Source: Moritella sp.
Lineage (GTDB): Bacteria; Pseudomonadota; Gammaproteobacteria; Enterobacterales; Moritellaceae
NCBI RefSeq assembly: GCF_013215705.1
Contig: NZ_JABSQR010000007.1
Coordinates: 186,001-250,000 of the forward strand
Reading direction: 5' to 3'
Length of the DNA: 64,000 nucleotides
Shown piece after piece: positions 1-64,000 of the stretch. The notes beneath the pieces were generated by a model. It did no database searches and was not told where the DNA came from. It was given only the letters and a program-made list of their open reading frames with translations. A program made the translations under genes and the position numbers. Positions within the stretch are counted from its first letter, which is position 1. Every line of letters starts with the position of its first letter.

Positions 1-104
1 AACGCTACGGGCGATGAGATAAGCGGTGTTAAACATAAAAAGCCAATAACAATAAATAACAAATTTGTTTTTTGAAATGAATAATGGGCAAGTGATTTAA
101 ACAT
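1..104 (-). CDS. N-terminus of a membrane or exported protein, cut by the window edge
   Basis: An ATG at 104 (reverse strand), preceded by a GAGAG ribosome site six bases upstream, opens a frame that stays open to the window edge. The 34 visible residues start MFKSLAHYSFQK and continue into a hydrophobic stretch (about residues 15-31), which fits a signal anchor or first transmembrane helix. The rest of the gene lies outside the window, so the family cannot be named. A palindrome at 178-202 lies in its upstream region. Confidence 0.5.
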   Translation of the reverse strand, partial: MFKSLAHYSFQKTNLLFIVIGFLCLTPLISSPVA

Positions 105-177
105 AAGAACTCTCTATTTATAAGAGTCATCAGTATAACCTGTCATCTTGGTTAAAAACATCAGAATGAAGTTAACA

Positions 178-202
178 TGATGTTCATTTAAATTGAACAT
201 CA
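178..202. promoter_or_regulatory. Perfect inverted repeat, possible operator
   Basis: Nine-base arms TGATGTTCA and TGAACATCA flank a seven-base AT centre. The element lies about 75 bp upstream of the leftward start at 104 and is not followed by a T-run, so it looks more like a repressor operator (for example for a TetR-type dimer) than a terminator. The cognate regulator is not identified. The rest of 105-358 shows nothing further that I recognise. Confidence 0.35.
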
Positions 203-358
203 ATGAATAATATCACAATTAAGTTGCTCACAGTTTTGATGTTTAATTGACAGCAAGCGCAAACAATAAAATATTAACCGCCATTGAGCTTAATGCATTA
301 AGAGACGAGTTTGGAGGCAATAGACATTACGCTTTCCATTACAGGTAATGAATAATGC

Positions 359-988
359 TTAATCAAGATGAGGCAGGCTACGGACATAACCAATTGAGCT
401 GAAAAACAATAACGAATAGCCTAATAATTCAATACCTTCTTCAACGATATCTTTGGCTAAACGGATATAATTATCAGCAAGGACCGTTTTCCACAACTCT
501 CCCATACCAAATAAGCGCGAAAAAATAAGGATGATAACTAAAGCTGTAACAATACTTTGAAAATCACGATGACGAGTAAACTGAGCCAATCCTTCCAATG
601 TGCCGCGGTTATTCCTTGATGCATACAAACTGCATGTTACAAAAACCAATAACGCTGGGTAAAGCCAAAATCCATGCACAATTTGATCAAAAAAACCATC
701 TAACTCACGAATCAGCATACAAGTGAAAAAGCCCATGACCAGCACATGAAAACGACGATTACCTTTATCTATTTTTACTGCATAAGCAAAACTACACGCA
801 ACTGACAAAATCAATATTTGCTGATAATACTCAGTTAAAGAGCGCTCACCAACACCGTGTTCTAATACCATCACATCCAAAAATATAGTTAAACACACAA
901 CCGCGACAATCAGTATTAATAAAATAAACTGTACTATTTCTTGTTGAATAATTTTGATTGTAGGCGAAGAGGAATAATGAACAAGCAT
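359..988 (-). CDS. Multi-pass inner-membrane protein, unknown function
   Basis: A 209-residue protein with about five hydrophobic segments (near residues 20-40, 58-72, 84-95, 108-124 and 145-160) and a final hydrophobic patch near the C-terminus. I chose the start at 988 because GGAG lies seven bases upstream; a start four codons earlier lacks a ribosome site. I recognise no domain. The acidic and aromatic residues between helices suggest a small integral membrane protein of the YccF or DUF type, but this is only an impression. It is transcribed alone, away from the YdcH-like gene. Confidence 0.6.
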   Translation of the reverse strand: MLVHYSSSPTIKIIQQEIVQFILLILIVAVVCLTIFLDVMVLEHGVGERSLTEYYQQILILSVACSFAYAVKIDKGNRRFHVLVMGFFTCMLIRELDGFFDQIVHGFWLYPALLVFVTCSLYASRNNRGTLEGLAQFTRHRDFQSIVTALVIILIFSRLFGMGELWKTVLADNYIRLAKDIVEEGIELLGYSLLFFSSIGYVRSLPHLD

Positions 989-1112
989 AATAAGCTCCAT
1001 TGAACTTGAATTTAGTATCGCCCCGGTTTACGTAGCATAGATCAGGGCAAAAAAATGAGTAATATACTGCATTTTCAACTAAATACAATGAAAAATATTA
1101 AACATTGCAGTG

Positions 1113-1132
1113 GACTGGTATATTTACCAGTC
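1113..1132. promoter_or_regulatory. Perfect dyad GACTGGTA-N4-TACCAGTC
   Basis: A 20-base inverted repeat in the intergenic region between the membrane protein (starts 988, leftward) and the YdcH-like gene (starts 1260, rightward). Its core CTGGTATATTTAC recurs, in reverse orientation, in the tandem repeats at 1812-1852 in front of the GST gene. It has no adjacent T-run, so it is probably a binding site rather than a terminator. Confidence 0.4.
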
Positions 1133-1259
1133 ATGCGCCTATCTCGTTGTTAGTGCAAAAATTATCTGTAACCACGATTAAAGTCAACTTTCATAAATAG
1201 TGGGGTGCTATAGTAATAAGCTAGTTATAGACATTTATTTTCACTCTTGAGGAAATCTT

Positions 1260-1523
1260 ATGCTAAATGAAAATCATGCACTTATTTTTGACTTTCCAGA
1301 ACTAAAACAAGATATAGTTTATTTGAATTATAAAAATGAAACGTTTAGAGAGAAATCAAAGCAATATCATTTACTCGATTACGATATTCGCCAATTAGAA
1401 ATAAATGGCAGTCCGACTGGTGATGAGCACATGACACAATTAAAATTACAACGTGCCAATTTAAAAGATGTGTTATATAAACAACTAAAACAACACCATG
1501 ACGAAGTCATAGCGGCCTCTTAA
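1260..1523 (+). CDS. YdcH/DUF465 family small protein
   Basis: An 87-residue, highly charged, mostly alpha-helical protein. The layout matches the DUF465 (YdcH) family: a short N-terminal part, then helix-turn-helix pairs with the pattern HLLDYDIRQLE and LKLQRANLKDVLYKQL. Family members are about 70-85 residues, so this is full length. Their biochemical role is not established. A GAGGAA ribosome site lies six bases before the ATG. A strong hairpin terminator follows directly, so it is monocistronic. Confidence 0.8.
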   Translation: MLNENHALIFDFPELKQDIVYLNYKNETFREKSKQYHLLDYDIRQLEINGSPTGDEHMTQLKLQRANLKDVLYKQLKQHHDEVIAAS

Positions 1524-1530
1524 AATAACG

Positions 1531-1555
1531 AAGCGGATCTTATGGTTCGCTTTTT
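1531..1555 (+). terminator. Rho-independent terminator of the YdcH-like gene
   Basis: The arms AAGCGGATC (1531-1539) and GGTTCGCTT (1544-1552) pair over nine bases including two G-U pairs, with a TTAT loop and a T-tract at 1551-1555. It starts eight bases after the stop codon. Confidence 0.85.
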
Positions 1556-1576
1556 AATCCAATCAATTAAAATGAC

Positions 1577-1726
1577 TTATGCTTCAATTTGTAGTAAGTC
1601 CATCACCATTAATTTACGAATAACGCTAACGTACATAATGTTAATTTTTGCTAACTTAGTAATTTTAGTTAACGAGTGTCCTTCACGTAATAACTTAATA
1701 ATGTATTGTACTTGTTCTCTATCCAT
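1577..1726 (-). CDS. Possible 49-residue HTH-like protein
   Basis: The frame starts at an ATG at 1726 with CGGA about six bases upstream and encodes 49 residues beginning MDREQVQYIIKLLREGHS. The segment LREGHSLTKITKLAKIN followed by VSVIRKL resembles the helix-turn-helix of small resolvase-like or XRE-like proteins. There is no homology evidence beyond this pattern. It could be a remnant of a larger regulator, or a chance frame in AT-rich DNA. Confidence 0.4.
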   Translation of the reverse strand: MDREQVQYIIKLLREGHSLTKITKLAKINIMYVSVIRKLMVMDLLQIEA

Positions 1727-1811
1727 AATAATTCCGATGACTATATTCAAATTTAACACCATACGTTAAGAGCAACTAAATACAATAATTTATCATAAAA
1801 TCAACCAAAAA

Positions 1812-1852
1812 CCAGTAAATATACCAGTAAATATACCAGTAAATATACCAGT
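1812..1852. repeat. Three tandem 12-bp repeats plus partial fourth
   Basis: The unit CCAGTAAATATA occurs at 1812-1823, 1824-1835 and 1836-1847, followed by CCAGT. The array ends 25 bases before the GST start codon, so it covers the likely promoter or 5' leader. Read on the other strand it contains CTGGTATATTTAC, the core of the dyad at 1113-1132. It may bind a regulator or vary in copy number by slippage. Confidence 0.8.
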
Positions 1853-1877
1853 GTAAAAAGAACAAAGGAAACCCTCA

Positions 1878-2534
1878 ATGTCACTGCCAATTTTATACTC
1901 ATTACAAAACTGTCCTTACGCGATGCGCGCACGACTGGGGTTATTACTCGCCCAACAAGCCGTGATGTTACGTGCCGTGGTAATGAAAAATAAACCGGCT
2001 GAAATGCTCGCGGTATCACCGAAGGCGACAGTACCAGTATTAGTACTTGATGACGGTACTGTTATTGACGAAAGTTTAGACATTATGATTTGGGCGCTAC
2101 ATCAAAGTGATCCATTAGACTTACTACACAAAAGTGAGCCTGAAGCATATCCAGCCATGCTCGCCCTGATTGACATTCACGATACCGTGTTTACTTCAGC
2201 ATTAAGTAAATACAAATACGCGGTACGTTACCATGCAGATGATGAAGTTGAGTTACGCAGACAATGTGCAGTTTATGCAACCATGCTCGAATCGCATCTA
2301 AGCCAACATGCTTATTTAATGGGTGACAAAGTCAGTTTGGCTGATTACGCAATTTTACCGCTCATCCGTCAGTTTGCCCGTGTTGATCGCCAGTGGTATT
2401 TGCAAGCCCCCCTACCACACTTACGTAATTGGCTAAATAAACATTTACAAGATCAACGCTTTGCTAAGGCAATGGCGAAATACCCGCAGTGGTTAGAGAC
2501 TAACGAAGAATTTTTATTTGGACATGCCGACTAA
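1878..2534 (+). CDS. Glutathione S-transferase family protein
   Basis: The 218-residue protein has a thioredoxin-fold N-terminal domain (about 1-75). CPYAMRAR near residues 12-19 gives the catalytic-type Cys/Pro start, PKATVPVL is the cis-proline strand and DESLDIM the glutathione gamma-Glu contact. An all-alpha C-terminal domain (about 90-210) contains LADYAILPLIRQFAR. Length and layout match cytosolic GSTs of the omega/beta-like type that reduce or conjugate thiols. The substrate is unknown. A near-identical but gutted copy lies at 36803-36948, so this is the intact member of a duplicated pair. The ribosome site is AAAGGAAA. Confidence 0.88.
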   Translation: MSLPILYSLQNCPYAMRARLGLLLAQQAVMLRAVVMKNKPAEMLAVSPKATVPVLVLDDGTVIDESLDIMIWALHQSDPLDLLHKSEPEAYPAMLALIDIHDTVFTSALSKYKYAVRYHADDEVELRRQCAVYATMLESHLSQHAYLMGDKVSLADYAILPLIRQFARVDRQWYLQAPLPHLRNWLNKHLQDQRFAKAMAKYPQWLETNEEFLFGHAD

Positions 2535-2536
2535 AA

Positions 2537-2570
2537 AAGGACAAGCACGATATCGCTCATGCTTGTCCTT
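2537..2570. terminator. Bidirectional terminator hairpin after gst
   Basis: The arms AAGGACAAGCA (2537-2547) and TGCTTGTCCTT (2560-2570) form an 11-bp stem. It separates the rightward GST gene from the leftward RND remnant. The equivalent hairpin sits in the same place in the second GST/RND pair (36957-36990). Confidence 0.8.
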
Positions 2571-2612
2571 ATCATTAATACGAATATTTTCGCATCTGGA
2601 ATGAATGGCTAA

Positions 2613-3006
2613 TTAAGCCACGTCTTTCACTATATGCACATCACTTACTTGAGTGTTCGTTTTATCTGTTTTAGCTGCTAACGTTTTGGCTGATTGCTCT
2701 GCTAATTCCGCTTCTAACAAATGCAGGCGCTTGGGTACTAAACGATTTAATAACGCCTTTGCCAACAAGCGATATTTAACCGCTTTAACAACAATACCAC
2801 AATAATCGTTTTCTAAACGTTGGAACAATTCTTCCATCCACAGGCTAAAGCGACTGATTTTTTGCTCTGATTTTAACATCTTACTGGCAAGTGTCGGGGT
2901 TAGTGTCTATATACACTTGGGCAACGTCGCGTAAAGCAGCAGACCAACCATAGGGACCAGTAGTGAAATCACGAACGCGGCAAACGATATCAAAAGATTT
3001 AAACAT
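2613..3006 (-). pseudogene. Scrambled remnant of an RND efflux transporter (copy A)
   Basis: The sequence is a mosaic of pieces colinear with the intact RND gene at 37030-40197. Reading leftward, it holds an LRDVAQVY piece, then LASKMLKSEQKISRFSLWME..., then a piece matching the region around 38390-38445, then the C-terminal tail LEAELAEQSAKT...DVHIVKDVA. At least three internal deletions separate the pieces, and the frame shifts just before MLKSEQ. An 88-codon frame at 2613-2879 survives only because the fused pieces happen to stay open. The part upstream of 2936 diverges from copy B but may derive from the same gene. It cannot make a pump (88 of roughly 1055 residues). Confidence 0.85.
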
Positions 3007-3090
3007 AAATTCACCTATAAAAATCCAAGTTATTTAATATTTATCAGTGTTGAATGAATTCGTCAGAGGTAAGTATACAATCTAAGGCAA

Positions 3091-3110
3091 CGCTCACAAA
3101 CGCTTACATA
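3091..3110. promoter_or_regulatory. RstA-like box upstream of vgrG
   Basis: CGCTCACAAA is followed directly by CGCTTACATA, a direct repeat with period 10 whose half-sites are TCACA (3094-3098) and TTACA (3104-3108). It lies about 100 bp upstream of vgrG. Matching period-10 TTACA repeats occur before tssA, before the 595-residue gene and before the RstA-like regulator gene. The E. coli RstA box, as I recall it, also has two TACA half-sites 10 bp apart. Confidence 0.55.
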
Positions 3111-3211
3111 AAAGGAATCCAGCATTATTTTTTCTTATGTTAGGATTTAATGCGAATTGATATAACAAACACTAACCATCGCATGGTAAAAAATAGTAAC
3201 GAGAGTCCATT

Positions 3212-5218
3212 ATGACAGCTTCAGAATATACTCAAAAACACCGGCCAATACGGGCTAAGTTAGACGGTAAAGGCCCTTATATTGTCACCGAATTAACTGT
3301 TACAGAACAAATATTTTCACGTTCCTATTATGCCACAGTATTAATATCCAAAGACAAGATATCAGAATCCTTATTAGGCAAAGCGATTGCTCTCAGCTAC
3401 TCACCAGGTCTCGAAGGAAACAGAAAAGAAGCACGCTGTTTTCATGCATTAGTCTCATCGATAGAAAGTCTCAGTTTTGATCCTGTAAAAGCGCTTTACA
3501 CCTACCGTATCGAAGCGATAGATCCATTGTCCGTATTTAACTATCGCGTATCGAGTCGTACTTTCCAAGACATGACCAGTAAACAAATCATTGAAAAGGT
3601 CTTGTCCGACTCCGGTTTAAAAAGCTATTTCAAACTATCAATGCGTAGTGCTGGTATTAAGCACTCCTATTGTATTCAATTTAACGAAAACGATTACGAT
3701 TTCCTAAGGCGAATGATGGCAAGTGAAGGTTGGCATTATCACAGCGATCATAACGGGAATCAGCCGTATATTATCATCGGTGATAATAATCAAGACTTTG
3801 CAAATCTAGATAGCAGCAAAATTCCGTTCATTACCGGTGCGAAAGATAAAACACACGCCATCATACATTGGCACGTACGTAGTATCCTTGGCGTAAGCAA
3901 ATTATCACTTGGCGATCACAATGCCGAACTCGCCGAGTGCCTTTCGAGTGGTAATAGAACAACGACCAATAGCGTTAAAAATAATGCCTTAACACAATAT
4001 TTTTTTGGTCAGGGGCATAACGATAAAAATACCATCAGAGATTCAGCTAAGCGTCAGATGGAAAGCATCGATACACAAAAAATCAATATTACAGCACAAT
4101 CATCCATCCCGGCATTAGGGGCTGGATTACGTTTTACACTAACTGACCACAGTGACTGCGAGCACAATCAAGAATACGTGGTAACACAAGCAGAACATCA
4201 CTTCTCAGCAACAGAAAGCGGTCATAAAACCGAATACACCAATACATTTCAATGTATGCCTGCATCCATTTTATGGCGTCCACCCTTCTTGCCAAAACCA
4301 CAAATCCACAGTGTACAAAGCGCAGAAGTCACCGGGCCAAGTGGTGAAGAAACAAATCAAGATAAACAAGGGCGAATTAAAATCCACTTTCATTGGGACT
4401 TGCAAGGTAAAAAAGACGAAAAAAGTTCGTGCTGGGTACCAGTTTCTCAAGCCTCTGCCAGTAACGGATTTGGCGTACAATTTATTCCTCGTGTTGGTGA
4501 CGAAGTATTAATTAACTTTATTGATGGCGATCCTGACCGCCCTGTTGTTTGTGGCTCTATCTACACAGGGAAAAATAAACCGCCCTACAGCGCAGCAACA
4601 CAATCAGGGATCAAAACCAGAAGCACACCGAAAGGTAATGCCAGTACTGCGAATGAACTCAGATTCGAAGACAAAAAAGATAAAGAAGAAATCTTTTTAC
4701 AAGCCGAAAAAGATCTGACCATCAACGTAAAGAAAAATAACAAAAAGACCGTCACTGGTACGTCGTTATTAACCGTCGAAAAAACAATAAATATCAGCAG
4801 TAAAGAAGCGACAAGTCTGGAAAGTAAAGATGCCTTATCAACTAAATCTGTAAAGGATACGAATATAGCGTCAGATGCGAACATCAGTTTAGATGCTGGT
4901 AAAAATGCCAACATGAGTGCAACTTCTGCGATCAAGATTGATGGTCAGACAATTGAATTAAAAGGTAAAACAAAAATAAAATTATCCGTCGGGGGTAGCA
5001 GTATCGAAATAAGTCCAAGCGGTATAAAAATAACGGGCCCACAGATCGCAATCGAAGGACAAGGTAGTGCGACCCTCAAAGCCACTATCGTCACTGTCGA
5101 AAGCAAAGCAAAAACAGATATTAAAGGTGCACTAGTCGGCATTAATGGCAGTGCAATGACACAAATTAAAGCAGGGGCCATGGTTCAAATACAGGGCGCG
5201 ATTACAAAGGTAAACTAA
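3212..5218 (+). CDS. vgrG: T6SS spike protein VgrG (TssI)
   Basis: A 668-residue VgrG, the trimeric spike that sits on the Hcp tube and carries effectors. The N-terminal gp27-like part (about 1-370) includes IQFNENDYDFLRRMMASEGW. The gp5/OB part includes GRIKIHFHWDL and WVPVSQASASNGFGVQFIPRVGDEVL... , and the C-terminus is a repetitive beta-helix with GGSSIEISPSGIKITGP. It stops after the beta-helix without an enzymatic extension, so cargo must bind non-covalently, probably through PAAR or the next protein. It is the first gene of a three-gene rightward operon (4-nt overlap TAATG-type with the next gene) convergent with the main T6SS operon. Confidence 0.95.
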   Translation: MTASEYTQKHRPIRAKLDGKGPYIVTELTVTEQIFSRSYYATVLISKDKISESLLGKAIALSYSPGLEGNRKEARCFHALVSSIESLSFDPVKALYTYRIEAIDPLSVFNYRVSSRTFQDMTSKQIIEKVLSDSGLKSYFKLSMRSAGIKHSYCIQFNENDYDFLRRMMASEGWHYHSDHNGNQPYIIIGDNNQDFANLDSSKIPFITGAKDKTHAIIHWHVRSILGVSKLSLGDHNAELAECLSSGNRTTTNSVKNNALTQYFFGQGHNDKNTIRDSAKRQMESIDTQKINITAQSSIPALGAGLRFTLTDHSDCEHNQEYVVTQAEHHFSATESGHKTEYTNTFQCMPASILWRPPFLPKPQIHSVQSAEVTGPSGEETNQDKQGRIKIHFHWDLQGKKDEKSSCWVPVSQASASNGFGVQFIPRVGDEVLINFIDGDPDRPVVCGSIYTGKNKPPYSAATQSGIKTRSTPKGNASTANELRFEDKKDKEEIFLQAEKDLTINVKKNNKKTVTGTSLLTVEKTINISSKEATSLESKDALSTKSVKDTNIASDANISLDAGKNANMSATSAIKIDGQTIELKGKTKIKLSVGGSSIEISPSGIKITGPQIAIEGQGSATLKATIVTVESKAKTDIKGALVGINGSAMTQIKAGAMVQIQGAITKVN

Positions 5219-5787
5219 TGCATTATTTAAAGATCCCACACCAGCATGCACAAGACATTTTATCTTTGTATGAAGCAAGTGATGAAATAACCGCGCTCGC
5301 AGCGCAACATCTTACGCCCGCAGCGGTCATCGATATGGCAATTGCAGCTGAACTCTTTGCTGATACCGTCTTATTCCTTGCGCATGCATTACCGGTTCGA
5401 GAAGCAATCTGGTGGGCATGTTGCTGCGCAAGTCAACGTAGCGACTGGAATGAAGACGAAGCCAATGCGATTCGCTCTGCCAAAGCATGGGTTCATGAAC
5501 CCGATGAAACAGCACGTCGATTTGCCGAAGATATGGCAAAAAAAGCAGACTTACAAACTGGTGCTGGTTGGGTTGCTCAGGCTGCATTCTGGAGCGGTGG
5601 TAGTATGACGGCTCCGAGCGAACCCATTGTTCAGCCGCCTGAATACTTATATTCACAAGCAGTCGCAGGTGCGGTTAACTTAACTGCAGCCCTGCCTGAT
5701 GGCGAGCATGCCACAGAACGATATGAACACTATTTTAAACTTGGATTACATATTGCCCAAGGTGGCAATGGTAAGTTAGGAGAATAA
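5218..5787 (+). CDS. DUF6931-like VgrG-PAAR linker protein
   Basis: A 189-residue, mainly alpha-helical protein with no signal peptide. Short Trp/Cys-rich motifs include AIWWACCCASQR and WVAQAAFWSGGSM. Proteins of this type (DUF6931) commonly lie between vgrG and PAAR genes and may act as adaptors or chaperones for loading the spike. The function is not established. Its start overlaps the vgrG stop by one base and PAAR follows one base after its own stop, so the three are translationally coupled. Confidence 0.7.
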   Translation: MHYLKIPHQHAQDILSLYEASDEITALAAQHLTPAAVIDMAIAAELFADTVLFLAHALPVREAIWWACCCASQRSDWNEDEANAIRSAKAWVHEPDETARRFAEDMAKKADLQTGAGWVAQAAFWSGGSMTAPSEPIVQPPEYLYSQAVAGAVNLTAALPDGEHATERYEHYFKLGLHIAQGGNGKLGE

Positions 5788-5788
5788 T

Positions 5789-6085
5789 ATGTTACCAGCA
5801 GCACGCGCGACCGACATGCATATATGTCCAATGCAAACACCCGCATTAGTACCGATCCCACATGTTGGCGGGCCGCTGCTACCACTGCCGACAACCGTAT
5901 TAATCGGTAATTTACCCGCTGCGACCGTAGGACAAATATGTATGTGTGTTGGCCCACCCGACAGTGTGGTGAAAGGCAGTGCAACCGTCTTAATCAACAG
6001 TAAGCCAGCAGCAAGAATGGGCGATACCACAGCCCACGGTGGTACCATTATAATGGGAATGCCAACGGTTTTAATTGGTGGTTAA
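5789..6085 (+). CDS. PAAR-domain spike tip protein
   Basis: A 98-residue stand-alone PAAR protein that caps the VgrG trimer with a metal-bound cone. Visible features are the N-terminal AARATDMHICPM, repeated GxPTVLIGxxPAA units and the C-terminal ARMGDTTAHGGTI... . His and Cys residues suitable for zinc binding occur in HICP and TAHGG. No effector domain is fused. The last 15 bases overlap the 3' end of the convergent kinase gene. Confidence 0.93.
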   Translation: MLPAARATDMHICPMQTPALVPIPHVGGPLLPLPTTVLIGNLPAATVGQICMCVGPPDSVVKGSATVLINSKPAARMGDTTAHGGTIIMGMPTVLIGG

Positions 6086-6766
6086 TTCAGTCTTATCATA
6101 CAAAGATAAATCATTCGATTTATCTTTCATTTTTGTAAGCCAGTTAAGCCAACGCGTTAATAACTGCTGTTCTGGCAAGGTTAAATCCGAATTATACAAC
6201 TGTAATAACCACTGATAAAAAGCATGCCAATCATCCTGAGGCACCACGATGTGCGACTGTTCATAACGATCTGCGGAACAAAAACCAGGGGTCACTTGCC
6301 ATGATGACAAGTTCGATAATATCGTACCTGACGGTAATGCAGAACCACAATCAATTAACGATATTTCACCTTTATCCACATTATAGATAACATTCGATGG
6401 CTTAATATCACCATGCACCCAACCTTGCGCATGCATCGCCATCATCGCACGCACTATCTGTGGTACAAGTGGCAAAAATTCATTTATTTGATGCGCAGTA
6501 AAAGAGAGTAATGACTCCCCTTCAATGAATGGCATCAATAATAAATTTTCCGCCTTAAAATACTCCCTCACAGGGCGGATGTAATATGAGTGACAGTCAG
6601 CTAAACAGAGTAACTCTCGTTCTATTGCAATGGGCTCTGCCCGCTTCAGCACCACATACTCTGATGCTGAAGCAGATTGGCTATCTCGGACCAGCCATGT
6701 CGTCGATGACAGTAATTTAATTACTGTAAAACGAGAAGCAAGTCGATCGTTTATCGCGCTCGTAAT
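6071..6766 (-). CDS. T6SS-linked Ser/Thr protein kinase without a standard start codon
   Basis: The reading frame has a kinase core. LMPFIEGESLL is the hinge, VHGDIKPSNVIYN is the catalytic loop with its Asp and Asn, LIDCGSA is a DFG variant and TPGFCSADRYE is the activation segment. Such kinases (PpkA type) phosphorylate the FHA protein, which is encoded in the same operon. The N-lobe, with RFTVIKLL and the lysine in VVLKR, is encoded upstream of the first GTG (6655), but between the tssM stop and that GTG there is no ATG, GTG or TTG in frame. Only ATT (6764-6766) or ATA (6752-6754) could start a whole kinase. The frame is the same as tssM, separated by one TAA. It may be start-less and impaired. 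Confidence 0.7.
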   Translation of the reverse strand: MTSAINDRLASRFTVIKLLSSTTWLVRDSQSASASEYVVLKRAEPIAIERELLCLADCHSYYIRPVREYFKAENLLLMPFIEGESLLSFTAHQINEFLPLVPQIVRAMMAMHAQGWVHGDIKPSNVIYNVDKGEISLIDCGSALPSGTILSNLSSWQVTPGFCSADRYEQSHIVVPQDDWHAFYQWLLQLYNSDLTLPEQQLLTRWLNWLTKMKDKSNDLSLYDKTELTTN

Positions 6767-6769
6767 CCT

Positions 6770-9700
6770 TTATAAACGCGCAGGTAAGCCAAAGCGGGTA
6801 AACAAGTGCTTATCAAATATTTGGTTACTACCTCTCAGGCTGTATTGCAAGACGATATTCTCATTATTAAGGGTGTAGGTTAACTTCTTAATACGCCGGT
6901 CACCCGTTGCACTGGTACGTCCATCAAATAAGGCTCTGAACAGCGCCCATTGTCCTGAATATGACTTACTCGCGACACGGTTCTCACCACTAAAGAAGTT
7001 CACCGACATGTAATCATCTTCACCGATTGATGGCCATGCAATGCTTTCCCATAATCGAGGGCCATGGCGATACGAGAATATGTTTTCTGTTTCCATAATA
7101 TTAAATTGGGTCACAGAGGTACTCATCGAACTGACTTTTAACTTCAACGTCATCGCTAGCTCCTGCCCTGACGTACCGAAGAACAATTCTCTAATCCTTT
7201 TTGCCTGCTTAAGTTGCTGCAAGCTTTTCGCATTGATTGGCAGTTTTTCACCATCAAATTCAGCCAATTTTAAAGTGCCATTATCCCAGTATGTAAAGGG
7301 AGAAAGCACTTCACTAACGAACTTATCTATACGCCCTTCAGGCTTGAACATCAATGCAAAATCATCAATGGCAACTTCGCCACGTCCTGTTAAAAAAAAT
7401 GGGAAACGTCCTTCAACCGCTTGGCGATAAAACCCATATACTTGCTCTTTCCATTGCTGATTAACATGTTCTGCACTGCCGTTGATCACACTCTTCCATG
7501 ACTGCGCATACAAGGAGTTGATCCAACTTGCCACTTGGTTCGGCGAACGACTTGATTGACGACGGAAATTAACCAGTATATCTTGGCTTCCTGACGCATG
7601 AGCTTGTGCATACTGATATAACGCACGGCTTGGATCGCCACTTGATAACGCAATATCAAAATACGTATTCAATTGCTCTAATTCAGCCATCAATTCATCT
7701 ACAGGTGTTGTTTTACCTTTACTCGCCATGAACATTGAATAAGGGCTAAACGCCTCATTAACAACATACGAAGGCTGTAAACGTAATAATTTATCACCCG
7801 CAAGGCGATTAACTCTTTCAACTTTCTTCAATACCGATGCCGTTTTTTTCAAGCCTAATTGACCGACAACCTTCGCATCAGGCGCATTTCCAGCTTCTTT
7901 AGCAAGGGTGGTATTCACAACAAGAGCCTCAAGCACATCAATAATCGGGCTACTGGCGGGTGAACGCGCGGTTTTAATCGCATAAACAAGATCATCGGTC
8001 GTATTAAATTGCTTCACTTCGATGTGGTTAATAAGTTCTTTCCACTGATATACGTAATCTGCATAATACAGACGCTGTACCTTCTTACTCAACTCTACAA
8101 GCTCAGAAATCGACGCACCCGACACACCACCTTGAATACTTTTAAATTCATTCAGTTGCTTTTTAAGTAATCTTGATTTCGCACTCAGATCGATATTCGC
8201 TTGCCCCTGACGAGTAAATAACTCAGGCAATAAATAACCGTTAAATCCAATTTTAAATTGAAATAACACATCAAACTTATCCCCTAATTGACGACGTATA
8301 TCAACGCGATTACGGTATTCAGGGAGTGATTTTATACGGGTGTAAATCAGGCGTTCTGGTGATAAACCTTCTAAATTTTGCTTCGCCACCGAAATTAAAT
8401 CATCACTCGGAACAAGCACATTCTCATAATCACTGCTGAATAAATCTTCCATTAACATGATCAACGTTTCTATATTATCTAGCGAAATATCACCTTGTTC
8501 ATTTAGCGTTTCAACCAAATAAGATAATAATTCAGTCATGTCTAAACGTTGCTTATCAAACAACATTTGATAATAACGCAACACTTCAAATATCTTGCTA
8601 GGATTGCCTAAATTAACATATACATACAGTTCACTGCTTAATACTTCAGCCAGCTGAGGCAACAAGAACATCTGCAATTGGGCTTCATAGCTCAAGTAGA
8701 TTTGTTCCGTCGTTTTAGGCTGATTAACACTGATACGTTGATACAAAGGCATTGGTTTACGCCCTTCTTCAACCACCAGACGCAATTCATTTAACACTGG
8801 AATAATGTCTTCAAAACCAACGTTAGTATTACGTAATCGTTCCATGTTTTGCTGGTACAACGCTAATTGAGTGACCGCATGGTTTCGATAATCTTCATCT
8901 TTATTCCAGTTATCGCGCAGCAGTAAGCCAAGTACAACAATCATCCCGATAAAACCTAACATCATCGATATTCGCGATACAAGGTAACTATAATGACGCA
9001 GCTGGTTAACACCAACAATACTCGATTCAGGCAATACTGCCTGCTTCAATATATTCATTGAGAACAGTTGCTTACGGCCAGACAATTGTTCTCTTGTCGT
9101 ATTGGCATTAAACGCATTGCTGCTAGCGACAAGTTGTGTAAGTAAATCGTGACAGTTGCCACCTTGCAGTGTCGAACATAAATACATGCCTCTTAACCAC
9201 ACAACATCTCGAACCCGATTTTCCCGACTTATTCCCTCTAAGAACTCGGTAACTTGCTCAAAGAAAAGACGTAACTGATAAGGAAGTGCAACAACAGAAT
9301 GCGCATCCTCTTGACGTGTTTCTCGTAATGATTGGAATTGCTGCTGAGCTAAAACATCAAGTAATTTCTGACATTCCTGCTCAAACATGCTGACTTCAAA
9401 TCGATGGTCATCCGTGTTTGGAAACGTAATACCCAAAGGTCGGTCGATATCGCATCCCGAGTTACTCGAGAAAAATTCAACAAAATCAGCAATCGTATCT
9501 GACTTCGTGAATAATGTATAAACAGGCAACGCTAACCCACAATGCTCGCCAAGTGTTAAAATAGCATCTTGTAAATTTGAACTAAGAGATAAACGTTCTT
9601 TTTTATCCCCCGTTAATAATCGCTCACAGCTAATCGCGACTAACACACCATTGACCGCTTGACGAGGTCGGTATTTCATTAATTGCTGAGCAAATACACG

Positions 9701-10225
9701 CCACAACGCGTCATCAATACCGTCTCGATCGAATAATCGATGGTTTACTTCAATAACCACCATGTTTTCATTACTCCAAAACCTCATGTATTGTGACGTT
9801 TCACTTTTATCACGATCGTGATAGTTAACCGGTTCTAGGTTATTTTGGTGTAGTACGCTACTTTTAGCATCCTCTTCACCACCAATCAAAACATACCAAG
9901 GCAATTCATACAAACTATTAAGTTTGCTACCCTTATGCCCTTTCAATTTTATAACTGCCGACTTAAACAGTGAATTAATGATTTTCACGTCTTGTTTAAA
10001 TAAAATAACTTGCTCGTGGACAGCCGATTTTTCTTCACGCAGGTGTTGCATAACCGCAATCGCGAGGGCTATCATAATCAAACACCCTCCAAAAATCGTA
10101 ACCACCAGCCTTAATAATTTATCAGTTTCATCTAAGGTCGGGAGGTATATCCAGCCAAGTCCAGTACAAACTAATAACGCTAACGCAATGAGTAAGCATG
10201 CTATTTTTAATGTTATTTTTTTCAT
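6770..10225 (-). CDS. tssM: T6SS membrane complex protein TssM/IcmF
   Basis: 1151 residues, the usual TssM length. Two N-terminal transmembrane helices (about 7-28 and 38-60) are followed by a cytoplasmic NTPase-like domain starting at PWYVLIGG. A third helix near residue 430 (MMLGFIGMIVVLGLLL) precedes a large periplasmic domain with the typical C-terminal region (RLWESIAWPSIGEDD). It anchors the secretion channel together with TssL and TssJ. The Walker A position reads GGEEDAKSS (residues 115-123) rather than GxxxxGKT/S, so ATP binding is doubtful; some other TssM proteins also lack this motif. The gene starts at the tssL stop. Confidence 0.95.
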   Translation of the reverse strand: MKKITLKIACLLIALALLVCTGLGWIYLPTLDETDKLLRLVVTIFGGCLIMIALAIAVMQHLREEKSAVHEQVILFKQDVKIINSLFKSAVIKLKGHKGSKLNSLYELPWYVLIGGEEDAKSSVLHQNNLEPVNYHDRDKSETSQYMRFWSNENMVVIEVNHRLFDRDGIDDALWRVFAQQLMKYRPRQAVNGVLVAISCERLLTGDKKERLSLSSNLQDAILTLGEHCGLALPVYTLFTKSDTIADFVEFFSSNSGCDIDRPLGITFPNTDDHRFEVSMFEQECQKLLDVLAQQQFQSLRETRQEDAHSVVALPYQLRLFFEQVTEFLEGISRENRVRDVVWLRGMYLCSTLQGGNCHDLLTQLVASSNAFNANTTREQLSGRKQLFSMNILKQAVLPESSIVGVNQLRHYSYLVSRISMMLGFIGMIVVLGLLLRDNWNKDEDYRNHAVTQLALYQQNMERLRNTNVGFEDIIPVLNELRLVVEEGRKPMPLYQRISVNQPKTTEQIYLSYEAQLQMFLLPQLAEVLSSELYVYVNLGNPSKIFEVLRYYQMLFDKQRLDMTELLSYLVETLNEQGDISLDNIETLIMLMEDLFSSDYENVLVPSDDLISVAKQNLEGLSPERLIYTRIKSLPEYRNRVDIRRQLGDKFDVLFQFKIGFNGYLLPELFTRQGQANIDLSAKSRLLKKQLNEFKSIQGGVSGASISELVELSKKVQRLYYADYVYQWKELINHIEVKQFNTTDDLVYAIKTARSPASSPIIDVLEALVVNTTLAKEAGNAPDAKVVGQLGLKKTASVLKKVERVNRLAGDKLLRLQPSYVVNEAFSPYSMFMASKGKTTPVDELMAELEQLNTYFDIALSSGDPSRALYQYAQAHASGSQDILVNFRRQSSRSPNQVASWINSLYAQSWKSVINGSAEHVNQQWKEQVYGFYRQAVEGRFPFFLTGRGEVAIDDFALMFKPEGRIDKFVSEVLSPFTYWDNGTLKLAEFDGEKLPINAKSLQQLKQAKRIRELFFGTSGQELAMTLKLKVSSMSTSVTQFNIMETENIFSYRHGPRLWESIAWPSIGEDDYMSVNFFSGENRVASKSYSGQWALFRALFDGRTSATGDRRIKKLTYTLNNENIVLQYSLRGSNQIFDKHLFTRFGLPARL

Positions 10226-11373
10226 TACTTATCATCTACCTTTTTACTACGGCGTATAACTGCATTTAATCCAAAGCGAGCATTAATTTCATTTTTCAAC
10301 AGTTTCGCCTTTGCTAAATCGCGATTGTTCGGAATAAATAATTCCACGCCGGTAGGTACTTCATTTAATACCACTTTATAGCCAATAGCTTGTATGTCTT
10401 TTTCTAACCGCGCAGCGCTGGCTTTCGTCGCAAAACTCGCTACCACGATATTCCATGAGATCGTATCGATAAGCGCAGTCGGTTCCACGCTCACAGCTTC
10501 TTGCACTTCAATGTCTAAGTCTTCAGGCGTACTGGTGTAAATCAAATCATTGTTATTCGTGCTATTGATAAAACCAGCCATATCCAACGAGCTAAATGCC
10601 ATTAAGGTTGATTGACTACGCTGGTCATACCAAAATTCTGAAAAACAATACGTACTGATAATTAATAATACGCCAATCCAAGATAATTTAACCGCACTGA
10701 TAAATCGCCAAGGCGAGGTCGTTTCCGGCATCGAAATCGGCGCTGGCGGCTCCAGTATTGATTCGCTACGGTAGTGTAGGATCGTACTGTAAAGCTCAGA
10801 CTGTAACTCATTCATTTTCTGGCGATTATCATGACGATACTTGCCTAAAAAACCGAGCATAATCAACACATATTGAAGCTCTAAGAAGTCCACCAGCTTT
10901 GCAGGTTGACGGCCTGCTTGTTCAAGCAGTTGGAAGAAAACCTCACCACCATTACGTTGGCTAAAGACCTTACTGAGTAATGAATGATTTTCCCAACGAG
11001 CCACTTCGCCCCACGAGGTATACAAGATCAATTCATCAAACGCCGCGCATAATATAAAGCAAACCTTTTCAATCACACTTGGGTGATAATCTAAAAACAA
11101 CCCTTTGCGTTTAAAGTCTGCGATACCATCCAGCAATTGTTGACGAAAGGCATTAATATCTAAAGGTGAGGTTTGTCTTTCAACACTTGCCAAAATACCC
11201 AGTAATTCACTGCATTCTTTTAAGATTGGATTGTTATAATTCGCTAATTGAGCGATTAACTTTTCCGAGCCTCTTAAATCAAGCTGTACCTCACTACTCG
11301 TTTTCACTGCTTTACGCGGACTGTTACTGCGACGAATTGAAATCGTCGGTTGTTCATTAAATAATAATGTCAT
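10225..11373 (-). CDS. tssL: TssL/DotU with C-terminal SPOR-like domain
   Basis: 382 residues. The N-terminal cytoplasmic DotU domain (about 40-215) has NPILKECSELLG and AAFDELILYTSWGE. It is followed by one transmembrane helix (about 228-245) and a periplasmic tail. The last ~75 residues (WNIVVASFATKASAARLEKD...GVELFIPNNRDLAKAKLLKNEI) have the pattern of a SPOR peptidoglycan-binding domain. Extended TssL proteins more often carry an OmpA-like domain, so this would be an alternative wall anchor. It forms the inner-membrane complex with TssM. It lies nine bases after tssK. Confidence 0.92.
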   Translation of the reverse strand: MTLLFNEQPTISIRRSNSPRKAVKTSSEVQLDLRGSEKLIAQLANYNNPILKECSELLGILASVERQTSPLDINAFRQQLLDGIADFKRKGLFLDYHPSVIEKVCFILCAAFDELILYTSWGEVARWENHSLLSKVFSQRNGGEVFFQLLEQAGRQPAKLVDFLELQYVLIMLGFLGKYRHDNRQKMNELQSELYSTILHYRSESILEPPAPISMPETTSPWRFISAVKLSWIGVLLIISTYCFSEFWYDQRSQSTLMAFSSLDMAGFINSTNNNDLIYTSTPEDLDIEVQEAVSVEPTALIDTISWNIVVASFATKASAARLEKDIQAIGYKVVLNEVPTGVELFIPNNRDLAKAKLLKNEINARFGLNAVIRRSKKVDDK

Positions 11374-11381
11374 AGCGTCCC

Positions 11382-12704
11382 CTAACGAATTACGTACAAT
11401 TCAATATCAACATCGCCAATGCGATTATCGACATGTAATGCTATCGGTTCGTCTTTCTTCACGAGCTGCTGCCACAAATCAGATTTCGTATCCAGCTCGA
11501 AATAGGCCACATCAGTACGTGATTTTAATTCCGATGGCGCAATAGGTAACGCGCGTACAGGCACACCAGATAACGCATTTCGCACAAGTTCAGCAACCAT
11601 GCTGTTACCTGCTAGCTTAACCGCGAGTGGGAATTGTTTACTTAACTGCACAGCACCTAACGGTGACGATACCACCAAAATAAATCGACCCGCATTATAA
11701 AGGCTTGAGTCCTGTACTAACGTACGCAATAAACGACGCTTATCAAACAAGCTCTTATCCCAGACTAACGTAGTCACGCTATCGAGTTGAACTTCACGTA
11801 ATAGCACGCGAATATCAGAGAACAAGGTTGAAAAAAGGCTATACAAACGGCCATTATTCCAGCTGTCATATTCTTTCGGCATCTTAGTATCTAAGCCCTG
11901 CATTTCACCTGCCATTGACATACATTCTTGGTAAATTTCTTGCGGTGATGTGGTGCCACTATCAAGCCAATACTTAATATTTGGTAACCAACGACCTAAA
12001 GCCTGTAGCCATAAATAATCACGAATTAACGCTTGATAGCTTTTGTTAACAGAATCTACCTGTAAGCGTTGTGAAATGGTGCTCGCGCGGTATTTCATCT
12101 GTGCATACAGATCATTCACGTTATCTTTTAAGTATTCAGACACCGTGAAATAAAGTGACATTGGGATAAACGCACGGTTTAGCTCAATCCCGCCATCTGA
12201 CTTATGTTCAGTGATATGCGCAATCGGGATCTGGGTATAATCCTGTAACTCTTCGCCTTCAAGCTTGAGTACGATATTTAATTCCGCTAACTCTAATTGC
12301 AACGCATCGGCATTGTCTCGGGTCGTATCAAACACGTCGTAATCAGTGCGGTGGTAACGGCGATGAGGGTCATCTTTACTGCCTACATTCATCACACCAG
12401 ATCGATAAATTGGCATCGCTAAATACACTAATTTATCCATGGCACCAGCAGGAATATCAAGTGCTAATCCATTACGAATATCAAAAGGAGTGCCATCAGG
12501 AAAAATACCTTTTGCACGCTTGATCCCAACTTTGCCAATATTAACTAATGAATAATCAAGTTCTAACTCAGCCAAACCGTGGCGCATTGGATTCATCAGG
12601 CTGCAATATTGTTTGGTAAACTCTTCAAAATAACGCTCTTGTTGTTGAAAATGTTGCGGGCTTAAAAACATCCCCTCAGACCAAACTACTTTTTTCTTAT
12701 CCAT
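11382..12704 (-). CDS. tssK: T6SS baseplate-membrane adaptor TssK
   Basis: 440 residues, the normal TssK length. The N-terminus KVVWSEGMFLSPQHFQQQERYFE is the family hallmark (given here in pieces: WSEGMFL, SPQHFQQQ). The C-terminal part includes GVPVRALPIAPSEL and YFELD. TssK trimers connect the TssEFG baseplate to TssL/TssM. It follows tssJ by two bases and precedes tssL by eight. Confidence 0.95.
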   Translation of the reverse strand: MDKKKVVWSEGMFLSPQHFQQQERYFEEFTKQYCSLMNPMRHGLAELELDYSLVNIGKVGIKRAKGIFPDGTPFDIRNGLALDIPAGAMDKLVYLAMPIYRSGVMNVGSKDDPHRRYHRTDYDVFDTTRDNADALQLELAELNIVLKLEGEELQDYTQIPIAHITEHKSDGGIELNRAFIPMSLYFTVSEYLKDNVNDLYAQMKYRASTISQRLQVDSVNKSYQALIRDYLWLQALGRWLPNIKYWLDSGTTSPQEIYQECMSMAGEMQGLDTKMPKEYDSWNNGRLYSLFSTLFSDIRVLLREVQLDSVTTLVWDKSLFDKRRLLRTLVQDSSLYNAGRFILVVSSPLGAVQLSKQFPLAVKLAGNSMVAELVRNALSGVPVRALPIAPSELKSRTDVAYFELDTKSDLWQQLVKKDEPIALHVDNRIGDVDIELYVIR

Positions 12705-12706
12705 TA

Positions 12707-13180
12707 TTAATCCTCTTCACCTGTCACGGTAATGTTTACGCCGTCAATTCTGATGTTTACAACAATCGGAAATCCAGATTTCACACTCAAAATTGCGGTA
12801 CTTTTGGCTTCTCTGTAATTAGAAAAAGCAGCTACCACACCGACATATTTAATTTCGCTGTTTTGTGGCAACGCGACCTTGTGAGCTTCGCTCGGTAAGA
12901 TACTGTCGAGCTGGCGTTTAGATAATAATCCAGCCTTTAACACACCTTGATCATCACGATACAAATCAATAAAGTTCGCCTGCATAAATGCCTCTCTGTC
13001 AGCCAACTGATAGATTCGAATCTCAAGGGGTGACGCTAAGCCATTTATATTAGGGTTGATGTTGTATTCAGCCTCAATATTAACGACCACTTGCAATGGC
13101 AGTGCGTCTCGCCAAAACATCCAGCTGCTACAGCCACTTAAAAATAAAGTACACATCAAAAAGACAAGCACACGTTGCAT
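12707..13180 (-). CDS. tssJ: T6SS outer-membrane lipoprotein TssJ
   Basis: 157 residues with a lipoprotein signal, MQRVLVFLMCTLFLSGC, in which LSGC is the lipobox. I chose the start at 13180 because it begins one base past the stop of the FHA gene and gives a normal signal peptide; an upstream ATG at 13222 would bury it. The mature part is a beta-sandwich with NINGLASPLEIRIYQL and the typical LLSKRQLDSILPSE segment. It tethers TssM to the outer membrane. Confidence 0.92.
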   Translation of the reverse strand: MQRVLVFLMCTLFLSGCSSWMFWRDALPLQVVVNIEAEYNINPNINGLASPLEIRIYQLADREAFMQANFIDLYRDDQGVLKAGLLSKRQLDSILPSEAHKVALPQNSEIKYVGVVAAFSNYREAKSTAILSVKSGFPIVVNIRIDGVNITVTGEED

Positions 13181-13181
13181 A

Positions 13182-14204
13182 TTACTTGCCTCCCATTGAC
13201 TGCTTAATGCGTAAACTTTCACTGAAATACGCTTTAAATTTCATCTGCCATTCGTTGTTCTCTTTTTGACGAGTAAAGTAGCGTTTGTACACAGTCCAAT
13301 AGTCCGCTTTCTTTTGCCAAAAACGTCGCGGCGCAAAGTCATCAAAGAAACTTTCTAGCTCCGTCGGCGAAATATCAGACAGTAATCGTTCTAACGCCAT
13401 TTCTGCTGATTGCACCATCAGGTCATGCTGCTTAAGTTGTAACAACATCAGTTGCTGTGATTCCAACGCAGGGTAATTAGATCGTGAACTCGTATCAGCA
13501 AACGGTTGGCCTTCATCAATCACTACAGACGCGGTATTAAGCATCTCATCACCAAAGGGATCATCAGAAAAACTATCATCATCCAACCAGGTATTTTGAA
13601 GCATGTCTTGTCCCCGTTTTTTTACAGGTTCATTCGCAACAAATGGGTCTGCAAATATGCCGTCCAACTCTTCTTTGGGATCAACAAACACCCATTCTGG
13701 TACTGCAAGGTCATCTGACGACTCTGGTGCTGAGTCTGCGTTGTCATTACCCGAATGAGCGTTAACGCGGGCAGTCGATAAGGCATCGCCAAACGGATCG
13801 TCATCCCAGCCATTCAGTAATGACGACTTATCAGTACCTTGTGTTCCAGTTTTCCCCGACACCTTTACAACCGCTATGTCGGGAGTGAAACAAGACACCA
13901 TTAGGCGATATTTACCCACATTAACCACGTCGCCATCGTTCAAGGTCGATTGATTATTTGAACCTAACGGTTTGGTCGCGCCATTTAAAAACACACCATT
14001 AGTGCTCACATCCATAATTTGATAACCACGGCTGCCACGATTAATTAACGCATGCGTACCCGAAATTTCTCTAGAGGCATCCGATAATTGCATCGTCATA
14101 CCATAAGCACGACCAATGCTTCCTCCTTCATCAGGGAAAGTGACTGTCCATTCTGGAATGGGTTCTCCATCAGGAGAGCTGATGATTCGTAATGATAACG
14201 GCAT
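13182..14204 (-). CDS. tagH: FHA-domain T6SS regulator (TagH/Fha type)
   Basis: 340 residues from the ATG at 14204, which starts one base after the upstream stop; the longer frame to 14309 lies inside that gene. The FHA domain (about 1-100) has GGSIGRAYG, SREISGTHALI and DVSTNGVFLNG, the phosphothreonine-binding loops. A low-complexity acidic middle with repeated DDPFGD motifs is followed by a helical C-terminal domain (about 240-340). The protein probably receives the signal from the Ser/Thr kinase encoded at the end of the operon and licenses assembly. Confidence 0.9.
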   Translation of the reverse strand: MPLSLRIISSPDGEPIPEWTVTFPDEGGSIGRAYGMTMQLSDASREISGTHALINRGSRGYQIMDVSTNGVFLNGATKPLGSNNQSTLNDGDVVNVGKYRLMVSCFTPDIAVVKVSGKTGTQGTDKSSLLNGWDDDPFGDALSTARVNAHSGNDNADSAPESSDDLAVPEWVFVDPKEELDGIFADPFVANEPVKKRGQDMLQNTWLDDDSFSDDPFGDEMLNTASVVIDEGQPFADTSSRSNYPALESQQLMLLQLKQHDLMVQSAEMALERLLSDISPTELESFFDDFAPRRFWQKKADYWTVYKRYFTRQKENNEWQMKFKAYFSESLRIKQSMGGK

Positions 14205-14205
14205 A

Positions 14206-14946
14206 TTATTGACCCTCGCACGCCACAATGGCTTGATTGAATTCATTGATAAATAACGGATATTTCTCCGTAAACTTCTTCGAGAAATACACACCGAGTG
14301 GTTTCTCATTTACCATTGTTTTAGTTATTGCTCGATGGCTAATACCCAATTGATTAATCGCGTTGTCCATCACTACATCATTCGCCAACACTGCACCTAC
14401 TTCGCCTGACAGTAGTAATTCAATAAGCGCAGTAGCACGACGCGGTTTTTTCTCGACTCGGTAACCTTGTTTTTGTAACCATAACCACTTGTTCGAACCA
14501 AATAACGCGGTTACTGGTACTTCTTTTTTAAACTGGTGACTCTTCGTATCAATCGCGTCAGACAAACTAAACCAACTCCATGTTTGGTTCATTAAAGGCG
14601 CAGAATACTCGGCATATTTATCGCGGGTATCATTCTTAGACGCGAGGAAAAGGCCATGTAGTTCCCCTACTTCCGTTAGAATTTGAGAACGGTCCCAGTC
14701 TGTCATCGTTATTTGATAAGGCTGTTTCATTACCTTTAAAATACATTTCAACTTCACGATCCCAAGCCCTTTCATTTCACCGTTTTCTTGGTATTGATAA
14801 GGACTCCACATTTGTGTCGCTAACAGTAATCGTTCCGGACGGATTTCACTTCTTGCCATAAATGCCCCTCCGAGAAACAAGCTTAACGCCAGTGTTAAAG
14901 GCATTATTCTGTTTACGTTATGTATTACGTTATGTATTACGTTCAT
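14206..14946 (-). CDS. Orphan periplasmic solute-binding protein (family 3 fold)
   Basis: 246 residues with a signal peptide (hydrophobic stretch about 15-32) and a bacterial extracellular solute-binding family 3 fold. The pattern includes WSPYQYQENGEMKGLGIVKL, a TDWDRSQ segment and SGEVGAVLANDVVMD. There is no adjacent permease or ATPase, so it probably senses a ligand rather than importing it. The start at 14946 has a strong GGAGG site and overlaps the upstream gene by four bases. Codons 2-12 consist of a 12-bp tandem repeat (14913-14943) that encodes NVIHNVIHN. It is the last gene of the four-gene accessory module in the T6SS operon. Confidence 0.75.
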   Translation of the reverse strand: MNVIHNVIHNVNRIMPLTLALSLFLGGAFMARSEIRPERLLLATQMWSPYQYQENGEMKGLGIVKLKCILKVMKQPYQITMTDWDRSQILTEVGELHGLFLASKNDTRDKYAEYSAPLMNQTWSWFSLSDAIDTKSHQFKKEVPVTALFGSNKWLWLQKQGYRVEKKPRRATALIELLLSGEVGAVLANDVVMDNAINQLGISHRAITKTMVNEKPLGVYFSKKFTEKYPLFINEFNQAIVACEGQ

Positions 14947-16079
14947 TGACCTTCCTCCACAGACATTCCGTTAGAGCGGATCATTCTGCCTTCGATACCA
15001 TACACATCGCTGGCCATTTCCATTAGTTCGAATGGGATTGATTGGTTAATACGGGCCGCTTGCCTAAAGCTAATTGAAATGTCAGGTGGCGAGATAACAC
15101 CAACAGGAAGGTCTCCTACAACGACCTCTTTTTTTAAAATTTGGATGCCATACAACGCCGCTTGTGTCGCATTATTCACAAAGCTAACGCCAAACGACAT
15201 TAACGCACTGGCTTTCGTCCCATTCACCACATCAGGCACTGCAGAAATCAACGCAAGCTGCAGTGAAAGTTGATTAATTTCATCCACACGCGCGAGTAAT
15301 GACGAGCTGCCAGTTAACCAAAGCAAGGTATTATTCAGTTCTGGATCAGTTTGTTTGAGCCGAGTCATCGCAGTCTCCATCACTAACTTTAAACCCAGAG
15401 CCGATTTCGATTCATCAACTACAATTGGCACAACAGTTAATCCCACTTTTTCAGCAAATTTTTTCATTGGCAAAAATTGCGTGAGATATGCACTCTGATT
15501 GGTACGTGAATACAAAATACCGATTTGCTTTAGTTGTGGATTAAAGCGTTGCATAATACGAAGGGTCACATCTGTGAGTAAATTCAATGACGTGAATGCA
15601 AAATTGTTCCCCGTGCCTGCATAGTCATCTGTGAGGCCTAATAACACCGGATCTTTTGAATTAACAGAAACAACTGGCAATAAACCACCTTGATACACTT
15701 TGTGTACAGACACGGTCGCTTTAGAGCCTAAGGTATACACCAAGTCAACCTCACTCTCTGCACGATGAAGCAAGTTCGCTAACATGGCATTATCTGCAGG
15801 TAAGCGCTTAACGACCCACTGCACTTGCGGTAATTGGGTACTGTATACATTTAACAGCGTTTGTAATGCCACATCATAAGACGATGCCTTGCGTGACACG
15901 ATCACCAATATTTTAGACAATGAACGCGCAGGCACAAACGATACCCCTTCAGCGACAGACTTCGCACGCCAATGGCTGGCTGCTTTAGGTTGTAACTCTT
16001 CACCTAGCCATATTGGCCATTCTGTTGCAGCATACGTTGGTAAACAACATGCTACCCAAATTAATAAGATTCGGATCAT
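14943..16079 (-). CDS. Orphan ABC substrate-binding protein (TrpX/ABC_sub_bind type)
   Basis: 378 residues with an N-terminal signal (MIRILLIWVACCLPTYA). The body resembles the ABC_sub_bind (PF04392) family of type-1 periplasmic proteins: ILVIVSRKASSYDVALQTLL, DLVYTLGSKATVSVHK, KQIGILYSRTN and LLARVDEIN. Family members bind small amino-acid-like ligands. No ABC permease or ATPase lies nearby. Four-base ATGA overlaps on both sides tie it to the sensor-MFS gene upstream and the second binding protein downstream. I infer a role as a periplasmic signal input for the T6SS. Confidence 0.78.
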   Translation of the reverse strand: MIRILLIWVACCLPTYAATEWPIWLGEELQPKAASHWRAKSVAEGVSFVPARSLSKILVIVSRKASSYDVALQTLLNVYSTQLPQVQWVVKRLPADNAMLANLLHRAESEVDLVYTLGSKATVSVHKVYQGGLLPVVSVNSKDPVLLGLTDDYAGTGNNFAFTSLNLLTDVTLRIMQRFNPQLKQIGILYSRTNQSAYLTQFLPMKKFAEKVGLTVVPIVVDESKSALGLKLVMETAMTRLKQTDPELNNTLLWLTGSSSLLARVDEINQLSLQLALISAVPDVVNGTKASALMSFGVSFVNNATQAALYGIQILKKEVVVGDLPVGVISPPDISISFRQAARINQSIPFELMEMASDVYGIEGRMIRSNGMSVEEGQ

Positions 16080-18298
16080 ACGTTTACCGCCTTAGATGTT
16101 TGTCTATCGAATACAGAAAACAACACTGCTATCACGACAAATAAAATAGCCAGTGTTATTAGCGTATCATCCACGCCAACCCAGAATAATAATTGCCCGA
16201 CAACAAGCGGCCCAGACACATGGCCCAGTCGTTCAAGGAAGCGATACGTCGCAGCAATAACTGAGTCCACTTCTTGCCTATCCGCCATCGCATTCACAAC
16301 ATGCGTCACCACAGGCGCATTAATAAGGCCATGCGATAGCCCCATGCACATCATTGAAAGAGTAGTAAAGACAACAATCATCAGACTGTCCTCCATTTCA
16401 AATGCAGTACCAAGGATAATGAGCGAGATCCCGGCAAGCAGGTTACCAACGCTCAATGCAAGCTTACTACTGCCTAACTTATCGACCCAAGGCCCAGCTT
16501 TGTGGCTCACCAATAACACCACGGCGGCATAAGTCATCAACACTTGACCGATGCTTTCCTTACTAATACCACGCTCAGCAAGCATTAACGGCACCGCAAA
16601 AGAGACGATACCGGTTAACGCCGCTTTAGTCGGAATTCCCACCAATAACATGGTGCGAATAAACGCGGGCACTTTCATTAATCGCCAAGAATCTCGCATC
16701 ATCATCGAGATATTATTTAACAACGAACCCGAGGCTTTCGTAGACGCTTTCATGCTCGGTAATACAAAGCTAAATAACGTCATCACACCGCCAATAGTGG
16801 TCGCTACCATGAATATGGCGCGGTCGCCAAAGTAGTTAGCTAAGAGTGCGCCAATCGCAGCGCCCGCAATAAATCCAGCATTAAAACAAAATACGATAAT
16901 ACCTGCGGCTTGAGTTTTATTTTTCTTATCACTGAAGCGTAAAATATAACCTTGTACCGAAATGAATACGAAGGCTTGGCCCACACCCGACACAACACGC
17001 GCAATCAATACACTCACAATACTACCTTCAGCACTGACACTAAGGATGCCACTACCTAACGTCGACAAAAGCACGCCACATACAAGCACAGTGCGAATAT
17101 CATAAGTTTCAATTAAGCGTGCGGCAGGTAGTAAGGTTAAGGCAAAACCTAAAAAGTAGAGTGTGAAGAAAATAGCAGAAGTGCTTGCATCAAGCCCTGA
17201 CGATTCTGCTAATGAGGTTAAGAACTGTGGCATGATTGGTGCCATTAAAGACTCCATCAGCACAGCACCTAAAAACAACGGCTTTAGACGTTCAAGCACT
17301 TGTTCTGATGAAGATTGGTTTGCGTCACCACCAAGTAAGCGGATAAAGGCAAAACAGACCAAGCCACAAGCAAAAAATAAGATCGCGAAGTTTTTTAATA
17401 TTTTGGTTAACTGCCCCAGTACCACGCTTGATTGATAAGTAAGGTGCACCTCTGCAAATTCAGACGTCGTAAAACTATAATCTAACCACCCTATACGCCC
17501 CAACATCGGTAGCATAATGCTTTGGTTATATTGAGAATCCGCAACTAACTCGGCATTTTTATACACAGCAATAGTAGCCACTTCAGGATTAGCTTTGCGG
17601 AAGTTATCCAACATGCTATCAATCCCCGTCACCAGGCTCTGGTCAATATTATATTCCAGTACAGGGGCTAAACGGTGACTCACAATATCCGCTAACGATA
17701 CGGCCTTATTACGTAAACCATCATGATATAAGCTACCAACAAGTAGCACGACACTGATTGCCATACTAAAAAATACCACAATAAAACTCGTTAAATACAC
17801 TTTTCGACGCTGAGTTCGAAGCACTGAAACAATAAATAAAATCAGTAAAAATGCAATCAACCACACCATAGGTTGAAAAACATCGGTCACGACTTCTTCT
17901 ACTTTTTCAGGACTGAATGCAATTTTTAAATAACCTACCTGGGTGAATTTATTGTTGAGTGGGATCGTCATGTAGTTATCATCGAGGATAGTTTCTCCCG
18001 CATGATACAGTTCATCGTGGCCAGCGAATAACGCTAACCCAGTAACCGATGAATTCGAGTTAACAATCGGCTGTAATACCAGATTTAACCCTGCGATTTC
18101 AGGTAACGGCACACCCGAGTTGAGTATCTGTTCGATGCCTAATTTAGCCGCTTGAGTTTGCGCTAAAATGGTGTCGGTTGATAATTCGCGATGACTTTTT
18201 AGCGCTTGTGCATAACCTACAACCAGTATTAGCAATAATGACATTGTCACTACTGCTACACCAAACGTAAGCCGAAGATTATCGTTAACGGTTCTCAC
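16076..18298 (-). CDS. MFS transporter fused to an N-terminal periplasmic sensor region
   Basis: 740 residues. The first ~330 residues hold a transmembrane helix (about 9-32), a periplasmic domain (about 33-145), two helices (about 148-165 and 175-195), a second periplasmic domain (about 200-300) and another helix near 308-325. A 12-helix major facilitator domain follows from about residue 350 (LEPLFLGAVLMESLMAPIMPQFL region; RVVSGVGQAFVFISVQGYIL). The two extracytoplasmic domains resemble those of sensor kinases, but no output domain is present. Such sensor-MFS fusions are unusual. Its substrate is unknown. Confidence 0.75.
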   Translation of the reverse strand: MRTVNDNLRLTFGVAVVTMSLLLILVVGYAQALKSHRELSTDTILAQTQAAKLGIEQILNSGVPLPEIAGLNLVLQPIVNSNSSVTGLALFAGHDELYHAGETILDDNYMTIPLNNKFTQVGYLKIAFSPEKVEEVVTDVFQPMVWLIAFLLILFIVSVLRTQRRKVYLTSFIVVFFSMAISVVLLVGSLYHDGLRNKAVSLADIVSHRLAPVLEYNIDQSLVTGIDSMLDNFRKANPEVATIAVYKNAELVADSQYNQSIMLPMLGRIGWLDYSFTTSEFAEVHLTYQSSVVLGQLTKILKNFAILFFACGLVCFAFIRLLGGDANQSSSEQVLERLKPLFLGAVLMESLMAPIMPQFLTSLAESSGLDASTSAIFFTLYFLGFALTLLPAARLIETYDIRTVLVCGVLLSTLGSGILSVSAEGSIVSVLIARVVSGVGQAFVFISVQGYILRFSDKKNKTQAAGIIVFCFNAGFIAGAAIGALLANYFGDRAIFMVATTIGGVMTLFSFVLPSMKASTKASGSLLNNISMMMRDSWRLMKVPAFIRTMLLVGIPTKAALTGIVSFAVPLMLAERGISKESIGQVLMTYAAVVLLVSHKAGPWVDKLGSSKLALSVGNLLAGISLIILGTAFEMEDSLMIVVFTTLSMMCMGLSHGLINAPVVTHVVNAMADRQEVDSVIAATYRFLERLGHVSGPLVVGQLLFWVGVDDTLITLAILFVVIAVLFSVFDRQTSKAVNV

Positions 18299-18306
18299 TG
18301 TCGCTC

Positions 18307-19461
18307 CTAAGCACTTTTCAAGCTGAAAAAATCATCGTTAAAACAATGTGCTAACGATTCAGGGCGCTGTGCTTGCAAATACACCAAACGATTGAAAACC
18401 AAAGATTGGATCAAGTCTTGATAGCTCATGCCTTCATTGTGAATATCGTGACAAACAATACTGAGTTTATCGCCTTCAGGACGTTTCAAATCTGGCTTTG
18501 GATTCGCTTCAAGGACATATAATTTACCCTTGCAGTCCATGCGTAAATCAACACGCACAAGCGTACCGAGTCCCAATTGCTGGTAAATCTTATTACCCAG
18601 ATCAATTAATGACTGGCGTAATTCAGGTTCATCTACTTTTAATAAACGATCACTGGTAATCGGTTTTACATCCATCGACGTAAAAATGAGTTCATCGTCT
18701 GCAAGTACACGTTCCGTCACCGAAAATGCAAAAGGTGAATCTAACTGATTTAACTTGTCGTTTTTAAATATCACCGAACCTGCAACCGCGACCACAAACT
18801 CACGGCCAGACAGATAAGGTTCAATCATGACGATGTTATTTGTCGCAGCCTGCACTATTTTTACTTTACCAGCGAGGTCTGCACGATCAAACACCGGATA
18901 AACATGTATCGAGGCACGGCCAGAAACAGGTTTCACAATAAATCGGCCACCGAAATCAGCGTCCATTTGGTCTAACGCCTCTTTATTCACCGCATCGGTA
19001 ATACACTCACCCAAACCAACGGTAATAAAAGGTGCAGTTGGAATCCCAGCCGCTTTTATTTCATGTTTGAACAAATGTTTGTTATCGAGTAAGCCAGCCG
19101 TCATTGGCGAATGACCGACATAAGGCACCCCCAACATTTCCAACATCGACGGTAAATGGCACATCGAATCAAAGCCTTGAAGGCCACCACTATTGGTGAT
19201 CACCAGATCAATGTTTAGCGCTTTTAAGCGTTGTGGCAAGTCCATGTTTTCAGGTAATACATCAATATGTTGAAATCCAGACTCACGTAAAGCATCTGCA
19301 ATATCATAAGCCACGGACTGATATGTTTTTGTTGAACGCGGACTCAAATTTTTATAAATAAAGCTATCCGGCTGTGTTTTTTCGCCACCATGCACAACGG
19401 CAATGTAAAGTGAACGTCGAATCCATTGGATTTGTTCGATTGTGAATGTGCTGTTTTCCAA
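18307..19461 (-). CDS. ATP-grasp ligase, D-Ala-D-Ala ligase-like
   Basis: 384 residues with the Ddl-like ATP-grasp architecture. The N-terminal Rossmann domain has LYIAVVHGGEK, the central part has GVPYVGHSPM and LDNKHLFKHEIKAAGIPTAPF, FIVKPVSGRASIHV is the ATP-binding strand and VRVDLRMDCKGKLYVLEANPKPDL carries the Mg-binding Glu/Asn. It should join a carboxylate and an amine (a dipeptide or similar). The longer N-terminus and different loop argue against housekeeping Ddl. It lies in the T6SS operon eight bases before the sensor-MFS gene, so its product may be a ligand for the two binding proteins; this is inference. Confidence 0.8.
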   Translation of the reverse strand: MENSTFTIEQIQWIRRSLYIAVVHGGEKTQPDSFIYKNLSPRSTKTYQSVAYDIADALRESGFQHIDVLPENMDLPQRLKALNIDLVITNSGGLQGFDSMCHLPSMLEMLGVPYVGHSPMTAGLLDNKHLFKHEIKAAGIPTAPFITVGLGECITDAVNKEALDQMDADFGGRFIVKPVSGRASIHVYPVFDRADLAGKVKIVQAATNNIVMIEPYLSGREFVVAVAGSVIFKNDKLNQLDSPFAFSVTERVLADDELIFTSMDVKPITSDRLLKVDEPELRQSLIDLGNKIYQQLGLGTLVRVDLRMDCKGKLYVLEANPKPDLKRPEGDKLSIVCHDIHNEGMSYQDLIQSLVFNRLVYLQAQRPESLAHCFNDDFFSLKSA

Positions 19462-19490
19462 AATATTCTCTTCTTACAAAAATTTAAACG

Positions 19491-19518
19491 AATGCGTGAT
19501 TAATATTAATCACGCATT
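19491..19518. promoter_or_regulatory. 28-bp perfect palindrome inside the T6SS operon
   Basis: The arms AATGCGTGATTAAT and ATTAATCACGCATT are exact complements and meet in the middle. The palindrome lies between the 318-residue unknown gene (stop 19535) and the ATP-grasp gene (start 19461). On the leftward strand a TTTAAATTTTTG stretch follows, so the RNA hairpin could act as a partial terminator that lowers expression of the accessory module. It could equally be a dimeric operator. Confidence 0.6.
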
Positions 19519-19534
19519 TAAATTAAAAAATCGA

Positions 19535-20491
19535 TTAATGATCAATTGACCATTCTACTAATTCTCTTGTTTCATCAAGATATGCATCGAAGCAAGTAAC
19601 ATGAGCCGTTACTTCTACAGCTGTTGTTTGTAATACCACACTCATAGCCTGAACTTTGTCAATATAGTGCTTCACTTCGTGATAACTCATCGCTACATTA
19701 TCTCGAGCTCTTCGGATATGAAGCTCCTTTAGTCCCGCATTACTTGCTAACCCATTTTCAGAAAAATCACTCTCAACAAGGCGTTCAAGAATTACCTGAC
19801 GGCTATCGAGCAACACCGCCGCTTGCTTTAATTTAGCTAAATTACGTTGCAACTTTGGTCCCAATTCTGCGATATCTTTTGCATGCCATTTTGCGACTTT
19901 ACGTTGTCCTTCTGATGCACCAAGTGAACCTTGTAAAGCAGCAAGGTTACTAGAGTCATACTTTGCACGTTTGCGTTTTTTTCTAGCATCGCCAAGTCCT
20001 TTACTCGCAGCTTCTATACCTTTAAATGTATACTTCACTGCAATCGTCCCCCCTGGAATTAGACTAAAGGGAATTTTGATAAATTTAATCGGTGTCTTCT
20101 TATTCGCACGAAGTTTATCCGCGATGCTACGTTTAATTTGATAACCTTTCCCACTGGTTGCTGAGTCATAAGCATGCTTTGATTGATCGATATAATCACC
20201 TCCACCATATGTTTTTTTATTATGGCGTAAATGACTGACAAAACTATCTGATTGCGACATGCTTGGTGATGCGAACGCTTGTAATTTCTGAGCTAACACG
20301 CGGCTGAAATAACTAGAAAACTTTTGTTTTGCCCCCTCAACTATTGCGGACTGTTCTACTTTGCTTACAATATATTGGTCGATTAAAGGACTAAGCTTAG
20401 AAAACACGAGCCCAGAAGCGACATCTATAATAGGATCTGCTTTAGCAATCATCTTAGCTGCATTTGTTTTACCTGTTTCTGTATTCGGCAT
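19535..20491 (-). CDS. Unknown T6SS-associated protein, 318 residues
   Basis: The protein is not recognised. It is basic in the middle (KTYGGGDYIDQSKHAYDSA, then RKKRKRAKYD) and has a hydrophobic glycine-containing stretch around residues 140-165 (IKFIKIPFSLIPGGTIAVKY) and a long helical C-terminal half. The N-terminal hydrophobic helix (DVASGLVFSKLSPLIDQYIV) is not a signal peptide. It sits directly downstream of clpV (18 bp), the place where T6SS cargo or accessory genes often occur. A role as effector, chaperone or immunity-type factor is possible but unproven. No cysteine-rich or catalytic motif is evident. Confidence 0.6.
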   Translation of the reverse strand: MPNTETGKTNAAKMIAKADPIIDVASGLVFSKLSPLIDQYIVSKVEQSAIVEGAKQKFSSYFSRVLAQKLQAFASPSMSQSDSFVSHLRHNKKTYGGGDYIDQSKHAYDSATSGKGYQIKRSIADKLRANKKTPIKFIKIPFSLIPGGTIAVKYTFKGIEAASKGLGDARKKRKRAKYDSSNLAALQGSLGASEGQRKVAKWHAKDIAELGPKLQRNLAKLKQAAVLLDSRQVILERLVESDFSENGLASNAGLKELHIRRARDNVAMSYHEVKHYIDKVQAMSVVLQTTAVEVTAHVTCFDAYLDETRELVEWSIDH

Positions 20492-20509
20492 AATTACTGC
20501 TCCATTTAT

Positions 20510-23119
20510 TTAATTAATGGCAATTGCCACGGCACCATCTACAACACTGATATTGACGCTGGTGATGCTTTGCCCTTCACTTATTCTGGTGATACATTGC
20601 GTCGCCAGTTCTGGTACTAATCGACGATTAATGATTTGTTCAATGGCTCTAGCACCTGTTTCTGGCGAATTATTTTGGCTCACTAAATAATCCACCAAGT
20701 CACTGTCATAACTGAACTCAGCGTTATAATAACCACTCACTCTTTTCTCAATTCGACGTAAAGAAAGACGCGCAATTTCAGCCATTTCAGTATCATTTAG
20801 AGGGAAATATGGCACCACGGTCGTACGACCAATAAAGGCAGGTTTAAAATACTGCTGTAAAGCAGGCGTGATCGTCTGAGTCAAAGCAGATACATCTGGA
20901 CGCTCGATCTGGCAGGCATCAACAACCGCACTATCTGCCGCATTAGATGTCATGATGATAAGCGTATTTCTAAAGTCAATTTCACGACCTTCACTGTCTG
21001 AAATAGTGCCTTTATCAAAGATTTGATAAAATATATCGTGAACACCGGGATGCGCTTTTTCCATTTCATCAAGTAACAATACCGAGTAAGGATTTTTACG
21101 TACCGCTTCGGTTAACACACCACCTTTACCGTAACCAACATAACCCGCAGGCGAGCCAAGTAGCATTGATACTTTGTGCTCTTCTTTAAATTCAGTCATA
21201 TTGATGGTCGTGATATTTTTCTCACCACCGTAAAGCAGATCCGTTAATGCCAACGCGGTTTCTGTTTTACCCACACCACTCGGTCCACACATTAAGAACA
21301 CACCGACGGGTTTACGTGGATCAGTTAATCCAGCGCGAGACATACGAATCGCTTTGGCTATTTCATGAATAGGAGCATGTTGCCCAATAACACGTTTTCC
21401 GAGTTCAGCTTCAAGGTTAAGTAAACGTTTCACATCATCTTTAACCATGTTACCAACAGGGATCCCAGTCCATAACGCAATCACTTCAGCAATAGTCTGC
21501 TTATCAACCTGTGCCATCACCAAGGGTGACTCACCTTGAATACTGCGCAGTTCCGTCATTTTTTCACTTAACAGTGCCTGCATTGGCGTATCTGCAACCT
21601 GTTCACCCGCAAGAAAACGTTCTCCAATAACATCCTGTAATCTTAAAATTTCGGTCACACATTCCTTTTCTATATTCCAACGCGAGTTTAACGCCTCGTA
21701 TTCAGACTCCAGTTGATTACATTTCTGTTCAATCGCCACCAATTTTTCAGTGCCGTTCGCATACATCGCATCTTCATATGTAAACGAGGTACGCTCATTG
21801 TGCGCATAACGGATCTGTTCAGCTAACCCATCTAATTGTTGCGGTAATGCGCTCTGGCTCAAGCCAATACGTGAACACGCCGTATCTAATAAACTAATCG
21901 CTTTATCAGGTAATTTTCGCTCTGGTAAAAAGCGTATTGACAACTGAACCGCAGCTTCAATTGCTTCTTCCAATACCGCCACGTTATGGTGTTTTTGCAA
22001 ACTACCCGCAACACCTCGTAGCATTTGAATAGCATCTTCTTCACTCGGTTCACCCACAGCAACAAGCTGAAAACGACGCGTCAGTGCGGCATCGGTTTCA
22101 AAATACTGCTTATACTCAGCCCACGTTGTTGCAGCAATCGTTCTAAATTCCCCACGTGCTAACGCTGGTTTTAATAAGTTGGCCGCATCATTTTGTCCTG
22201 CAGCACCACCTGCGCCAATTAACGTGTGAGCTTCATCAATGAACACAATAATTGGGCGTTCAGATTGCTTCACTTCCGTTAACACATCTTTCAAACGGTT
22301 TTCAAATTCACCTTTGATACTTGCACCCGCTTGTAATAAAGACAGATCCAGTGTACGTAACTCCACATTCATCATTGACGGAGGCACGTTACCATCAACA
22401 ATTTGCTGTGCTAATCCTTCAACAATCGCGGTTTTACCCACACCCGGATCACCTACAAGGATCGGGCTGTTTTGACGACGACGGCACAGAATATCAATCG
22501 ATTTACGGATTTCAGGATTACGCCCTGAGATTGGATCTAATTCACCTTTACGTGCTGCTTCAGTTAAATTGTGCGTATATTTATCAAGTGCTACAGTACC
22601 CACAGACTCATTCGGAGCCATGTCATTATGTTGTACTTCACCTGCGGTTGTTTGAGCGCCTTGCTTCGTGGCAACACTTTTTAATGATTCAAGCGATACC
22701 GTGTTCAACCATGTGGTCAATTCACCGTTGTATCCACCTTGTTCAATACGCTGCTTGAGTACGAGCAGTACGTGATAACCATTAATTGACGCGTTACTGT
22801 GGTTAAGCGACGCTAATAACCAGCAATCTTTAAGCAGTTCAATCAACGAAGGTGAAAGCGATGGCGAACTGTCGTTGCCACGAGCTAAACAATTTAAGTT
22901 CCGATTAAGCAAATCAATAATTTGTTCACGCTCAATACTGCTTTGCGATAACACGCCTTGCCAACCTGATTTTGACTCATTTAATAATTGATAAAACCAG
23001 TGTTCAACATCGACACTAAAATGTGTTCGAGCCATACAATCTGCAGCAGCCTGCTCGAGAGCGCTCTTTAATGTTGGCGTTAATCGCGTCACTAGTTTTT
23101 GTAATTCAACGTTAATCAT
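20510..23119 (-). CDS. clpV: T6SS sheath-disassembly ATPase ClpV (TssH)
   Basis: 869 residues with the ClpV layout: an N-terminal helical domain, a first AAA+ domain with Walker A GDPGVGKTAIVEG and Walker B IIVFIDEAH, a coiled-coil middle domain and a second AAA+ domain with Walker A GPSGVGKTETALAL and LLLDEMEKAHPG. The C-terminal ClpB-like small domain contains NSPETGARAIEQII. It recycles contracted TssB/TssC sheath by pulling on the TssC N-terminus. Both ATP sites look intact. It lies eight bases after tssG. Confidence 0.96.
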   Translation of the reverse strand: MINVELQKLVTRLTPTLKSALEQAAADCMARTHFSVDVEHWFYQLLNESKSGWQGVLSQSSIEREQIIDLLNRNLNCLARGNDSSPSLSPSLIELLKDCWLLASLNHSNASINGYHVLLVLKQRIEQGGYNGELTTWLNTVSLESLKSVATKQGAQTTAGEVQHNDMAPNESVGTVALDKYTHNLTEAARKGELDPISGRNPEIRKSIDILCRRRQNSPILVGDPGVGKTAIVEGLAQQIVDGNVPPSMMNVELRTLDLSLLQAGASIKGEFENRLKDVLTEVKQSERPIIVFIDEAHTLIGAGGAAGQNDAANLLKPALARGEFRTIAATTWAEYKQYFETDAALTRRFQLVAVGEPSEEDAIQMLRGVAGSLQKHHNVAVLEEAIEAAVQLSIRFLPERKLPDKAISLLDTACSRIGLSQSALPQQLDGLAEQIRYAHNERTSFTYEDAMYANGTEKLVAIEQKCNQLESEYEALNSRWNIEKECVTEILRLQDVIGERFLAGEQVADTPMQALLSEKMTELRSIQGESPLVMAQVDKQTIAEVIALWTGIPVGNMVKDDVKRLLNLEAELGKRVIGQHAPIHEIAKAIRMSRAGLTDPRKPVGVFLMCGPSGVGKTETALALTDLLYGGEKNITTINMTEFKEEHKVSMLLGSPAGYVGYGKGGVLTEAVRKNPYSVLLLDEMEKAHPGVHDIFYQIFDKGTISDSEGREIDFRNTLIIMTSNAADSAVVDACQIERPDVSALTQTITPALQQYFKPAFIGRTTVVPYFPLNDTEMAEIARLSLRRIEKRVSGYYNAEFSYDSDLVDYLVSQNNSPETGARAIEQIINRRLVPELATQCITRISEGQSITSVNISVVDGAVAIAIN

Positions 23120-23127
23120 GCAGTGTC

Positions 23128-24108
23128 CTACTTTAGTTTTAGTGGCATAACCACATACTGTTGTGTTATTTCAGTCGATGCTAACCTCGCGGATTGGCTT
23201 AATCGCACACCATAACTCGCATCTCGAGTTAACTGACAAGCCGGTAATTGTTGTCCAGCCACTTTCATTGCTAAGTTGATTTTAATATTCGAGCCCATGT
23301 AATGGCGGATAAATGCGTCGATGGCATCGCTCAAGACTTTGTTTTGATTGAGCTGTTCAAAGTTTTGATGATTGGGTTTCACTTTGACGTCAAGTTGTTG
23401 AAATGCGGTAACCGCACTTTTCCCAAGCAATGCGTCAAAGCCCAACTGGTTGTTTTGCCCTGTTGCGCCTAAGTGTGTCAAGCAGCACCCTAATAGCGGC
23501 TGATATTCAATATCGCCATGATCGACTTCAAATTCATACCCAAAATAATCCGCTAATAAGTGCTTGAGTGTTGTTAGACATGTCACCTTCGCTCCCATTA
23601 ACCCGGTGTATTGAATAAGGTGCCCTTGTGGTAACGCAGTATTAATACTCGTGTCACCCGCAAGGCTAGACAACATCGTAGTGAGTGATTTGTGATGACG
23701 GTTCCAGCTAAACCGCTCTTCTTCCGCTTGGATAACGATGTTGTTCTTGGTTTCGGTCTGGCAATAAAGGCGAAAATAGCGATTATTAAAACCATCCAAA
23801 AAATCGACTAAGGCGCTATTACCTTGCTCAAATGACTCACGTAACGCTTCGCTGTAGTTATAACGAGGCATGACCCCTTGACTGCCAGACAGCGCGGGTA
23901 AGTCACACGTAAAATGCCATGAATTGTCAGTGTATTGCTGAACTTCAACAATGTCTGATTGATGGTATGACGGCAGTAAATGCGTAATAAAATTAAGCTC
24001 AGGACGCGCGCCTAACTTAGCCGCATGATGCTTCACTAACTGCACCGCCTGCGGTAATTCAAACTGATAAGGCGCACAACGTAGCGAGCCTAATATAGAT
24101 TTTTGCAT
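23128..24108 (-). CDS. tssG: T6SS baseplate protein TssG
   Basis: 326 residues, normal for TssG. The N-terminus (SLRCAPYQFELPQAVQLV) is the family start, followed by RPELNFITHLLPSYHQ and the conserved YFRLYCQTETK region. TssG pairs with TssF around the VgrG hub in the baseplate wedge. Its start overlaps the tssF end by 19 bases, indicating translational coupling. Confidence 0.93.
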   Translation of the reverse strand: MQKSILGSLRCAPYQFELPQAVQLVKHHAAKLGARPELNFITHLLPSYHQSDIVEVQQYTDNSWHFTCDLPALSGSQGVMPRYNYSEALRESFEQGNSALVDFLDGFNNRYFRLYCQTETKNNIVIQAEEERFSWNRHHKSLTTMLSSLAGDTSINTALPQGHLIQYTGLMGAKVTCLTTLKHLLADYFGYEFEVDHGDIEYQPLLGCCLTHLGATGQNNQLGFDALLGKSAVTAFQQLDVKVKPNHQNFEQLNQNKVLSDAIDAFIRHYMGSNIKINLAMKVAGQQLPACQLTRDASYGVRLSQSARLASTEITQQYVVMPLKLK

Positions 24109-25874
24109 CCGAGCCTCCGTGGGAAAACACGGTATTCGCCTTCTCGACCATCAAGTAATATCACGACTTGTGTAAAGCTATTAAAACCAGAGAAATACGC
24201 AAAAAATCGATCCAATAATTGGGCGAGTAGCTCAACCCCACCAGCCAGACCCGTCGGGTTTATTGTCACGCTCAGTCGTGTGCCATTAGCAAAACAACTT
24301 TTCCCCGAAATACGCACAGGTGCAACAACATGCGCTTGCGACAAACCTTGAATGGATTCGATATAAGCACTGTTTTTGGCACTATTGTTGTGGTTATAAA
24401 GTTGCAGCATGACTTTTAATGCCGACACCGGATCATCGTTACCAAACAGGGCTTGGTAGTTAAAATGTAAGTGCGCCAATAACGGCCAAGCGCCTTGCTC
24501 ACCAGTGTTGATGTTAGTTTGTTTTGTCGGGCGACGTAATAACGTCAAATCCGCAGGTAAAGAAATAGAGTCGTGACAATGTAACTGACAAGACGTAGAC
24601 AATTGACTCGCCGCATTGCCATTTGTGCAGGTCGTCGAGATTAACCAAGTGTGTGCTGATTTATCAACATGACTGTGGTCTAAATTCGCAACACGCAATG
24701 CACTCGACACCGACTGGTCGCTCATATTTTCAGACTGCGATAACTGCCAACGTAATCCAATTTCAGCACCGTTAAATTTTTCACCGTATAGCGGCGGTAC
24801 ATTTCGGGGTTTCTGTTCAGTTACGTCCGTTACATCATCAACCGAAAATAACTGTAACTGCGCTTGTCCACCAACATCCAGCATGATTGGATACTGCGAC
24901 TGGCTAAAATCGACACGTAATGGCTCTGCGGTGATGGACTGTAAGTTAATGATAGGCGAACAGAATAAATGAAAATTATTAACACCTAAGCTACGTGCTA
25001 ACTCCACTGGCATGTCGTCTAAAAAAATTCGGATTTTAAGTGTGTTGGTATTGGCATGCTGCAATGCCGACGATAACGCTAACTTAATCGCATGGAATCG
25101 CTCTGCAAACATAAAAAATTCGGTTAATAACTTAAAACCACCGAAACTACGTACACTATAAGGTAAGACGAATTCTTGCTCTTCAAAACCAACCGGCAAG
25201 AGGGCGTCAGCCCCTAATAAAACAACGCTGTCGTCATATTGAATTGAGATCTGTTGGATCCCCGAAAACAAATGATCGTAAAGGCGCAATATTGTAGATG
25301 TTTCACCCCGCAAAAATAACGATAATTCAGTCAGTTCCAAATCAGAAAACAGGATCGTTGGATCTGTCGTTGTTAATGTCAGTTCAAGCATCGCTTTCGC
25401 ATGCTCAGCCCCTTTTGGCTTTTTAATATCAAAGGGAGCAATAGACGCTGAACAATCCGTTAAGGTGATCGGGTATAAATCAACATCTTGCGTTGTGCGG
25501 AACACCAAGGTGTCGGTATCGACATCATCAAGTCCTAAGTGCGTTCCGCGAGGCAGAGTGTACTTTGCAGTGACTTCTTCGTGAGGCAGCATTTTAACCA
25601 TGCTATAAGCAGGCACAGGGCGTAGATAATGTGGAAATAAAAGTTGTAACAAGCTATCCGTTAACTGCGGGTAATCCTCATCTAAACGCTGTTGTAAACG
25701 AGCATTCAACAAGGCCACGCTATCAATAAGACGGGTCACTTGCGGGTCATCAATACTATCGCGACTGATCCCAAGTGACTTAGCGGCACCGGGATGGCGT
25801 TGAGCAAAGTGACCCGCATCTTGGCGAATAAATGCTAACTCTTGTTCAAAATAACTTAATAATGATTCAGACAA
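24090..25874 (-). CDS. tssF: T6SS baseplate protein TssF
   Basis: 594 residues. The N-terminus LLSYFEQELAFIRQDAGHFA and HPGAAKSLGI are hallmark TssF sequence. RLIDSVALLNARLQQRLDEDYPQLTDSLLQLLFPHYLRP (in pieces, RLIDSVALLNARL and LLFPHYLRP) and the C-terminal RREYRVFPRR-type end confirm it. It forms the baseplate wedge with TssG, TssE and TssK. The start overlaps tssE by eight bases. Confidence 0.94.
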   Translation of the reverse strand: MSESLLSYFEQELAFIRQDAGHFAQRHPGAAKSLGISRDSIDDPQVTRLIDSVALLNARLQQRLDEDYPQLTDSLLQLLFPHYLRPVPAYSMVKMLPHEEVTAKYTLPRGTHLGLDDVDTDTLVFRTTQDVDLYPITLTDCSASIAPFDIKKPKGAEHAKAMLELTLTTTDPTILFSDLELTELSLFLRGETSTILRLYDHLFSGIQQISIQYDDSVVLLGADALLPVGFEEQEFVLPYSVRSFGGFKLLTEFFMFAERFHAIKLALSSALQHANTNTLKIRIFLDDMPVELARSLGVNNFHLFCSPIINLQSITAEPLRVDFSQSQYPIMLDVGGQAQLQLFSVDDVTDVTEQKPRNVPPLYGEKFNGAEIGLRWQLSQSENMSDQSVSSALRVANLDHSHVDKSAHTWLISTTCTNGNAASQLSTSCQLHCHDSISLPADLTLLRRPTKQTNINTGEQGAWPLLAHLHFNYQALFGNDDPVSALKVMLQLYNHNNSAKNSAYIESIQGLSQAHVVAPVRISGKSCFANGTRLSVTINPTGLAGGVELLAQLLDRFFAYFSGFNSFTQVVILLDGREGEYRVFPRRLGCKNLY

Positions 25875-26289
25875 AGTTAGTTTTCCTTACATCGACACTG
25901 CTTGTGGTGAAATCTAAGCTTGAATCAAACACAACAAGCTCTTCACCAAACTCGCTGACGATCACGCCTTCGATTCTAAATTTCAGTTTATTCGTGACGA
26001 CTGACTCTTCTTCCAGCTCAATATTAAGATCCTTAATGCGAGGTTCGAATTTCGTAATTAACTGCTTAATACTTTGTAAGATATGTTCACTATTGGCTCT
26101 ATTCTGGCCTCTCACCGCATGGCTCATACCCAGTAAAGCGATAGATTCATCAGTATATTTAGCAACATCATCATCGCCCCAAATGGGCGATTTAGCAGAA
26201 AGTAATGATGCAATATTTTCAATAATAGCATCGCGAAGATCATCAATATTCGCCGTCCAATCACCTTTCATTTTTGCAAACAGACTCAT
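25867..26289 (-). CDS. tssE: T6SS baseplate protein TssE (gp25-like)
   Basis: 140 residues, similar to phage T4 gp25. Conserved features include DDLRDAIIENIASLLSAKSP and the C-terminal FRIEGVIVSEFGEELVVFDSSLDF, which is the gp25 beta fold. It seeds sheath polymerisation on the baseplate. It starts three bases after the second tssC-like gene and overlaps tssF. Confidence 0.92.
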   Translation of the reverse strand: MSLFAKMKGDWTANIDDLRDAIIENIASLLSAKSPIWGDDDVAKYTDESIALLGMSHAVRGQNRANSEHILQSIKQLITKFEPRIKDLNIELEEESVVTNKLKFRIEGVIVSEFGEELVVFDSSLDFTTSSVDVRKTNFV

Positions 26290-26291
26290 GA

Positions 26292-27662
26292 TTATTGCTT
26301 CCCTAATTTTGTTGCGGGCACGTCGGTAAGCAGCACTATGTGGGTGTCTAACATTTCATATTGATATTGCGGCTGTAGGTTTATTTGGCAACGGTATTTT
26401 GTTGGATCAAGCAGGTCTTGCGTAAAATTAACATCAGCGCGTTTAAGAGGATAACGGGCCATGACAGACTCATCACCAAAATCAACGCCACTGATATATT
26501 GGTTTAACCATTTTTCTAACGAACGCTGACATGTAGACGGGCTATCAAAGCTACCGATTTGGTCGCGGATCTGCGCTTTAATGTAATGACCAAAACGACA
26601 GGCCATGAGATTGGTCTGTAACATACCACTCATTTTTTCAGTTTCAGTCGTTGCCTTCCACACAGACTGATTACTGAAAATGCCTTTTTGACCGCTGAGA
26701 TAGACACTTGATAAAGGAACAAACCCTTGTTCAGACCAAAATTCATCATCTTCACTAAACAGATCAATCCGTGATAACAGTGGCTCTTGCTGACCATTAC
26801 CGACTTGCACTATCGCGCCATAACGCCCGCGTTCATCGTAGGCACGTAAAAAACCAAACCAACTGATACGATCAAATTCACGGATCACGTTTGCAGCCAA
26901 TAAATACGCTGCGTTTCCCCACAGTACATGTTCCGTCAGCGCTCGTTCGTTAAACACAAACCCGGCTTGGCAATGCTGATAAGGGCTTCTTAAATGGTAT
27001 TCTGGTAACACCAAATTTAAGAAACGACTCGCACTATGAGAACGTAATAACTGCCAACTTTGTAAATCTGAACTGCTTAAAATACGCTGTATACGTTTAT
27101 GGTCAGGCATTAATCGAGCGGGTTCGTCACCAAAGAAATACGGATCCACGCCAAGGCTTACAGGGCACAACGCGCGTTCACCTAATTCACCTAATAACTG
27201 CAGTGTGTACAGATCATCAAAATCGGCATCATCATCTAAGTCAGACTGAATAAGATGGTCAACAACCAACAGTCCAAAGGGGTGGCCGCCTGCAGTATCG
27301 AGTTCTTTTGCGTATATTTTTTGATATAACGCACTGCGGGTGACATTGAAAGATTGATTAAGATCGGCAGACACCATGTCCCAGCTAAGGTCTAATAACT
27401 TAACGTGCACACGGCGTTGCGAAACTGGCAGTAAAACTAAGCTATGTAGTCCTAACCAGCGCGCTTCCAATTCTTTGAAGTCAGTGGCTTGCATGACAGC
27501 AGAAAGTTGCTCGCTCATGACATCATCAAGTTGCGTGATCAGTTTACTTAACTGTGATTTGAATTCTGAACGATTATCGTTCTGAGCATGGTTTAACAGC
27601 ATCCGCCACAGCCCTGCATCCGTCAGGACGTTGGCGGATGATGTTAGATTTGATGTACTCAT
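26292..27662 (-). CDS. Second TssC-family sheath protein
   Basis: 456 residues with the TssC family pattern: LEARWLGLHSLV, ARLMPDHKRIQRILSSSDL, FVFNERALTEHVLWGNAAYL and CRFGHYIKAQIRDQIGSF. It is shorter and diverged from the adjacent main TssC, and lacks its N-terminal acidic leader used for ClpV recognition. Two tssC-like genes in a row are known in some T6SS loci; the second may form a capping or alternative sheath layer, though its role is not settled. The ribosome site is GAGGTTGTT before the ATG. Confidence 0.88.
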   Translation of the reverse strand: MSTSNLTSSANVLTDAGLWRMLLNHAQNDNRSEFKSQLSKLITQLDDVMSEQLSAVMQATDFKELEARWLGLHSLVLLPVSQRRVHVKLLDLSWDMVSADLNQSFNVTRSALYQKIYAKELDTAGGHPFGLLVVDHLIQSDLDDDADFDDLYTLQLLGELGERALCPVSLGVDPYFFGDEPARLMPDHKRIQRILSSSDLQSWQLLRSHSASRFLNLVLPEYHLRSPYQHCQAGFVFNERALTEHVLWGNAAYLLAANVIREFDRISWFGFLRAYDERGRYGAIVQVGNGQQEPLLSRIDLFSEDDEFWSEQGFVPLSSVYLSGQKGIFSNQSVWKATTETEKMSGMLQTNLMACRFGHYIKAQIRDQIGSFDSPSTCQRSLEKWLNQYISGVDFGDESVMARYPLKRADVNFTQDLLDPTKYRCQINLQPQYQYEMLDTHIVLLTDVPATKLGKQ

Positions 27663-27676
27663 AACAACCTCAACTA

Positions 27677-27694
27677 CCCGAGGGGTCCCCCGGG
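27677..27694 (-). other. GC-rich RNA hairpin between the two tssC genes
   Basis: On the transcript (reverse strand) the arms CCCGGGGG and CCCCTCGGG pair nearly perfectly. The stem lies between the tssC stop (27704) and the ribosome site of the second tssC gene, with no T-run. It is more likely an mRNA processing or stability element than a terminator. Confidence 0.45.
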
Positions 27695-27703
27695 CATCAA
27701 CTA

Positions 27704-29185
27704 TTAACCCGGAATATTAGCAACCATACGTAATGACGATGTTAACTCTTCCATTTGTAACCAAGGGCGTAAATAAGCCACGGCAGAATAACAACCAGGG
27801 CGGCCCACTTGTTCTTCAACTGTTACTTTTGCTTCAACCAATGGATGTGTTGATTTTGCTTCATTGCCAATCGCACTTGGATTAACATACTGGTGGAGCC
27901 AGTTACTTAGTTCTTTTTCAATAGTACCCGGATCTAAGTTAGAACCAATACGATCACGGCCCATGACTTTTAGGTACTGTGCGATTCGGCTACTTGCCAT
28001 GGTGTAAGGCAAGCGTGCTGAAATGGCTGCGTTTGCAGTCGCATCAGGATCGGTATACGTTTTTGGCTTATGCGCCGTTTGAGCACCCATGAATACGGCG
28101 TAGCTCGTATTTTTATAATGCACTAACGGTAAGAAACCTAAGTCACTCAGTTCTTTTTCACGTTCATCTGTTAGGTTTACTTCAGACGGACATTGTTGAA
28201 CTAAATCACCCGCTGGTGTGTAGTAAGTAAAGTTCGGTAGGTTTTCAACTTTACCGCCATTATCATTACCACGAATAGCAGTACACCAACCGAATTGTGT
28301 ATATGCTTGCGTTAACAATAAACCGTATTCAAACGCAGCATTACTCCACACAAGATCATCTTGCGTCTCTGGGTAAGCATTGCCGTTAGCGTCATGTTTC
28401 AATTCTTCAAAATCAAATGACTTAACAGGTACTGTTTGTTTACCATAAGGTAAACGTGCAATTGTTTTTGGTAGTGTTAGTGCAACATAACGCGAATCAT
28501 CACTTTCACGGAATGCATTCCAGCTAGCGTAAGCAGGTGAATCAAAACCAGCGGCGACTGGTTTACCTTCGTTAAAGTTAACGAATGAACTAAAATCAAA
28601 CATGCTTGCATTTGCAGCCGCAATAAATGGTGAATGAGATGCCGCAGCAACTTCACCCATATAACGCATTAGCGCTACATCTTCATCGCCATAACCAAAT
28701 TCGTAATCACCTAACAATGCACCGTAAGGTTGGCCACCAGCTGTACCAAATTCTTCTTGATAAATCATCGTAAATAAACGGCTACGATCAATCGCTGGCG
28801 CATCTTCAAATTGCTCTAATAATTCGTCTTTCGTGTAGTCCGCAAGCTTAATTTTTAAGTTTGGGCCTAATTCACTATTTTTAACTAATTTTTGCAGACC
28901 TAACCAAGTACCTTCCAGTTTTTGGAACGCCTTGTGTTGCATCACTGTTGAAAGCTGTTCAGAGATTTTCACGTCTAATGCAGAAATCGCTTTTTCGATT
29001 GTTAGTGTTAGGTTTTTATCCCAAGTAACAGTACCGTCTAGCGCTTGTAAAGTGAGTACAGATAGCAATTCTTTGGTCGTGTCTGCTGGTGTCTGTGTGG
29101 TTGCTGAAATAGCGCGGTCAAGAAAGTTTAATTCACCTTCTGCGGCACCGGCTTGTTCTGTTGCAGCTTGTTGTTCCGTGCTCAT
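27704..29185 (-). CDS. tssC: T6SS contractile sheath large subunit TssC (VipB)
   Basis: 493 residues, typical for TssC. Visible motifs include LEGTWLGLQKLV, LFTMIYQEEFGTAGGQPYGALLGDYEF, WNAFRESDDSRYVALTLPK and MASSRIAQYLKVMGRDRIG. It polymerises with TssB into the contractile sheath. Its ATG overlaps the tssB stop by one base (TAATG), so its translation is normally coupled to tssB. Because tssB is currently out of frame, ribosomes terminate early upstream and TssC yield may drop. Confidence 0.96.
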   Translation of the reverse strand: MSTEQQAATEQAGAAEGELNFLDRAISATTQTPADTTKELLSVLTLQALDGTVTWDKNLTLTIEKAISALDVKISEQLSTVMQHKAFQKLEGTWLGLQKLVKNSELGPNLKIKLADYTKDELLEQFEDAPAIDRSRLFTMIYQEEFGTAGGQPYGALLGDYEFGYGDEDVALMRYMGEVAAASHSPFIAAANASMFDFSSFVNFNEGKPVAAGFDSPAYASWNAFRESDDSRYVALTLPKTIARLPYGKQTVPVKSFDFEELKHDANGNAYPETQDDLVWSNAAFEYGLLLTQAYTQFGWCTAIRGNDNGGKVENLPNFTYYTPAGDLVQQCPSEVNLTDEREKELSDLGFLPLVHYKNTSYAVFMGAQTAHKPKTYTDPDATANAAISARLPYTMASSRIAQYLKVMGRDRIGSNLDPGTIEKELSNWLHQYVNPSAIGNEAKSTHPLVEAKVTVEEQVGRPGCYSAVAYLRPWLQMEELTSSLRMVANIPG

Positions 29186-29708
29186 TATTCAGTCTCCCCA
29201 GTTTTTACACCTAGCTCTTCAGCTAAATGTTGAATTGAATCGGTACTTTGTAGTACTTCTTTCAATAAGCGTTCTAGATCACGAGAGCGATCCGCTTTGC
29301 TTAGTAATTCTTTTAACTGGTTACGTGTTTCAACCAATTTTTTTAGGGGATCAATTTGTTGAACCAAGCGTTCAGGATGAAAATCATTCATTGAACTTAG
29401 CTTCAGGTTAACTTCAAATTGGCTATCATCATTTGCTAATTTGTTGTCAACTTTATATGACAATGACGGGCTAATTTGTCCCATCACAGCATCAAAATTA
29501 TCTTTATCAACACCAGTGAACTCACGTTCTTCTAGGTCAATTTTATCACTTTCAGCTTTATGACCAGAGAAGTCACCAATAACACCAACGACAAAGGGCA
29601 AAGGGCAAAGGGCAATTCTTTGGTTTCTGTTGCGCCATTAGTTTCAACATCATAGGTGATACTGACACGGTTTTTACTTATACGCTTATGTTGTGAGTTG
29701 AGAGCCAT
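29185..29708 (-). pseudogene. tssB: T6SS sheath small subunit TssB (VipA), frameshifted by a heptamer repeat
   Basis: A start at 29708 with GGGAAGT upstream encodes the normal TssB N-terminus (MALNSQHKRISKNRVSITYD, then VETNGATETKELPF). The remaining protein (FVVGVIGDFSGHKAESDKID... to the end) continues in a different frame from about 29601. Between them lie three copies of CAAAGGG where one copy would join ELPF to VVGVIGDF perfectly. Three copies add 14 bases, so translation from 29708 ends at a TAG about 80 bases later. With one or four copies the gene would be whole (about 169 residues with one). Sequencing error is possible, but tandem slippage is the simplest cause. Confidence 0.88.
29592..29615. 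repeat. Heptanucleotide tandem repeat (CAAAGGG)3 in tssB
   Basis: Perfect units occur at 29592-29598, 29599-29605 and 29606-29612, followed by a partial CAA. Seven is not a multiple of three, so each gain or loss shifts the tssB frame. Copy numbers 1, 4 and 7 are in frame and the present 3 is not. Confidence 0.95.
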
Positions 29709-29731
29709 ACTTCCCTACCTTTTATTTTAAC

Positions 29732-29767
29732 AAAAATAAAGCGGTGCGCAGCCTAAGAAACACACCG
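29732..29767 (-). terminator. Weak terminator or attenuator after hcp
   Basis: On the transcript strand CGGTGTG (29767-29761) pairs with CGCACCG (29748-29742), six of seven bases, and is followed by a T-rich stretch CTTTATTTTTG. It lies just after the hcp stop (29775). It would let hcp be made in excess over the downstream sheath and baseplate genes, which suits a tube protein needed in many copies. Confidence 0.5.
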
Positions 29768-29774
29768 GTCAAAA

Positions 29775-30293
29775 TTATTTAGTTCCAGAAATTAACTTAC
29801 CTTGTGGAACGTTGTAAGAAACAAGACCGCCGTCTTCTAGTTTACCGCCATCAAGTTCATGACGATGTTTCTTATCAACTTGGATGTAAGAAAGTGAGAT
29901 GCTTTCGAACGGTTGAGAACCGTCGCTGCCACTTAGGTTGTATGAAACAACACGTGCTTTTTTTAGACCTACTTGGTAATAAATTTCAGCACCAGAACCA
30001 TCACGTGCAGCTTTAGTAAATACGATATCAACATTTTTACCTTCAACACCTGGACTGAATAGGAACGATAAAAGATCTTCAGAAGCACCACAAAGTTCTT
30101 TTGTAATACTTACTTCGCTCATAGCAACCATGCCGGAGTCAGCATTATTACCACTACCAATTTCCATTGCTACTTGACGAACAGCGCCCCAGCTATATGA
30201 ATTCAAAGCAAACCAACCATCTTGTGGTAAACCTTCAATTGTTGCGCCACCTTTAACTTTAACGCCATCAATTCTCATATATATACTAGCCAT
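29775..30293 (-). CDS. hcp: T6SS tube protein Hcp (TssD)
   Basis: 172 residues from the ATG at 30293, which has GAGG eight bases upstream; an ATG four codons earlier would overlap that site. The Hcp beta-barrel pattern is clear: MASIYMRIDGVKV, LNSYSWGAV and the C-terminal ESISLSYIQVDKKH. Hexameric Hcp rings stack to form the ejected tube. There is no fused effector domain. It is followed by an attenuator hairpin and then tssB. Confidence 0.96.
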   Translation of the reverse strand: MASIYMRIDGVKVKGGATIEGLPQDGWFALNSYSWGAVRQVAMEIGSGNNADSGMVAMSEVSITKELCGASEDLLSFLFSPGVEGKNVDIVFTKAARDGSGAEIYYQVGLKKARVVSYNLSGSDGSQPFESISLSYIQVDKKHRHELDGGKLEDGGLVSYNVPQGKLISGTK

Positions 30294-30332
30294 GATATTC
30301 CTCACTTATTTCTACTTGGGATTGAAAACCAA

Positions 30333-31685
30333 TTACCAGAGAGAATTACTACTCGAGGTAGATACTGGTTCTTCTTGAACTTCTTCTACAGAGACAGCCG
30401 TTACATTGTTCAAAACAGAGTGACTCGATGTTGTACTGACTGCTCTCGTGTTGTGTTGCACAGATGTAGATTTATCCACACCTGACAGCGGTAACATTTT
30501 TTTGTGCATTGGCTGAATAACATTCGTATCCCCGTTCTCATCAAGAGCGGATAGATGAAACACTTGTTTAATCGTATCCTCTTGATTTAATAACAGCTCC
30601 GACATCAACTCAGGAAGTGATAAATAGCCCCAACGAATTGCTTTTTCTAACAAATAAGAGACCGGGCTATGTGGTTCTACTTTCCTAAACGATTCAGCTA
30701 ACGTTCGTAGTTGATGAAACGCATCATCGCGATTGAATTCTTGATTATTAACAGGTAAACCATCTAACAAAGCGTAATCAGTAACACTATCTTCTTTAAC
30801 TTGCATATTCTTTTCGCCGCCATCAACATGATTGATTTCATCTGTTTCAGGTTGTATATCAGCCTTAATCACGCGTTTTTCTTCACTCTTTAAACCTGAG
30901 ATGTATTCCATCGCTTTCAATATTTTAGTGATCACGCTGACAATAAATTGAAAGCCAGGTTGAGGTAATAAATACTGTTTACATACGCTAGTGACATGTG
31001 TTTCAACGGCACGCATAGCCTCTCGTATCGACACTAAATTTTGCATTAAGCTAGTTACTTTAACCCTTTCACCCAATGCCACATTTTGGTACTGTTGACG
31101 TAACTCAGGTAAACCGCCTTTGCGCTCTGCACTTAAATAACGCGAATAATTTAAGTCCCCAATTAGCGGTAACATTAAGAAAGGTGAATACACTAAGCTA
31201 CTGTCTTCACTTTCACCGACTAGTTGTACAAAGCCCTTCACTTTAAATGCGTTAATTTCTTTTAATTTGTCACTTTCTGACTTTATTTTATTGTCAGGGA
31301 GTACGGGATGAACCTCGTCCCAATGCCCCTCAACAAGTGCTTGCAACCATTGACTTGCTTCACGCAGCCCATTTAATGCAGGGTCAATGACTATCTGAGC
31401 CGCTAGCAGCCAACCCGCTAGCTCAATATCTTTTGATGTCGTTTTAAATATTTCAATCAAACTACTTGATAAAGAACGCCAGTGTTCAACGTTGGCATCT
31501 TGTAAACTATCCATTTCTGCAGGATCTGGTGTCTGCATTAATTGACGCTGAGATGTTTGTGCAACATTAAATTCATTTCTAAGCGGTCTAAACTTTTGTT
31601 TATCTGATTTTAAATAAACGCCACAAAAATGTTCATCATCAATTGGTAATAAAAGTAATTCATGTGATGTCTGATTGAATAACAT
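30333..31685 (-). CDS. tssA: T6SS assembly protein TssA
   Basis: 450 residues. The ImpA N-terminal domain spans about 10-180 (LLLPIDDEHFCGVYL, then VEHWRSLSSSLIEIFKTTSKDIELAGWLL and HWDEVHPVLPD). A variable middle is followed by the C-terminal signature HSPVSYLLEKAIRWGYLSLPELMSELL, and then a Ser/Thr-rich tail of about 75 residues. TssA coordinates baseplate docking and sheath extension. It is the first gene of the long leftward operon, downstream of a TTACA-type box at 31754-31777. Confidence 0.9.
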   Translation of the reverse strand: MLFNQTSHELLLLPIDDEHFCGVYLKSDKQKFRPLRNEFNVAQTSQRQLMQTPDPAEMDSLQDANVEHWRSLSSSLIEIFKTTSKDIELAGWLLAAQIVIDPALNGLREASQWLQALVEGHWDEVHPVLPDNKIKSESDKLKEINAFKVKGFVQLVGESEDSSLVYSPFLMLPLIGDLNYSRYLSAERKGGLPELRQQYQNVALGERVKVTSLMQNLVSIREAMRAVETHVTSVCKQYLLPQPGFQFIVSVITKILKAMEYISGLKSEEKRVIKADIQPETDEINHVDGGEKNMQVKEDSVTDYALLDGLPVNNQEFNRDDAFHQLRTLAESFRKVEPHSPVSYLLEKAIRWGYLSLPELMSELLLNQEDTIKQVFHLSALDENGDTNVIQPMHKKMLPLSGVDKSTSVQHNTRAVSTTSSHSVLNNVTAVSVEEVQEEPVSTSSSNSLW

Positions 31686-31753
31686 ATATTTTCTGACCTA
31701 TTTAATTTAGACCTATTGTTCCAACAGGTTGGCAGCTTGTAAACAAACTTATC

Positions 31754-31777
31754 GTAAGCGGACGTAAGCGATGTAAG
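31754..31777 (-). promoter_or_regulatory. RstA-like box upstream of the tssA operon
   Basis: On the + strand GTAAGCG occurs at 31754 and 31764 and GTAAG at 31773. Read on the transcribed strand this is CTTACATCG-CTTACGTCCG-CTTACG, three half-sites with spacings of 9 and 10. It lies about 70 bp upstream of the tssA start, a position suited to activation. Confidence 0.6.
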
Positions 31778-31887
31778 TCAAGCAACGAATCAGGAGGGTA
31801 ATAAAAATAATTCAAAGTTAATATTAATACAAATAAAGATCTTCAATAGTGTAACGAACAACGAGCACAAAAATAAATACATAATAA

Positions 31888-31925
31888 TCAATAGGTTAAT
31901 ATCACATGTATCAATAGGTTAATAT
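31888..31925. repeat. 15-bp direct repeat in the tssA/effector intergenic region
   Basis: TCAATAGGTTAATAT occurs at 31888-31902 and 31911-31925 with a period of 23 bp. It lies in the 640-bp AT-rich region between divergent tssA and the 595-residue gene. Besides this repeat and the two TTACA boxes I see no gene in that region. Confidence 0.7.
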
Positions 31926-32177
31926 TGCAGCCATCATGGGCGCCACAAAAAATAAGACCAGTTAATAAAAGCCATTAACTTAAAAAAAATAGAGTAATAA
32001 CTTTAATGGACAATATGAAACCAGTATTTATTTGTTTTATATGTAATGAAATTTATTAGACAGTAAACTTTACGTTTAGAAATCCAATAAACATTGGAAA
32101 ACTTACATCAAGCACGTACGAAAGATTAGATGTATTTGGTGGTCGTCTGAATTTATATTCAATTTATGACAACACCT

Positions 32178-32196
32178 CATTGTAAGTCATTGTAAG
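32178..32196. promoter_or_regulatory. RstA-like box upstream of the candidate effector gene
   Basis: TGTAAG at 32181-32186 recurs at 32191-32196 within CATTGTAAGTCATTGTAAG; on the other strand this is CTTACAATGACTTACAATG. The period is 10. The site is about 130 bp upstream of the start at 32328. Confidence 0.6.
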
Positions 32197-32327
32197 AGAT
32201 TAACTCTAATATAAGAAATCGCATGAGTAGTATGTTACGTTTTGTCTATCTCGATATTGAGTATAATAATTATATTTTTTTGAGTGAATGGTTTTATTAA
32301 TTAATAATTATAATAGGAATAGCTAAT

Positions 32328-34115
32328 ATGCCACGTCAAAGTCAACCCCACTTAGAATTAGATTTGGGTTTCATCAAAAATAACTTAGGCAAGGCAGGTG
32401 TATGCTCGAGAGAATTTGACAAATGGTTAGACCGATTACAAAAAGCATACGGCAAAGTAAATTCCGTCAGGGCTATTCCGGTACTACAAAGAGGGATTGA
32501 TGGTGTTTACTCGCTGCTTGAAAGTATGAAGTATCGACATCACAAAGGTAACAGTAGTGCATATGAATATGGTGTATCTGCTATTACTGAAGACCCTACT
32601 TGGCAATGTCTTGTATCTTCTGTCACACATCATTTTCCTAAACAGGTCAAAGTAGTTAGACCGAGTAGAACACCACATGAGGCAATTAGGGATAAATGTG
32701 TTAACCGGACATTTTTTAATTTTATTTTTCAGCAACAACGTCTAGTTGAAATTATGAAACCTAATATTATTGCCCAAGGTGAGTTAGGTCGTCTACAAGT
32801 TCAGATTCTTGAAGCACAGATATCCTCTTTGGAAAAAGCCTACAATGAGCGAAGTCAGTTCAATGAACAGGTATGGACAATTCTGAATGACTACAAATGT
32901 CGTCAGAGTGTCTTTCAGGCTACAGCGTCACCGAAAGCAAGTGCAGAAGCAAAGAGTAATAGCTTATCTGCGGATGCTAGTGTTGAGCTTTTTGCCGGTT
33001 TAAAAGTTGAAGTAATTAAAGAATGGGACTTTGCAAATATAATGCGTAATAAGGTAACAGTAAACGCATTAATTGGTAGTAATTTTAAAGCAGCAGTAAG
33101 TGCTAACGCTAAGATAAATGACATTAGTTACGCGAGTGCTAGTGCCAAAATTGACGAAGCAAAAAAAACCACGAATAAGAGTGGTTTTTCTGATGCCATG
33201 CAATTGATACCCGGTATTGATTTAGGTGTAAATGCAGAACTTGCAGCAATGATGGGGGTAAAAGTTACCGTTAAGCATGAGCTTACTGTGGGTCAAATTA
33301 TGGCAATGACCAATGAAGCTGAACTGTTTGTTGGTGCAGAGGTAAAGGCTTCAGCTTCAGCTACGCTGAACTCAAATAACATTTATGGAAAAGATGAAAT
33401 AATTTTCGGTAAGCTGGGGGCAAGTGCCTTTGCGGGACTAAAAGCCACAGGCTCGAGTACCGTTACCTTTAAAGCGCGAGGAATCAGTGCAGCATCTGTG
33501 AAGGTTTCTGGATCTGTTTCGGCGGGGATAGGCATCACAGCTGAAATTGAAGCATCGGTTCGAACCTCTGGGGATATCAAATTTAAAATTGCAACAGGGG
33601 CAACCGCAGGGATCGGCGCTTCAACGTCACTAGGTGCAAGTGTTAATCCAGTTGCCCTTAAGGTGATCTTATGGGATGGTTTCGCTCATCACCTGACAAC
33701 AAAAAAATACCAAATACGCAAGAATGAAAAACTAGACCGAAATTTAAATACTGTGGCGATTATACGTTGCGGTGAACATGCTCTCATGTCATTAAGTTCT
33801 CTAGAAAACGATTATAGAAAAATGGCAGAAGAGCTTTGGAGAATCCCGGTAGATGCTAATTATTCTAATGGTGTTTATCATGATGATCTATCTCGAGGAG
33901 CCAAACTTGATGATGCTTATATACGTTCGGTTGAGATGAATAGTGATCGCGGCATGAAGAAAGCCGAGGAGGGCATTATGCATAGTTCTCAGGTTTTAAG
34001 TCAATCGGTTGCAGATAATAAGTCGCATTTAAATAAACAATCTCGAGGTCGAAAAGCAATACGCAGAACGAAAGGATTACTAGCAATACAACCTCCGGTG
34101 GGGGCTTGGGTTTAA
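32328..34115 (+). CDS. Candidate T6SS effector, 595 residues, unknown family
   Basis: The protein is not recognised. The N-terminal ~190 residues are helical and charged. Residues ~195-420 are rich in Ala, Ser, Gly and Val with repeated segments such as SADASVELFAGLKVEV, VGAEVKASASATL, LGASAFAGLKATGSSTVTF and SGSVSAGIGITAEIEASV, which suggest repeating beta-strands or amphipathic membrane-active segments. The C-terminal ~170 residues are charged and helical, ending IQPPVGAWV. There is no signal peptide. It is divergent from tssA, shares the TTACA box seen before tssA and vgrG, and has its own terminator. A pore-forming or membrane-active T6SS cargo is possible. No immunity gene is obvious beside it. 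Confidence 0.6.
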   Translation: MPRQSQPHLELDLGFIKNNLGKAGVCSREFDKWLDRLQKAYGKVNSVRAIPVLQRGIDGVYSLLESMKYRHHKGNSSAYEYGVSAITEDPTWQCLVSSVTHHFPKQVKVVRPSRTPHEAIRDKCVNRTFFNFIFQQQRLVEIMKPNIIAQGELGRLQVQILEAQISSLEKAYNERSQFNEQVWTILNDYKCRQSVFQATASPKASAEAKSNSLSADASVELFAGLKVEVIKEWDFANIMRNKVTVNALIGSNFKAAVSANAKINDISYASASAKIDEAKKTTNKSGFSDAMQLIPGIDLGVNAELAAMMGVKVTVKHELTVGQIMAMTNEAELFVGAEVKASASATLNSNNIYGKDEIIFGKLGASAFAGLKATGSSTVTFKARGISAASVKVSGSVSAGIGITAEIEASVRTSGDIKFKIATGATAGIGASTSLGASVNPVALKVILWDGFAHHLTTKKYQIRKNEKLDRNLNTVAIIRCGEHALMSLSSLENDYRKMAEELWRIPVDANYSNGVYHDDLSRGAKLDDAYIRSVEMNSDRGMKKAEEGIMHSSQVLSQSVADNKSHLNKQSRGRKAIRRTKGLLAIQPPVGAWV

Positions 34116-34147
34116 TGCTATTTTAGCGGATATCTTAACGGTAAAAG

Positions 34148-34180
34148 CACTGAAGGTGAAAATGTTCAGTGTTTTATTTT
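34148..34180 (+). terminator. Rho-independent terminator of the candidate effector gene
   Basis: CACTGAA (34148-34154) pairs with TTCAGTG (34165-34171), extended by flanking A/T bases, and is followed by TTTTATTTT. It begins about 30 bases after the stop codon. Confidence 0.75.
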
Positions 34181-34385
34181 GGGCCCTTATAACCCCTGAT
34201 TTAGCGTTAAATCAGCTAAGAAATAACAGCGTTAAAATATCACAATTATTAAATACAGCGCGAAGGTGCATTCTTGTATATTTTGAATATAATATTGTCT
34301 ATCTGCAACATCATTCAAGTTCTCTTAAACGATTGTAATCAAGTAAAACGGTGAACTTCAATGGAAAGTTATGTCACTGCGCCAA

Positions 34386-35726
34386 TTAACTCTTTAAAAC
34401 AGGGGACGACTCTTTTCTTTGTACTGGAATCATGAGTTCAAATTTAGCGCCGCCAAGTTGACTTACTGATGGAGCGATTTGACCTCCTAAGCATTTTGCA
34501 GCACTTTTCGCAATTGATAGGCCGAGTCCTAGCCCCCCCGAATTACGGCTTCGGCTATTATCTAAGCGAGCAAAAGGGATAAAAATCTTGTGATAGTTCT
34601 CGGGAAGGATACCAGGACCATCATCTTCAACTGTTATTCTAATGGTATTAGCGAGTTGAACAACGCTTACTTTAACCGTTGACTGGGCATAATTTAACAT
34701 ATTTTTTAGTAAGTTATCAAATGCTAAGCGCAAATACATCGGGCTGATATTCATTATTATCTCATCGTCAGCACAATAATTTACATCAATACTATTATGA
34801 GTCTGATATAACGCGATCCGAGACTGAATGAAGTCGGTTATTACAATAGATTGTTCATCACAATTATAATGGGAATATTTAGCGCTGACGCGTGAAAATG
34901 TAGTTATCTGCTCTGATAATTCAACCATGCCATCTACATAATCATCAATACTATCTAGTAGTTCGATATGTTTACGTCTTGTGAGGTCTTTTTTCAATAG
35001 CCCTACAGCCAGTTGTATTCGACTAAGCGGAGTTCTCACTTCATGAGGTAAAGCTTGTGCGAATACCTCACCTTCATCAACGCGTTCGTTGATTGCTTTT
35101 GCCATGGCATTAAAGCTGATCGATAGGCCATTAAGTAACGAGGTAGCTTGAAGATCTACGCGTATATTCAGATTTCCGCGACCAAAGGCATGATTTATTT
35201 CAACTAAGTGATTTATCTGAATCTGTAACTTACGGATAGGCCAATATAAATTTATAGCGATAAGAAAAAGCATGAAAGCAAACGTACCGAATAAGATAAT
35301 ATCATCTTCAACACGTTCATCATAAAAGTTTTCACTGATTGTGATCGCCGCAATAGCGCTACGGAGTCGATAAACTGCGAGATATTCGTTATTTTTTTGC
35401 ATGTAAATATCAACTTTATTAATAGTCTTAATATATTTACATTCCTGGCAAGGAGATAAACTTTTCAATAAGCTAATTTTTTCAATGTTATAGTTATATG
35501 AATCAACCTCGGCACGTTGATAAAAATCATCAGCATTCATCAGCACATCATTACGCTGAGCTTCTAGTTCTTGGTAAACTTGCATCGTATTGTTATAAAA
35601 ATACGCGGTCTTTTCTTGATAAACGAATATACTTGTTAACCATGCTGTTAATAAAATACAGGCACAGATAACGACCACGATACTGATATAAATATGCGAA
35701 AATAATGAGGTCAGACGATTATTCAT
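34386..35726 (-). CDS. RstB-like sensor histidine kinase
   Basis: 446 residues. An N-terminal transmembrane helix (about 15-35) is followed by a periplasmic domain (about 36-140) containing a CxxC pair (PCQECKYI), a second helix (about 143-163), a HAMP region, and HisKA with phospho-acceptor ALPHEVRTPLSRIQLA. The ATPase domain has an N box (FDNLLKNMLNYA) and G boxes (EDDGPGILPE, RNSGGLGLGLSIA). The segment FARLDNSRSRNSGGLGLGL and the end SQLGGAKFEL resemble E. coli RstB. It overlaps the response regulator gene by eight bases. The CxxC could sense redox state or bind metal. It probably controls T6SS genes through the regulator. Confidence 0.88.
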   Translation of the reverse strand: MNNRLTSLFSHIYISIVVVICACILLTAWLTSIFVYQEKTAYFYNNTMQVYQELEAQRNDVLMNADDFYQRAEVDSYNYNIEKISLLKSLSPCQECKYIKTINKVDIYMQKNNEYLAVYRLRSAIAAITISENFYDERVEDDIILFGTFAFMLFLIAINLYWPIRKLQIQINHLVEINHAFGRGNLNIRVDLQATSLLNGLSISFNAMAKAINERVDEGEVFAQALPHEVRTPLSRIQLAVGLLKKDLTRRKHIELLDSIDDYVDGMVELSEQITTFSRVSAKYSHYNCDEQSIVITDFIQSRIALYQTHNSIDVNYCADDEIIMNISPMYLRLAFDNLLKNMLNYAQSTVKVSVVQLANTIRITVEDDGPGILPENYHKIFIPFARLDNSRSRNSGGLGLGLSIAKSAAKCLGGQIAPSVSQLGGAKFELMIPVQRKESSPVLKS

Positions 35727-36405
35727 TGATCAACATATAGCCTTTGTAACGGATCGTTTTTATTATTTTCTGCGTCGAATCATCAATATTGAGTTTCTTG
35801 CGTAATCCAGATATACGCATATCAATAGAACGATCAGAAAAGTCATGATCAATACCACGCAGTTGTTGGCAGCACTCTTCCCGGGAAATAACGACTCCCA
35901 CATTTTTGGTTAATAATAACAGTAGATCATATTCAGAATCGGTGAGTTCTAATGTTTTCCCTCTAAATTCTACATGTTGCTTTCTCGGATCAATTTTTAA
36001 TCTTTTTAGCTGAATTGTCTCACTGCCATTTTGTTGTCTGTTTGAGCGGCGTAACAATGCCGTTATTCGTGCAGCCATTATATGAGGACGCACAGGTTTA
36101 GTTAAATAATCATCAGCACCAAGTTTGAGTAAGCTAACTTCAGTTAACTCATCATCACTGGCAGTTAATACCAGTATGGGTTCATTGAAAAAAACTCTAG
36201 CTTGTGCACAAATATCTCTGCCTGATAAACCAGGTAGCATTAAATCTAAAATAAGTAGGTCAGGTTGATATTGCTTTATAGCAGTCAAGGCTATGGCGCC
36301 ATCATTAATAATCTTAGTTTGATAACCTTCGCCGTTTAAATACATGGCTGTTAATCTTGCTATTTCATGATCATCTTCGACGATCAATATTCGTGTACTC
36401 GGCAT
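35719..36405 (-). CDS. RstA-like OmpR-family response regulator
   Basis: 228 residues. The receiver domain (about 1-120) has the acidic pair EDDH near the start, phospho-acceptor Asp in LLILDLMLPG, Thr in VLTASDD and Lys in YLTKPVRP. A winged-helix DNA-binding domain follows (about 130-228): LTDSEYDLLLLLTKNVG, SREECCQQLRGIDHDFSDRSIDMRISGLRKKL and IKTIRYKGYML. The phrase GIDHDFSDRSID is RstA-like. Its own upstream region carries period-10 TTACA repeats, suggesting autoregulation. The start has GGGTGGG upstream. Confidence 0.9.
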   Translation of the reverse strand: MPSTRILIVEDDHEIARLTAMYLNGEGYQTKIINDGAIALTAIKQYQPDLLILDLMLPGLSGRDICAQARVFFNEPILVLTASDDELTEVSLLKLGADDYLTKPVRPHIMAARITALLRRSNRQQNGSETIQLKRLKIDPRKQHVEFRGKTLELTDSEYDLLLLLTKNVGVVISREECCQQLRGIDHDFSDRSIDMRISGLRKKLNIDDSTQKIIKTIRYKGYMLINE

Positions 36406-36629
36406 TTACCCACCCTTAAATAATATAGATGCTGAGTGAGCCAGTCTAGTGGCACACAAAAGTCGCATCGAATTATAAACATATTTATTATTCTGTAACC
36501 TACCCATTATTGGTGCAAAACACCACACTAGTTCAAAAAACCAAATTAATATATATTAAATTATTTAATATCTATTAATTTAAATATAAGGACATTTTAA
36601 TCTTTGACTAATCAAAATCACGACAGGCC

Positions 36630-36665
36630 GTTACAAACGCTTACAAAAAATATATTTAGCTTACG
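36630..36665. promoter_or_regulatory. RstA-like box upstream of the response regulator
   Basis: TTACA occurs at 36631-36635 and 36641-36645, and TTACG at 36661-36665, all in 10-bp phase. The core TTACAAACGCTTACA matches CTCACAAACGCTTACA upstream of vgrG in 14 of 16 positions over the shared block. It lies about 225 bp upstream of the start at 36405. Confidence 0.6.
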
Positions 36666-36802
36666 TGAAAATTAAATCTTTCCAGCACCAATTGGATTGA
36701 CCCGCTAAAACATCAATTTTGTTGGGCTTATAATATTGTGTTATTTTTCATATAATATTGCGTTTAAAATACGACTACGACATTATTATAATTAGGGTTA
36801 AC

Positions 36803-36948
36803 CACTGCCAATTTTATACTCATTACAAAACTGTCCTTACGCGATGCAAGCGGTACGTGACCATGCTCGAATCACATCTAAGCCAATGGCGAAATACCCG
36901 CACTGGCTAGAAACTAATGAAGAATTTTTATTTGGACATGCCGACTAA
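36803..36948 (+). pseudogene. Gutted GST copy (copy B)
   Basis: Three or four pieces match the intact gst gene at 1878-2534 almost exactly: the first ~45 bases (CACTGCCAATTTTATACTC onward to GCGATGC), a short GCGGTACGT piece, CCATGCTCGAATC with the following bases, and the last ~65 bases through GGACATGCCGACTAA. About 500 bp of internal sequence is deleted and the start codon is lost. The stop codon and following terminator are preserved in position. Confidence 0.92.
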
Positions 36949-36956
36949 AAACAACA

Positions 36957-36990
36957 AAGGGCAAACATAATATCAATTATGTTTGCCCTT
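36957..36990. terminator. Bidirectional terminator between GST remnant and RND gene
   Basis: AAGGGCAAACATAA (36957-36970) pairs perfectly with TTATGTTTGCCCTT (36977-36990) around a six-base loop. It occupies the same position as the hairpin at 2537-2570 in copy A. Confidence 0.88.
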
Positions 36991-37029
36991 ATCGTCAGTA
37001 TGACCGTCAGTTAAAACGACAATGAAAAA

Positions 37030-40000
37030 TTAAGCGACGTCTTTCACTACATGCACATCACTTACCTGTATGTTCGTTTTAGCTGTTTTAGCAGCAGACG
37101 TTTTGGCTGATTGCTCTGCTAATTCAGCTTCTAACATCGCTTCTACATAACCTGGAGAATGTGTTGTGCCAGAAATCAAACGGTACATTGCAGGGATCAC
37201 GAATAACGTAACCAAGGTCGCAAACGCCATACCGAAGAACACCACAGTACCCACAGCAATACGACTTTCCGAACCAGCGCCAGTAGACATGATCAATGGA
37301 ATAGCACCCGCTAACGTGGTAAATGCCGTCATCAGAATCGGACGTAAACGACGGGCAGACGCATCAATAATAGCTTGTTCAATTGCAACGCCACGATCAC
37401 GTAACTGATTGGCAAATTCTACAATTAAAATACCATTCTTAGTCACCATACCAATCAACATGATCATGCCAATCTGACTGTAAATATTCAGACCACCACC
37501 CATGACATACAAGCCTAAGAAGCCACCAAACACGCCCATAGGCACAGTGAACATCACTACCATCGGGTTAATAAAGCTTTCAAACTGCGCCGCTAATACT
37601 AAATAAGCCACCAGCAGAGCTAAACCAAACACAATTAAAATACTACTTTGGTTTTCTTTAAAGTCTTTTGACTCGCCAGAATAAGCGATGGAAATATCAC
37701 TCGGTAATGACGCAACGGCTTGCGCATCCAAAAAGTCCAAGACTTCGCCTAAGGTATAACCGTCACCCAAACTACCGCTTAGGGTAATAGATTTTTGCTT
37801 ATTGCTGTGCGATAAACGATTTGCCGATGCAACCTCTTCGATTGTAGTAATGGTATCTAACGTGATCAGATCACCTTTAGCACTACGAATATAAATCTGA
37901 CTTAAATCGTTAACGTTATTAAAGCTATTTTCATCACCGCGCAGGTAAACATCGTATTCTTCACCACGCTCGATATAACTGGTCTCACTACGGCCACCGA
38001 GCATGATCTCAAGTGTTGTTGATACTTCATCAACACTGATACCTAATTCACCAGCACGCTCTTTATCAATAGTCACCACCAGCTCAGGGGTTTTCTCTGA
38101 ATAATCCAGATCACCACCGACTAAAACGCCTGCTTCTTCTGCTTTGGCTTTCAGTAACTCCGCCCATTTTTCGAGTTCCGAATAATCAGAGCCACCTAAT
38201 ACAAATTGCACCGGATCGCTTGAGCCGCCACGGAAACCAGGCATCATAGGACGTACCATCACATCGGGAATGTCTTTTAACGCTTTTGCTACCATGCCTA
38301 ACGCTTCACCAGCGCTAACACTACGGTCTGCCCAGTCTTCAAGAATGATGATCACAAAGCCCGTTTGATCCCCAGCACGGCCACCAAATGCAGGCGCTTG
38401 GGTACTAAAGGATTTAATAACACCTTGGCCAACAAGCGGTAATAAACGCCCCTCAACAATATCCATATTCGCCGTCATACGGTTAAAACTGGTGCCTTCC
38501 GCACCTTTAACAAACGCAAATAATACCCCGCGATCTTCTTGTGGTGACAGCTGTGATGGCACTTGCTTCATTAATAAGAAACTACCAACAACACAGGCGA
38601 TAATAACCACAGGTGCAACCAAGCGATATGCAATTGCTTTGGTGACAATACCGCGATAACCATTTTCTAAGCGCTGGAATAATCCTTCCATCCACACACT
38701 AAAACGACTGGTTTTTTGCTCTGATTTTAACATCTTACTGGCAAGTACAGGGGTTAGTGTCAATGCAATCAACGACGAGAAGATCACTGACATTGCGAGT
38801 AATACCGAGAACTCGGTAAATAACAGCCCGACCATACCATCCATAAACGAAATAGGCAGGAATACCATGACTAACACCATGGTTGTAGCAACAACCGCAA
38901 AGCCCACTTCTCGCGTACCTTTATACGCCGCTAATAATGGTTTTTCACCTTGCTCAATGTGATGGAAAATATTCTCGACCACCACAATGGCGTCATCCAC
39001 CACCAAACCAATGGATAAGATCAATGCCATTAAAGTGATTAAGTTAATCGAAAAGCCAAAATAATAAGCGGCGATAAATGACGAAATCAACGAGACAGGC
39101 ACAGTAACTGCCGGGATCAACGTTGCGCGTGCCTGACCAATAAAGATATACAAGACTAATACCACCAAACCACCGGTGATAAATAGCGTGCTATACACCT
39201 CCGAAATAGATTGGTCGATAAACACGGTAGAATCGTAATCCACCGTCAGACTCATGCCTTCGGGTAAAAAGCCTTGCATCTTATCGACTTCTGCACGTAC
39301 CGCCGACGCGACATCCAAAGGATTGGCATCTGATTGTGTGACAACACCCAAGCTCAGGTTAACGATACCATTACTTTTAAATGACGAACTTTCATTTTCA
39401 GCGCCAACATACACTTGGGCGACGTCGCGTAAATACACCGGATAACCATCACTGGTCATACGTACAACGAGGTATTCAAAGTCTTGAGGTTCGGCATACA
39501 AACGAGCGGTACGCACTGACATTACTGTGGTATCGTTACGTACTTCACCACCTGGATTCTCAACGTTTTCAGTTTTTAATGCATCGACGATATCACTGGT
39601 GGTAACCGCACGCCCAGCCATTAAATCAGGAAACAACTTAACGTACATGACCTGATACAATCCGCCGGATAAATCAACCGAGCTCACGCCCGAGATCAAG
39701 CTAAAGCGATCTTCCAATACCCGTTGGGCATAATCGGTAAGCTGAGTACGATCCATTACGGTGGAGTTTAAATTGATATAAACCGAGGGTTCACCACTGC
39801 CGTTATCTTTCGATACGATGGGATCATCGGCTTCATCCGGCAAGCTACGCTGCGCTTTGGCAACCGCATCCCGAATATCACTGACACCTTCGGTTAAATT
39901 CCAGCCCAGATCAAATGTCACCGTAATACGCGACATACCATTTCGGGTAACCGATCTTACTTCATCGATACCACTAATACCGGTAATTTGATCTTCAATC

Positions 40001-40197
40001 ACCGAGGTGATCTGGCTTTCCATAATGGATGCAGCAGCACCATCATAACGTGTCATCACGGTGACAACTGGGCTTTCAACATCCGGCATTTCGCGTACCG
40101 CAAGTTTACTAAACGACACGGCGCCAAACACACACAGCAATAAGCTGAGTACTATCGCGACGACAGGTCGTTTAACTGACGTATCAGACAACCACAT
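37030..40197 (-). CDS. RND efflux transporter, HAE1/AcrB-like inner-membrane pump
   Basis: 1055 residues, full length for the family. The N-terminus MWLSDTSVKRPVVAIVLSLL is the first transmembrane helix. The two periplasmic porter halves include VRSVTRNGMSRITVTFDLG and SYIERGEEYDVYLRG. The proton-relay helix has LILSIGLVVDDAIVVVENIFHHIE with paired Asp residues. The closing helices include RLRPILMTAFTTLAGAIPL. It exports hydrophobic compounds with the adaptor encoded upstream; no outer-membrane channel gene is present, so it would borrow a TolC. The start overlaps the adaptor stop by one base. Fragments of a second copy lie at 2613-3006. Confidence 0.94.
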   Translation of the reverse strand: MWLSDTSVKRPVVAIVLSLLLCVFGAVSFSKLAVREMPDVESPVVTVMTRYDGAAASIMESQITSVIEDQITGISGIDEVRSVTRNGMSRITVTFDLGWNLTEGVSDIRDAVAKAQRSLPDEADDPIVSKDNGSGEPSVYINLNSTVMDRTQLTDYAQRVLEDRFSLISGVSSVDLSGGLYQVMYVKLFPDLMAGRAVTTSDIVDALKTENVENPGGEVRNDTTVMSVRTARLYAEPQDFEYLVVRMTSDGYPVYLRDVAQVYVGAENESSSFKSNGIVNLSLGVVTQSDANPLDVASAVRAEVDKMQGFLPEGMSLTVDYDSTVFIDQSISEVYSTLFITGGLVVLVLYIFIGQARATLIPAVTVPVSLISSFIAAYYFGFSINLITLMALILSIGLVVDDAIVVVENIFHHIEQGEKPLLAAYKGTREVGFAVVATTMVLVMVFLPISFMDGMVGLLFTEFSVLLAMSVIFSSLIALTLTPVLASKMLKSEQKTSRFSVWMEGLFQRLENGYRGIVTKAIAYRLVAPVVIIACVVGSFLLMKQVPSQLSPQEDRGVLFAFVKGAEGTSFNRMTANMDIVEGRLLPLVGQGVIKSFSTQAPAFGGRAGDQTGFVIIILEDWADRSVSAGEALGMVAKALKDIPDVMVRPMMPGFRGGSSDPVQFVLGGSDYSELEKWAELLKAKAEEAGVLVGGDLDYSEKTPELVVTIDKERAGELGISVDEVSTTLEIMLGGRSETSYIERGEEYDVYLRGDENSFNNVNDLSQIYIRSAKGDLITLDTITTIEEVASANRLSHSNKQKSITLSGSLGDGYTLGEVLDFLDAQAVASLPSDISIAYSGESKDFKENQSSILIVFGLALLVAYLVLAAQFESFINPMVVMFTVPMGVFGGFLGLYVMGGGLNIYSQIGMIMLIGMVTKNGILIVEFANQLRDRGVAIEQAIIDASARRLRPILMTAFTTLAGAIPLIMSTGAGSESRIAVGTVVFFGMAFATLVTLFVIPAMYRLISGTTHSPGYVEAMLEAELAEQSAKTSAAKTAKTNIQVSDVHVVKDVA

Positions 40198-41261
40198 TAG
40201 TTAGTCTCCTGTTGATCTGTCAAATCTTTCACTTGCAGTCCGTTACGCATATTAACCAGACCCTGTACGACAATGCGGTCGCCAATGTCTAGGCCATTTT
40301 CAATCAATACTTGGTCAACAATACGTGCACCTAAAAATACTTGAGTTCGCGTGACACGTTCATCTTCACCGACAACATATACAAAACGTTTTGTGCCTGA
40401 GTATTCTATTGCTTGTACTGGAATAATAGGTTCGTTGATCACCGGAAATACCACACTTGATGACATCATCATTCCTGGTTTAAGATGGTTATCAGTATTT
40501 TCAAAATTCACGCGTACACGTAAATTTAATGTTTCAGGATTAATGCGAGAATCAATCGCAACGACCTCGCCTTTAAAACGCTGATCATCCCATGCCCGAC
40601 TTGTTGCGGTCACGACCATACCCGTTGATAATTGCGATAAATAACGCTCTGGTACTGCCAGATCAAGCTGCATTGTCGATAAGTCATCCAGCGTTAACAG
40701 CTCAGTACCAACCGACACCATTTTGCCGCGACTAAAATCTAATAAACCAACCGTGCCTGCAAAAGGCGCGGTTAAATAATGATCATCCATATTTGCTTGT
40801 GCCGCCGCTAAACGCGCCTTGGCAATATCCACTAACGCAGTTTGTGCGAAAACTTCGGTTTGGGTAATGGCATTACTTTTTACTAGCGTTGCATATTCAT
40901 TAAGCTTACGCTGCTCATCGGTAAAATAAGCGTTTGCCTCCATCAATACCGCTTGTGCTTTACTGTCATCAAGCTGCACTAATAATTGCCCTGCTGTCAC
41001 CGTTTGATTGGCTGTAATCTTGATACTATCAACCTTACCTGCGACTTCTGGTGCAACGCTGACAAATTGTACTGACTGTAACTTACCGATTAACGAAATA
41101 GATTGTGAAACTTCGTGATATTGCACGGTATCCGTATACACAGACACCACCCGTTCGGGGCCTTGTCCACCTTTCGCGCCTTTGGCCTGAACAGGAATGG
41201 TGTAACTAGAAAAACTAAACATCAGTGCGCTAATGATCGCAAGGGAAGTACGTCTATGCAT
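40197..41261 (-). CDS. RND efflux periplasmic adaptor (membrane fusion protein)
   Basis: 354 residues from the ATG at 41261, chosen for its GAAGAG ribosome site and the signal sequence that follows (MHRRTSLAIISALMFSFSS). The fold is the HlyD/AcrA type: lipoyl-like half (VAGKVDSIKITANQTVTAGQLL), helical hairpin (about 100-150) and the second lipoyl half (TAPFAGTVGLLDFSRGKMVSVGTELL). Beta-barrel and membrane-proximal parts follow. It couples the RND pump to an outer-membrane channel. The upstream frame to 41387 has no ribosome site and is not used. Confidence 0.92.
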   Translation of the reverse strand: MHRRTSLAIISALMFSFSSYTIPVQAKGAKGGQGPERVVSVYTDTVQYHEVSQSISLIGKLQSVQFVSVAPEVAGKVDSIKITANQTVTAGQLLVQLDDSKAQAVLMEANAYFTDEQRKLNEYATLVKSNAITQTEVFAQTALVDIAKARLAAAQANMDDHYLTAPFAGTVGLLDFSRGKMVSVGTELLTLDDLSTMQLDLAVPERYLSQLSTGMVVTATSRAWDDQRFKGEVVAIDSRINPETLNLRVRVNFENTDNHLKPGMMMSSSVVFPVINEPIIPVQAIEYSGTKRFVYVVGEDERVTRTQVFLGARIVDQVLIENGLDIGDRIVVQGLVNMRNGLQVKDLTDQQETN

Positions 41262-41505
41262 TATATCTCTTCTATAAAAATGAGCGTGATTGCCTTCATC
41301 CATGAATAGCAAATCTAAAATTTTGATATCGTATAATACCGCAAAATAGGCAGGGAAATATGGAGGAAATGAGGAGATTAGGGTCAACTAGTGTAAAGTT
41401 TGTCAGGATCAAGAATATATTATAAAAACTATTATTTAACCGGTAAAGAAAAATGCCAGTCAGTATCGATTCATCCCATCAATACCAACCCGCATTGTTT
41501 CATAC

Positions 41506-41558
41506 TTCGGTGCTATTTATCTATACGCACTTTCTATTCGGTGCTATTTATCTATACG
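41506..41558. repeat. 22-bp direct repeat at the 3' end of the amidase gene
   Basis: TTCGGTGCTATTTATCTATA plus CG occurs at 41506-41527 and again at 41537-41558 (period 31). The second copy spans the amidase stop codon, so the downstream copy looks like a tandem duplication of the gene end. Apart from this, 41262-41543 holds only the adaptor promoter region and no further gene that I can see. Confidence 0.85.
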
Positions 41559-42611
41559 GTACTGGGCCATCACCCCGTTTTGCTGTTTAAATTGGCTGGT
41601 CATGTCACCAACATTACTTTGCTCATCAGCTTTTAAGGTGTAGTTTTTACCATCGTTAAGTTTATTAAAATCAACTTTAAACTGGGTATACACATCACCA
41701 TACTGATAACGCATATTAAGCTCTTTCTGCTCGAGATTATAAGTGAGGGTATATTGTGTTGCATAACCTGTCATTTCACCGCCAATGAGTCGATTAGCCG
41801 CATCCAGTGGCACTTTATAGGTCGAGCTGTCAATTTTTGCTAAACCGTTAATTATACTGCTTGGTTCTTGCAGTTGGGATAACATGTATTTATTCCACAC
41901 AAAACGTTCTGCAGCCCCTACGTTACCGTCGAGTGGATAGTCACTGGAAAATTGCGCTTGTTGGGTCGGTTTTTTTGCATCCCAATTATTTAAATGTTCA
42001 TTAAACTCGGGGCTATTGGTTAATACGTCATATTGCGCACCGTGGTAAATGTTCCACTTGCCATCAATGAATTCTAAAATAGCAGAATCACCACTGGTGT
42101 CTTGCAATGAATAATGGCCTTTTAACTTAGCGCCAGCATGTGAAAACAACTGTATTTGAATATCTTCGATGCCCACTAACGCGGCTTTTACGCTGCTAAA
42201 GTTATCTAAGAAATACGGAATAACGCGCGAGTTTTCTAACTGCACTTTATCGGCATTGTATTCACCACTGCTTTCTTCACCAAGATACAAGGCATTCGCC
42301 GCTAATCCCGCTTCATTAAAGCCATCAATACCGGCTTTACCGTAAAACGTCGTCAGAATAGATGCATACTTAGATGTCCACGTCATGACTTTTTCACCAG
42401 ACTCAGCACCTCGGTAACTGATACCTTTGGCACGTACATCAATCGTTGGGTGTGTTTCAACCATCCAGTCCATGGTACGAGACACAAATACCCCGTGCTC
42501 TTCGGTATCCCAAATCAAACGCGAGCAGGCTTGCACCGCAGAAATAGCGGATGTGAATAGCGCCGCGCCGACCGCTATCTTAACCAATGATTTTTTTGCT
42601 AATAAAGTCAT
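41544..42611 (-). CDS. Exported Ntn-hydrolase amidase, choloylglycine hydrolase/penicillin V acylase family
   Basis: 355 residues from the ATG at 42611 (AGGT upstream). A signal peptide (about 1-28, ending AISAVQA) is followed directly by Cys in ACSRLIWDT, the nucleophile exposed by maturation. The next conserved Arg/Asp come in VFVSRTMDWM, and a conserved Asn in GFNEAGLAANALYL. Family enzymes hydrolyse linear amides such as bile-salt conjugates, penicillin V or acyl-homoserine lactones. The substrate cannot be told. It is divergent from a LysR regulator gene 155 bp away, which probably controls it. Confidence 0.88.
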   Translation of the reverse strand: MTLLAKKSLVKIAVGAALFTSAISAVQACSRLIWDTEEHGVFVSRTMDWMVETHPTIDVRAKGISYRGAESGEKVMTWTSKYASILTTFYGKAGIDGFNEAGLAANALYLGEESSGEYNADKVQLENSRVIPYFLDNFSSVKAALVGIEDIQIQLFSHAGAKLKGHYSLQDTSGDSAILEFIDGKWNIYHGAQYDVLTNSPEFNEHLNNWDAKKPTQQAQFSSDYPLDGNVGAAERFVWNKYMLSQLQEPSSIINGLAKIDSSTYKVPLDAANRLIGGEMTGYATQYTLTYNLEQKELNMRYQYGDVYTQFKVDFNKLNDGKNYTLKADEQSNVGDMTSQFKQQNGVMAQYRIDK

Positions 42612-42766
42612 GCTTAACCTACCTTGTAAGATGTTATCCCAGTAATGGAATGTTTCTGGATCTCGCTTGTTTACATACCGCCATAATAAAGGTTTAATCT
42701 CACAGGTAATCTCAGTTGTGTTGGGCATTCCCTAACAAAAAGAAAACAAACGACAAGGCAATAATA

Positions 42767-43669
42767 ATGCTTAGATTTAGTTTCGAACAGCTGGCGTCAT
42801 TCGTGGCGGTAGCTGAAAAAGGCTCATTTAGTAAAGCGGCGCTGTCACTGGGGAAAGACCGTTCGACCTTGCACCAACACGTCGGCAATTTAGAGATTGA
42901 TTTAGGCATTACCTTATTTGATCGCAGTGGGAAATTCCCGAAAATCACCTTTGAAGGCAATAGCTTATTAACCCAAGCCCGACATATTCTTTATCACGCT
43001 CAAGTATTACAAAATAGTGGTGATAGTTTGGCGGAGGGTTTAGAAGAAAGCCTGACCATCTATCACGATATATCCTTACCTATCTCGGTCATAGAACAAG
43101 TACAATTAGCGGTCCACCAGCAATACCCACAAACCCAACTGCATTGGATCCATCGCGGGCGTGCAGAGTCCATGGACGCTCTTGCAGAGCAACACGCTGA
43201 TATTGCCATTGTATTGAGTAAAGGTTCCGGTGTATTACCAAGTAAAGGGCTCACCTTTACTAATCTCGGTTATCTGCCATTTTCTTTCTTTGCCCATAAA
43301 GACAGTGTATTAGCGCAACAAACAAGTTGTAACTTAGAAGATCTAGAAAAGCAGCAGCAATACACCGCAGAAAACTACCTAGAAGTGGAGCTCGGAAACA
43401 ATACCAAAATCTCAGGGCGTATTGCCACGATCAGCAATATAGATATTATTCTGTCATTACTCAAACAAGGTGGCTGGGCATTGCTGCCTAACCACTTTGT
43501 CAGTTCGTCTTCGTATGTCGATGCGATCTGTAAACTCAATATTAACTTTATGACTAATGATGGCCGTTGGAGTTTGATATTACTCACCCGTAACCATCAA
43601 AGTACCGGTACAGTACAACGCTATGCGATTGAGCAGTTTAAAGCAGCGTTCAAAGTGATCACACAATAG
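42767..43669 (+). CDS. LysR-family transcriptional regulator
   Basis: 300 residues from the ATG at 42767 with AAGG upstream. The N-terminal winged HTH reads FEQLASFVAVAEKGSFSKAALSLGKDRSTLHQHVGNLEIDLGITLF, here described in part; it is the LysR DNA-binding domain (about 1-60). The effector-binding domain follows (about 90-290). The helix has SLGKDRSTLHQHV, where the more usual family residues are QPSVSRQI, so specificity differs. The divergent amidase gene is the obvious target. Confidence 0.9.
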   Translation: MLRFSFEQLASFVAVAEKGSFSKAALSLGKDRSTLHQHVGNLEIDLGITLFDRSGKFPKITFEGNSLLTQARHILYHAQVLQNSGDSLAEGLEESLTIYHDISLPISVIEQVQLAVHQQYPQTQLHWIHRGRAESMDALAEQHADIAIVLSKGSGVLPSKGLTFTNLGYLPFSFFAHKDSVLAQQTSCNLEDLEKQQQYTAENYLEVELGNNTKISGRIATISNIDIILSLLKQGGWALLPNHFVSSSSYVDAICKLNINFMTNDGRWSLILLTRNHQSTGTVQRYAIEQFKAAFKVITQ

Positions 43670-43686
43670 CTTAGTGAATGTATTGA

Positions 43687-43866
43687 TGTCAGTATTCTCT
43701 TAAACTACACGCCTTACCGGGTGATGATGTGAAACCACAAGATTTTGTATGTTTCTATTTCAGTGGTGATCGCGGTGCCTATATCCATGCTGATATTTGG
43801 CACGAAGGGGTATTTACGATTGCAGGAGAACAAGAATTTGCCGTAACGTTTAACCGTGAACATTAA
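43687..43866 (+). pseudogene. Truncated remnant of a ureidoglycolate lyase-like (AllA-type) gene
   Basis: A 60-codon frame without ATG includes LHALPGDDVKPQDFVCFYF, then SGDRGAYIHADIWHEGVFTI and AGEQEFAVTFNREH. The IHADIWHEGVF segment is characteristic of the AllA/ureidoglycolate lyase cupin (the HxxxWH region). The rest of the ~160-residue family is missing on both sides, so it is a fragment. Its stop codon falls at the tail of the next, opposite-strand gene. Confidence 0.55.
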
Positions 43867-44498
43867 CGATAAAGCGCGTCAATTTCACCATTTTTAATGC
43901 GTATATTCACCCGCAGTAGCGCATGTTGGGCAATTTTCAACACATCTTTCATGCTCTCATAACAAGCGTGCTCATTCTTACCATAAGCAAAGAAATTTAA
44001 CGACACTTGATAACCCATACCACCAGTATCCGGTTTATCACCCAACGCCAAATAGCAGGTCGGCGATTGCGACAAACCAATCACGCCAGCGTTAAAACTC
44101 GGTTTCATCGACGACACCATGGACTGAATATTAGTCATTAACCAGTTAATGCTTTTTTCCTGACAATTTTCAGGAATATCGCGGAACAAGATCATTAACC
44201 GCGCACTGCATTTTTTCGCATACGGGTACTGCTGGTCGGTATTATCTTCAGCGGCATTAAACACACAGTCGTTACTTTCCAATAACGAGCCGGCACCATT
44301 CACCCATTCAATTAAGCTATAAAACTGTTCAACAAAATCCCACTGTTTAAACGGTAACAGATCTTCTAATGCACTACGGATCAACTGAGGCTGTCGTTTA
44401 AAATCCATATATACACTCGACTCATCCGATACCATACTCGTCCACGGATGAGATCTTAACGCTGAGTTATCAATTTTTTTGGAAATAAAAGCGTCCAC
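43863..44498 (-). CDS. Conserved hypothetical protein, 211 residues
   Basis: The start is a GTG at 44498 with AAAGG eight bases upstream. It is a soluble protein with no signal peptide, several Trp/Phe-rich turns (FKQWDFVEQFYSLIEWVN) and a beta-rich C-terminal half (MGYQVSLNFFAYGKNEHACYE). I do not recognise the family. The overall look, with a GVIGLSQSPTCYLALG segment, suggests a small-molecule-binding or YqcI/YcgG-like fold, and I would not assign it. It is leftward, upstream of the AllA-like remnant. Confidence 0.6.
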   Translation of the reverse strand: MDAFISKKIDNSALRSHPWTSMVSDESSVYMDFKRQPQLIRSALEDLLPFKQWDFVEQFYSLIEWVNGAGSLLESNDCVFNAAEDNTDQQYPYAKKCSARLMILFRDIPENCQEKSINWLMTNIQSMVSSMKPSFNAGVIGLSQSPTCYLALGDKPDTGGMGYQVSLNFFAYGKNEHACYESMKDVLKIAQHALLRVNIRIKNGEIDALYR

Positions 44499-44571
44499 AG
44501 TTGCAGCCTTTGTTGGTTATACCCATGTTACTTCAAGATATTTGGGTTAATACGATAATGAGAATTGGATT

Positions 44572-44805
44572 TTAACAGTGTTCCGGCGATATATTAAAAG
44601 TTTTATCCGCTAAAATTTTGTTATCGAGTTCAATCGTCATACGCCAGTCACCGCATTTATCCGCAATGGGAGACCACACAGTATCAATTTCTGCCGGAAT
44701 GTCGGTGGTGAACGCCTGAATACTTGGTAAGTCTTTTGATTTACTCTGCCACTGAGAATGGATGCCATATGTTTGCATTTTAGTGACAGGTTTGTATTTA
44801 GCCAT
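44572..44805 (-). pseudogene. DUF3859-like protein with an internal deletion
   Basis: A start at 44805 with AGGTGA upstream gives 77 residues: MAKYKPVTKMQTYGIHSQWQ, then SKSKDLPSIQAFTTDIPAEID, then directly VWSPIADKCGDWRMTIELDN and KILADKTFNISPEHC. Both ends match what I recall of DUF3859 proteins, but their middle (about 50 residues between PAEID and the VWSPI block) is absent. The frame is preserved across the join. It may be a shortened functional variant, but an internal deletion is more likely. Confidence 0.5.
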
Positions 44806-44901
44806 TGCTTCACCTAGGTGATAATCAGAAATTAATGCGTTCAATAATTCCGATGACGAGTGCTTGTGGAAAGATGTACAGCATCACCCTACAAGGACGA
44901 A

Positions 44902-46806
44902 TTAATTACCGCCTTCCAAGTAACTTAAAAATATCGCGATATTAAACGGCTTTTGCATAAATAAAATATCAGCATGACATTCACTACCTGCTATCTCATT
45001 TTTATCATTCGCCGACAAAATCACATATTGGGTTTGCGTATTAGCTTGAATACATTTCATTTTGGCAATTAATTCTAAGCCATTCATCTCATCTAACTGA
45101 TAATCAACAATGACAACATCGGGTTCTGCATTCACCAATTGGGTTAACGCAACTTTCGAGTTATTCGCGCAAACCGTATTAAACTGCTGTTCTGCCAGCA
45201 TCGCGCTGCATACTTCGAGGTTAAAGCGGTTATCGTCGACAATTAAAATACTCATATCACCATAATTAACGGAGTTAAATTGTGGCAATGACGTTGATTT
45301 ATCAAACTGACAGGGAAAGTGTAGCATGATTTTAGTGCCTTCATCCTTCACACTGTGCAACCTTAACTTGCCGCCAATCTGGGTCAGTAATTGGTTACAA
45401 GTATAAAGCCCTAAACCAATACTCGAGACTTGTTGCTGCTTCGACTCAGCATCGATCGAGAAAGGATTAATTAACAACTCCTTGGTTGATTTTGACATAC
45501 CGAGTCCAGAGTCTAGGATCAGAATACGTAAATAATAACCCCGGATGATTGATTCATCGTTAAATGCAGGGCGCTGACATATATCAATATGGCAACTTAC
45601 GGTCTTACCCGTACTGTACTTCAATGCATTATTGATCATGTTAGTAATCACTTGAAATAACTTAGAACTATCCACACTGATGACAGCAGGTAACTTGTCA
45701 CTAACATGAAAATCTAATATTTTTCCGGCAGGAATACTCAACTTATTATAATAATCTTGGATGTTACCTATGTATTGCAGGGTATTAATCGGCGCATTAT
45801 TTAGCACTAATGTACTCGTGGTGGATTTACTGTAATTCAGGGTATTTTCTGCCACCGAATACAGCAAATTAGCCGACCACAGCATCTTATCAATAATAAC
45901 ACTGTGTTCATCACTGATCTTAGGCATGTCTCTCAGCATCTGGCTGTAGCCTAATAACGCATTAATCGGCGTTCTTATCTCATGATTAATACTCGATACC
46001 ATCGCAACATTGAATTTATGCTCTCGCTCAATACGGTTAAATAAATGCTTATTGACCAATTTAAAATACAGCAATACAGCGATCAGAGCACAAATAAACA
46101 AGGTGGCTAACAGCACGCAGATAAATTCAATTAATCTTGTCGAGGATACTTGAGACTCAATACCCAGAGTATAATAAAAATTATACTCTGGGATACTGAT
46201 ATCTAAGTCTGTGCGGTAACGAAGAAAATCTGGCATCAGATTAGTTGACTGCATCGTACAGGCGTTATTCTCAACAAATAATGGCAATAGTGAGTATTGT
46301 AAGCACGTATTTTTTAATTTATTGATGTTAAATAACAAGCTCTCGAGTGGGATAGCATAAAATAAATATGGCATATTGGGCTCATCAATATCGAGAACAA
46401 TTAATCGATAATGAGGTAATAAGCCGTTCAAACGGCCATGCTTATCTCGGCTTGTTACTAACGTATCTAATTGTGGGATAAATGTGCGGTCCGAGATATA
46501 ACCTAACGCCAACTCTGGTGTTAATGTAAAGAGTAACGCAGCTCTTTCATCTAGCAACTCTCGAGTAAATATTTCAAATTCTGCTCTTTTTACACTTTTA
46601 GATGATTTAAAAAAAGATTGCATCGCATTCATAATCAGTTTGTGCTGAAAATAGTTTTCTTGGTTAAATGCCATCAGCATCGATACTTTTTTATCATGAT
46701 TATATTTAAATTCATTCAAACCATAACTGGTAAATACAGTAACAATTACAGTCGTAACAAGCAGACAAATGCAAACATAACTGCGCAGATTAAATTTATA
46801 ATTCAT
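44902..46806 (-). CDS. Hybrid sensor histidine kinase with C-terminal receiver
   Basis: About 634 residues. Transmembrane helices at about 12-30 and 232-252 flank a ~200-residue periplasmic sensor. HisKA with phospho-acceptor SINHEIRTPINALLGYSQML is followed by an ATPase domain (N box TNMINNALKYS, G box SIGLGLYTC). The receiver has LIVDDNRFNLEV, VVIVDYQLDEMNG and the Lys in FMQKPFN. It is the last gene of a four-gene signalling operon with an Hpt protein and a REC-EAL protein, overlapping the Hpt gene. The start at 46806 is preferred over a TTG two codons earlier. The sensed signal is unknown. Confidence 0.85.
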   Translation of the reverse strand: MNYKFNLRSYVCICLLVTTVIVTVFTSYGLNEFKYNHDKKVSMLMAFNQENYFQHKLIMNAMQSFFKSSKSVKRAEFEIFTRELLDERAALLFTLTPELALGYISDRTFIPQLDTLVTSRDKHGRLNGLLPHYRLIVLDIDEPNMPYLFYAIPLESLLFNINKLKNTCLQYSLLPLFVENNACTMQSTNLMPDFLRYRTDLDISIPEYNFYYTLGIESQVSSTRLIEFICVLLATLFICALIAVLLYFKLVNKHLFNRIEREHKFNVAMVSSINHEIRTPINALLGYSQMLRDMPKISDEHSVIIDKMLWSANLLYSVAENTLNYSKSTTSTLVLNNAPINTLQYIGNIQDYYNKLSIPAGKILDFHVSDKLPAVISVDSSKLFQVITNMINNALKYSTGKTVSCHIDICQRPAFNDESIIRGYYLRILILDSGLGMSKSTKELLINPFSIDAESKQQQVSSIGLGLYTCNQLLTQIGGKLRLHSVKDEGTKIMLHFPCQFDKSTSLPQFNSVNYGDMSILIVDDNRFNLEVCSAMLAEQQFNTVCANNSKVALTQLVNAEPDVVIVDYQLDEMNGLELIAKMKCIQANTQTQYVILSANDKNEIAGSECHADILFMQKPFNIAIFLSYLEGGN

Positions 46807-47086
46807 CAGCAATCGCTACCACTTGCCCGTGAATATGCTCAACCATACAATGTAATTGTTGATGCCTTGTTATCTCCTCAATCCGAGCATCAAACTCAAG
46901 AGATAAATAACGACATATACCTTTAAGCTGATGTTTTAGCGCATTAAGCTGGTCATTATTTTCAACTAATCTAGTTTTCGAGCTAATGTTAACAAGCTCC
47001 TCGACTAATGCTTGGTATAAAGGTAACCGTCTTTCTTGACTATAATGCCAGAAGAAATGACGCACGTTATCACTGATATCAACGAA
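46796..47086 (-). CDS. Single-domain histidine phosphotransfer (Hpt) protein
   Basis: 96 residues, all helical. NALKHQLKGICRYLSLEF carries the Hpt signature HxLKG with the phosphorylatable His. It would shuttle phosphate between the hybrid kinase receiver and the REC-EAL protein. The start at 47086 overlaps the REC-EAL gene by eight bases, and its 3' end overlaps the kinase gene start. A longer frame to 47113 lacks a ribosome site. Confidence 0.7.
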   Translation of the reverse strand, partial: FVDISDNVRHFFWHYSQERRLPLYQALVEELVNISSKTRLVENNDQLNALKHQLKGICRYLSLEFDARIEEITRHQQLHCMVEHIHGQVVAIADEL

Positions 47087-48281
47087 CATTAACGGCAATG
47101 TCCTTATGCACATAACGATTAACCCAAGCTGTTAAATAGCGGCCTTCAATCGGCGGACTATATACATACCCTTGCGCGATATCACAACCCAGTTCAGCTA
47201 AAATATTAAGCACGCTTTCAGTCTCAATACCTTCGGCAACGACACTCACCGACATCTTTTTAGCTAAGGCGATCGTCGACTCAACAATAAGGTGATGTTG
47301 TTCATTGGTATCAATATCACAGACAAAATAGCGATCAATTTTAATTTCATTAAACGGAATGGTATCTAAGCGTTCATAAGTCGAATAGCTTTTACCAAAA
47401 TCATCCAGTGAAATACCGATGTCATTAATAATCAGTCGAGCGATAGAATTCAGTACACTGGCTTGATTAATAATCTGTTGTGATTCGGTCAGTTCTAAAG
47501 TTAATTTGATATCAGCATGTGCTTGTTTATGGCGGATTATGTAGTCAATCAAGTTATCACAGCTTAAGTCTTCTGCGGTGACATTAATCGATAATGTATA
47601 ACTCGATAACGTCTTTTCATAGGCCCAGAATTTGAATGCTTTCGCGACAATTATCTTAGTGAAATCAACGTTCAGTCCTGCTTTATCAATCAAAGGTAAA
47701 AACGTATCGGGATAAATATAACCATTTTCATCGTACATTCGAGCTAACACTTCAAAGCCGATGATATTATTACTTTTCATATCGACTTGAGGTTGAAAGC
47801 AAAGTAATACTTGTTCATCGGCAAGCAGTTGATTTATGTCATAATCAGAGACACTTCCCGGTGATTTAACGACTATCTTATGGCCATGCTGACGTTGCAA
47901 ACGGGCTGCTTCCGCTAATATAAAATCCATATTAATCGGCTTTTCAAAAACGCCGACCAAGCGCAGTTTCAAACTACTGGCAATACTACCCACTAACGCC
48001 AAAGTACGTTTATCCGAAGAACTAATCACAGCCAGGGGAATATCAGCATAACTCGCGTGCTCAGATAAAAAATTAATCACTTCCATGCCATCACAGTGAT
48101 CCATTTTCAAATCCAAGATCAGTAAATCAATATTACCTTCATTAGCCACAATCGCTTCAATACCTTGATTTGCATCTTCAGCTTCAAACGTCTGAAAATC
48201 ATATTCGAAGGTACTCTCGATAAGATCAGCTTTAATCGCTTCTCGGACAAATTTTTGGTCATCTACAATCAAAATATTCAT
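47079..48281 (-). CDS. Receiver-EAL protein, probable c-di-GMP phosphodiesterase
   Basis: 400 residues. The receiver (about 1-125) has LIVDDQKFVREA, LLILDLKMDHCDG and FEKPINMD. The EAL domain (about 150-390) has FEVLARM (ExL motif), LSINVTAEDL, LELTESQQI, SLDDFGKSYSTYERL, EIKIDRYFV and VVAEGIETE. These are the catalytic Glu, Asn, Glu, Asp-Asp and Lys positions, so it should hydrolyse c-di-GMP. Activity is probably set by phosphotransfer from the kinase/Hpt pair. It follows the XRE gene by two bases. Confidence 0.88.
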   Translation of the reverse strand: MNILIVDDQKFVREAIKADLIESTFEYDFQTFEAEDANQGIEAIVANEGNIDLLILDLKMDHCDGMEVINFLSEHASYADIPLAVISSSDKRTLALVGSIASSLKLRLVGVFEKPINMDFILAEAARLQRQHGHKIVVKSPGSVSDYDINQLLADEQVLLCFQPQVDMKSNNIIGFEVLARMYDENGYIYPDTFLPLIDKAGLNVDFTKIIVAKAFKFWAYEKTLSSYTLSINVTAEDLSCDNLIDYIIRHKQAHADIKLTLELTESQQIINQASVLNSIARLIINDIGISLDDFGKSYSTYERLDTIPFNEIKIDRYFVCDIDTNEQHHLIVESTIALAKKMSVSVVAEGIETESVLNILAELGCDIAQGYVYSPPIEGRYLTAWVNRYVHKDIAVNVR

Positions 48282-48283
48282 AA

Positions 48284-49240
48284 TTACTCCGCGATACCGA
48301 CATTCGTAGGCTGCATTTCTCGTGTTGGTATAACAGAAAGCATCAGCATATTTCGGTTGGCCATGACTTCAGAGCGACTCATAATAAACGAATAGTTCTG
48401 AATGATTTTAGATTGGTGTTCAATTGGTTTAACTTTACACATGGGGATCTTCATCTGCATTAATTTTTGTTTCAATTTGCTATCACAAGTACTAAAACTT
48501 AAATATTCAATCGCTTTATCTGTTGCTAACTGATTAAGGTAGACAGACATCATATGATTATCAATGGCAGGAGAAACACCAAACGAAGAAAGCACTACCA
48601 AGACATTCGCGCGCTCTTGTTTCGCAACATTCAGCAGTTCCATTATACCGATACTGCAATTCATGAATTCAAATAATGCTTTGGTATTTACTTTACAAAA
48701 CAGGCAATGCCCTACTAATTGGCTAAAACTGCAAAATGCCGAGACTAAATTAAGCGGTTTTAATAATGCTGTTGAGGTTATTTCTTGGTGTGTAGGAAAT
48801 AAACGCGGGTTACCTTCATACATTAAGCAAAGTTTTAACATCGATGCAAAATTAACGTGGTCAGGCAGCATTGACTTGGTATGATATTGATCATTGTTAT
48901 AATAAGGATGTGCTGCTTTGTCATTTTTTCCGCTACCCGAAAGCTGAATGGCATATAAGCTTTCTTTGACAAAATCAATATCTGAACTATAGATATTAAA
49001 CAGGTCATCACCAAACACTTCGGCTATTTCTGACTGTTTTGTTAAAGACGGTGTGTTAATACCACGTTCCCAACGGCTAATTGAGATCGTATCTAAGCTA
49101 TCAAAAAAATGACTTCTTTCATTTAATAACGCCCGTAACCCTTCTTGTGAAAGGTTATGCTCTGACCGTATTTTTCTTAAAAAACTTGAGAATACCCTCA
49201 TTATTATTGTTTTTTGATAAGAGTATTTTGTGTATCCCAT
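48284..49240 (-). CDS. XRE-family regulator with C-terminal sensing domain
   Basis: 318 residues from the ATG at 49240, which has GGAAG five bases before it. The N-terminal Cro/CI helix-turn-helix (about 15-75) reads LRKIRSEHNLSQEGLRALL and TISISRWERGINTPSL. The C-terminal ~230 residues carry a Cys-containing region (LVGHCLFCKVNTKALFEFMNCS) and no recognised domain. It heads the signalling operon and is divergent from the LPMO gene, so it may regulate either. Similar regulators precede c-di-GMP genes in marine Vibrionales. Confidence 0.8.
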   Translation of the reverse strand: MGYTKYSYQKTIIMRVFSSFLRKIRSEHNLSQEGLRALLNERSHFFDSLDTISISRWERGINTPSLTKQSEIAEVFGDDLFNIYSSDIDFVKESLYAIQLSGSGKNDKAAHPYYNNDQYHTKSMLPDHVNFASMLKLCLMYEGNPRLFPTHQEITSTALLKPLNLVSAFCSFSQLVGHCLFCKVNTKALFEFMNCSIGIMELLNVAKQERANVLVVLSSFGVSPAIDNHMMSVYLNQLATDKAIEYLSFSTCDSKLKQKLMQMKIPMCKVKPIEHQSKIIQNYSFIMSRSEVMANRNMLMLSVIPTREMQPTNVGIAE

Positions 49241-49586
49241 CTTCACTTCCAATTATATCGAATGCCCTTATCACGAACTTAATCACAGTCATTGCTCAAC
49301 GACATTAAACACTAAGTTTGAAAAAAACACTACCAATCAATAAAAATCAAATATATGTTTATACATGCATTAGTTCCACAGTAATACTTTTCACTTTTAA
49401 AAAAAAAATGCCTACATGCTAAGCAATTTCACCATTATCCCTACGACTAGGCAGATAATTACACATATCCATAAAGTATTACTCTAGCGATAAGTGTGAC
49501 AGGTCGTTACGATAAACGGGCCGCAATGGAGCACCACAGGTTCAGTGTCAGCACATCAAACATTAAATGAACATGGAGTTTATGAT

Positions 49587-51011
49587 ATGAAAAAAATAAT
49601 ATTAACGTCACTCAGTGCTTTGGCTGTGTCAGTCGCATTAGTACCTACAGTCGCTATTGCACACGGCTATGTTGCAGGCCAGTTTCCTTCACGCGTTAAT
49701 TTATGTCATTCAGATAATGGATCTAAAAATGATTGTGCAAGCGCGTCATACGATAGACAAAGCTTAGAGGCGCCGAAAGGCTTTCCAGCTACTGGTCCTA
49801 TTGATGGAAAGATCGCATCAGCACAAAAAGGCGGGTCATTTGATGTGCTTGATCTGCAATCATCAAACCAATGGTATAAAACGAAGATCCAAGCAGGGTT
49901 AAATGATTTCCATTGGTTTAGCACAGCTAACCATAAAACTACTGATTACGTTTATTACATCACCAAATCTGATTGGGACCAAAACGCGCCATTAACTCGT
50001 GCATCTTTTGATTTAGCTAATCCTTTCTGTGTCATTGACATGGATGGTCAACAACCACTGAAAAATTTAGGTAACTCACATAGCTGCAACGTGCCAGCGC
50101 GCAGTGGGTATCAAGTTATTCTTTCCGTTTGGACCATCGATGATACTGACAATGCATTTTACAATGTTATCGATGTAGAGTTTGAGGACGGTGTAACGCC
50201 ACCACCACTACCCGATGTTTGGCAGCAAAGCACCACAATTACCCCACAAGCAGACTTAGTCGTCGGTGATAAAGTCAAAGCCCGCTTCTTTGATTCCTCA
50301 GTTGGTTCATTTACTCACGAAACGACCATTGAAATTAGCTCTGCTGCCAATGGTAAAAAGAATACTTGGTCTTACAATATCGCCACTGCGATTAATGCTA
50401 ATCAAACCGATGTGCAAGCGGGATCAAAAAGTGACGATGATATGTTTACCCCTGTTTACGGTAACAACCCTATCTACTTAAAAACAAGCTCTAACCTTAG
50501 CTCTGTTGAAGTGGACATTATTAAAGCCGAAGCCCCTATTGATGACAGTATTAACGTTGTAGGCCTAAAAGATGAATATGGCATCGACAATAATGCGGTA
50601 GACGTTACCTTTAGTATTGAAGCGGTTGGTAACTTAAATGTCACCAATACTATCTTTGATGCCAATAATAACGCCATCGCCTCAGAGTCTAAAAATGTGA
50701 ATGACACGGTTGAGCACTTTACCATATCACTCAACAATGCAACCGCAGGTATCTTTAAACTGGTCTCAATTGCCAACTCAAACGATAACAGCAACCTATC
50801 ACTGCAAGAATCAAATAACTTCAAAATCCTTGCCGCTGACATTCCGGGTGATTGCCAAGATATCCAAGCAATTGATATCAGCAAGCAATACCAACCAGGT
50901 AATGAAGTTTCATACCAAGGTAATGTTTACCGTGCAGAGCGTTGGACAGATGTCGGCAGAACACCTAATACCCAGTATTCAGGTTGGGTATTAGCCGGCT
51001 CTTGTAAATAA
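49587..51011 (+). CDS. Secreted GbpA-like chitin-active LPMO with chitin-binding domain
   Basis: 474 residues from the ATG at 49587 (GGAG eight bases upstream). A Sec signal peptide ends at VAIA, and the mature protein starts HGYVAGQFPSRVNLC, giving the copper-binding N-terminal His of AA10 lytic polysaccharide monooxygenases. The catalytic domain spans about residues 24-210 with cysteine pairs and FHWFSTANHKTTDY, which holds the second His. GbpA-like domains 2 and 3 follow, then a C-terminal CBM5/12-type domain (YQPGNEVSYQGNVYRAERWT, WVLAGSC). It oxidises chitin and can aid attachment to chitinous or mucin surfaces. Confidence 0.93.
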   Translation: MKKIILTSLSALAVSVALVPTVAIAHGYVAGQFPSRVNLCHSDNGSKNDCASASYDRQSLEAPKGFPATGPIDGKIASAQKGGSFDVLDLQSSNQWYKTKIQAGLNDFHWFSTANHKTTDYVYYITKSDWDQNAPLTRASFDLANPFCVIDMDGQQPLKNLGNSHSCNVPARSGYQVILSVWTIDDTDNAFYNVIDVEFEDGVTPPPLPDVWQQSTTITPQADLVVGDKVKARFFDSSVGSFTHETTIEISSAANGKKNTWSYNIATAINANQTDVQAGSKSDDDMFTPVYGNNPIYLKTSSNLSSVEVDIIKAEAPIDDSINVVGLKDEYGIDNNAVDVTFSIEAVGNLNVTNTIFDANNNAIASESKNVNDTVEHFTISLNNATAGIFKLVSIANSNDNSNLSLQESNNFKILAADIPGDCQDIQAIDISKQYQPGNEVSYQGNVYRAERWTDVGRTPNTQYSGWVLAGSCK

Positions 51012-51043
51012 GCCGCTATACACGACTCCTTAGCGAGAACATA

Positions 51044-51076
51044 AACCACGCGTGATGATTAATATTGCGCGCGGTT
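51044..51076. terminator. Bidirectional terminator between LPMO and glutathione synthetase genes
   Basis: AACCACGCG (51044-51052) pairs with CGCGCGGTT (51068-51076) with one mismatch, followed by TAATTATTT. It sits between two convergent genes. Confidence 0.65.
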
Positions 51077-51097
51077 TAATTATTTCAACGATAAGGA

Positions 51098-52543
51098 CTA
51101 GCGATAAACCAATGAATCGACCGCTCCCTGCCCACTATGAACGCCGCCTTCCATGACGTTCGCTGGTTTACTCCGCACTAAATAACCCGCCACAGCATCA
51201 TCAATAGCAACACCATCAATGTTGACGGTAAAAATACCGATTTCACTGATCATATCGCCAATCATGCTCGCTTCACCATTGCGAATAATCATGGTCGGGT
51301 GCGATCGAGGCAAGGGCACGATTTTGCGCATCAACGACCAAGACTCATACTCTGCTTCATCAAGTGTTCTTAGTTTAGTCACAATATCCTCACCAAACAC
51401 ACAATGACCACCACCTTCGCCCTGATTTTTTAACACCCAATTATCGAGCCCGGTTGTCATTAAATGCGCAATTGAATCCGCATGCAATGGCAGCATCTCA
51501 CCAAAAAAGGGTTTAATGGTGAATGCTTCTTGCTCAGTTAATCCAAATTTAATCAGCGCTTGTGCAGGAAAATTAGATAACAACATTTGTACCCGTTTAC
51601 TCGATGCCAGTTGCTGAGCGATGGTCGCATTCATCGCAATATCATGCTGCTCTAGCGTCATGCGCACCGACATCAATGTTCTGCAGCAATACTTTTCGAT
51701 AATGGTTTTATCATAATAATCACACTGCTGATAACCAGCACGCAGATAGACTACATCAATTGGCTCATTATTTAATAACAGACGATGGTTATCGCCAGTC
51801 GACAATTGACCGTATAACTCGGTAAATGTTTTTCTTAACGTGCGAATACCTTTTGCATGTAACGCATATTCTAATAAATGCTGGTCATAGACATTATCTT
51901 CATGTGCTTGCACTACCATGACAAACGTCGGTTTACCTGCATCCTTGTGTTTTTGTTTAATCATACATGCAGACTTGGCGATACCATCAGCGAGTCTTTC
52001 GATTGCATCATTAGCGATAAATTCAGGCGGAATTTGTGCGCTAGGTTGGCTCGGTGAATGATTATGCTCTGTATAAGTTTGAAATAAATCAGCATGCTGC
52101 GCCGCAATATAACGATACAATTCAGATGCAAGTTGACCAAAAGGCCCCATACCAGCAGCAATCCCATTAAACTCAATCAACTTAGGACCTAATTGCTGAT
52201 CATCCATAAAGTCAGTTCTCATGATCAGTAAAGGCGTCGCTCGACGGGATTGGGTTAACGATAACTTATTATGTAATGTTAATAATGCCGAAAATAACGG
52301 ATCGGTATCGGCAATAGGCGCTATAGCTTGTTGAATAAAATCGTCATCTTTGGAAATAGCATGTAATAGTTGACCAAATAATCCAGCCGCCTGTTGCAAC
52401 CCCTCAAAACGTACTTTATCGATACTGCTTGGTGTTAAGGTAAATGGACAATGCAAGCTACTGGCATTACTTTGCTTGAATACTAACGAATGCGCTAATG
52501 CCCATTCAACACTATCTGTAACTGCTATTTCTACATTCTTCAT
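51098..52543 (-). CDS. Eukaryotic-type glutathione synthetase
   Basis: 481 residues, the length of eukaryotic GSH synthetases and not of the ~315-residue bacterial GshB. Diagnostic segments are VVYLRAGYQQCDYYD, the glycine-rich ATP loop WVLKNQGEGGGHCVFG, MISEIGIFTVN and the C-terminal GYLVRSKPANVMEGGVHSGQG. It should join gamma-Glu-Cys and glycine using ATP. The promoter region carries two TTTC-N10-GAAA dyads, and a similar dyad precedes the arsR-type gene upstream, so that regulator probably controls it. A bacterial copy of this type suggests past transfer or a rare lineage. Confidence 0.9.
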   Translation of the reverse strand: MKNVEIAVTDSVEWALAHSLVFKQSNASSLHCPFTLTPSSIDKVRFEGLQQAAGLFGQLLHAISKDDDFIQQAIAPIADTDPLFSALLTLHNKLSLTQSRRATPLLIMRTDFMDDQQLGPKLIEFNGIAAGMGPFGQLASELYRYIAAQHADLFQTYTEHNHSPSQPSAQIPPEFIANDAIERLADGIAKSACMIKQKHKDAGKPTFVMVVQAHEDNVYDQHLLEYALHAKGIRTLRKTFTELYGQLSTGDNHRLLLNNEPIDVVYLRAGYQQCDYYDKTIIEKYCCRTLMSVRMTLEQHDIAMNATIAQQLASSKRVQMLLSNFPAQALIKFGLTEQEAFTIKPFFGEMLPLHADSIAHLMTTGLDNWVLKNQGEGGGHCVFGEDIVTKLRTLDEAEYESWSLMRKIVPLPRSHPTMIIRNGEASMIGDMISEIGIFTVNIDGVAIDDAVAGYLVRSKPANVMEGGVHSGQGAVDSLVYR

Positions 52544-52598
52544 ACCGTCGACCCCGTTGCAAACAACGTTAAAGCATCACCAATAAGCGACGCTAACT

Positions 52599-52618
52599 AT
52601 TTCCATGAAACTGGAAAT
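52599..52618. promoter_or_regulatory. ArsR-type operator candidate 1 (glutathione synthetase promoter)
   Basis: ATTTCCATGAAACTGGAAAT is a perfect seven-base inverted repeat with a six-base spacer. It sits about 55 bp upstream of the glutathione synthetase start. The core TTTC-N10-GAAA recurs twice nearby. Confidence 0.6.
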
Positions 52619-52644
52619 ATAGATCAACGAGTTTTAACTGTCAA

Positions 52645-52672
52645 ATATACTTCCATAAATGCAGAAATATAT
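52645..52672. promoter_or_regulatory. ArsR-type operator candidate 2 (glutathione synthetase promoter)
   Basis: A dyad with CTTC-N10-GAAA (CTTCCATAAATGCAGAAA) and AT-rich ATAT flanks on both sides. It lies about 30 bp beyond the first site, at a spacing suited to two dimers. Confidence 0.5.
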
Positions 52673-52705
52673 GAAACCTATATTAAGCAAAAAAAGACCT
52701 GGATT

Positions 52706-52733
52706 TAAAAACACCACTCAGAACAGGTGGTGT
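52706..52733 (-). terminator. Terminator of the arsR-like gene
   Basis: On the leftward strand ACACCAC (52733-52727) pairs with GTGGTGT (52717-52711), followed by TTTTT. It lies about 60 bases downstream of the arsR-like stop and separates the regulator from the glutathione synthetase promoter. Confidence 0.75.
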
Positions 52734-52790
52734 AAAATATTAATAAAAACAATAGTTAAAACCATCATTTAAAAAACAGTTAAAAATGTA

Positions 52791-53126
52791 TTAGCACTGT
52801 TTTTCGTTATTAATGCTGTCATTGCACGTATCGCTCTTCACTTCATCAATACAACATTCATCTTGTAAAAAACCAATCACAGATTGTAATTTTTCATATT
52901 CAGCCACACAGTACAAAGTACGTCCTTCACGGCGCTGTGACAGTAATCCTGCAGACGCTAAGCTAGCGATATGGTGTGATAACGTCGACCCTGGAATGGA
53001 TAATTGTGATTGTAAACCACCCACAGCAATACCTTGATATCCGGCGCGAATAATACTTTTAAAAATAGTTAATCGCGTTGGATGTCCCAGTTCCTTCAGT
53101 GCTTTCGCAATAACATCAATATCCAT
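52791..53126 (-). CDS. ArsR-family transcriptional repressor
   Basis: 111 residues. The winged HTH reads LKELGHPTRLTIFKSIIRAG, LSIPGSTLSHHIASLASAGLL and RREGRTLYCV. The first HTH core matches ArsR/SmtB repressors that respond to metalloids or metals. The canonical alpha-3 ELCVCDL motif is absent; a Cys-rich tail (LQDECCIDEVKSDTC, ending QC) could supply thiol ligands instead. It is monocistronic with a terminator, and dyads of matching pattern lie in its own promoter and in that of the glutathione synthetase gene. Confidence 0.88.
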   Translation of the reverse strand: MDIDVIAKALKELGHPTRLTIFKSIIRAGYQGIAVGGLQSQLSIPGSTLSHHIASLASAGLLSQRREGRTLYCVAEYEKLQSVIGFLQDECCIDEVKSDTCNDSINNEKQC

Positions 53127-53158
53127 TTTTATATCTCCACCATACCCACTAATAATAT

Positions 53159-53184
53159 ATATTTCGATACTAGCAGAAACATAT
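53159..53184. promoter_or_regulatory. ArsR-type operator candidate 3 (arsR promoter)
   Basis: TTTCGATACTAGCAGAAA fits TTTC-N10-GAAA with ATAT flanks on both sides. It lies 35-60 bp upstream of the regulator start, suggesting autoregulation. Confidence 0.55.
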
Positions 53185-53222
53185 TCGTAGCACCAACAGA
53201 TAACGAGTTAACAACAGCCGAG

Positions 53223-54191
53223 TTAATCAGTACGGTTAGTGATACTTGTATTGTCGGTTACTTTCAGAACTAGTTTTTCACTGATTTCTTGCATTAATTC
53301 ATCAAGCCATTCATAACGTTTACGATACATTGCACGTTTGCTACGTTTAAGATCTTCCGGTGATTTTCTCACGTCAAGCAAATCGAGTTGATACAGATTT
53401 TTGTTGTATTTAGTCGCTCCTAGCTACTCCCAATGATTGTTATAATTGGTTTTAATCTTATCATCAGCATAACGTTTTGAACTATAAACATGCCCTTCAT
53501 TAGTGACAAGTAAAAGCAGCTCGACATCCCAAACTCTAGCAATAATAGTCAATATTTTAACCATCAGATCTTTAGGTCTCTGACCAAAATGTTGTTTAGT
53601 AAAATATTTTATTTGCTCTTTAACTTCAAGCGTGCTTTTCGGTCCTTGAAGACTACCAACCGTAATAGTTCGGCCAGTAGCAGCATTATCACAAATGCTG
53701 AACGTGATAGAATAAAAAATATTACCATTCGGATCCAACAACTTTATGCACAAGTCACCTTCTTTATGATTTGGTGAATAATAGCTAAGTGTCACACGGT
53801 ATTCATCTTCTCCCACCATAAATTTGGTAACTTCAATTCCCTGCTTTGTTTCGTAAATAGCCAGTCCAGTGTGCGCAGGTAAACATTGGCTAATAAAGCG
53901 ATAATGCCCAACTACTAATTTAGTGCGACGTGCAATACCATTGCCCATATGAAGATAAGGACGAAATATTTTTCCTAAAAATCGTACATCTTGCTGCAAT
54001 AATAACTGGAGAAAAGGTGCATCAATACCACGCTGAAACTGACGAAAATACGGATAAAGAATCATTGTTCGCAATACAAATTTAGAACGATAACTTTTCT
54101 GTTTCTGTTTCTGTTTTAAATTAGAACACTGATTCTCGCTCGAATCTGGATAGGCAAGCCAACTTAACTCTCGGATACTTTTGCTGTGCAT
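53223..54191 (-). pseudogene. DUF535 (VirK/YbjX family) gene with an in-frame amber codon
   Basis: The frame starts at 54191 (AAGG upstream) and reads a DUF535-like protein (GNGIARRTKLVVGHYRFI, GLAIYETKQGIEV, GEDEYRVTLSY, ITVGSLQGP). It meets TAG at 53424-53426 after NYNNHWE. Past it the same frame continues for 66 codons with the family's usual C-terminus (YQLDLLDVRKSPEDLKRSKR, then AMYRKRYEWLDEL) and ends in a normal TAA at 53223. A single nonsense change is the simplest explanation. Without readthrough the last ~20% is lost. VirK/YbjX proteins affect envelope traits in enterics. Confidence 0.85.
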
Positions 54192-54373
54192 TCTTGATAC
54201 CTTAATTATGGACACTACTCATAAAATATTTCAGTTCCATCACCCCAACTACGGTTTTTAGTTTCGCGGCTAAATTTGATACAATATAAATGAGCACACG
54301 ACTAAGCAGGGGAATGACTTTACTACTCTAAATTAGTGGTCATATATACACTAAAAATACCTAATTTGGAATA

Positions 54374-54406
54374 AGAAAACTGTAAGCGTATGTCAATACA
54401 CTTACA
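54374..54406 (-). terminator. Terminator of the DUF2237 gene
   Basis: TGTAAGCGTAT (54381-54391) and ATACACTTACA (54396-54406) form an 11-bp stem with one mismatch and a GTCA loop. On the leftward strand it is followed by GTTTTCTTATT. It lies about 50 bases after the DUF2237 stop. Confidence 0.7.
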
Positions 54407-54455
54407 ATTTCAAAGGCATTTACAGTGCAAATACTAAGGTAATATCCTTAATTGG

Positions 54456-54833
54456 TTAACTCAAATCCATGGTATAGCGTTTAAGTAATTCCATTGGCAC
54501 TATCTCTAATGCACGGATATGGGTTCTTTTTAAATACACTCTCGGCGCCATCTTATCTTCTAACGCTTGTAACCAGCGCGCGGCACACAAGCACCAACGA
54601 TCACCCGCTCGCAAACCGTGAAAACCAGATTCTGGCACTGGGGTTGATAAATCATTCCCCTTAAAACGCGAGTATTCTAAAAATTCAGCCGACACTTCAA
54701 TGCACACCGTATGCGAACCCGCATCTTGGCTGCAGGTATTACAGGCACCATCACGATAAAAACCAGTCATAGGATCATCGCCACATAATGCCAACGCTTC
54801 GCCAAATACATTGACTGAATCATACATTTCCAT
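54456..54833 (-). CDS. DUF2237 family protein
   Basis: 125 residues, full length for the family. Recognisable segments are NVFGEALALCGDDPMTGFYRDG, CNTCSQDAGSHTVC, FSKGNDLSTP-like RFKGNDLSTPVPE, GFHGLRAGDRWCLCAARWLQA and APRVYLKRTHIRAL. The several conserved Cys residues may bind metal or be redox-active, but the function is not known. It is transcribed alone and ends in a clear terminator. Confidence 0.88.
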   Translation of the reverse strand: MEMYDSVNVFGEALALCGDDPMTGFYRDGACNTCSQDAGSHTVCIEVSAEFLEYSRFKGNDLSTPVPESGFHGLRAGDRWCLCAARWLQALEDKMAPRVYLKRTHIRALEIVPMELLKRYTMDLS

Positions 54834-55028
54834 TACAAACGCCTTTTATAGTAAGAGTTAGATTACTTAGAATTAAAGTAAAATTGAAACTTAATAACCC
54901 TAGCACTTATTGTTTTAACCGTCTACGGGGCTAATTTAATGATGTCATTACGCTGCTACTCGCAATCGCGTATAATGACCTTTTAATGCGTCCTTGCGCA
55001 TAGATACTATTCACGGCATAGGAAGATC

Positions 55029-55667
55029 ATGGAACTCATTTATAACGGCCCAGTTGATGGCCCATTATTTATATTTGCTCACGGTGCTGGCGCGCCTGCG
55101 AGTGCTGACTTTATGGAAACCATCGCCAAAGGATTAGCCTTACAGGGAATACGCGTCGCACGTTTCAATTTTCCTTATATGCAGCAGCGTGTTGATAATG
55201 GTACTCGCCGACCACCAGAGCGCGCACCGAAACTCATCGCGCAATACCAACAGCTTATTGCCAGCATTGATCAACCTATGGTGATCGGGGGTAAATCAAT
55301 GGGTGGACGCATGGCCAGTTTAGTCGCATCCGATCCAACCACAGATGAGTTATCCGTTAATTCGAAAATCAAAGGCATTGCCTGTTTAGGTTTCCCTTTT
55401 CATCCAGCCAATAAACCCGAAACATTACGTACCGAGCACTTCCCATTGATTAAACAAGCGGTTTTTATTGCTCAAGGTGAGCGAGATAAGTTAGGTACTA
55501 AAGAAGAAGTGGCAAGTTATGGCTTACCAGATAATATTGACTGGTTATGGCTAGAAGATGGCGATCATGATTTAAAACCAAGAGTAAAAAGTGGTTTTAC
55601 TCATCAAGCTCACCTGCAGAAAACCATCATCAGCATGGCCGAGTTCATCAAAAAAGCACTGCTTTAA
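55029..55667 (+). CDS. Alpha/beta-hydrolase, KANL3/Tex30-like
   Basis: 212 residues. The alpha/beta-hydrolase fold shows an oxyanion strand FIFAHGAGAPASADFM, nucleophile motif GGKSMGGRMAS (Ser in GKSMG), an acid in GERDKLGTKEEV and catalytic His in DGDHDLKPR. Family members act on esters or serve other hydrolytic roles; the substrate is unknown. It is monocistronic, with AGGAAG upstream of the ATG. Confidence 0.88.
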   Translation: MELIYNGPVDGPLFIFAHGAGAPASADFMETIAKGLALQGIRVARFNFPYMQQRVDNGTRRPPERAPKLIAQYQQLIASIDQPMVIGGKSMGGRMASLVASDPTTDELSVNSKIKGIACLGFPFHPANKPETLRTEHFPLIKQAVFIAQGERDKLGTKEEVASYGLPDNIDWLWLEDGDHDLKPRVKSGFTHQAHLQKTIISMAEFIKKALL

Positions 55668-55697
55668 CATTTGATAGCAATCACTATCCTATTTATA

Positions 55698-55804
55698 AAA
55701 AATACGATTTCAGGCCGTGGGCCCTGTTATTGTCTGTCGGTGGTCGTGTCGGTGACTAGCCGCGCCTTGTGAATAAAACATGAAATCATGGGTAGCGTAT
55801 TTTT
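55698..55804 (+). ncRNA. Candidate structured RNA
   Basis: Outer arms AAAAATACG (55698-55706) and CGTATTTTT (55796-55804) enclose a second pair ATTTCA (55707-55712) and TGAAAT (55781-55786). Inside lies a GC-rich ~60-base stretch (GGCCGTGGGCCC, TCGGTGGTCGTGTCGGTG), much richer than the surrounding AT-rich DNA. A strong terminator hairpin (55828-55856) follows. This could be a small RNA or a 3'-UTR element of the hydrolase transcript. I recognise no known class. Confidence 0.35.
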
Positions 55805-55827
55805 AAAAGAATGATTTAACAATTAAT

Positions 55828-55856
55828 AAAAAGCGGTGAGATAGACACCGCTTTTT
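55828..55856. terminator. Bidirectional Rho-independent terminator
   Basis: AAAAAGCGGTG (55828-55838) pairs perfectly with CACCGCTTTTT (55846-55856), with T/A runs on both sides. It ends the rightward hydrolase transcript and the leftward DUF1566 operon. Confidence 0.88.
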
Positions 55857-55910
55857 ATTTTTATCCTTAAGAAGAAATCATTTTGACTTCCTTGTACTTA
55901 CTGATTTTCC

Positions 55911-56501
55911 TTACTCAGCAACTAATAAAATACCAAACTCATATTTACCTGGTAATTGAGGATAAACTTCACCATTCATTGTGTAATAAGTCATTATTTT
56001 TTTACCATCAGTCCCCTTTGCAACATCATCAAGATCAAATACATTATTTGCTGGCGTACTACTCCATAACTTTGCAGATGGGTCTGCGACCTCCTGTTTG
56101 AAAGTCTCAGCAAAAACTTTCGTATTCATAGCAGGTCCATAACAAGCAACTTCAGTTAATGAATATAATTCTTTAACATTAGGTAAACGCCACTGCTTCA
56201 TACCTGAAAACTGATGCAGAGCATGGTTACCATTTGGATCATTAATTGTTTCAATGGTAGTCAGCGCGCTTTGCCAGTAAAAAGTCTGTGGTGTGCCATC
56301 ACAGGTTTTATCTACCTTATTCCAGGTTTGTCCAAGTCGACAACGCATCCAAGTTAAACCCGTTAGTTGGTCTTTTACAGAACCTTCATCATTAAGGACA
56401 AAACGTGTATCGGGTGCTGAACGCGCAATATCAACAGAGCATTCCTGTGCGATAGCGGAGACAGAAACAAGAGCAAGTAGAGAAATAATAAAGTGTTTCA
56501 T
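55911..56501 (-). CDS. Exported DUF1566 (Lcl C-terminal domain) protein
   Basis: 196 residues. The signal peptide MKHFIISLLALVSVSAIAQ is followed by a DUF1566 domain: DQLTGLTWMRCRLGQTW, YWQSALTTIETIN, QWRLPNVKELYSLTEV and LWSSTPANNVF. Its paired Cys residues suggest a disulfide-bonded extracytoplasmic module. It is the last gene of the TonB/protease operon, two bases after a related lipoprotein gene. The role is unknown; DUF1566 domains are often found on surface-exposed proteins. Confidence 0.82.
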   Translation of the reverse strand: MKHFIISLLALVSVSAIAQECSVDIARSAPDTRFVLNDEGSVKDQLTGLTWMRCRLGQTWNKVDKTCDGTPQTFYWQSALTTIETINDPNGNHALHQFSGMKQWRLPNVKELYSLTEVACYGPAMNTKVFAETFKQEVADPSAKLWSSTPANNVFDLDDVAKGTDGKKIMTYYTMNGEVYPQLPGKYEFGILLVAE

Positions 56502-56503
56502 GG

Positions 56504-57994
56504 TTATTTACCTTCAGTAGAAACTAAACGAACAGGGTATAGGTATGAATCAGAAATATAAGAATTATCAGGATTATCAGGATCTACGCGATCAGTATAA
56601 ATCTCCGAGAAACTCACCTCACCTCGACTATTACCAAGCGTACCTATTGCTCTAATACTGATTGCGCCTTTTATATTTTGATCCACAGAGTTTGGGTAAC
56701 TCACAGTCTGAGTCCAAACACTACCGACATCAGTATAATTTCCACCCTTACTTTGATTTGGAAAATACTTAACGGTGAGTCCATAAATATGGTTTTCTTC
56801 ATTCACCTTCGTTTCACCAAAGTCGATTAAATTATAAAATTCATATCCCGTTGGTAACCGCCAATCACTTTTACCACATAATTCAATTTTATTTAAATGC
56901 TCAGTATAATCTTGTGTCGAGCAGATCTTATCCCCATTGGTTTTACAGGTAGCTTCCGCTAAATCTTCTTTATAAGGAGTGACTAGACCCGGGATCTCAA
57001 GTGCGAACCAACGATCTTTATCTTGCAGTGAATCAGCAGAATTCGTTTTTGACTCCCAAACTAAGCCGCTACGTTTATCTGCAATACAGCTCCATTCATC
57101 AGCGTCATCGCTCAGTTCTATCCCCTTAGCATCTAGCTTAACGAATTTAAACCCCTTGCCAGAATTATTATCGCGGTCCACTTTATCAAAACCAAAGTCA
57201 GCATCTTGACCTGGATAGTCTTTCTGCGGTGACACTGACCCTTTGTTTTCATCGGCATCCGTATGATAAAGCGTTACGCCAGTATCATTGAGACCTACGT
57301 TATTTGCAGTTATCTTTTCTAAAGCAAGGACAAGTGCAGCAGACTCTGTACCGCTTAATAAATCTGACAGTAAGTTACTTGCACCATGTTGCAGGTGTGA
57401 GCCTATCAGAGCGGTAACATTCATGCGTTTTTCATCATTGACTTGTTTCATCAGTGACACAATATTTTGATCAAGCGTTGCCAGCGATGCATCATCAAGA
57501 TGATCAATCAAACTGCCATTAATATCGACACCGAGTGTGGGAAACTGTTGTTCTAAGTAAGCTAGCGCGCCTTTATCTGTCATGCCTCCAGCCATTAGTC
57601 CAGCGACAAGTGAACTAACGCCATTAATGATATTACCTGAGGTTTTTTGCAGCCCTGGAGCAATAAGATAATATTTTTGTTCTGAATCTGAAGCTGCAAG
57701 TAATTTTTGTCTTGAATCTAAAGATGCAAGCAAAGGTCTATTTAGAATATCTTTACTGGTATGTGTGATTGTAAATTCACCATTCTTATTTGCTTGTACA
57801 ACTGGTTCATTACTGTCACAAGTAAAGTTTTGGTTTAAATCTGCACACACTTTGCTATCCAGCGCGATATTTTGCGCTGCAATAGTCCCTGATACTGAGT
57901 ATGTAGGGGCTGATGTATCGGTATCGGTATCACTAGAACTGTTACATCCAGCAAGTGCTAATGACATAGCAAGAATTGTTAATTGAGGTTTCAT
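56504..57994 (-). CDS. DUF1566 lipoprotein
   Basis: 496 residues. A lipoprotein signal with LALAGC (MKPQLTILAMSLALAGC) is followed by a Ser/Asp/Thr-rich linker, a carboxypeptidase-regulatory or Big-like segment (SGTIAAQNIALDSKVCADLN), a helical middle (about 130-240), and a C-terminal DUF1566 domain (SGLVWESKTN, ICSTQDYTEHLNKIELCGKSDWRLPTGYEFYNL). It is co-transcribed with the protease and TonB receptor genes and paralogous to the next gene, so the two may bind the receptor or its protein substrate. That is inference. Confidence 0.82.
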   Translation of the reverse strand: MKPQLTILAMSLALAGCNSSSDTDTDTSAPTYSVSGTIAAQNIALDSKVCADLNQNFTCDSNEPVVQANKNGEFTITHTSKDILNRPLLASLDSRQKLLAASDSEQKYYLIAPGLQKTSGNIINGVSSLVAGLMAGGMTDKGALAYLEQQFPTLGVDINGSLIDHLDDASLATLDQNIVSLMKQVNDEKRMNVTALIGSHLQHGASNLLSDLLSGTESAALVLALEKITANNVGLNDTGVTLYHTDADENKGSVSPQKDYPGQDADFGFDKVDRDNNSGKGFKFVKLDAKGIELSDDADEWSCIADKRSGLVWESKTNSADSLQDKDRWFALEIPGLVTPYKEDLAEATCKTNGDKICSTQDYTEHLNKIELCGKSDWRLPTGYEFYNLIDFGETKVNEENHIYGLTVKYFPNQSKGGNYTDVGSVWTQTVSYPNSVDQNIKGAISIRAIGTLGNSRGEVSFSEIYTDRVDPDNPDNSYISDSYLYPVRLVSTEGK

Positions 57995-57999
57995 TAGTA

Positions 58000-60282
58000 T
58001 TATTTTCTCAGCGTTGTTAAAAACGTGCTTCGCACAATCGATAGTCGACTAGCTAATAACGTCAAAAGTAGAGTCAAGAATGATAGCGAGGTACTACCAC
58101 CAGAACTCTGGTTGGTTTTTTTATTATTATTTTCATCTGGACACATGTAATTATCGATAGGACTGACATTCCATGATTTTAACTTTCCACTGTTTTCAGT
58201 TGCGTAATCGATAATATCTAAACGCCATGTACCCCAGCTAGATTCACCTTTAAATACCGACATGACATCATCGAACTCGGTAGTAAAGTAGCCCGTAAAC
58301 CCAGATGTATTTGATTTTTCATGCTCGAGTAAATTGACCTTCGTCCCTCTTGGAGAAGTAAGAAAGACTTTCAGGTCCGACAACTTGTCATGCTCGATAT
58401 CAAGAAATACGGCAAATTGTTCACCAACATCTGCATTTCGATCTGTGAGCGTTAAGTTAAATGTTTTTACCCCTTTTATACTGCCTTTTGCATCTGGAAT
58501 AAGGCTATCGACATGCTTAATATCATTACTCAGCTTAGGTACGCCGTATACCAAGGTTTGGATATTACTCCATGCTTGAGAAACTAAATCATCTTCGAAT
58601 TTATAGGTGAAATTAGTTTCCAATTGCATCGCTTTACCACATATTTTAAGTTGCGGTAGTGGCGGGGAAATATCCAATGTTGTAAACTTATCATGCTGAA
58701 ATTCATATTCTTTCGAACCTGATAACACCACCATCCCTTGCACTGATGCTTGACGATCTGTCGGGGAAATTGTCACTGTAAGCGCTTTATTCGGGTCAAT
58801 ATATTTTGATGAGGTCTCGATGCTAAAGGCTGATTTGAGTAGACCATGCACGTTAAAATTACGAGTTAAAATATCGGCGTAATCTTTATCTGGATACATG
58901 GTTTTCGCGACATATACCATATTCTGTGCGAGATCATGCATTTTAAGACCTCGACCAAGTCCATACATCGACTCTAATACTAAGGCATCAAACTCGGTAA
59001 ACGCGTCAGCTTGATACAAAGCAACGGCGTCTTTTAAAGACTGGAATAACGGTGTTGACCACAGTTCATCACCCAATTCACCAGCAACATACTCATGCGC
59101 TCTATATTCCGCATGTTCAAAGTAGCGTGCATCTTGGTTTGCCAGACTGCGGATACCTTTTTTATGTCCAAAATAACCATCCCAATTGAACACGGTATCA
59201 ATTTCAAAGACTTGACCAGAAGAAAAAGCGTCTTCAAATTGAGTACGATAACTATAACTTCCCGCCCAATAATCACCAAAACCCTCACCGATGGCACCGG
59301 TATGGCCATAAGCCCAGTCAGGTACAATATGATAATGAATGCCATGCCCAAGTTCATGAAGGACAATATCGCCATCCAATGCATCTGGCGACCCTCCACC
59401 GATCCCAAATACCGCCGCCTTAGGACCGTAATAATAAGTTGAGTTATTCGCCGCTAATCCACGTGCATCAAACAGAATGGGATCAGTAAAAATATCAAAC
59501 CCTAACGATTCGATATAACGGGCAGATAAATCTAAATGATAAAAAGCCATCAGTTGCGCAAAGGCGTTATCAGTAAAGACTAATTTCCCCAGCGCTTCCT
59601 CTGAAGCAAAAGACAACGGCTCACTTTCAGATAAAAATAGGCTGCTATCCGCACTTTCATCACCAGAGATAGGATCAATACTCACGAGCGCCTTTGCATC
59701 AACCTGCGCCACACGCGAGTTCGAGAGGTAGTATTTATTCCCCGATTTGAGTATTTCAATATTTTTAGACATGTACTGAGGCAGATTTGGATAATCTGTA
59801 ATATCAGCCCATAGTGAATCAGGGACAGGTTGACGATCCATCGTTCTTAAATCAGGTGTAAACACACCAACTGAAACAGTCTTAATCTGTCCCAGAGATA
59901 ATGCTGGCGGTCTTGTTGCTTTAAGTGTTCTTGATGCCTCTAGTTCGGCAGCAATGATTGGCTCACCATTTCTAACTACTGTATTTTCTAAACTTTTGAA
60001 CACACGATTAACAAAAAAATCTTTATCGGTACTAAGCACGATCGCTTTTTGAGGTTGATATACACCCTTGATCAATACATTAAAATTGTAATGGAGTCCG
60101 AGTTTAGATTCTGTTTGATAACGTAGCTGATAATCACCAAACTCAGGATACGATTGCTTAAGAAACGTCAGGGCTTCTTCGGCATTGTTAACTGTCGTTT
60201 GAATGTTTGGATAATCCCACTCACCAGCAGTAACCGATGCAGAACCAATCATCAATGAAATACACAATAAACTTGGTTTCAT
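58000..60282 (-). CDS. Secreted zinc metalloprotease with P-domain and GlyGly-CTERM-like tail
   Basis: 760 residues. After a signal peptide (cut near residue 20) and a propeptide region comes the gluzincin catalytic domain: HELGH at 309-313 with a downstream GEGFGDY supplying the third zinc ligand Glu. A P-proprotein domain follows (about 620-725, SDLKVFLTSPRGTKVNLLE and WGTWRLDIIDYATENSGKLKSW). The C-terminus has SSGGSTSLSFLTLLLTLLAS then Arg, a GlyGly-CTERM-type signal for rhombosortase processing and type II secretion. It follows the TonB receptor by nine bases. It likely degrades extracellular protein to release peptides or a cofactor. Confidence 0.87.
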   Translation of the reverse strand: MKPSLLCISLMIGSASVTAGEWDYPNIQTTVNNAEEALTFLKQSYPEFGDYQLRYQTESKLGLHYNFNVLIKGVYQPQKAIVLSTDKDFFVNRVFKSLENTVVRNGEPIIAAELEASRTLKATRPPALSLGQIKTVSVGVFTPDLRTMDRQPVPDSLWADITDYPNLPQYMSKNIEILKSGNKYYLSNSRVAQVDAKALVSIDPISGDESADSSLFLSESEPLSFASEEALGKLVFTDNAFAQLMAFYHLDLSARYIESLGFDIFTDPILFDARGLAANNSTYYYGPKAAVFGIGGGSPDALDGDIVLHELGHGIHYHIVPDWAYGHTGAIGEGFGDYWAGSYSYRTQFEDAFSSGQVFEIDTVFNWDGYFGHKKGIRSLANQDARYFEHAEYRAHEYVAGELGDELWSTPLFQSLKDAVALYQADAFTEFDALVLESMYGLGRGLKMHDLAQNMVYVAKTMYPDKDYADILTRNFNVHGLLKSAFSIETSSKYIDPNKALTVTISPTDRQASVQGMVVLSGSKEYEFQHDKFTTLDISPPLPQLKICGKAMQLETNFTYKFEDDLVSQAWSNIQTLVYGVPKLSNDIKHVDSLIPDAKGSIKGVKTFNLTLTDRNADVGEQFAVFLDIEHDKLSDLKVFLTSPRGTKVNLLEHEKSNTSGFTGYFTTEFDDVMSVFKGESSWGTWRLDIIDYATENSGKLKSWNVSPIDNYMCPDENNNKKTNQSSGGSTSLSFLTLLLTLLASRLSIVRSTFLTTLRK

Positions 60283-60291
60283 AACGCCTCC

Positions 60292-62424
60292 TTAAAAAAT
60301 GTACTTAGCATTGAATGTAAAATAACGACCTGGTTCAGTTGAATATTTAGTAGCACTGCTGCTGATACCTGCAACGTCTTGATAGCGAATATATGCTCGG
60401 TCGAATAAGTTCACTACATTGGCACTGATTTCAAGTCCAGAGCTAAAGTAATAGCTCGCCCCCATATCCAATACGCCCCAGCCTGATGTCGCTGCACAAT
60501 CAGTTTTTAAACCAATATCAGTAGCACATGCAGGAGTTCGATTCATGCTGCCAGCCCAATCAAATAAGCTGTAAACCGTTAACTCTTCTAACTCATAAGT
60601 CAGCTTAACGTTGCCTTCCCATGGCGTAATACTGCGGACGTAATCACCATCTTTGTCCTTGCCGTCGACATAACCCGTTTTAAAACTTGTCGACCAATTT
60701 TCATCAAGACGATGCTCAACGCTCAACTCCATGCCATAGGTTTTTACACCATCTACATTTTGATATTGTTTAAGATAATTACCTGAAGCGTCTTGGCCGA
60801 CTTCTTTTACATCGATAAAATTTTGAAACTGTTGGTAAAAGATCGCACCATAAATTTGTGTTCTACCGTTGTTATATTTACTCCCGAGTTCAAATGAGTC
60901 ACTGGTTTCCGCTTCAAGATCCATGTTAGGAATAATAATAAATGGGGTTAAGGGAATAAATTCATGCGAAACATAACCGTAGGCTTTATCATAGCTAGGG
61001 GCACGATAGCCGTGGTTATAAGACAAGTAAGTATTCAATTCATCCGTGAATTGATAGGAAAATGATAGGCTTGGCGAAAGTTCATTGCTTTCAATATTTT
61101 TAACACTAAAACCACTGATCTGATCATCAGAGCCCGGAGTTAATCGATGTGCATCAAAACGTAAACCACCCGTAATCGTCCAGTCGTTAATACCGATCAC
61201 ATCACGTATATAAGTTCCAATGTTATAAGATGTTGCTGGCGCAAAAGGGCTGTTTGCTTCGACTTTATAACCGTTCGAATCAAGCGTGACTTTATTGTTT
61301 GGGCGTTCGTAGCTATTTGTAGTCATACTTAAGCCATAAGCAACTTGATGATTAAGACTGCCGCCATCCATCATTGAAACAAAGTCACTACCAATACCAA
61401 TGAGTTCATCAGTAAATAACTGTTTTTTAATTTGACGTCGATATTCTTGGACACCGTTTTTTTTCTTAGTCATCAAACGGTTAGTATTACTGTCATTTTC
61501 CGTGTTTCGCCAATATACCTTAGTCTTCATCTCATCAAACCACGAATCATACGGTGTGAGTACCATACCAATATTCAGCCCAAAACCATCTGTAGCGGTC
61601 TGCTCATCAAAGGTTACGATCTCCATTTTGCCATCTTTCTGTATTGATGCCGAACCTTCTACGCGGTGTAAATTATCGGTAAAATAGTCAACCTTAGCAT
61701 TGAACATAACGCTTTCATTGACAAAATGGTTAACGCTATAAGCCATGCTATAACCATCAACATCTCGGTTATAAAGATCTTGATTAAAATTACGCGTTTC
61801 CTCACCAATCCAGTAAGCCATATTAACTAAACTTTCAGTATCTCCAGTACGAAAAGCGAGGTTACTGGCCACTTTATACTTATTACTGATCCCAGTGTAA
61901 GTACCAGATACATCGAGATATAAATCGTCATCTTTAAGATAATCAGATGCATCTTTCGTGGTAATAATGACAGCACCACCAATAGCTCCAGAGCCATGAA
62001 TGGACGAACTCGCTCCTTTTACCACCTCAATCGATTTCACATTGGATAAATCAAAAGAGTTCATACCAACCTTATCATTGAGGTCTAAAGCACCATATCC
62101 ATCGGATGTTTTAATACCATCCATGGTGATTGCAATACGATTTCCTGACATACCACGGATCGTAATATTTTGTGGTCGCCCTGCGCCGCCAGAAACGCTC
62201 ACACCAGGTTCATTTTTCAATGCATCATAAAGCTCTGTAGCCCCTTTCTTTTCGATTTCATCACCATCGAATACAGAAATAGACCCCGCCACTTTAGAAA
62301 GAGGTTGTTCAATAATATTGGCTGTTACAATTGTTTCTCCATACGGGTTGGAGTCCGAGTTAGCAAACGCAGCATTATTAATTAATACACTCAATACAGC
62401 TGTTGAGAGGATAGAAAACTTCAT
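60292..62424 (-). CDS. TonB-dependent outer-membrane receptor
   Basis: 710 residues. The signal peptide (about 1-22) is followed by a TonB-box-like ETIVTANI, the plug domain (ASGSISVFDGDEIEKKG-type GSISVFDGDEIEKKG, QNITIRGMSGNRIAITMDG, GAIGGAVIITTKDA) and a 22-stranded barrel ending in the C-terminal aromatic strand RYFTFNAKYIF. The plug resembles heme/hemoglobin and colicin-type receptors. Its ligand is unknown. The co-transcribed protease and S9 peptidase suggest that it imports a peptide or a cofactor freed from protein. Confidence 0.9.
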   Translation of the reverse strand: MKFSILSTAVLSVLINNAAFANSDSNPYGETIVTANIIEQPLSKVAGSISVFDGDEIEKKGATELYDALKNEPGVSVSGGAGRPQNITIRGMSGNRIAITMDGIKTSDGYGALDLNDKVGMNSFDLSNVKSIEVVKGASSSIHGSGAIGGAVIITTKDASDYLKDDDLYLDVSGTYTGISNKYKVASNLAFRTGDTESLVNMAYWIGEETRNFNQDLYNRDVDGYSMAYSVNHFVNESVMFNAKVDYFTDNLHRVEGSASIQKDGKMEIVTFDEQTATDGFGLNIGMVLTPYDSWFDEMKTKVYWRNTENDSNTNRLMTKKKNGVQEYRRQIKKQLFTDELIGIGSDFVSMMDGGSLNHQVAYGLSMTTNSYERPNNKVTLDSNGYKVEANSPFAPATSYNIGTYIRDVIGINDWTITGGLRFDAHRLTPGSDDQISGFSVKNIESNELSPSLSFSYQFTDELNTYLSYNHGYRAPSYDKAYGYVSHEFIPLTPFIIIPNMDLEAETSDSFELGSKYNNGRTQIYGAIFYQQFQNFIDVKEVGQDASGNYLKQYQNVDGVKTYGMELSVEHRLDENWSTSFKTGYVDGKDKDGDYVRSITPWEGNVKLTYELEELTVYSLFDWAGSMNRTPACATDIGLKTDCAATSGWGVLDMGASYYFSSGLEISANVVNLFDRAYIRYQDVAGISSSATKYSTEPGRYFTFNAKYIF

Positions 62425-64000
62425 TTATTGTTCCGCTTTAGTTAATTTGTCTAAGGTAAGTAAAAAACTATATTCTCTCGCTTGGTTAGCAAGTGATTGC
62501 CTTCTATCACTTGCATGTCCCGCTTTAAAATTGGTATGGAGTAGATAGGGTCCTGAGCTTTGACTCATTTGTGATAACTTGGCGATGTACTTAGCCCCCT
62601 CCCAATAGGGTACGCGGCGATCTTGTAAACCAACCCTCGCTAATACTGGTGGATAGCCTTGCGCTTTTAGGTTTCGTATCGGATCATAAGTACGCATGAC
62701 AGATAATTGACTGGCTGAATTCGGGTTTCCCCACTCATCATATTGTTGTGCCGTAAGGGGTAAACTGGTATCTGACATACTTGCAACGACATCGACGAAA
62801 GGTACTTGCAATACAGCGCCAGAAAATAACTCTGGGCGTTGATTTAGTGATGCGGCAATTAAGGTACCACCCGCACTCCCCCCGATAGCAAAGATCGGGT
62901 GCTGACCATTTTTATAGCCTTTCATTGACTCAGCAACCTGAGTGAAGTCTGATATAGAGACGACTTTATTTATGCCCGCACCGGCCTTATGCCACGCTTC
63001 ACCTTTATAGCCACCACCACGAACATGAGCGATAGCGTAAACGATCCCACGATCCATTAAGCTCGTTATTTGCGGCATAAAATAAGGCTTCATCGTCACG
63101 CCGTAAGCACCATAACCATAAAGGAATATGGCTGATTCTGCGTTAAACTTATCTTTGCGGTAGGCAAGCGTCACAGGAATATTTTCATTACCTGATTGAA
63201 TATTAATTTGTTCTGTATGGTATAAAACCGGGTCAAAAGTCGGGTAATTATCCTGAGATAACAATGTACGCTGTAATGTTTTGGTATTTAAAATGTCCCA
63301 CTTAGGTGGTGTAACCATAGACATGGTACGGATATGTAACTTATTACTGTTGTAATCGCCAGCGCGGCTTAACCATTCAACTTTGCCTTTAGTGCCGAGA
63401 TCGGTACTGAAGCGAACTAGCCCACTTTTTGATAACACATTAATTTTTTTAACTTGCCCAGTTTGTGTTATGACGACAGGACCTGCGCTAAACAAATAAA
63501 AATTATTTATCTGAACGCCGGATTTCGGTTGATAGAAAATAGTCCATTGTGATGGTTCGCTTAATGAACTACGATAAAGTTTAAATTCACCGTCAAGGTT
63601 ACTATTTAAATACAGCGTCTCTTCATCCACATCTGCGTAGTATTCAACATCAGCTTTACGTGGACGTATTGGCGCACTCAAGTTACCTGACTTTAATGAT
63701 AAAAGTCTTTGCTCACTACTCGACTCATTATTTGATTGAACCAACGCATAATCTTTATTTGCACTCGGATAAAAAGACAGCAACCAGTCCTTAGAGGTTT
63801 CTTCTAATAGAAACTCTGACGGTGTAGCGTTAGCGACATAAAATCGTTGGAGTGTATTCGGTCTTTGTGTTTGGTCTTCTAATCCAATTAAATAGAGCGT
63901 CTTACTATCTTGACCCCAAATGATATTAGCGGCATAGCCTTTCGCAATGACAATTTCTTTCTGAGTGGATAAATCGATTACTGTGATCGTATATTGCTCT
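62425..64000 (-). CDS. S9 prolyl oligopeptidase family, N-terminus beyond the window
   Basis: The frame stays open from the window end (64000) to the stop at 62425, giving about 525 residues of a larger protein; an apparent TTG at 63783 is internal. The beta-propeller part is followed by a catalytic alpha/beta-hydrolase domain with GGSAGGTLIA (Ser nucleophile), RVGLQDRRVPYWEG (Asp) and NFKAGHASDRR (His). It cleaves short peptides after proline or basic residues. It lies directly before the TonB receptor gene (no gap), so it probably heads or belongs to the peptide-using operon. Confidence 0.9.
   Translation of the reverse strand, partial: EQYTITVIDLSTQKEIVIAKGYAANIIWGQDSKTLYLIGLEDQTQRPNTLQRFYVANATPSEFLLEETSKDWLLSFYPSANKDYALVQSNNESSSEQRLLSLKSGNLSAPIRPRKADVEYYADVDEETLYLNSNLDGEFKLYRSSLSEPSQWTIFYQPKSGVQINNFYLFSAGPVVITQTGQVKKINVLSKSGLVRFSTDLGTKGKVEWLSRAGDYNSNKLHIRTMSMVTPPKWDILNTKTLQRTLLSQDNYPTFDPVLYHTEQINIQSGNENIPVTLAYRKDKFNAESAIFLYGYGAYGVTMKPYFMPQITSLMDRGIVYAIAHVRGGGYKGEAWHKAGAGINKVVSISDFTQVAESMKGYKNGQHPIFAIGGSAGGTLIAASLNQRPELFSGAVLQVPFVDVVASMSDTSLPLTAQQYDEWGNPNSASQLSVMRTYDPIRNLKAQGYPPVLARVGLQDRRVPYWEGAKYIAKLSQMSQSSGPYLLHTNFKAGHASDRRQSLANQAREYSFLLTLDKLTKAEQ

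What the first reader, a model, noticed from the sequence alone, without database searches (positions are those of the whole stretch)
29592..29615. Heptanucleotide repeat switches tssB out of frame
Three CAAAGGG units replace the single unit that would join the TssB N-terminus (ELPF) with VVGVIGDF. The count of three is out of frame; one or four would be in frame. tssB is essential for the sheath and its stop is coupled to tssC by TAATG, so the whole T6SS would be off in this genome. Seven-base repeats change readily by slipped-strand mispairing, so this may be phase variation of a T6SS, or the first step of decay. I know of no described T6SS switched by a coding repeat in tssB.
Basis: seen in the sequence. 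Interest (0 to 1): 0.88.

Follow-up and report, generated by a model that had tools for sequence, protein, structure and literature searches.

The report
Repeat expansion breaks a T6SS gene
In this Moritella bacterium a seven-letter DNA motif was copied into a short tandem array inside the gene for a sheath protein of its type VI "spear gun"; relatives lack the array, so it looks like a recent copying error that breaks the gene rather than an established genetic switch.

Summary
Observation confirmed: window 29592-29615 is a perfect CAAAGGG array (3.4 units) inside tssB, putting the two halves of TssB in different frames; 0 of 200 simulated windows held such a period-7 array. The genome is placed in Moritella by its relatives. 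Of 10 other Moritella genomes, 5 carry this locus, each with a single-unit-length site and an open tssB; 31 of 31 loci from other genome records (two of them the same contigs) are open across it. Neither tssB piece has a private substitution, and 17 of 18 other cluster genes compared match nearly end to end in four relatives. A second T6SS with an open tssB lies on another contig.

Best reading: a recent slippage mutation that stops this cluster's sheath protein being made; this cluster is probably silent while the second T6SS may work. Phase variation is neither shown nor excluded: no strain of the same species and no reads could be examined. Assembly error cannot be excluded. A similar frame-breaking octanucleotide array sits in yqiJ, compared only with PE36.

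The parts
29592..29615 (-). CAAAGGG x3.4 perfect tandem array inside tssB (unit written on + strand); found in no other genome examined
29616..29708 (-). tssB, N-terminal piece (31 codons before the array); no amino-acid difference from G003, G004, G007, G008
29532..29708 (-). reading frame from the tssB ATG as it stands: 58 codons then stop
29185..29601 (-). tssB, C-terminal piece (VipA family), open but out of frame with the start; its upstream end lies in the array; aligns with VipA from about residue 30 on
27704..29185 (-). tssC (VipB), full length against relatives; start overlaps tssB stop (TAATG)
26292..27662 (-). second tssC-like (VipB) gene, full length against relatives
25867..26289 (-). 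tssE (gp25-like), full length
24090..25874 (-). tssF, full length
23128..24108 (-). tssG, full length
20510..23119 (-). tssH/clpV-like ATPase (named by domains and place), full length
13182..14309 (-). FHA-domain T6SS protein, full or nearly full length
12707..13222 (-). tssJ lipoprotein, full length
11382..12704 (-). tssK, full length
10225..11373 (-). tssL (DotU), full length
6770..10225 (-). tssM (IcmF), full length
29775..30305 (-). hcp (tssD), upstream of tssB, full length
30333..31685 (-). tssA, full length
3212..5218 (+). vgrG (tssI); not compared with relatives
5789..6085 (+). PAAR protein; not compared with relatives

Best explanation
A recent replication-slippage event (or more than one step) in this Moritella lineage expanded a CAAAGGG motif in tssB to three units. 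Shown: the array, its absence from every relative examined, the frame break, and the integrity of the other cluster genes compared. Inferred: the ribosome that starts at the tssB ATG makes a 58-residue product without the VipA body; no full-length TssB is made; TssC is then unstable and the sheath of this T6SS does not form. The second T6SS may still work, so the loss may be tolerated. Slippage could in principle change the array again, but nothing here shows that selection has built or kept it as a switch.
For: Array and frame break. Single-unit-length site in 5 of 5 Moritella loci (10 other genus genomes searched) and an open frame across the site in 31 of 31 loci (two of them the same contigs as G003 and G004). 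The doubled motif occurs in 1 of 11 Moritella genomes, only in this array. Recency: at codons where PE36 and the three outgroups agree, neither tssB piece differs in this genome; over 18 genes (tssB as two pieces) such private changes are 40 synonymous and 23 nonsynonymous here against 47 and 18 in PE36. 17 of 18 other cluster genes compared match nearly end to end in the four closer relatives. One unit is flanked by CAA on both sides in four of the five Moritella relatives (not in G009), a 3-base repeat from which slippage could start. VipA is needed for VipB stability and Hcp secretion in V. cholerae (PMC3656785, passages). A second T6SS has an open tssB.
Against: No raw reads, so the array could be an assembly or library artefact, or only the majority state of a mixed culture. 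No expression or secretion data. Recoding or an internal start could still give some product, though no signal for it was seen in the simple tests made. PE36 as sister is assumed from identity, no tree was built, and tssK is closer to G004 (dS 0.018) than to PE36 (0.152), so parts of the cluster have probably recombined.
Confidence: 0.68

Rival explanations
1. Phase variation: the heptanucleotide array in tssB changes length often enough that the T6SS switches between on and off in the population, as neuO does in E. coli K1.
For: Coding heptanucleotide slippage is an established switch in E. coli neuO, where 3 to 53 units were seen in 64 genomes (PMC13001214, passages). The array is perfect, near the start of the gene, and the rest of the cluster is preserved where compared. 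In 737,495 bases of this genome there are 5 period-7 arrays of 3 or more copies at 4 places, against a mean of 0.05 in 20 simulations.
Against: No relative examined carries an array at this site. 3.4 units is at the low end of the neuO range. tssB encodes a core machine part, not a surface structure. Within-strain or within-species variation could not be looked at.
Confidence: 0.12
2. Assembly or sequencing error: the genome does not really carry the array.
For: Draft assembly of 58 contigs. A second frame-breaking array with two units more than PE36, in yqiJ, could point to a systematic artefact.
Against: A 14-base insertion of two perfect units is not a usual base-calling error (general knowledge). 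Of 255 PE36 ORFs, 184 have a homolog (75% identity or more) in the compared contigs of this genome: 163 are full length in one frame, 12 split or stopped. In reverse, of 265 ORFs, 175 have one: 165 full length, 8 split or stopped. So this assembly is not much more broken. Tandem-type indels of 4-60 bases: 7 longer here, 4 longer in PE36, over 225,283 aligned columns.
Confidence: 0.12
3. Recoding or internal initiation rescues TssB, as transcriptional slippage rescues the interrupted tssM of Citrobacter rodentium.
For: Precedent in a T6SS core gene (PMC4256274, passages). Both frames are open together between 29640 and 29534. The downstream piece keeps the part aligned to VipA from about residue 30 on.
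Against: The longest homopolymer in the overlap is 4 A, against 11 A in C. rodentium. The only ATG, GTG or TTG in the downstream frame before 29487 is a TTG inside the array, and I see no purine-rich ribosome site before it (my reading).
Confidence: 0.05

Closest known systems
Coding heptanucleotide phase variation of neuO in E. coli K1 (PMC13001214, passages seen)
   Same: Seven-base unit in the 5' part of a coding sequence; unit number sets the frame; slippage as the presumed cause.
   Different: neuO has 3-53 units in 64 genomes and mixed unit numbers in one culture; here 3.4 units, no relative with an array, no variation shown; the target is a machine part, not a surface-modifying enzyme.
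Interrupted tssM of Citrobacter rodentium (PMC4256274, passages seen)
   Same: A T6SS core gene broken by frame in a cluster that is otherwise present.
   Different: There an 11-A run gives transcriptional slippage and a working system; here no run longer than 4.
T6SS loss by frameshift in natural isolates: betR/reg2 regulators of Serratia marcescens (PMC7618870, passages seen)
   Same: Loss-of-function frameshifts that lower a conserved T6SS in single lineages.
   Different: There a regulator is hit repeatedly in clinical isolates; here one structural gene in one genome, by a tandem expansion.
Fur/Dam epigenetic switch of the EAEC sci1 T6SS (PMC3145626, passages seen)
   Same: An on/off control of a whole T6SS cluster.
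   Different: Promoter methylation, called non-stochastic by its authors; no sequence change.

Membership tests
Type VI secretion system (this cluster) | the 13 core components (recalled list: TssA to TssM, with Hcp and VgrG) | tested here: met
   Pfam matches for TssA, TssB (in two pieces), TssC, E, F, G, J, K, L, M, Hcp, VgrG; TssH called as a ClpV-like AAA protein by domains and place
Type VI secretion system (this cluster) | TssB in one frame | tested here: not met
   two pieces in two frames; the only such split among 61 PF05591 matches in 119 genomes of the order, 47 of which have a match
Simple-sequence phase-variable (contingency) locus | perfect short tandem array in coding sequence whose unit length shifts the frame | tested here: met
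Simple-sequence phase-variable (contingency) locus | array kept, with differing unit number, among relatives | tested here: not met
   other species have no array at the site
Simple-sequence phase-variable (contingency) locus | differing unit number among strains of the species or within a culture; high reversible rate | not testable with these tools
   one genome per species and no reads held
Recoded gene (programmed slippage) | slippery run in the overlap of the two frames | tested here: not met
   longest run 4 bases; only homopolymer runs were tested, not other ribosomal frameshift signals
Pseudogene under decay | further damage or relaxed selection in the gene or operon | tested here: not met
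   no private substitution in tssB, other genes compared are full length; so a recent break rather than long decay

The most novel reading that the evidence does not exclude
Seven- and eight-base arrays arise and change within genes of this Moritella, and the tssB array is a young, reversible switch of a whole T6SS, with yqiJ as a second locus of the same kind.
Probability: 0.08. Interest if true: 0.72.

Novelty: new member of a known kind. Interest (0 to 1): 0.3.

Why it matters
If the array varies within the species, it would be a direct way to switch an expensive contact weapon off and on in single cells, and a natural test of when T6SS loss pays. As it stands it is a snapshot of a recent tandem-expansion loss of a T6SS core gene in a bacterium that keeps a second T6SS, and a caution against reading any coding tandem array as phase variation without copy-number data.

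Tried and rejected
Considered and rejected or left weak: an array shared with relatives; a generally error-ridden assembly; an excess of tandem indels in this lineage (7 longer here, 4 longer in PE36; out-of-frame 2 and 3). By the open-frame lengths printed there, of the out-of-frame events only the two here (tssB, yqiJ) shorten a long frame. Non-tandem gaps of 4-60 bases go the other way, 33 longer here and 77 longer in PE36; one search does not say in which lineage a change happened. A transcriptional-slippage rescue found no support. A slippage-prone genome peculiar to this strain is weakened: TATTACC-like array matches also turn up elsewhere in G001, G004, G005, G007, G008 and G009. Arrays L075 3473-3490 and L079 4154-4179 first looked coding by the stop-to-stop rule. 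For L079 the listed ORF starts beyond the array, so the array is upstream of the gene. For L075 the array falls in the first codons of the listed ORF, which also has internal methionines, so its coding status is undecided. The PE36 row of that alignment (L127) was misaligned and was not used. The yqiJ array could be compared only with PE36; the matches in four other genomes end before it. Led nowhere: seven Vibrio plasmids with a tssB-like match at 69-75% identity; promoter and terminator scan, 10 promoter-like sites against 11.1 expected and no terminator. First-order Markov simulation understates repeats in real DNA.

Literature: eight of my nine searches concern T6SS; one search is on heptanucleotide repeats. 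Not every hit was listed (25 of 103, 25 of 33, 20 of 23) and most listed papers were not opened. Of eleven papers I saw passages only. None of the listings or passages describes a T6SS switched by a coding repeat in tssB; only open-licence PMC papers are held. Recalled, not looked up: the list of 13 T6SS core components. That the genus Moritella includes a salmon pathogen was known to me and also stands in listings.

Full report
What is there. Window 29592-29615 holds CAAAGGG three times plus CAA, perfect. It lies in tssB, which is read on the minus strand from ATG 29708. The downstream piece 29185-29601 matches PF05591 (T6SS_VipA) with E 6.6e-44. The upstream piece matches positions 2-30 of the same profile in another frame. 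From the ATG the frame runs 58 codons to a stop. The tssB stop overlaps the tssC start as TAATG. None of 200 first-order simulations of the window had a period-7 array this long, though 22 of the 200 had some array of period 4-12 with 3.4 or more copies.

Where it is. The closest named relatives are Moritella sp. JT01 and PE36, 98% identical in protein over the C-terminal piece. G003 is PE36 and G004 is JT01, judged by the lengths of the matched contigs. In the compared contigs this genome is 92.9% identical to PE36 in DNA. The genus is inferred from this; no call names the species.

Relatives. Of 10 other Moritella genomes, 5 carry this locus, with 522 bases where this genome has 536. Four have the motif once; G009 has a variant of it. 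In all five the C-terminal piece lies in a 171-codon open frame that begins upstream of it. Of the 31 loci that one search found in other genome records, 31 are open across the junction; L004 and L023 are the same contigs as G003 and G004. The doubled motif is found in 1 of 11 Moritella genomes, only in this array. In a draw of 119 genomes of the order, 47 have PF05591 matches, 61 in all: 54 cover the profile in a single frame, 4 lie in long ORFs of 565-710 aa, 1 is partial (G068:C58), and 2 are the halves found here.

Age. I took PE36 as sister, by identity and without a tree, and G004, G007 and G008 as outgroups, and counted codons where one genome alone departs. Neither tssB piece has such a change here. 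Over 18 genes, with tssB as two pieces, this genome has 40 synonymous and 23 nonsynonymous private changes and PE36 has 47 and 18. Gene 19535-20491 was left out because it is absent from three of the five relatives' stretches. tssK is closer to G004 than to PE36, so parts of the cluster have probably recombined. Of 18 other cluster genes compared, 17 match end to end or nearly so in G003, G004, G007 and G008; the eighteenth is 19535-20491, end to end in PE36 only. vgrG and the PAAR gene were not compared. The break therefore looks recent, without further decay.

Function. TssB/VipA is required in V. cholerae for stable VipB and for Hcp secretion (PMC3656785, passages). The C-terminal piece aligns with VipA from about residue 30 onwards, so about 30 residues at the N-terminus are cut off. 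A truncated product would need a start codon: the only ATG, GTG or TTG in that frame before 29487 is a TTG inside the array. The overlap of the two frames is about 100 bases and has no run longer than 4 bases, unlike the 11-A run that rescues tssM in Citrobacter rodentium (PMC4256274, passages). I infer that this cluster makes no working sheath.

Second system. The genome has another T6SS on contig C22, with FHA, TssJ, K, L, M, TagF, TssA, B, C, a second TssC-like protein, ImpE, TssE, F, G, a ClpV-like ATPase, Hcp, VgrG and a VasX-like protein. Its TssB is open. Its TssF was cut by the end of a stretch; a stretch across that point shows a frame of 614 codons. Its TssB is 47% identical to the piece here over 131 residues, so whether it could stand in is unknown.

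Is it a switch? Coding heptanucleotide arrays do switch genes: neuO of E. coli K1 has 3 to 53 units in 64 genomes and mixed unit numbers in one culture (PMC13001214, passages). In H. influenzae the count of heptanucleotide arrays of three or more units is 0 in strain Rd, 3 in 86-028NP and 4 in a third strain (PMC2651432, passages), so they are few but not absent. In 737,495 bases of this genome I found 5 period-7 arrays of 3 or more copies at 4 places, with a mean of 0.05 in 20 simulations; in 400,000 bases of G008 there were none. Against a peculiarity of this genome, matches to one of these arrays turn up elsewhere in six other Moritella genomes, G008 among them, and over 225,283 aligned columns tandem indels number 7 longer here and 4 longer in PE36. 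A second array, TTTGCCGC with two units more than PE36, puts the two domains of yqiJ in different frames; no third genome was found to tell which lineage changed. This leaves open that such arrays come and go in Moritella. It does not show a switch.

Verdict. The array is real in the assembly, private among the genomes examined, and recent, and very probably inactivates this T6SS cluster in the sequenced isolate. Phase variation is possible but unsupported. The mechanism, frameshift by tandem expansion, is ordinary; the target is unusual.

Noticed in passing
L073:7144-7174 (G000:C22:67144-67174): TTTGCCGC x3.9 in yqiJ; PE36 has two units fewer and an open gene; here the YqiJ_N and YqiJ_OB parts are in different frames. 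Direction of change not established.
   Followed up: partly
L068:13063-13140 (G000:C4:173063-173140): Intergenic TATTACC/CTATTAC heptanucleotide array of about 11 units; fewer units in PE36 and G010, a related ATTTCCT array in G005 and G006, none seen at this place in the other six; similar arrays lie elsewhere in several Moritella genomes.
   Followed up: partly
L073:6359-6386 and L081:4016-4056: Further period-7 arrays (CATTTAA x4; TTTTTTA x5.9), both without a long open frame.
   Followed up: no
L055/L056 (G000:C22:1-40000): Second, apparently complete T6SS with its own tssB and a VasX-like protein.
   Followed up: partly
window 26292-27662: A second VipB-family gene follows tssC, as also in the second T6SS cluster (L055:16150-17844).
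   Followed up: no
window 19535-20491: Gene without Pfam match between an ATP-grasp gene and clpV; no homolog in the 30-kb stretches of G004, G007 and G008, 99.7% identical in PE36, 38% over part in G009: a variable slot in the cluster.
   Followed up: no
window 14206-19461: ABC substrate-binding-like, MFS-like and ATP-grasp (D-Ala-D-Ala ligase-like) genes and one without Pfam match sit inside the T6SS cluster here and in all five relatives.
   Followed up: no
window 14913-14943: In-frame 12-base repeat at the start of ORF 14206-14946; PE36 has 12 bases fewer.
   Followed up: no
window 1811-1852: ACCAGTAAATAT x3.5 just upstream of a glutathione S-transferase gene at 1878-2534.
   Followed up: no
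window 54096-54116: TTTCTG x3.5; one unit fewer in PE36, where the covering open frame is 330 codons against 264 here.
   Followed up: no
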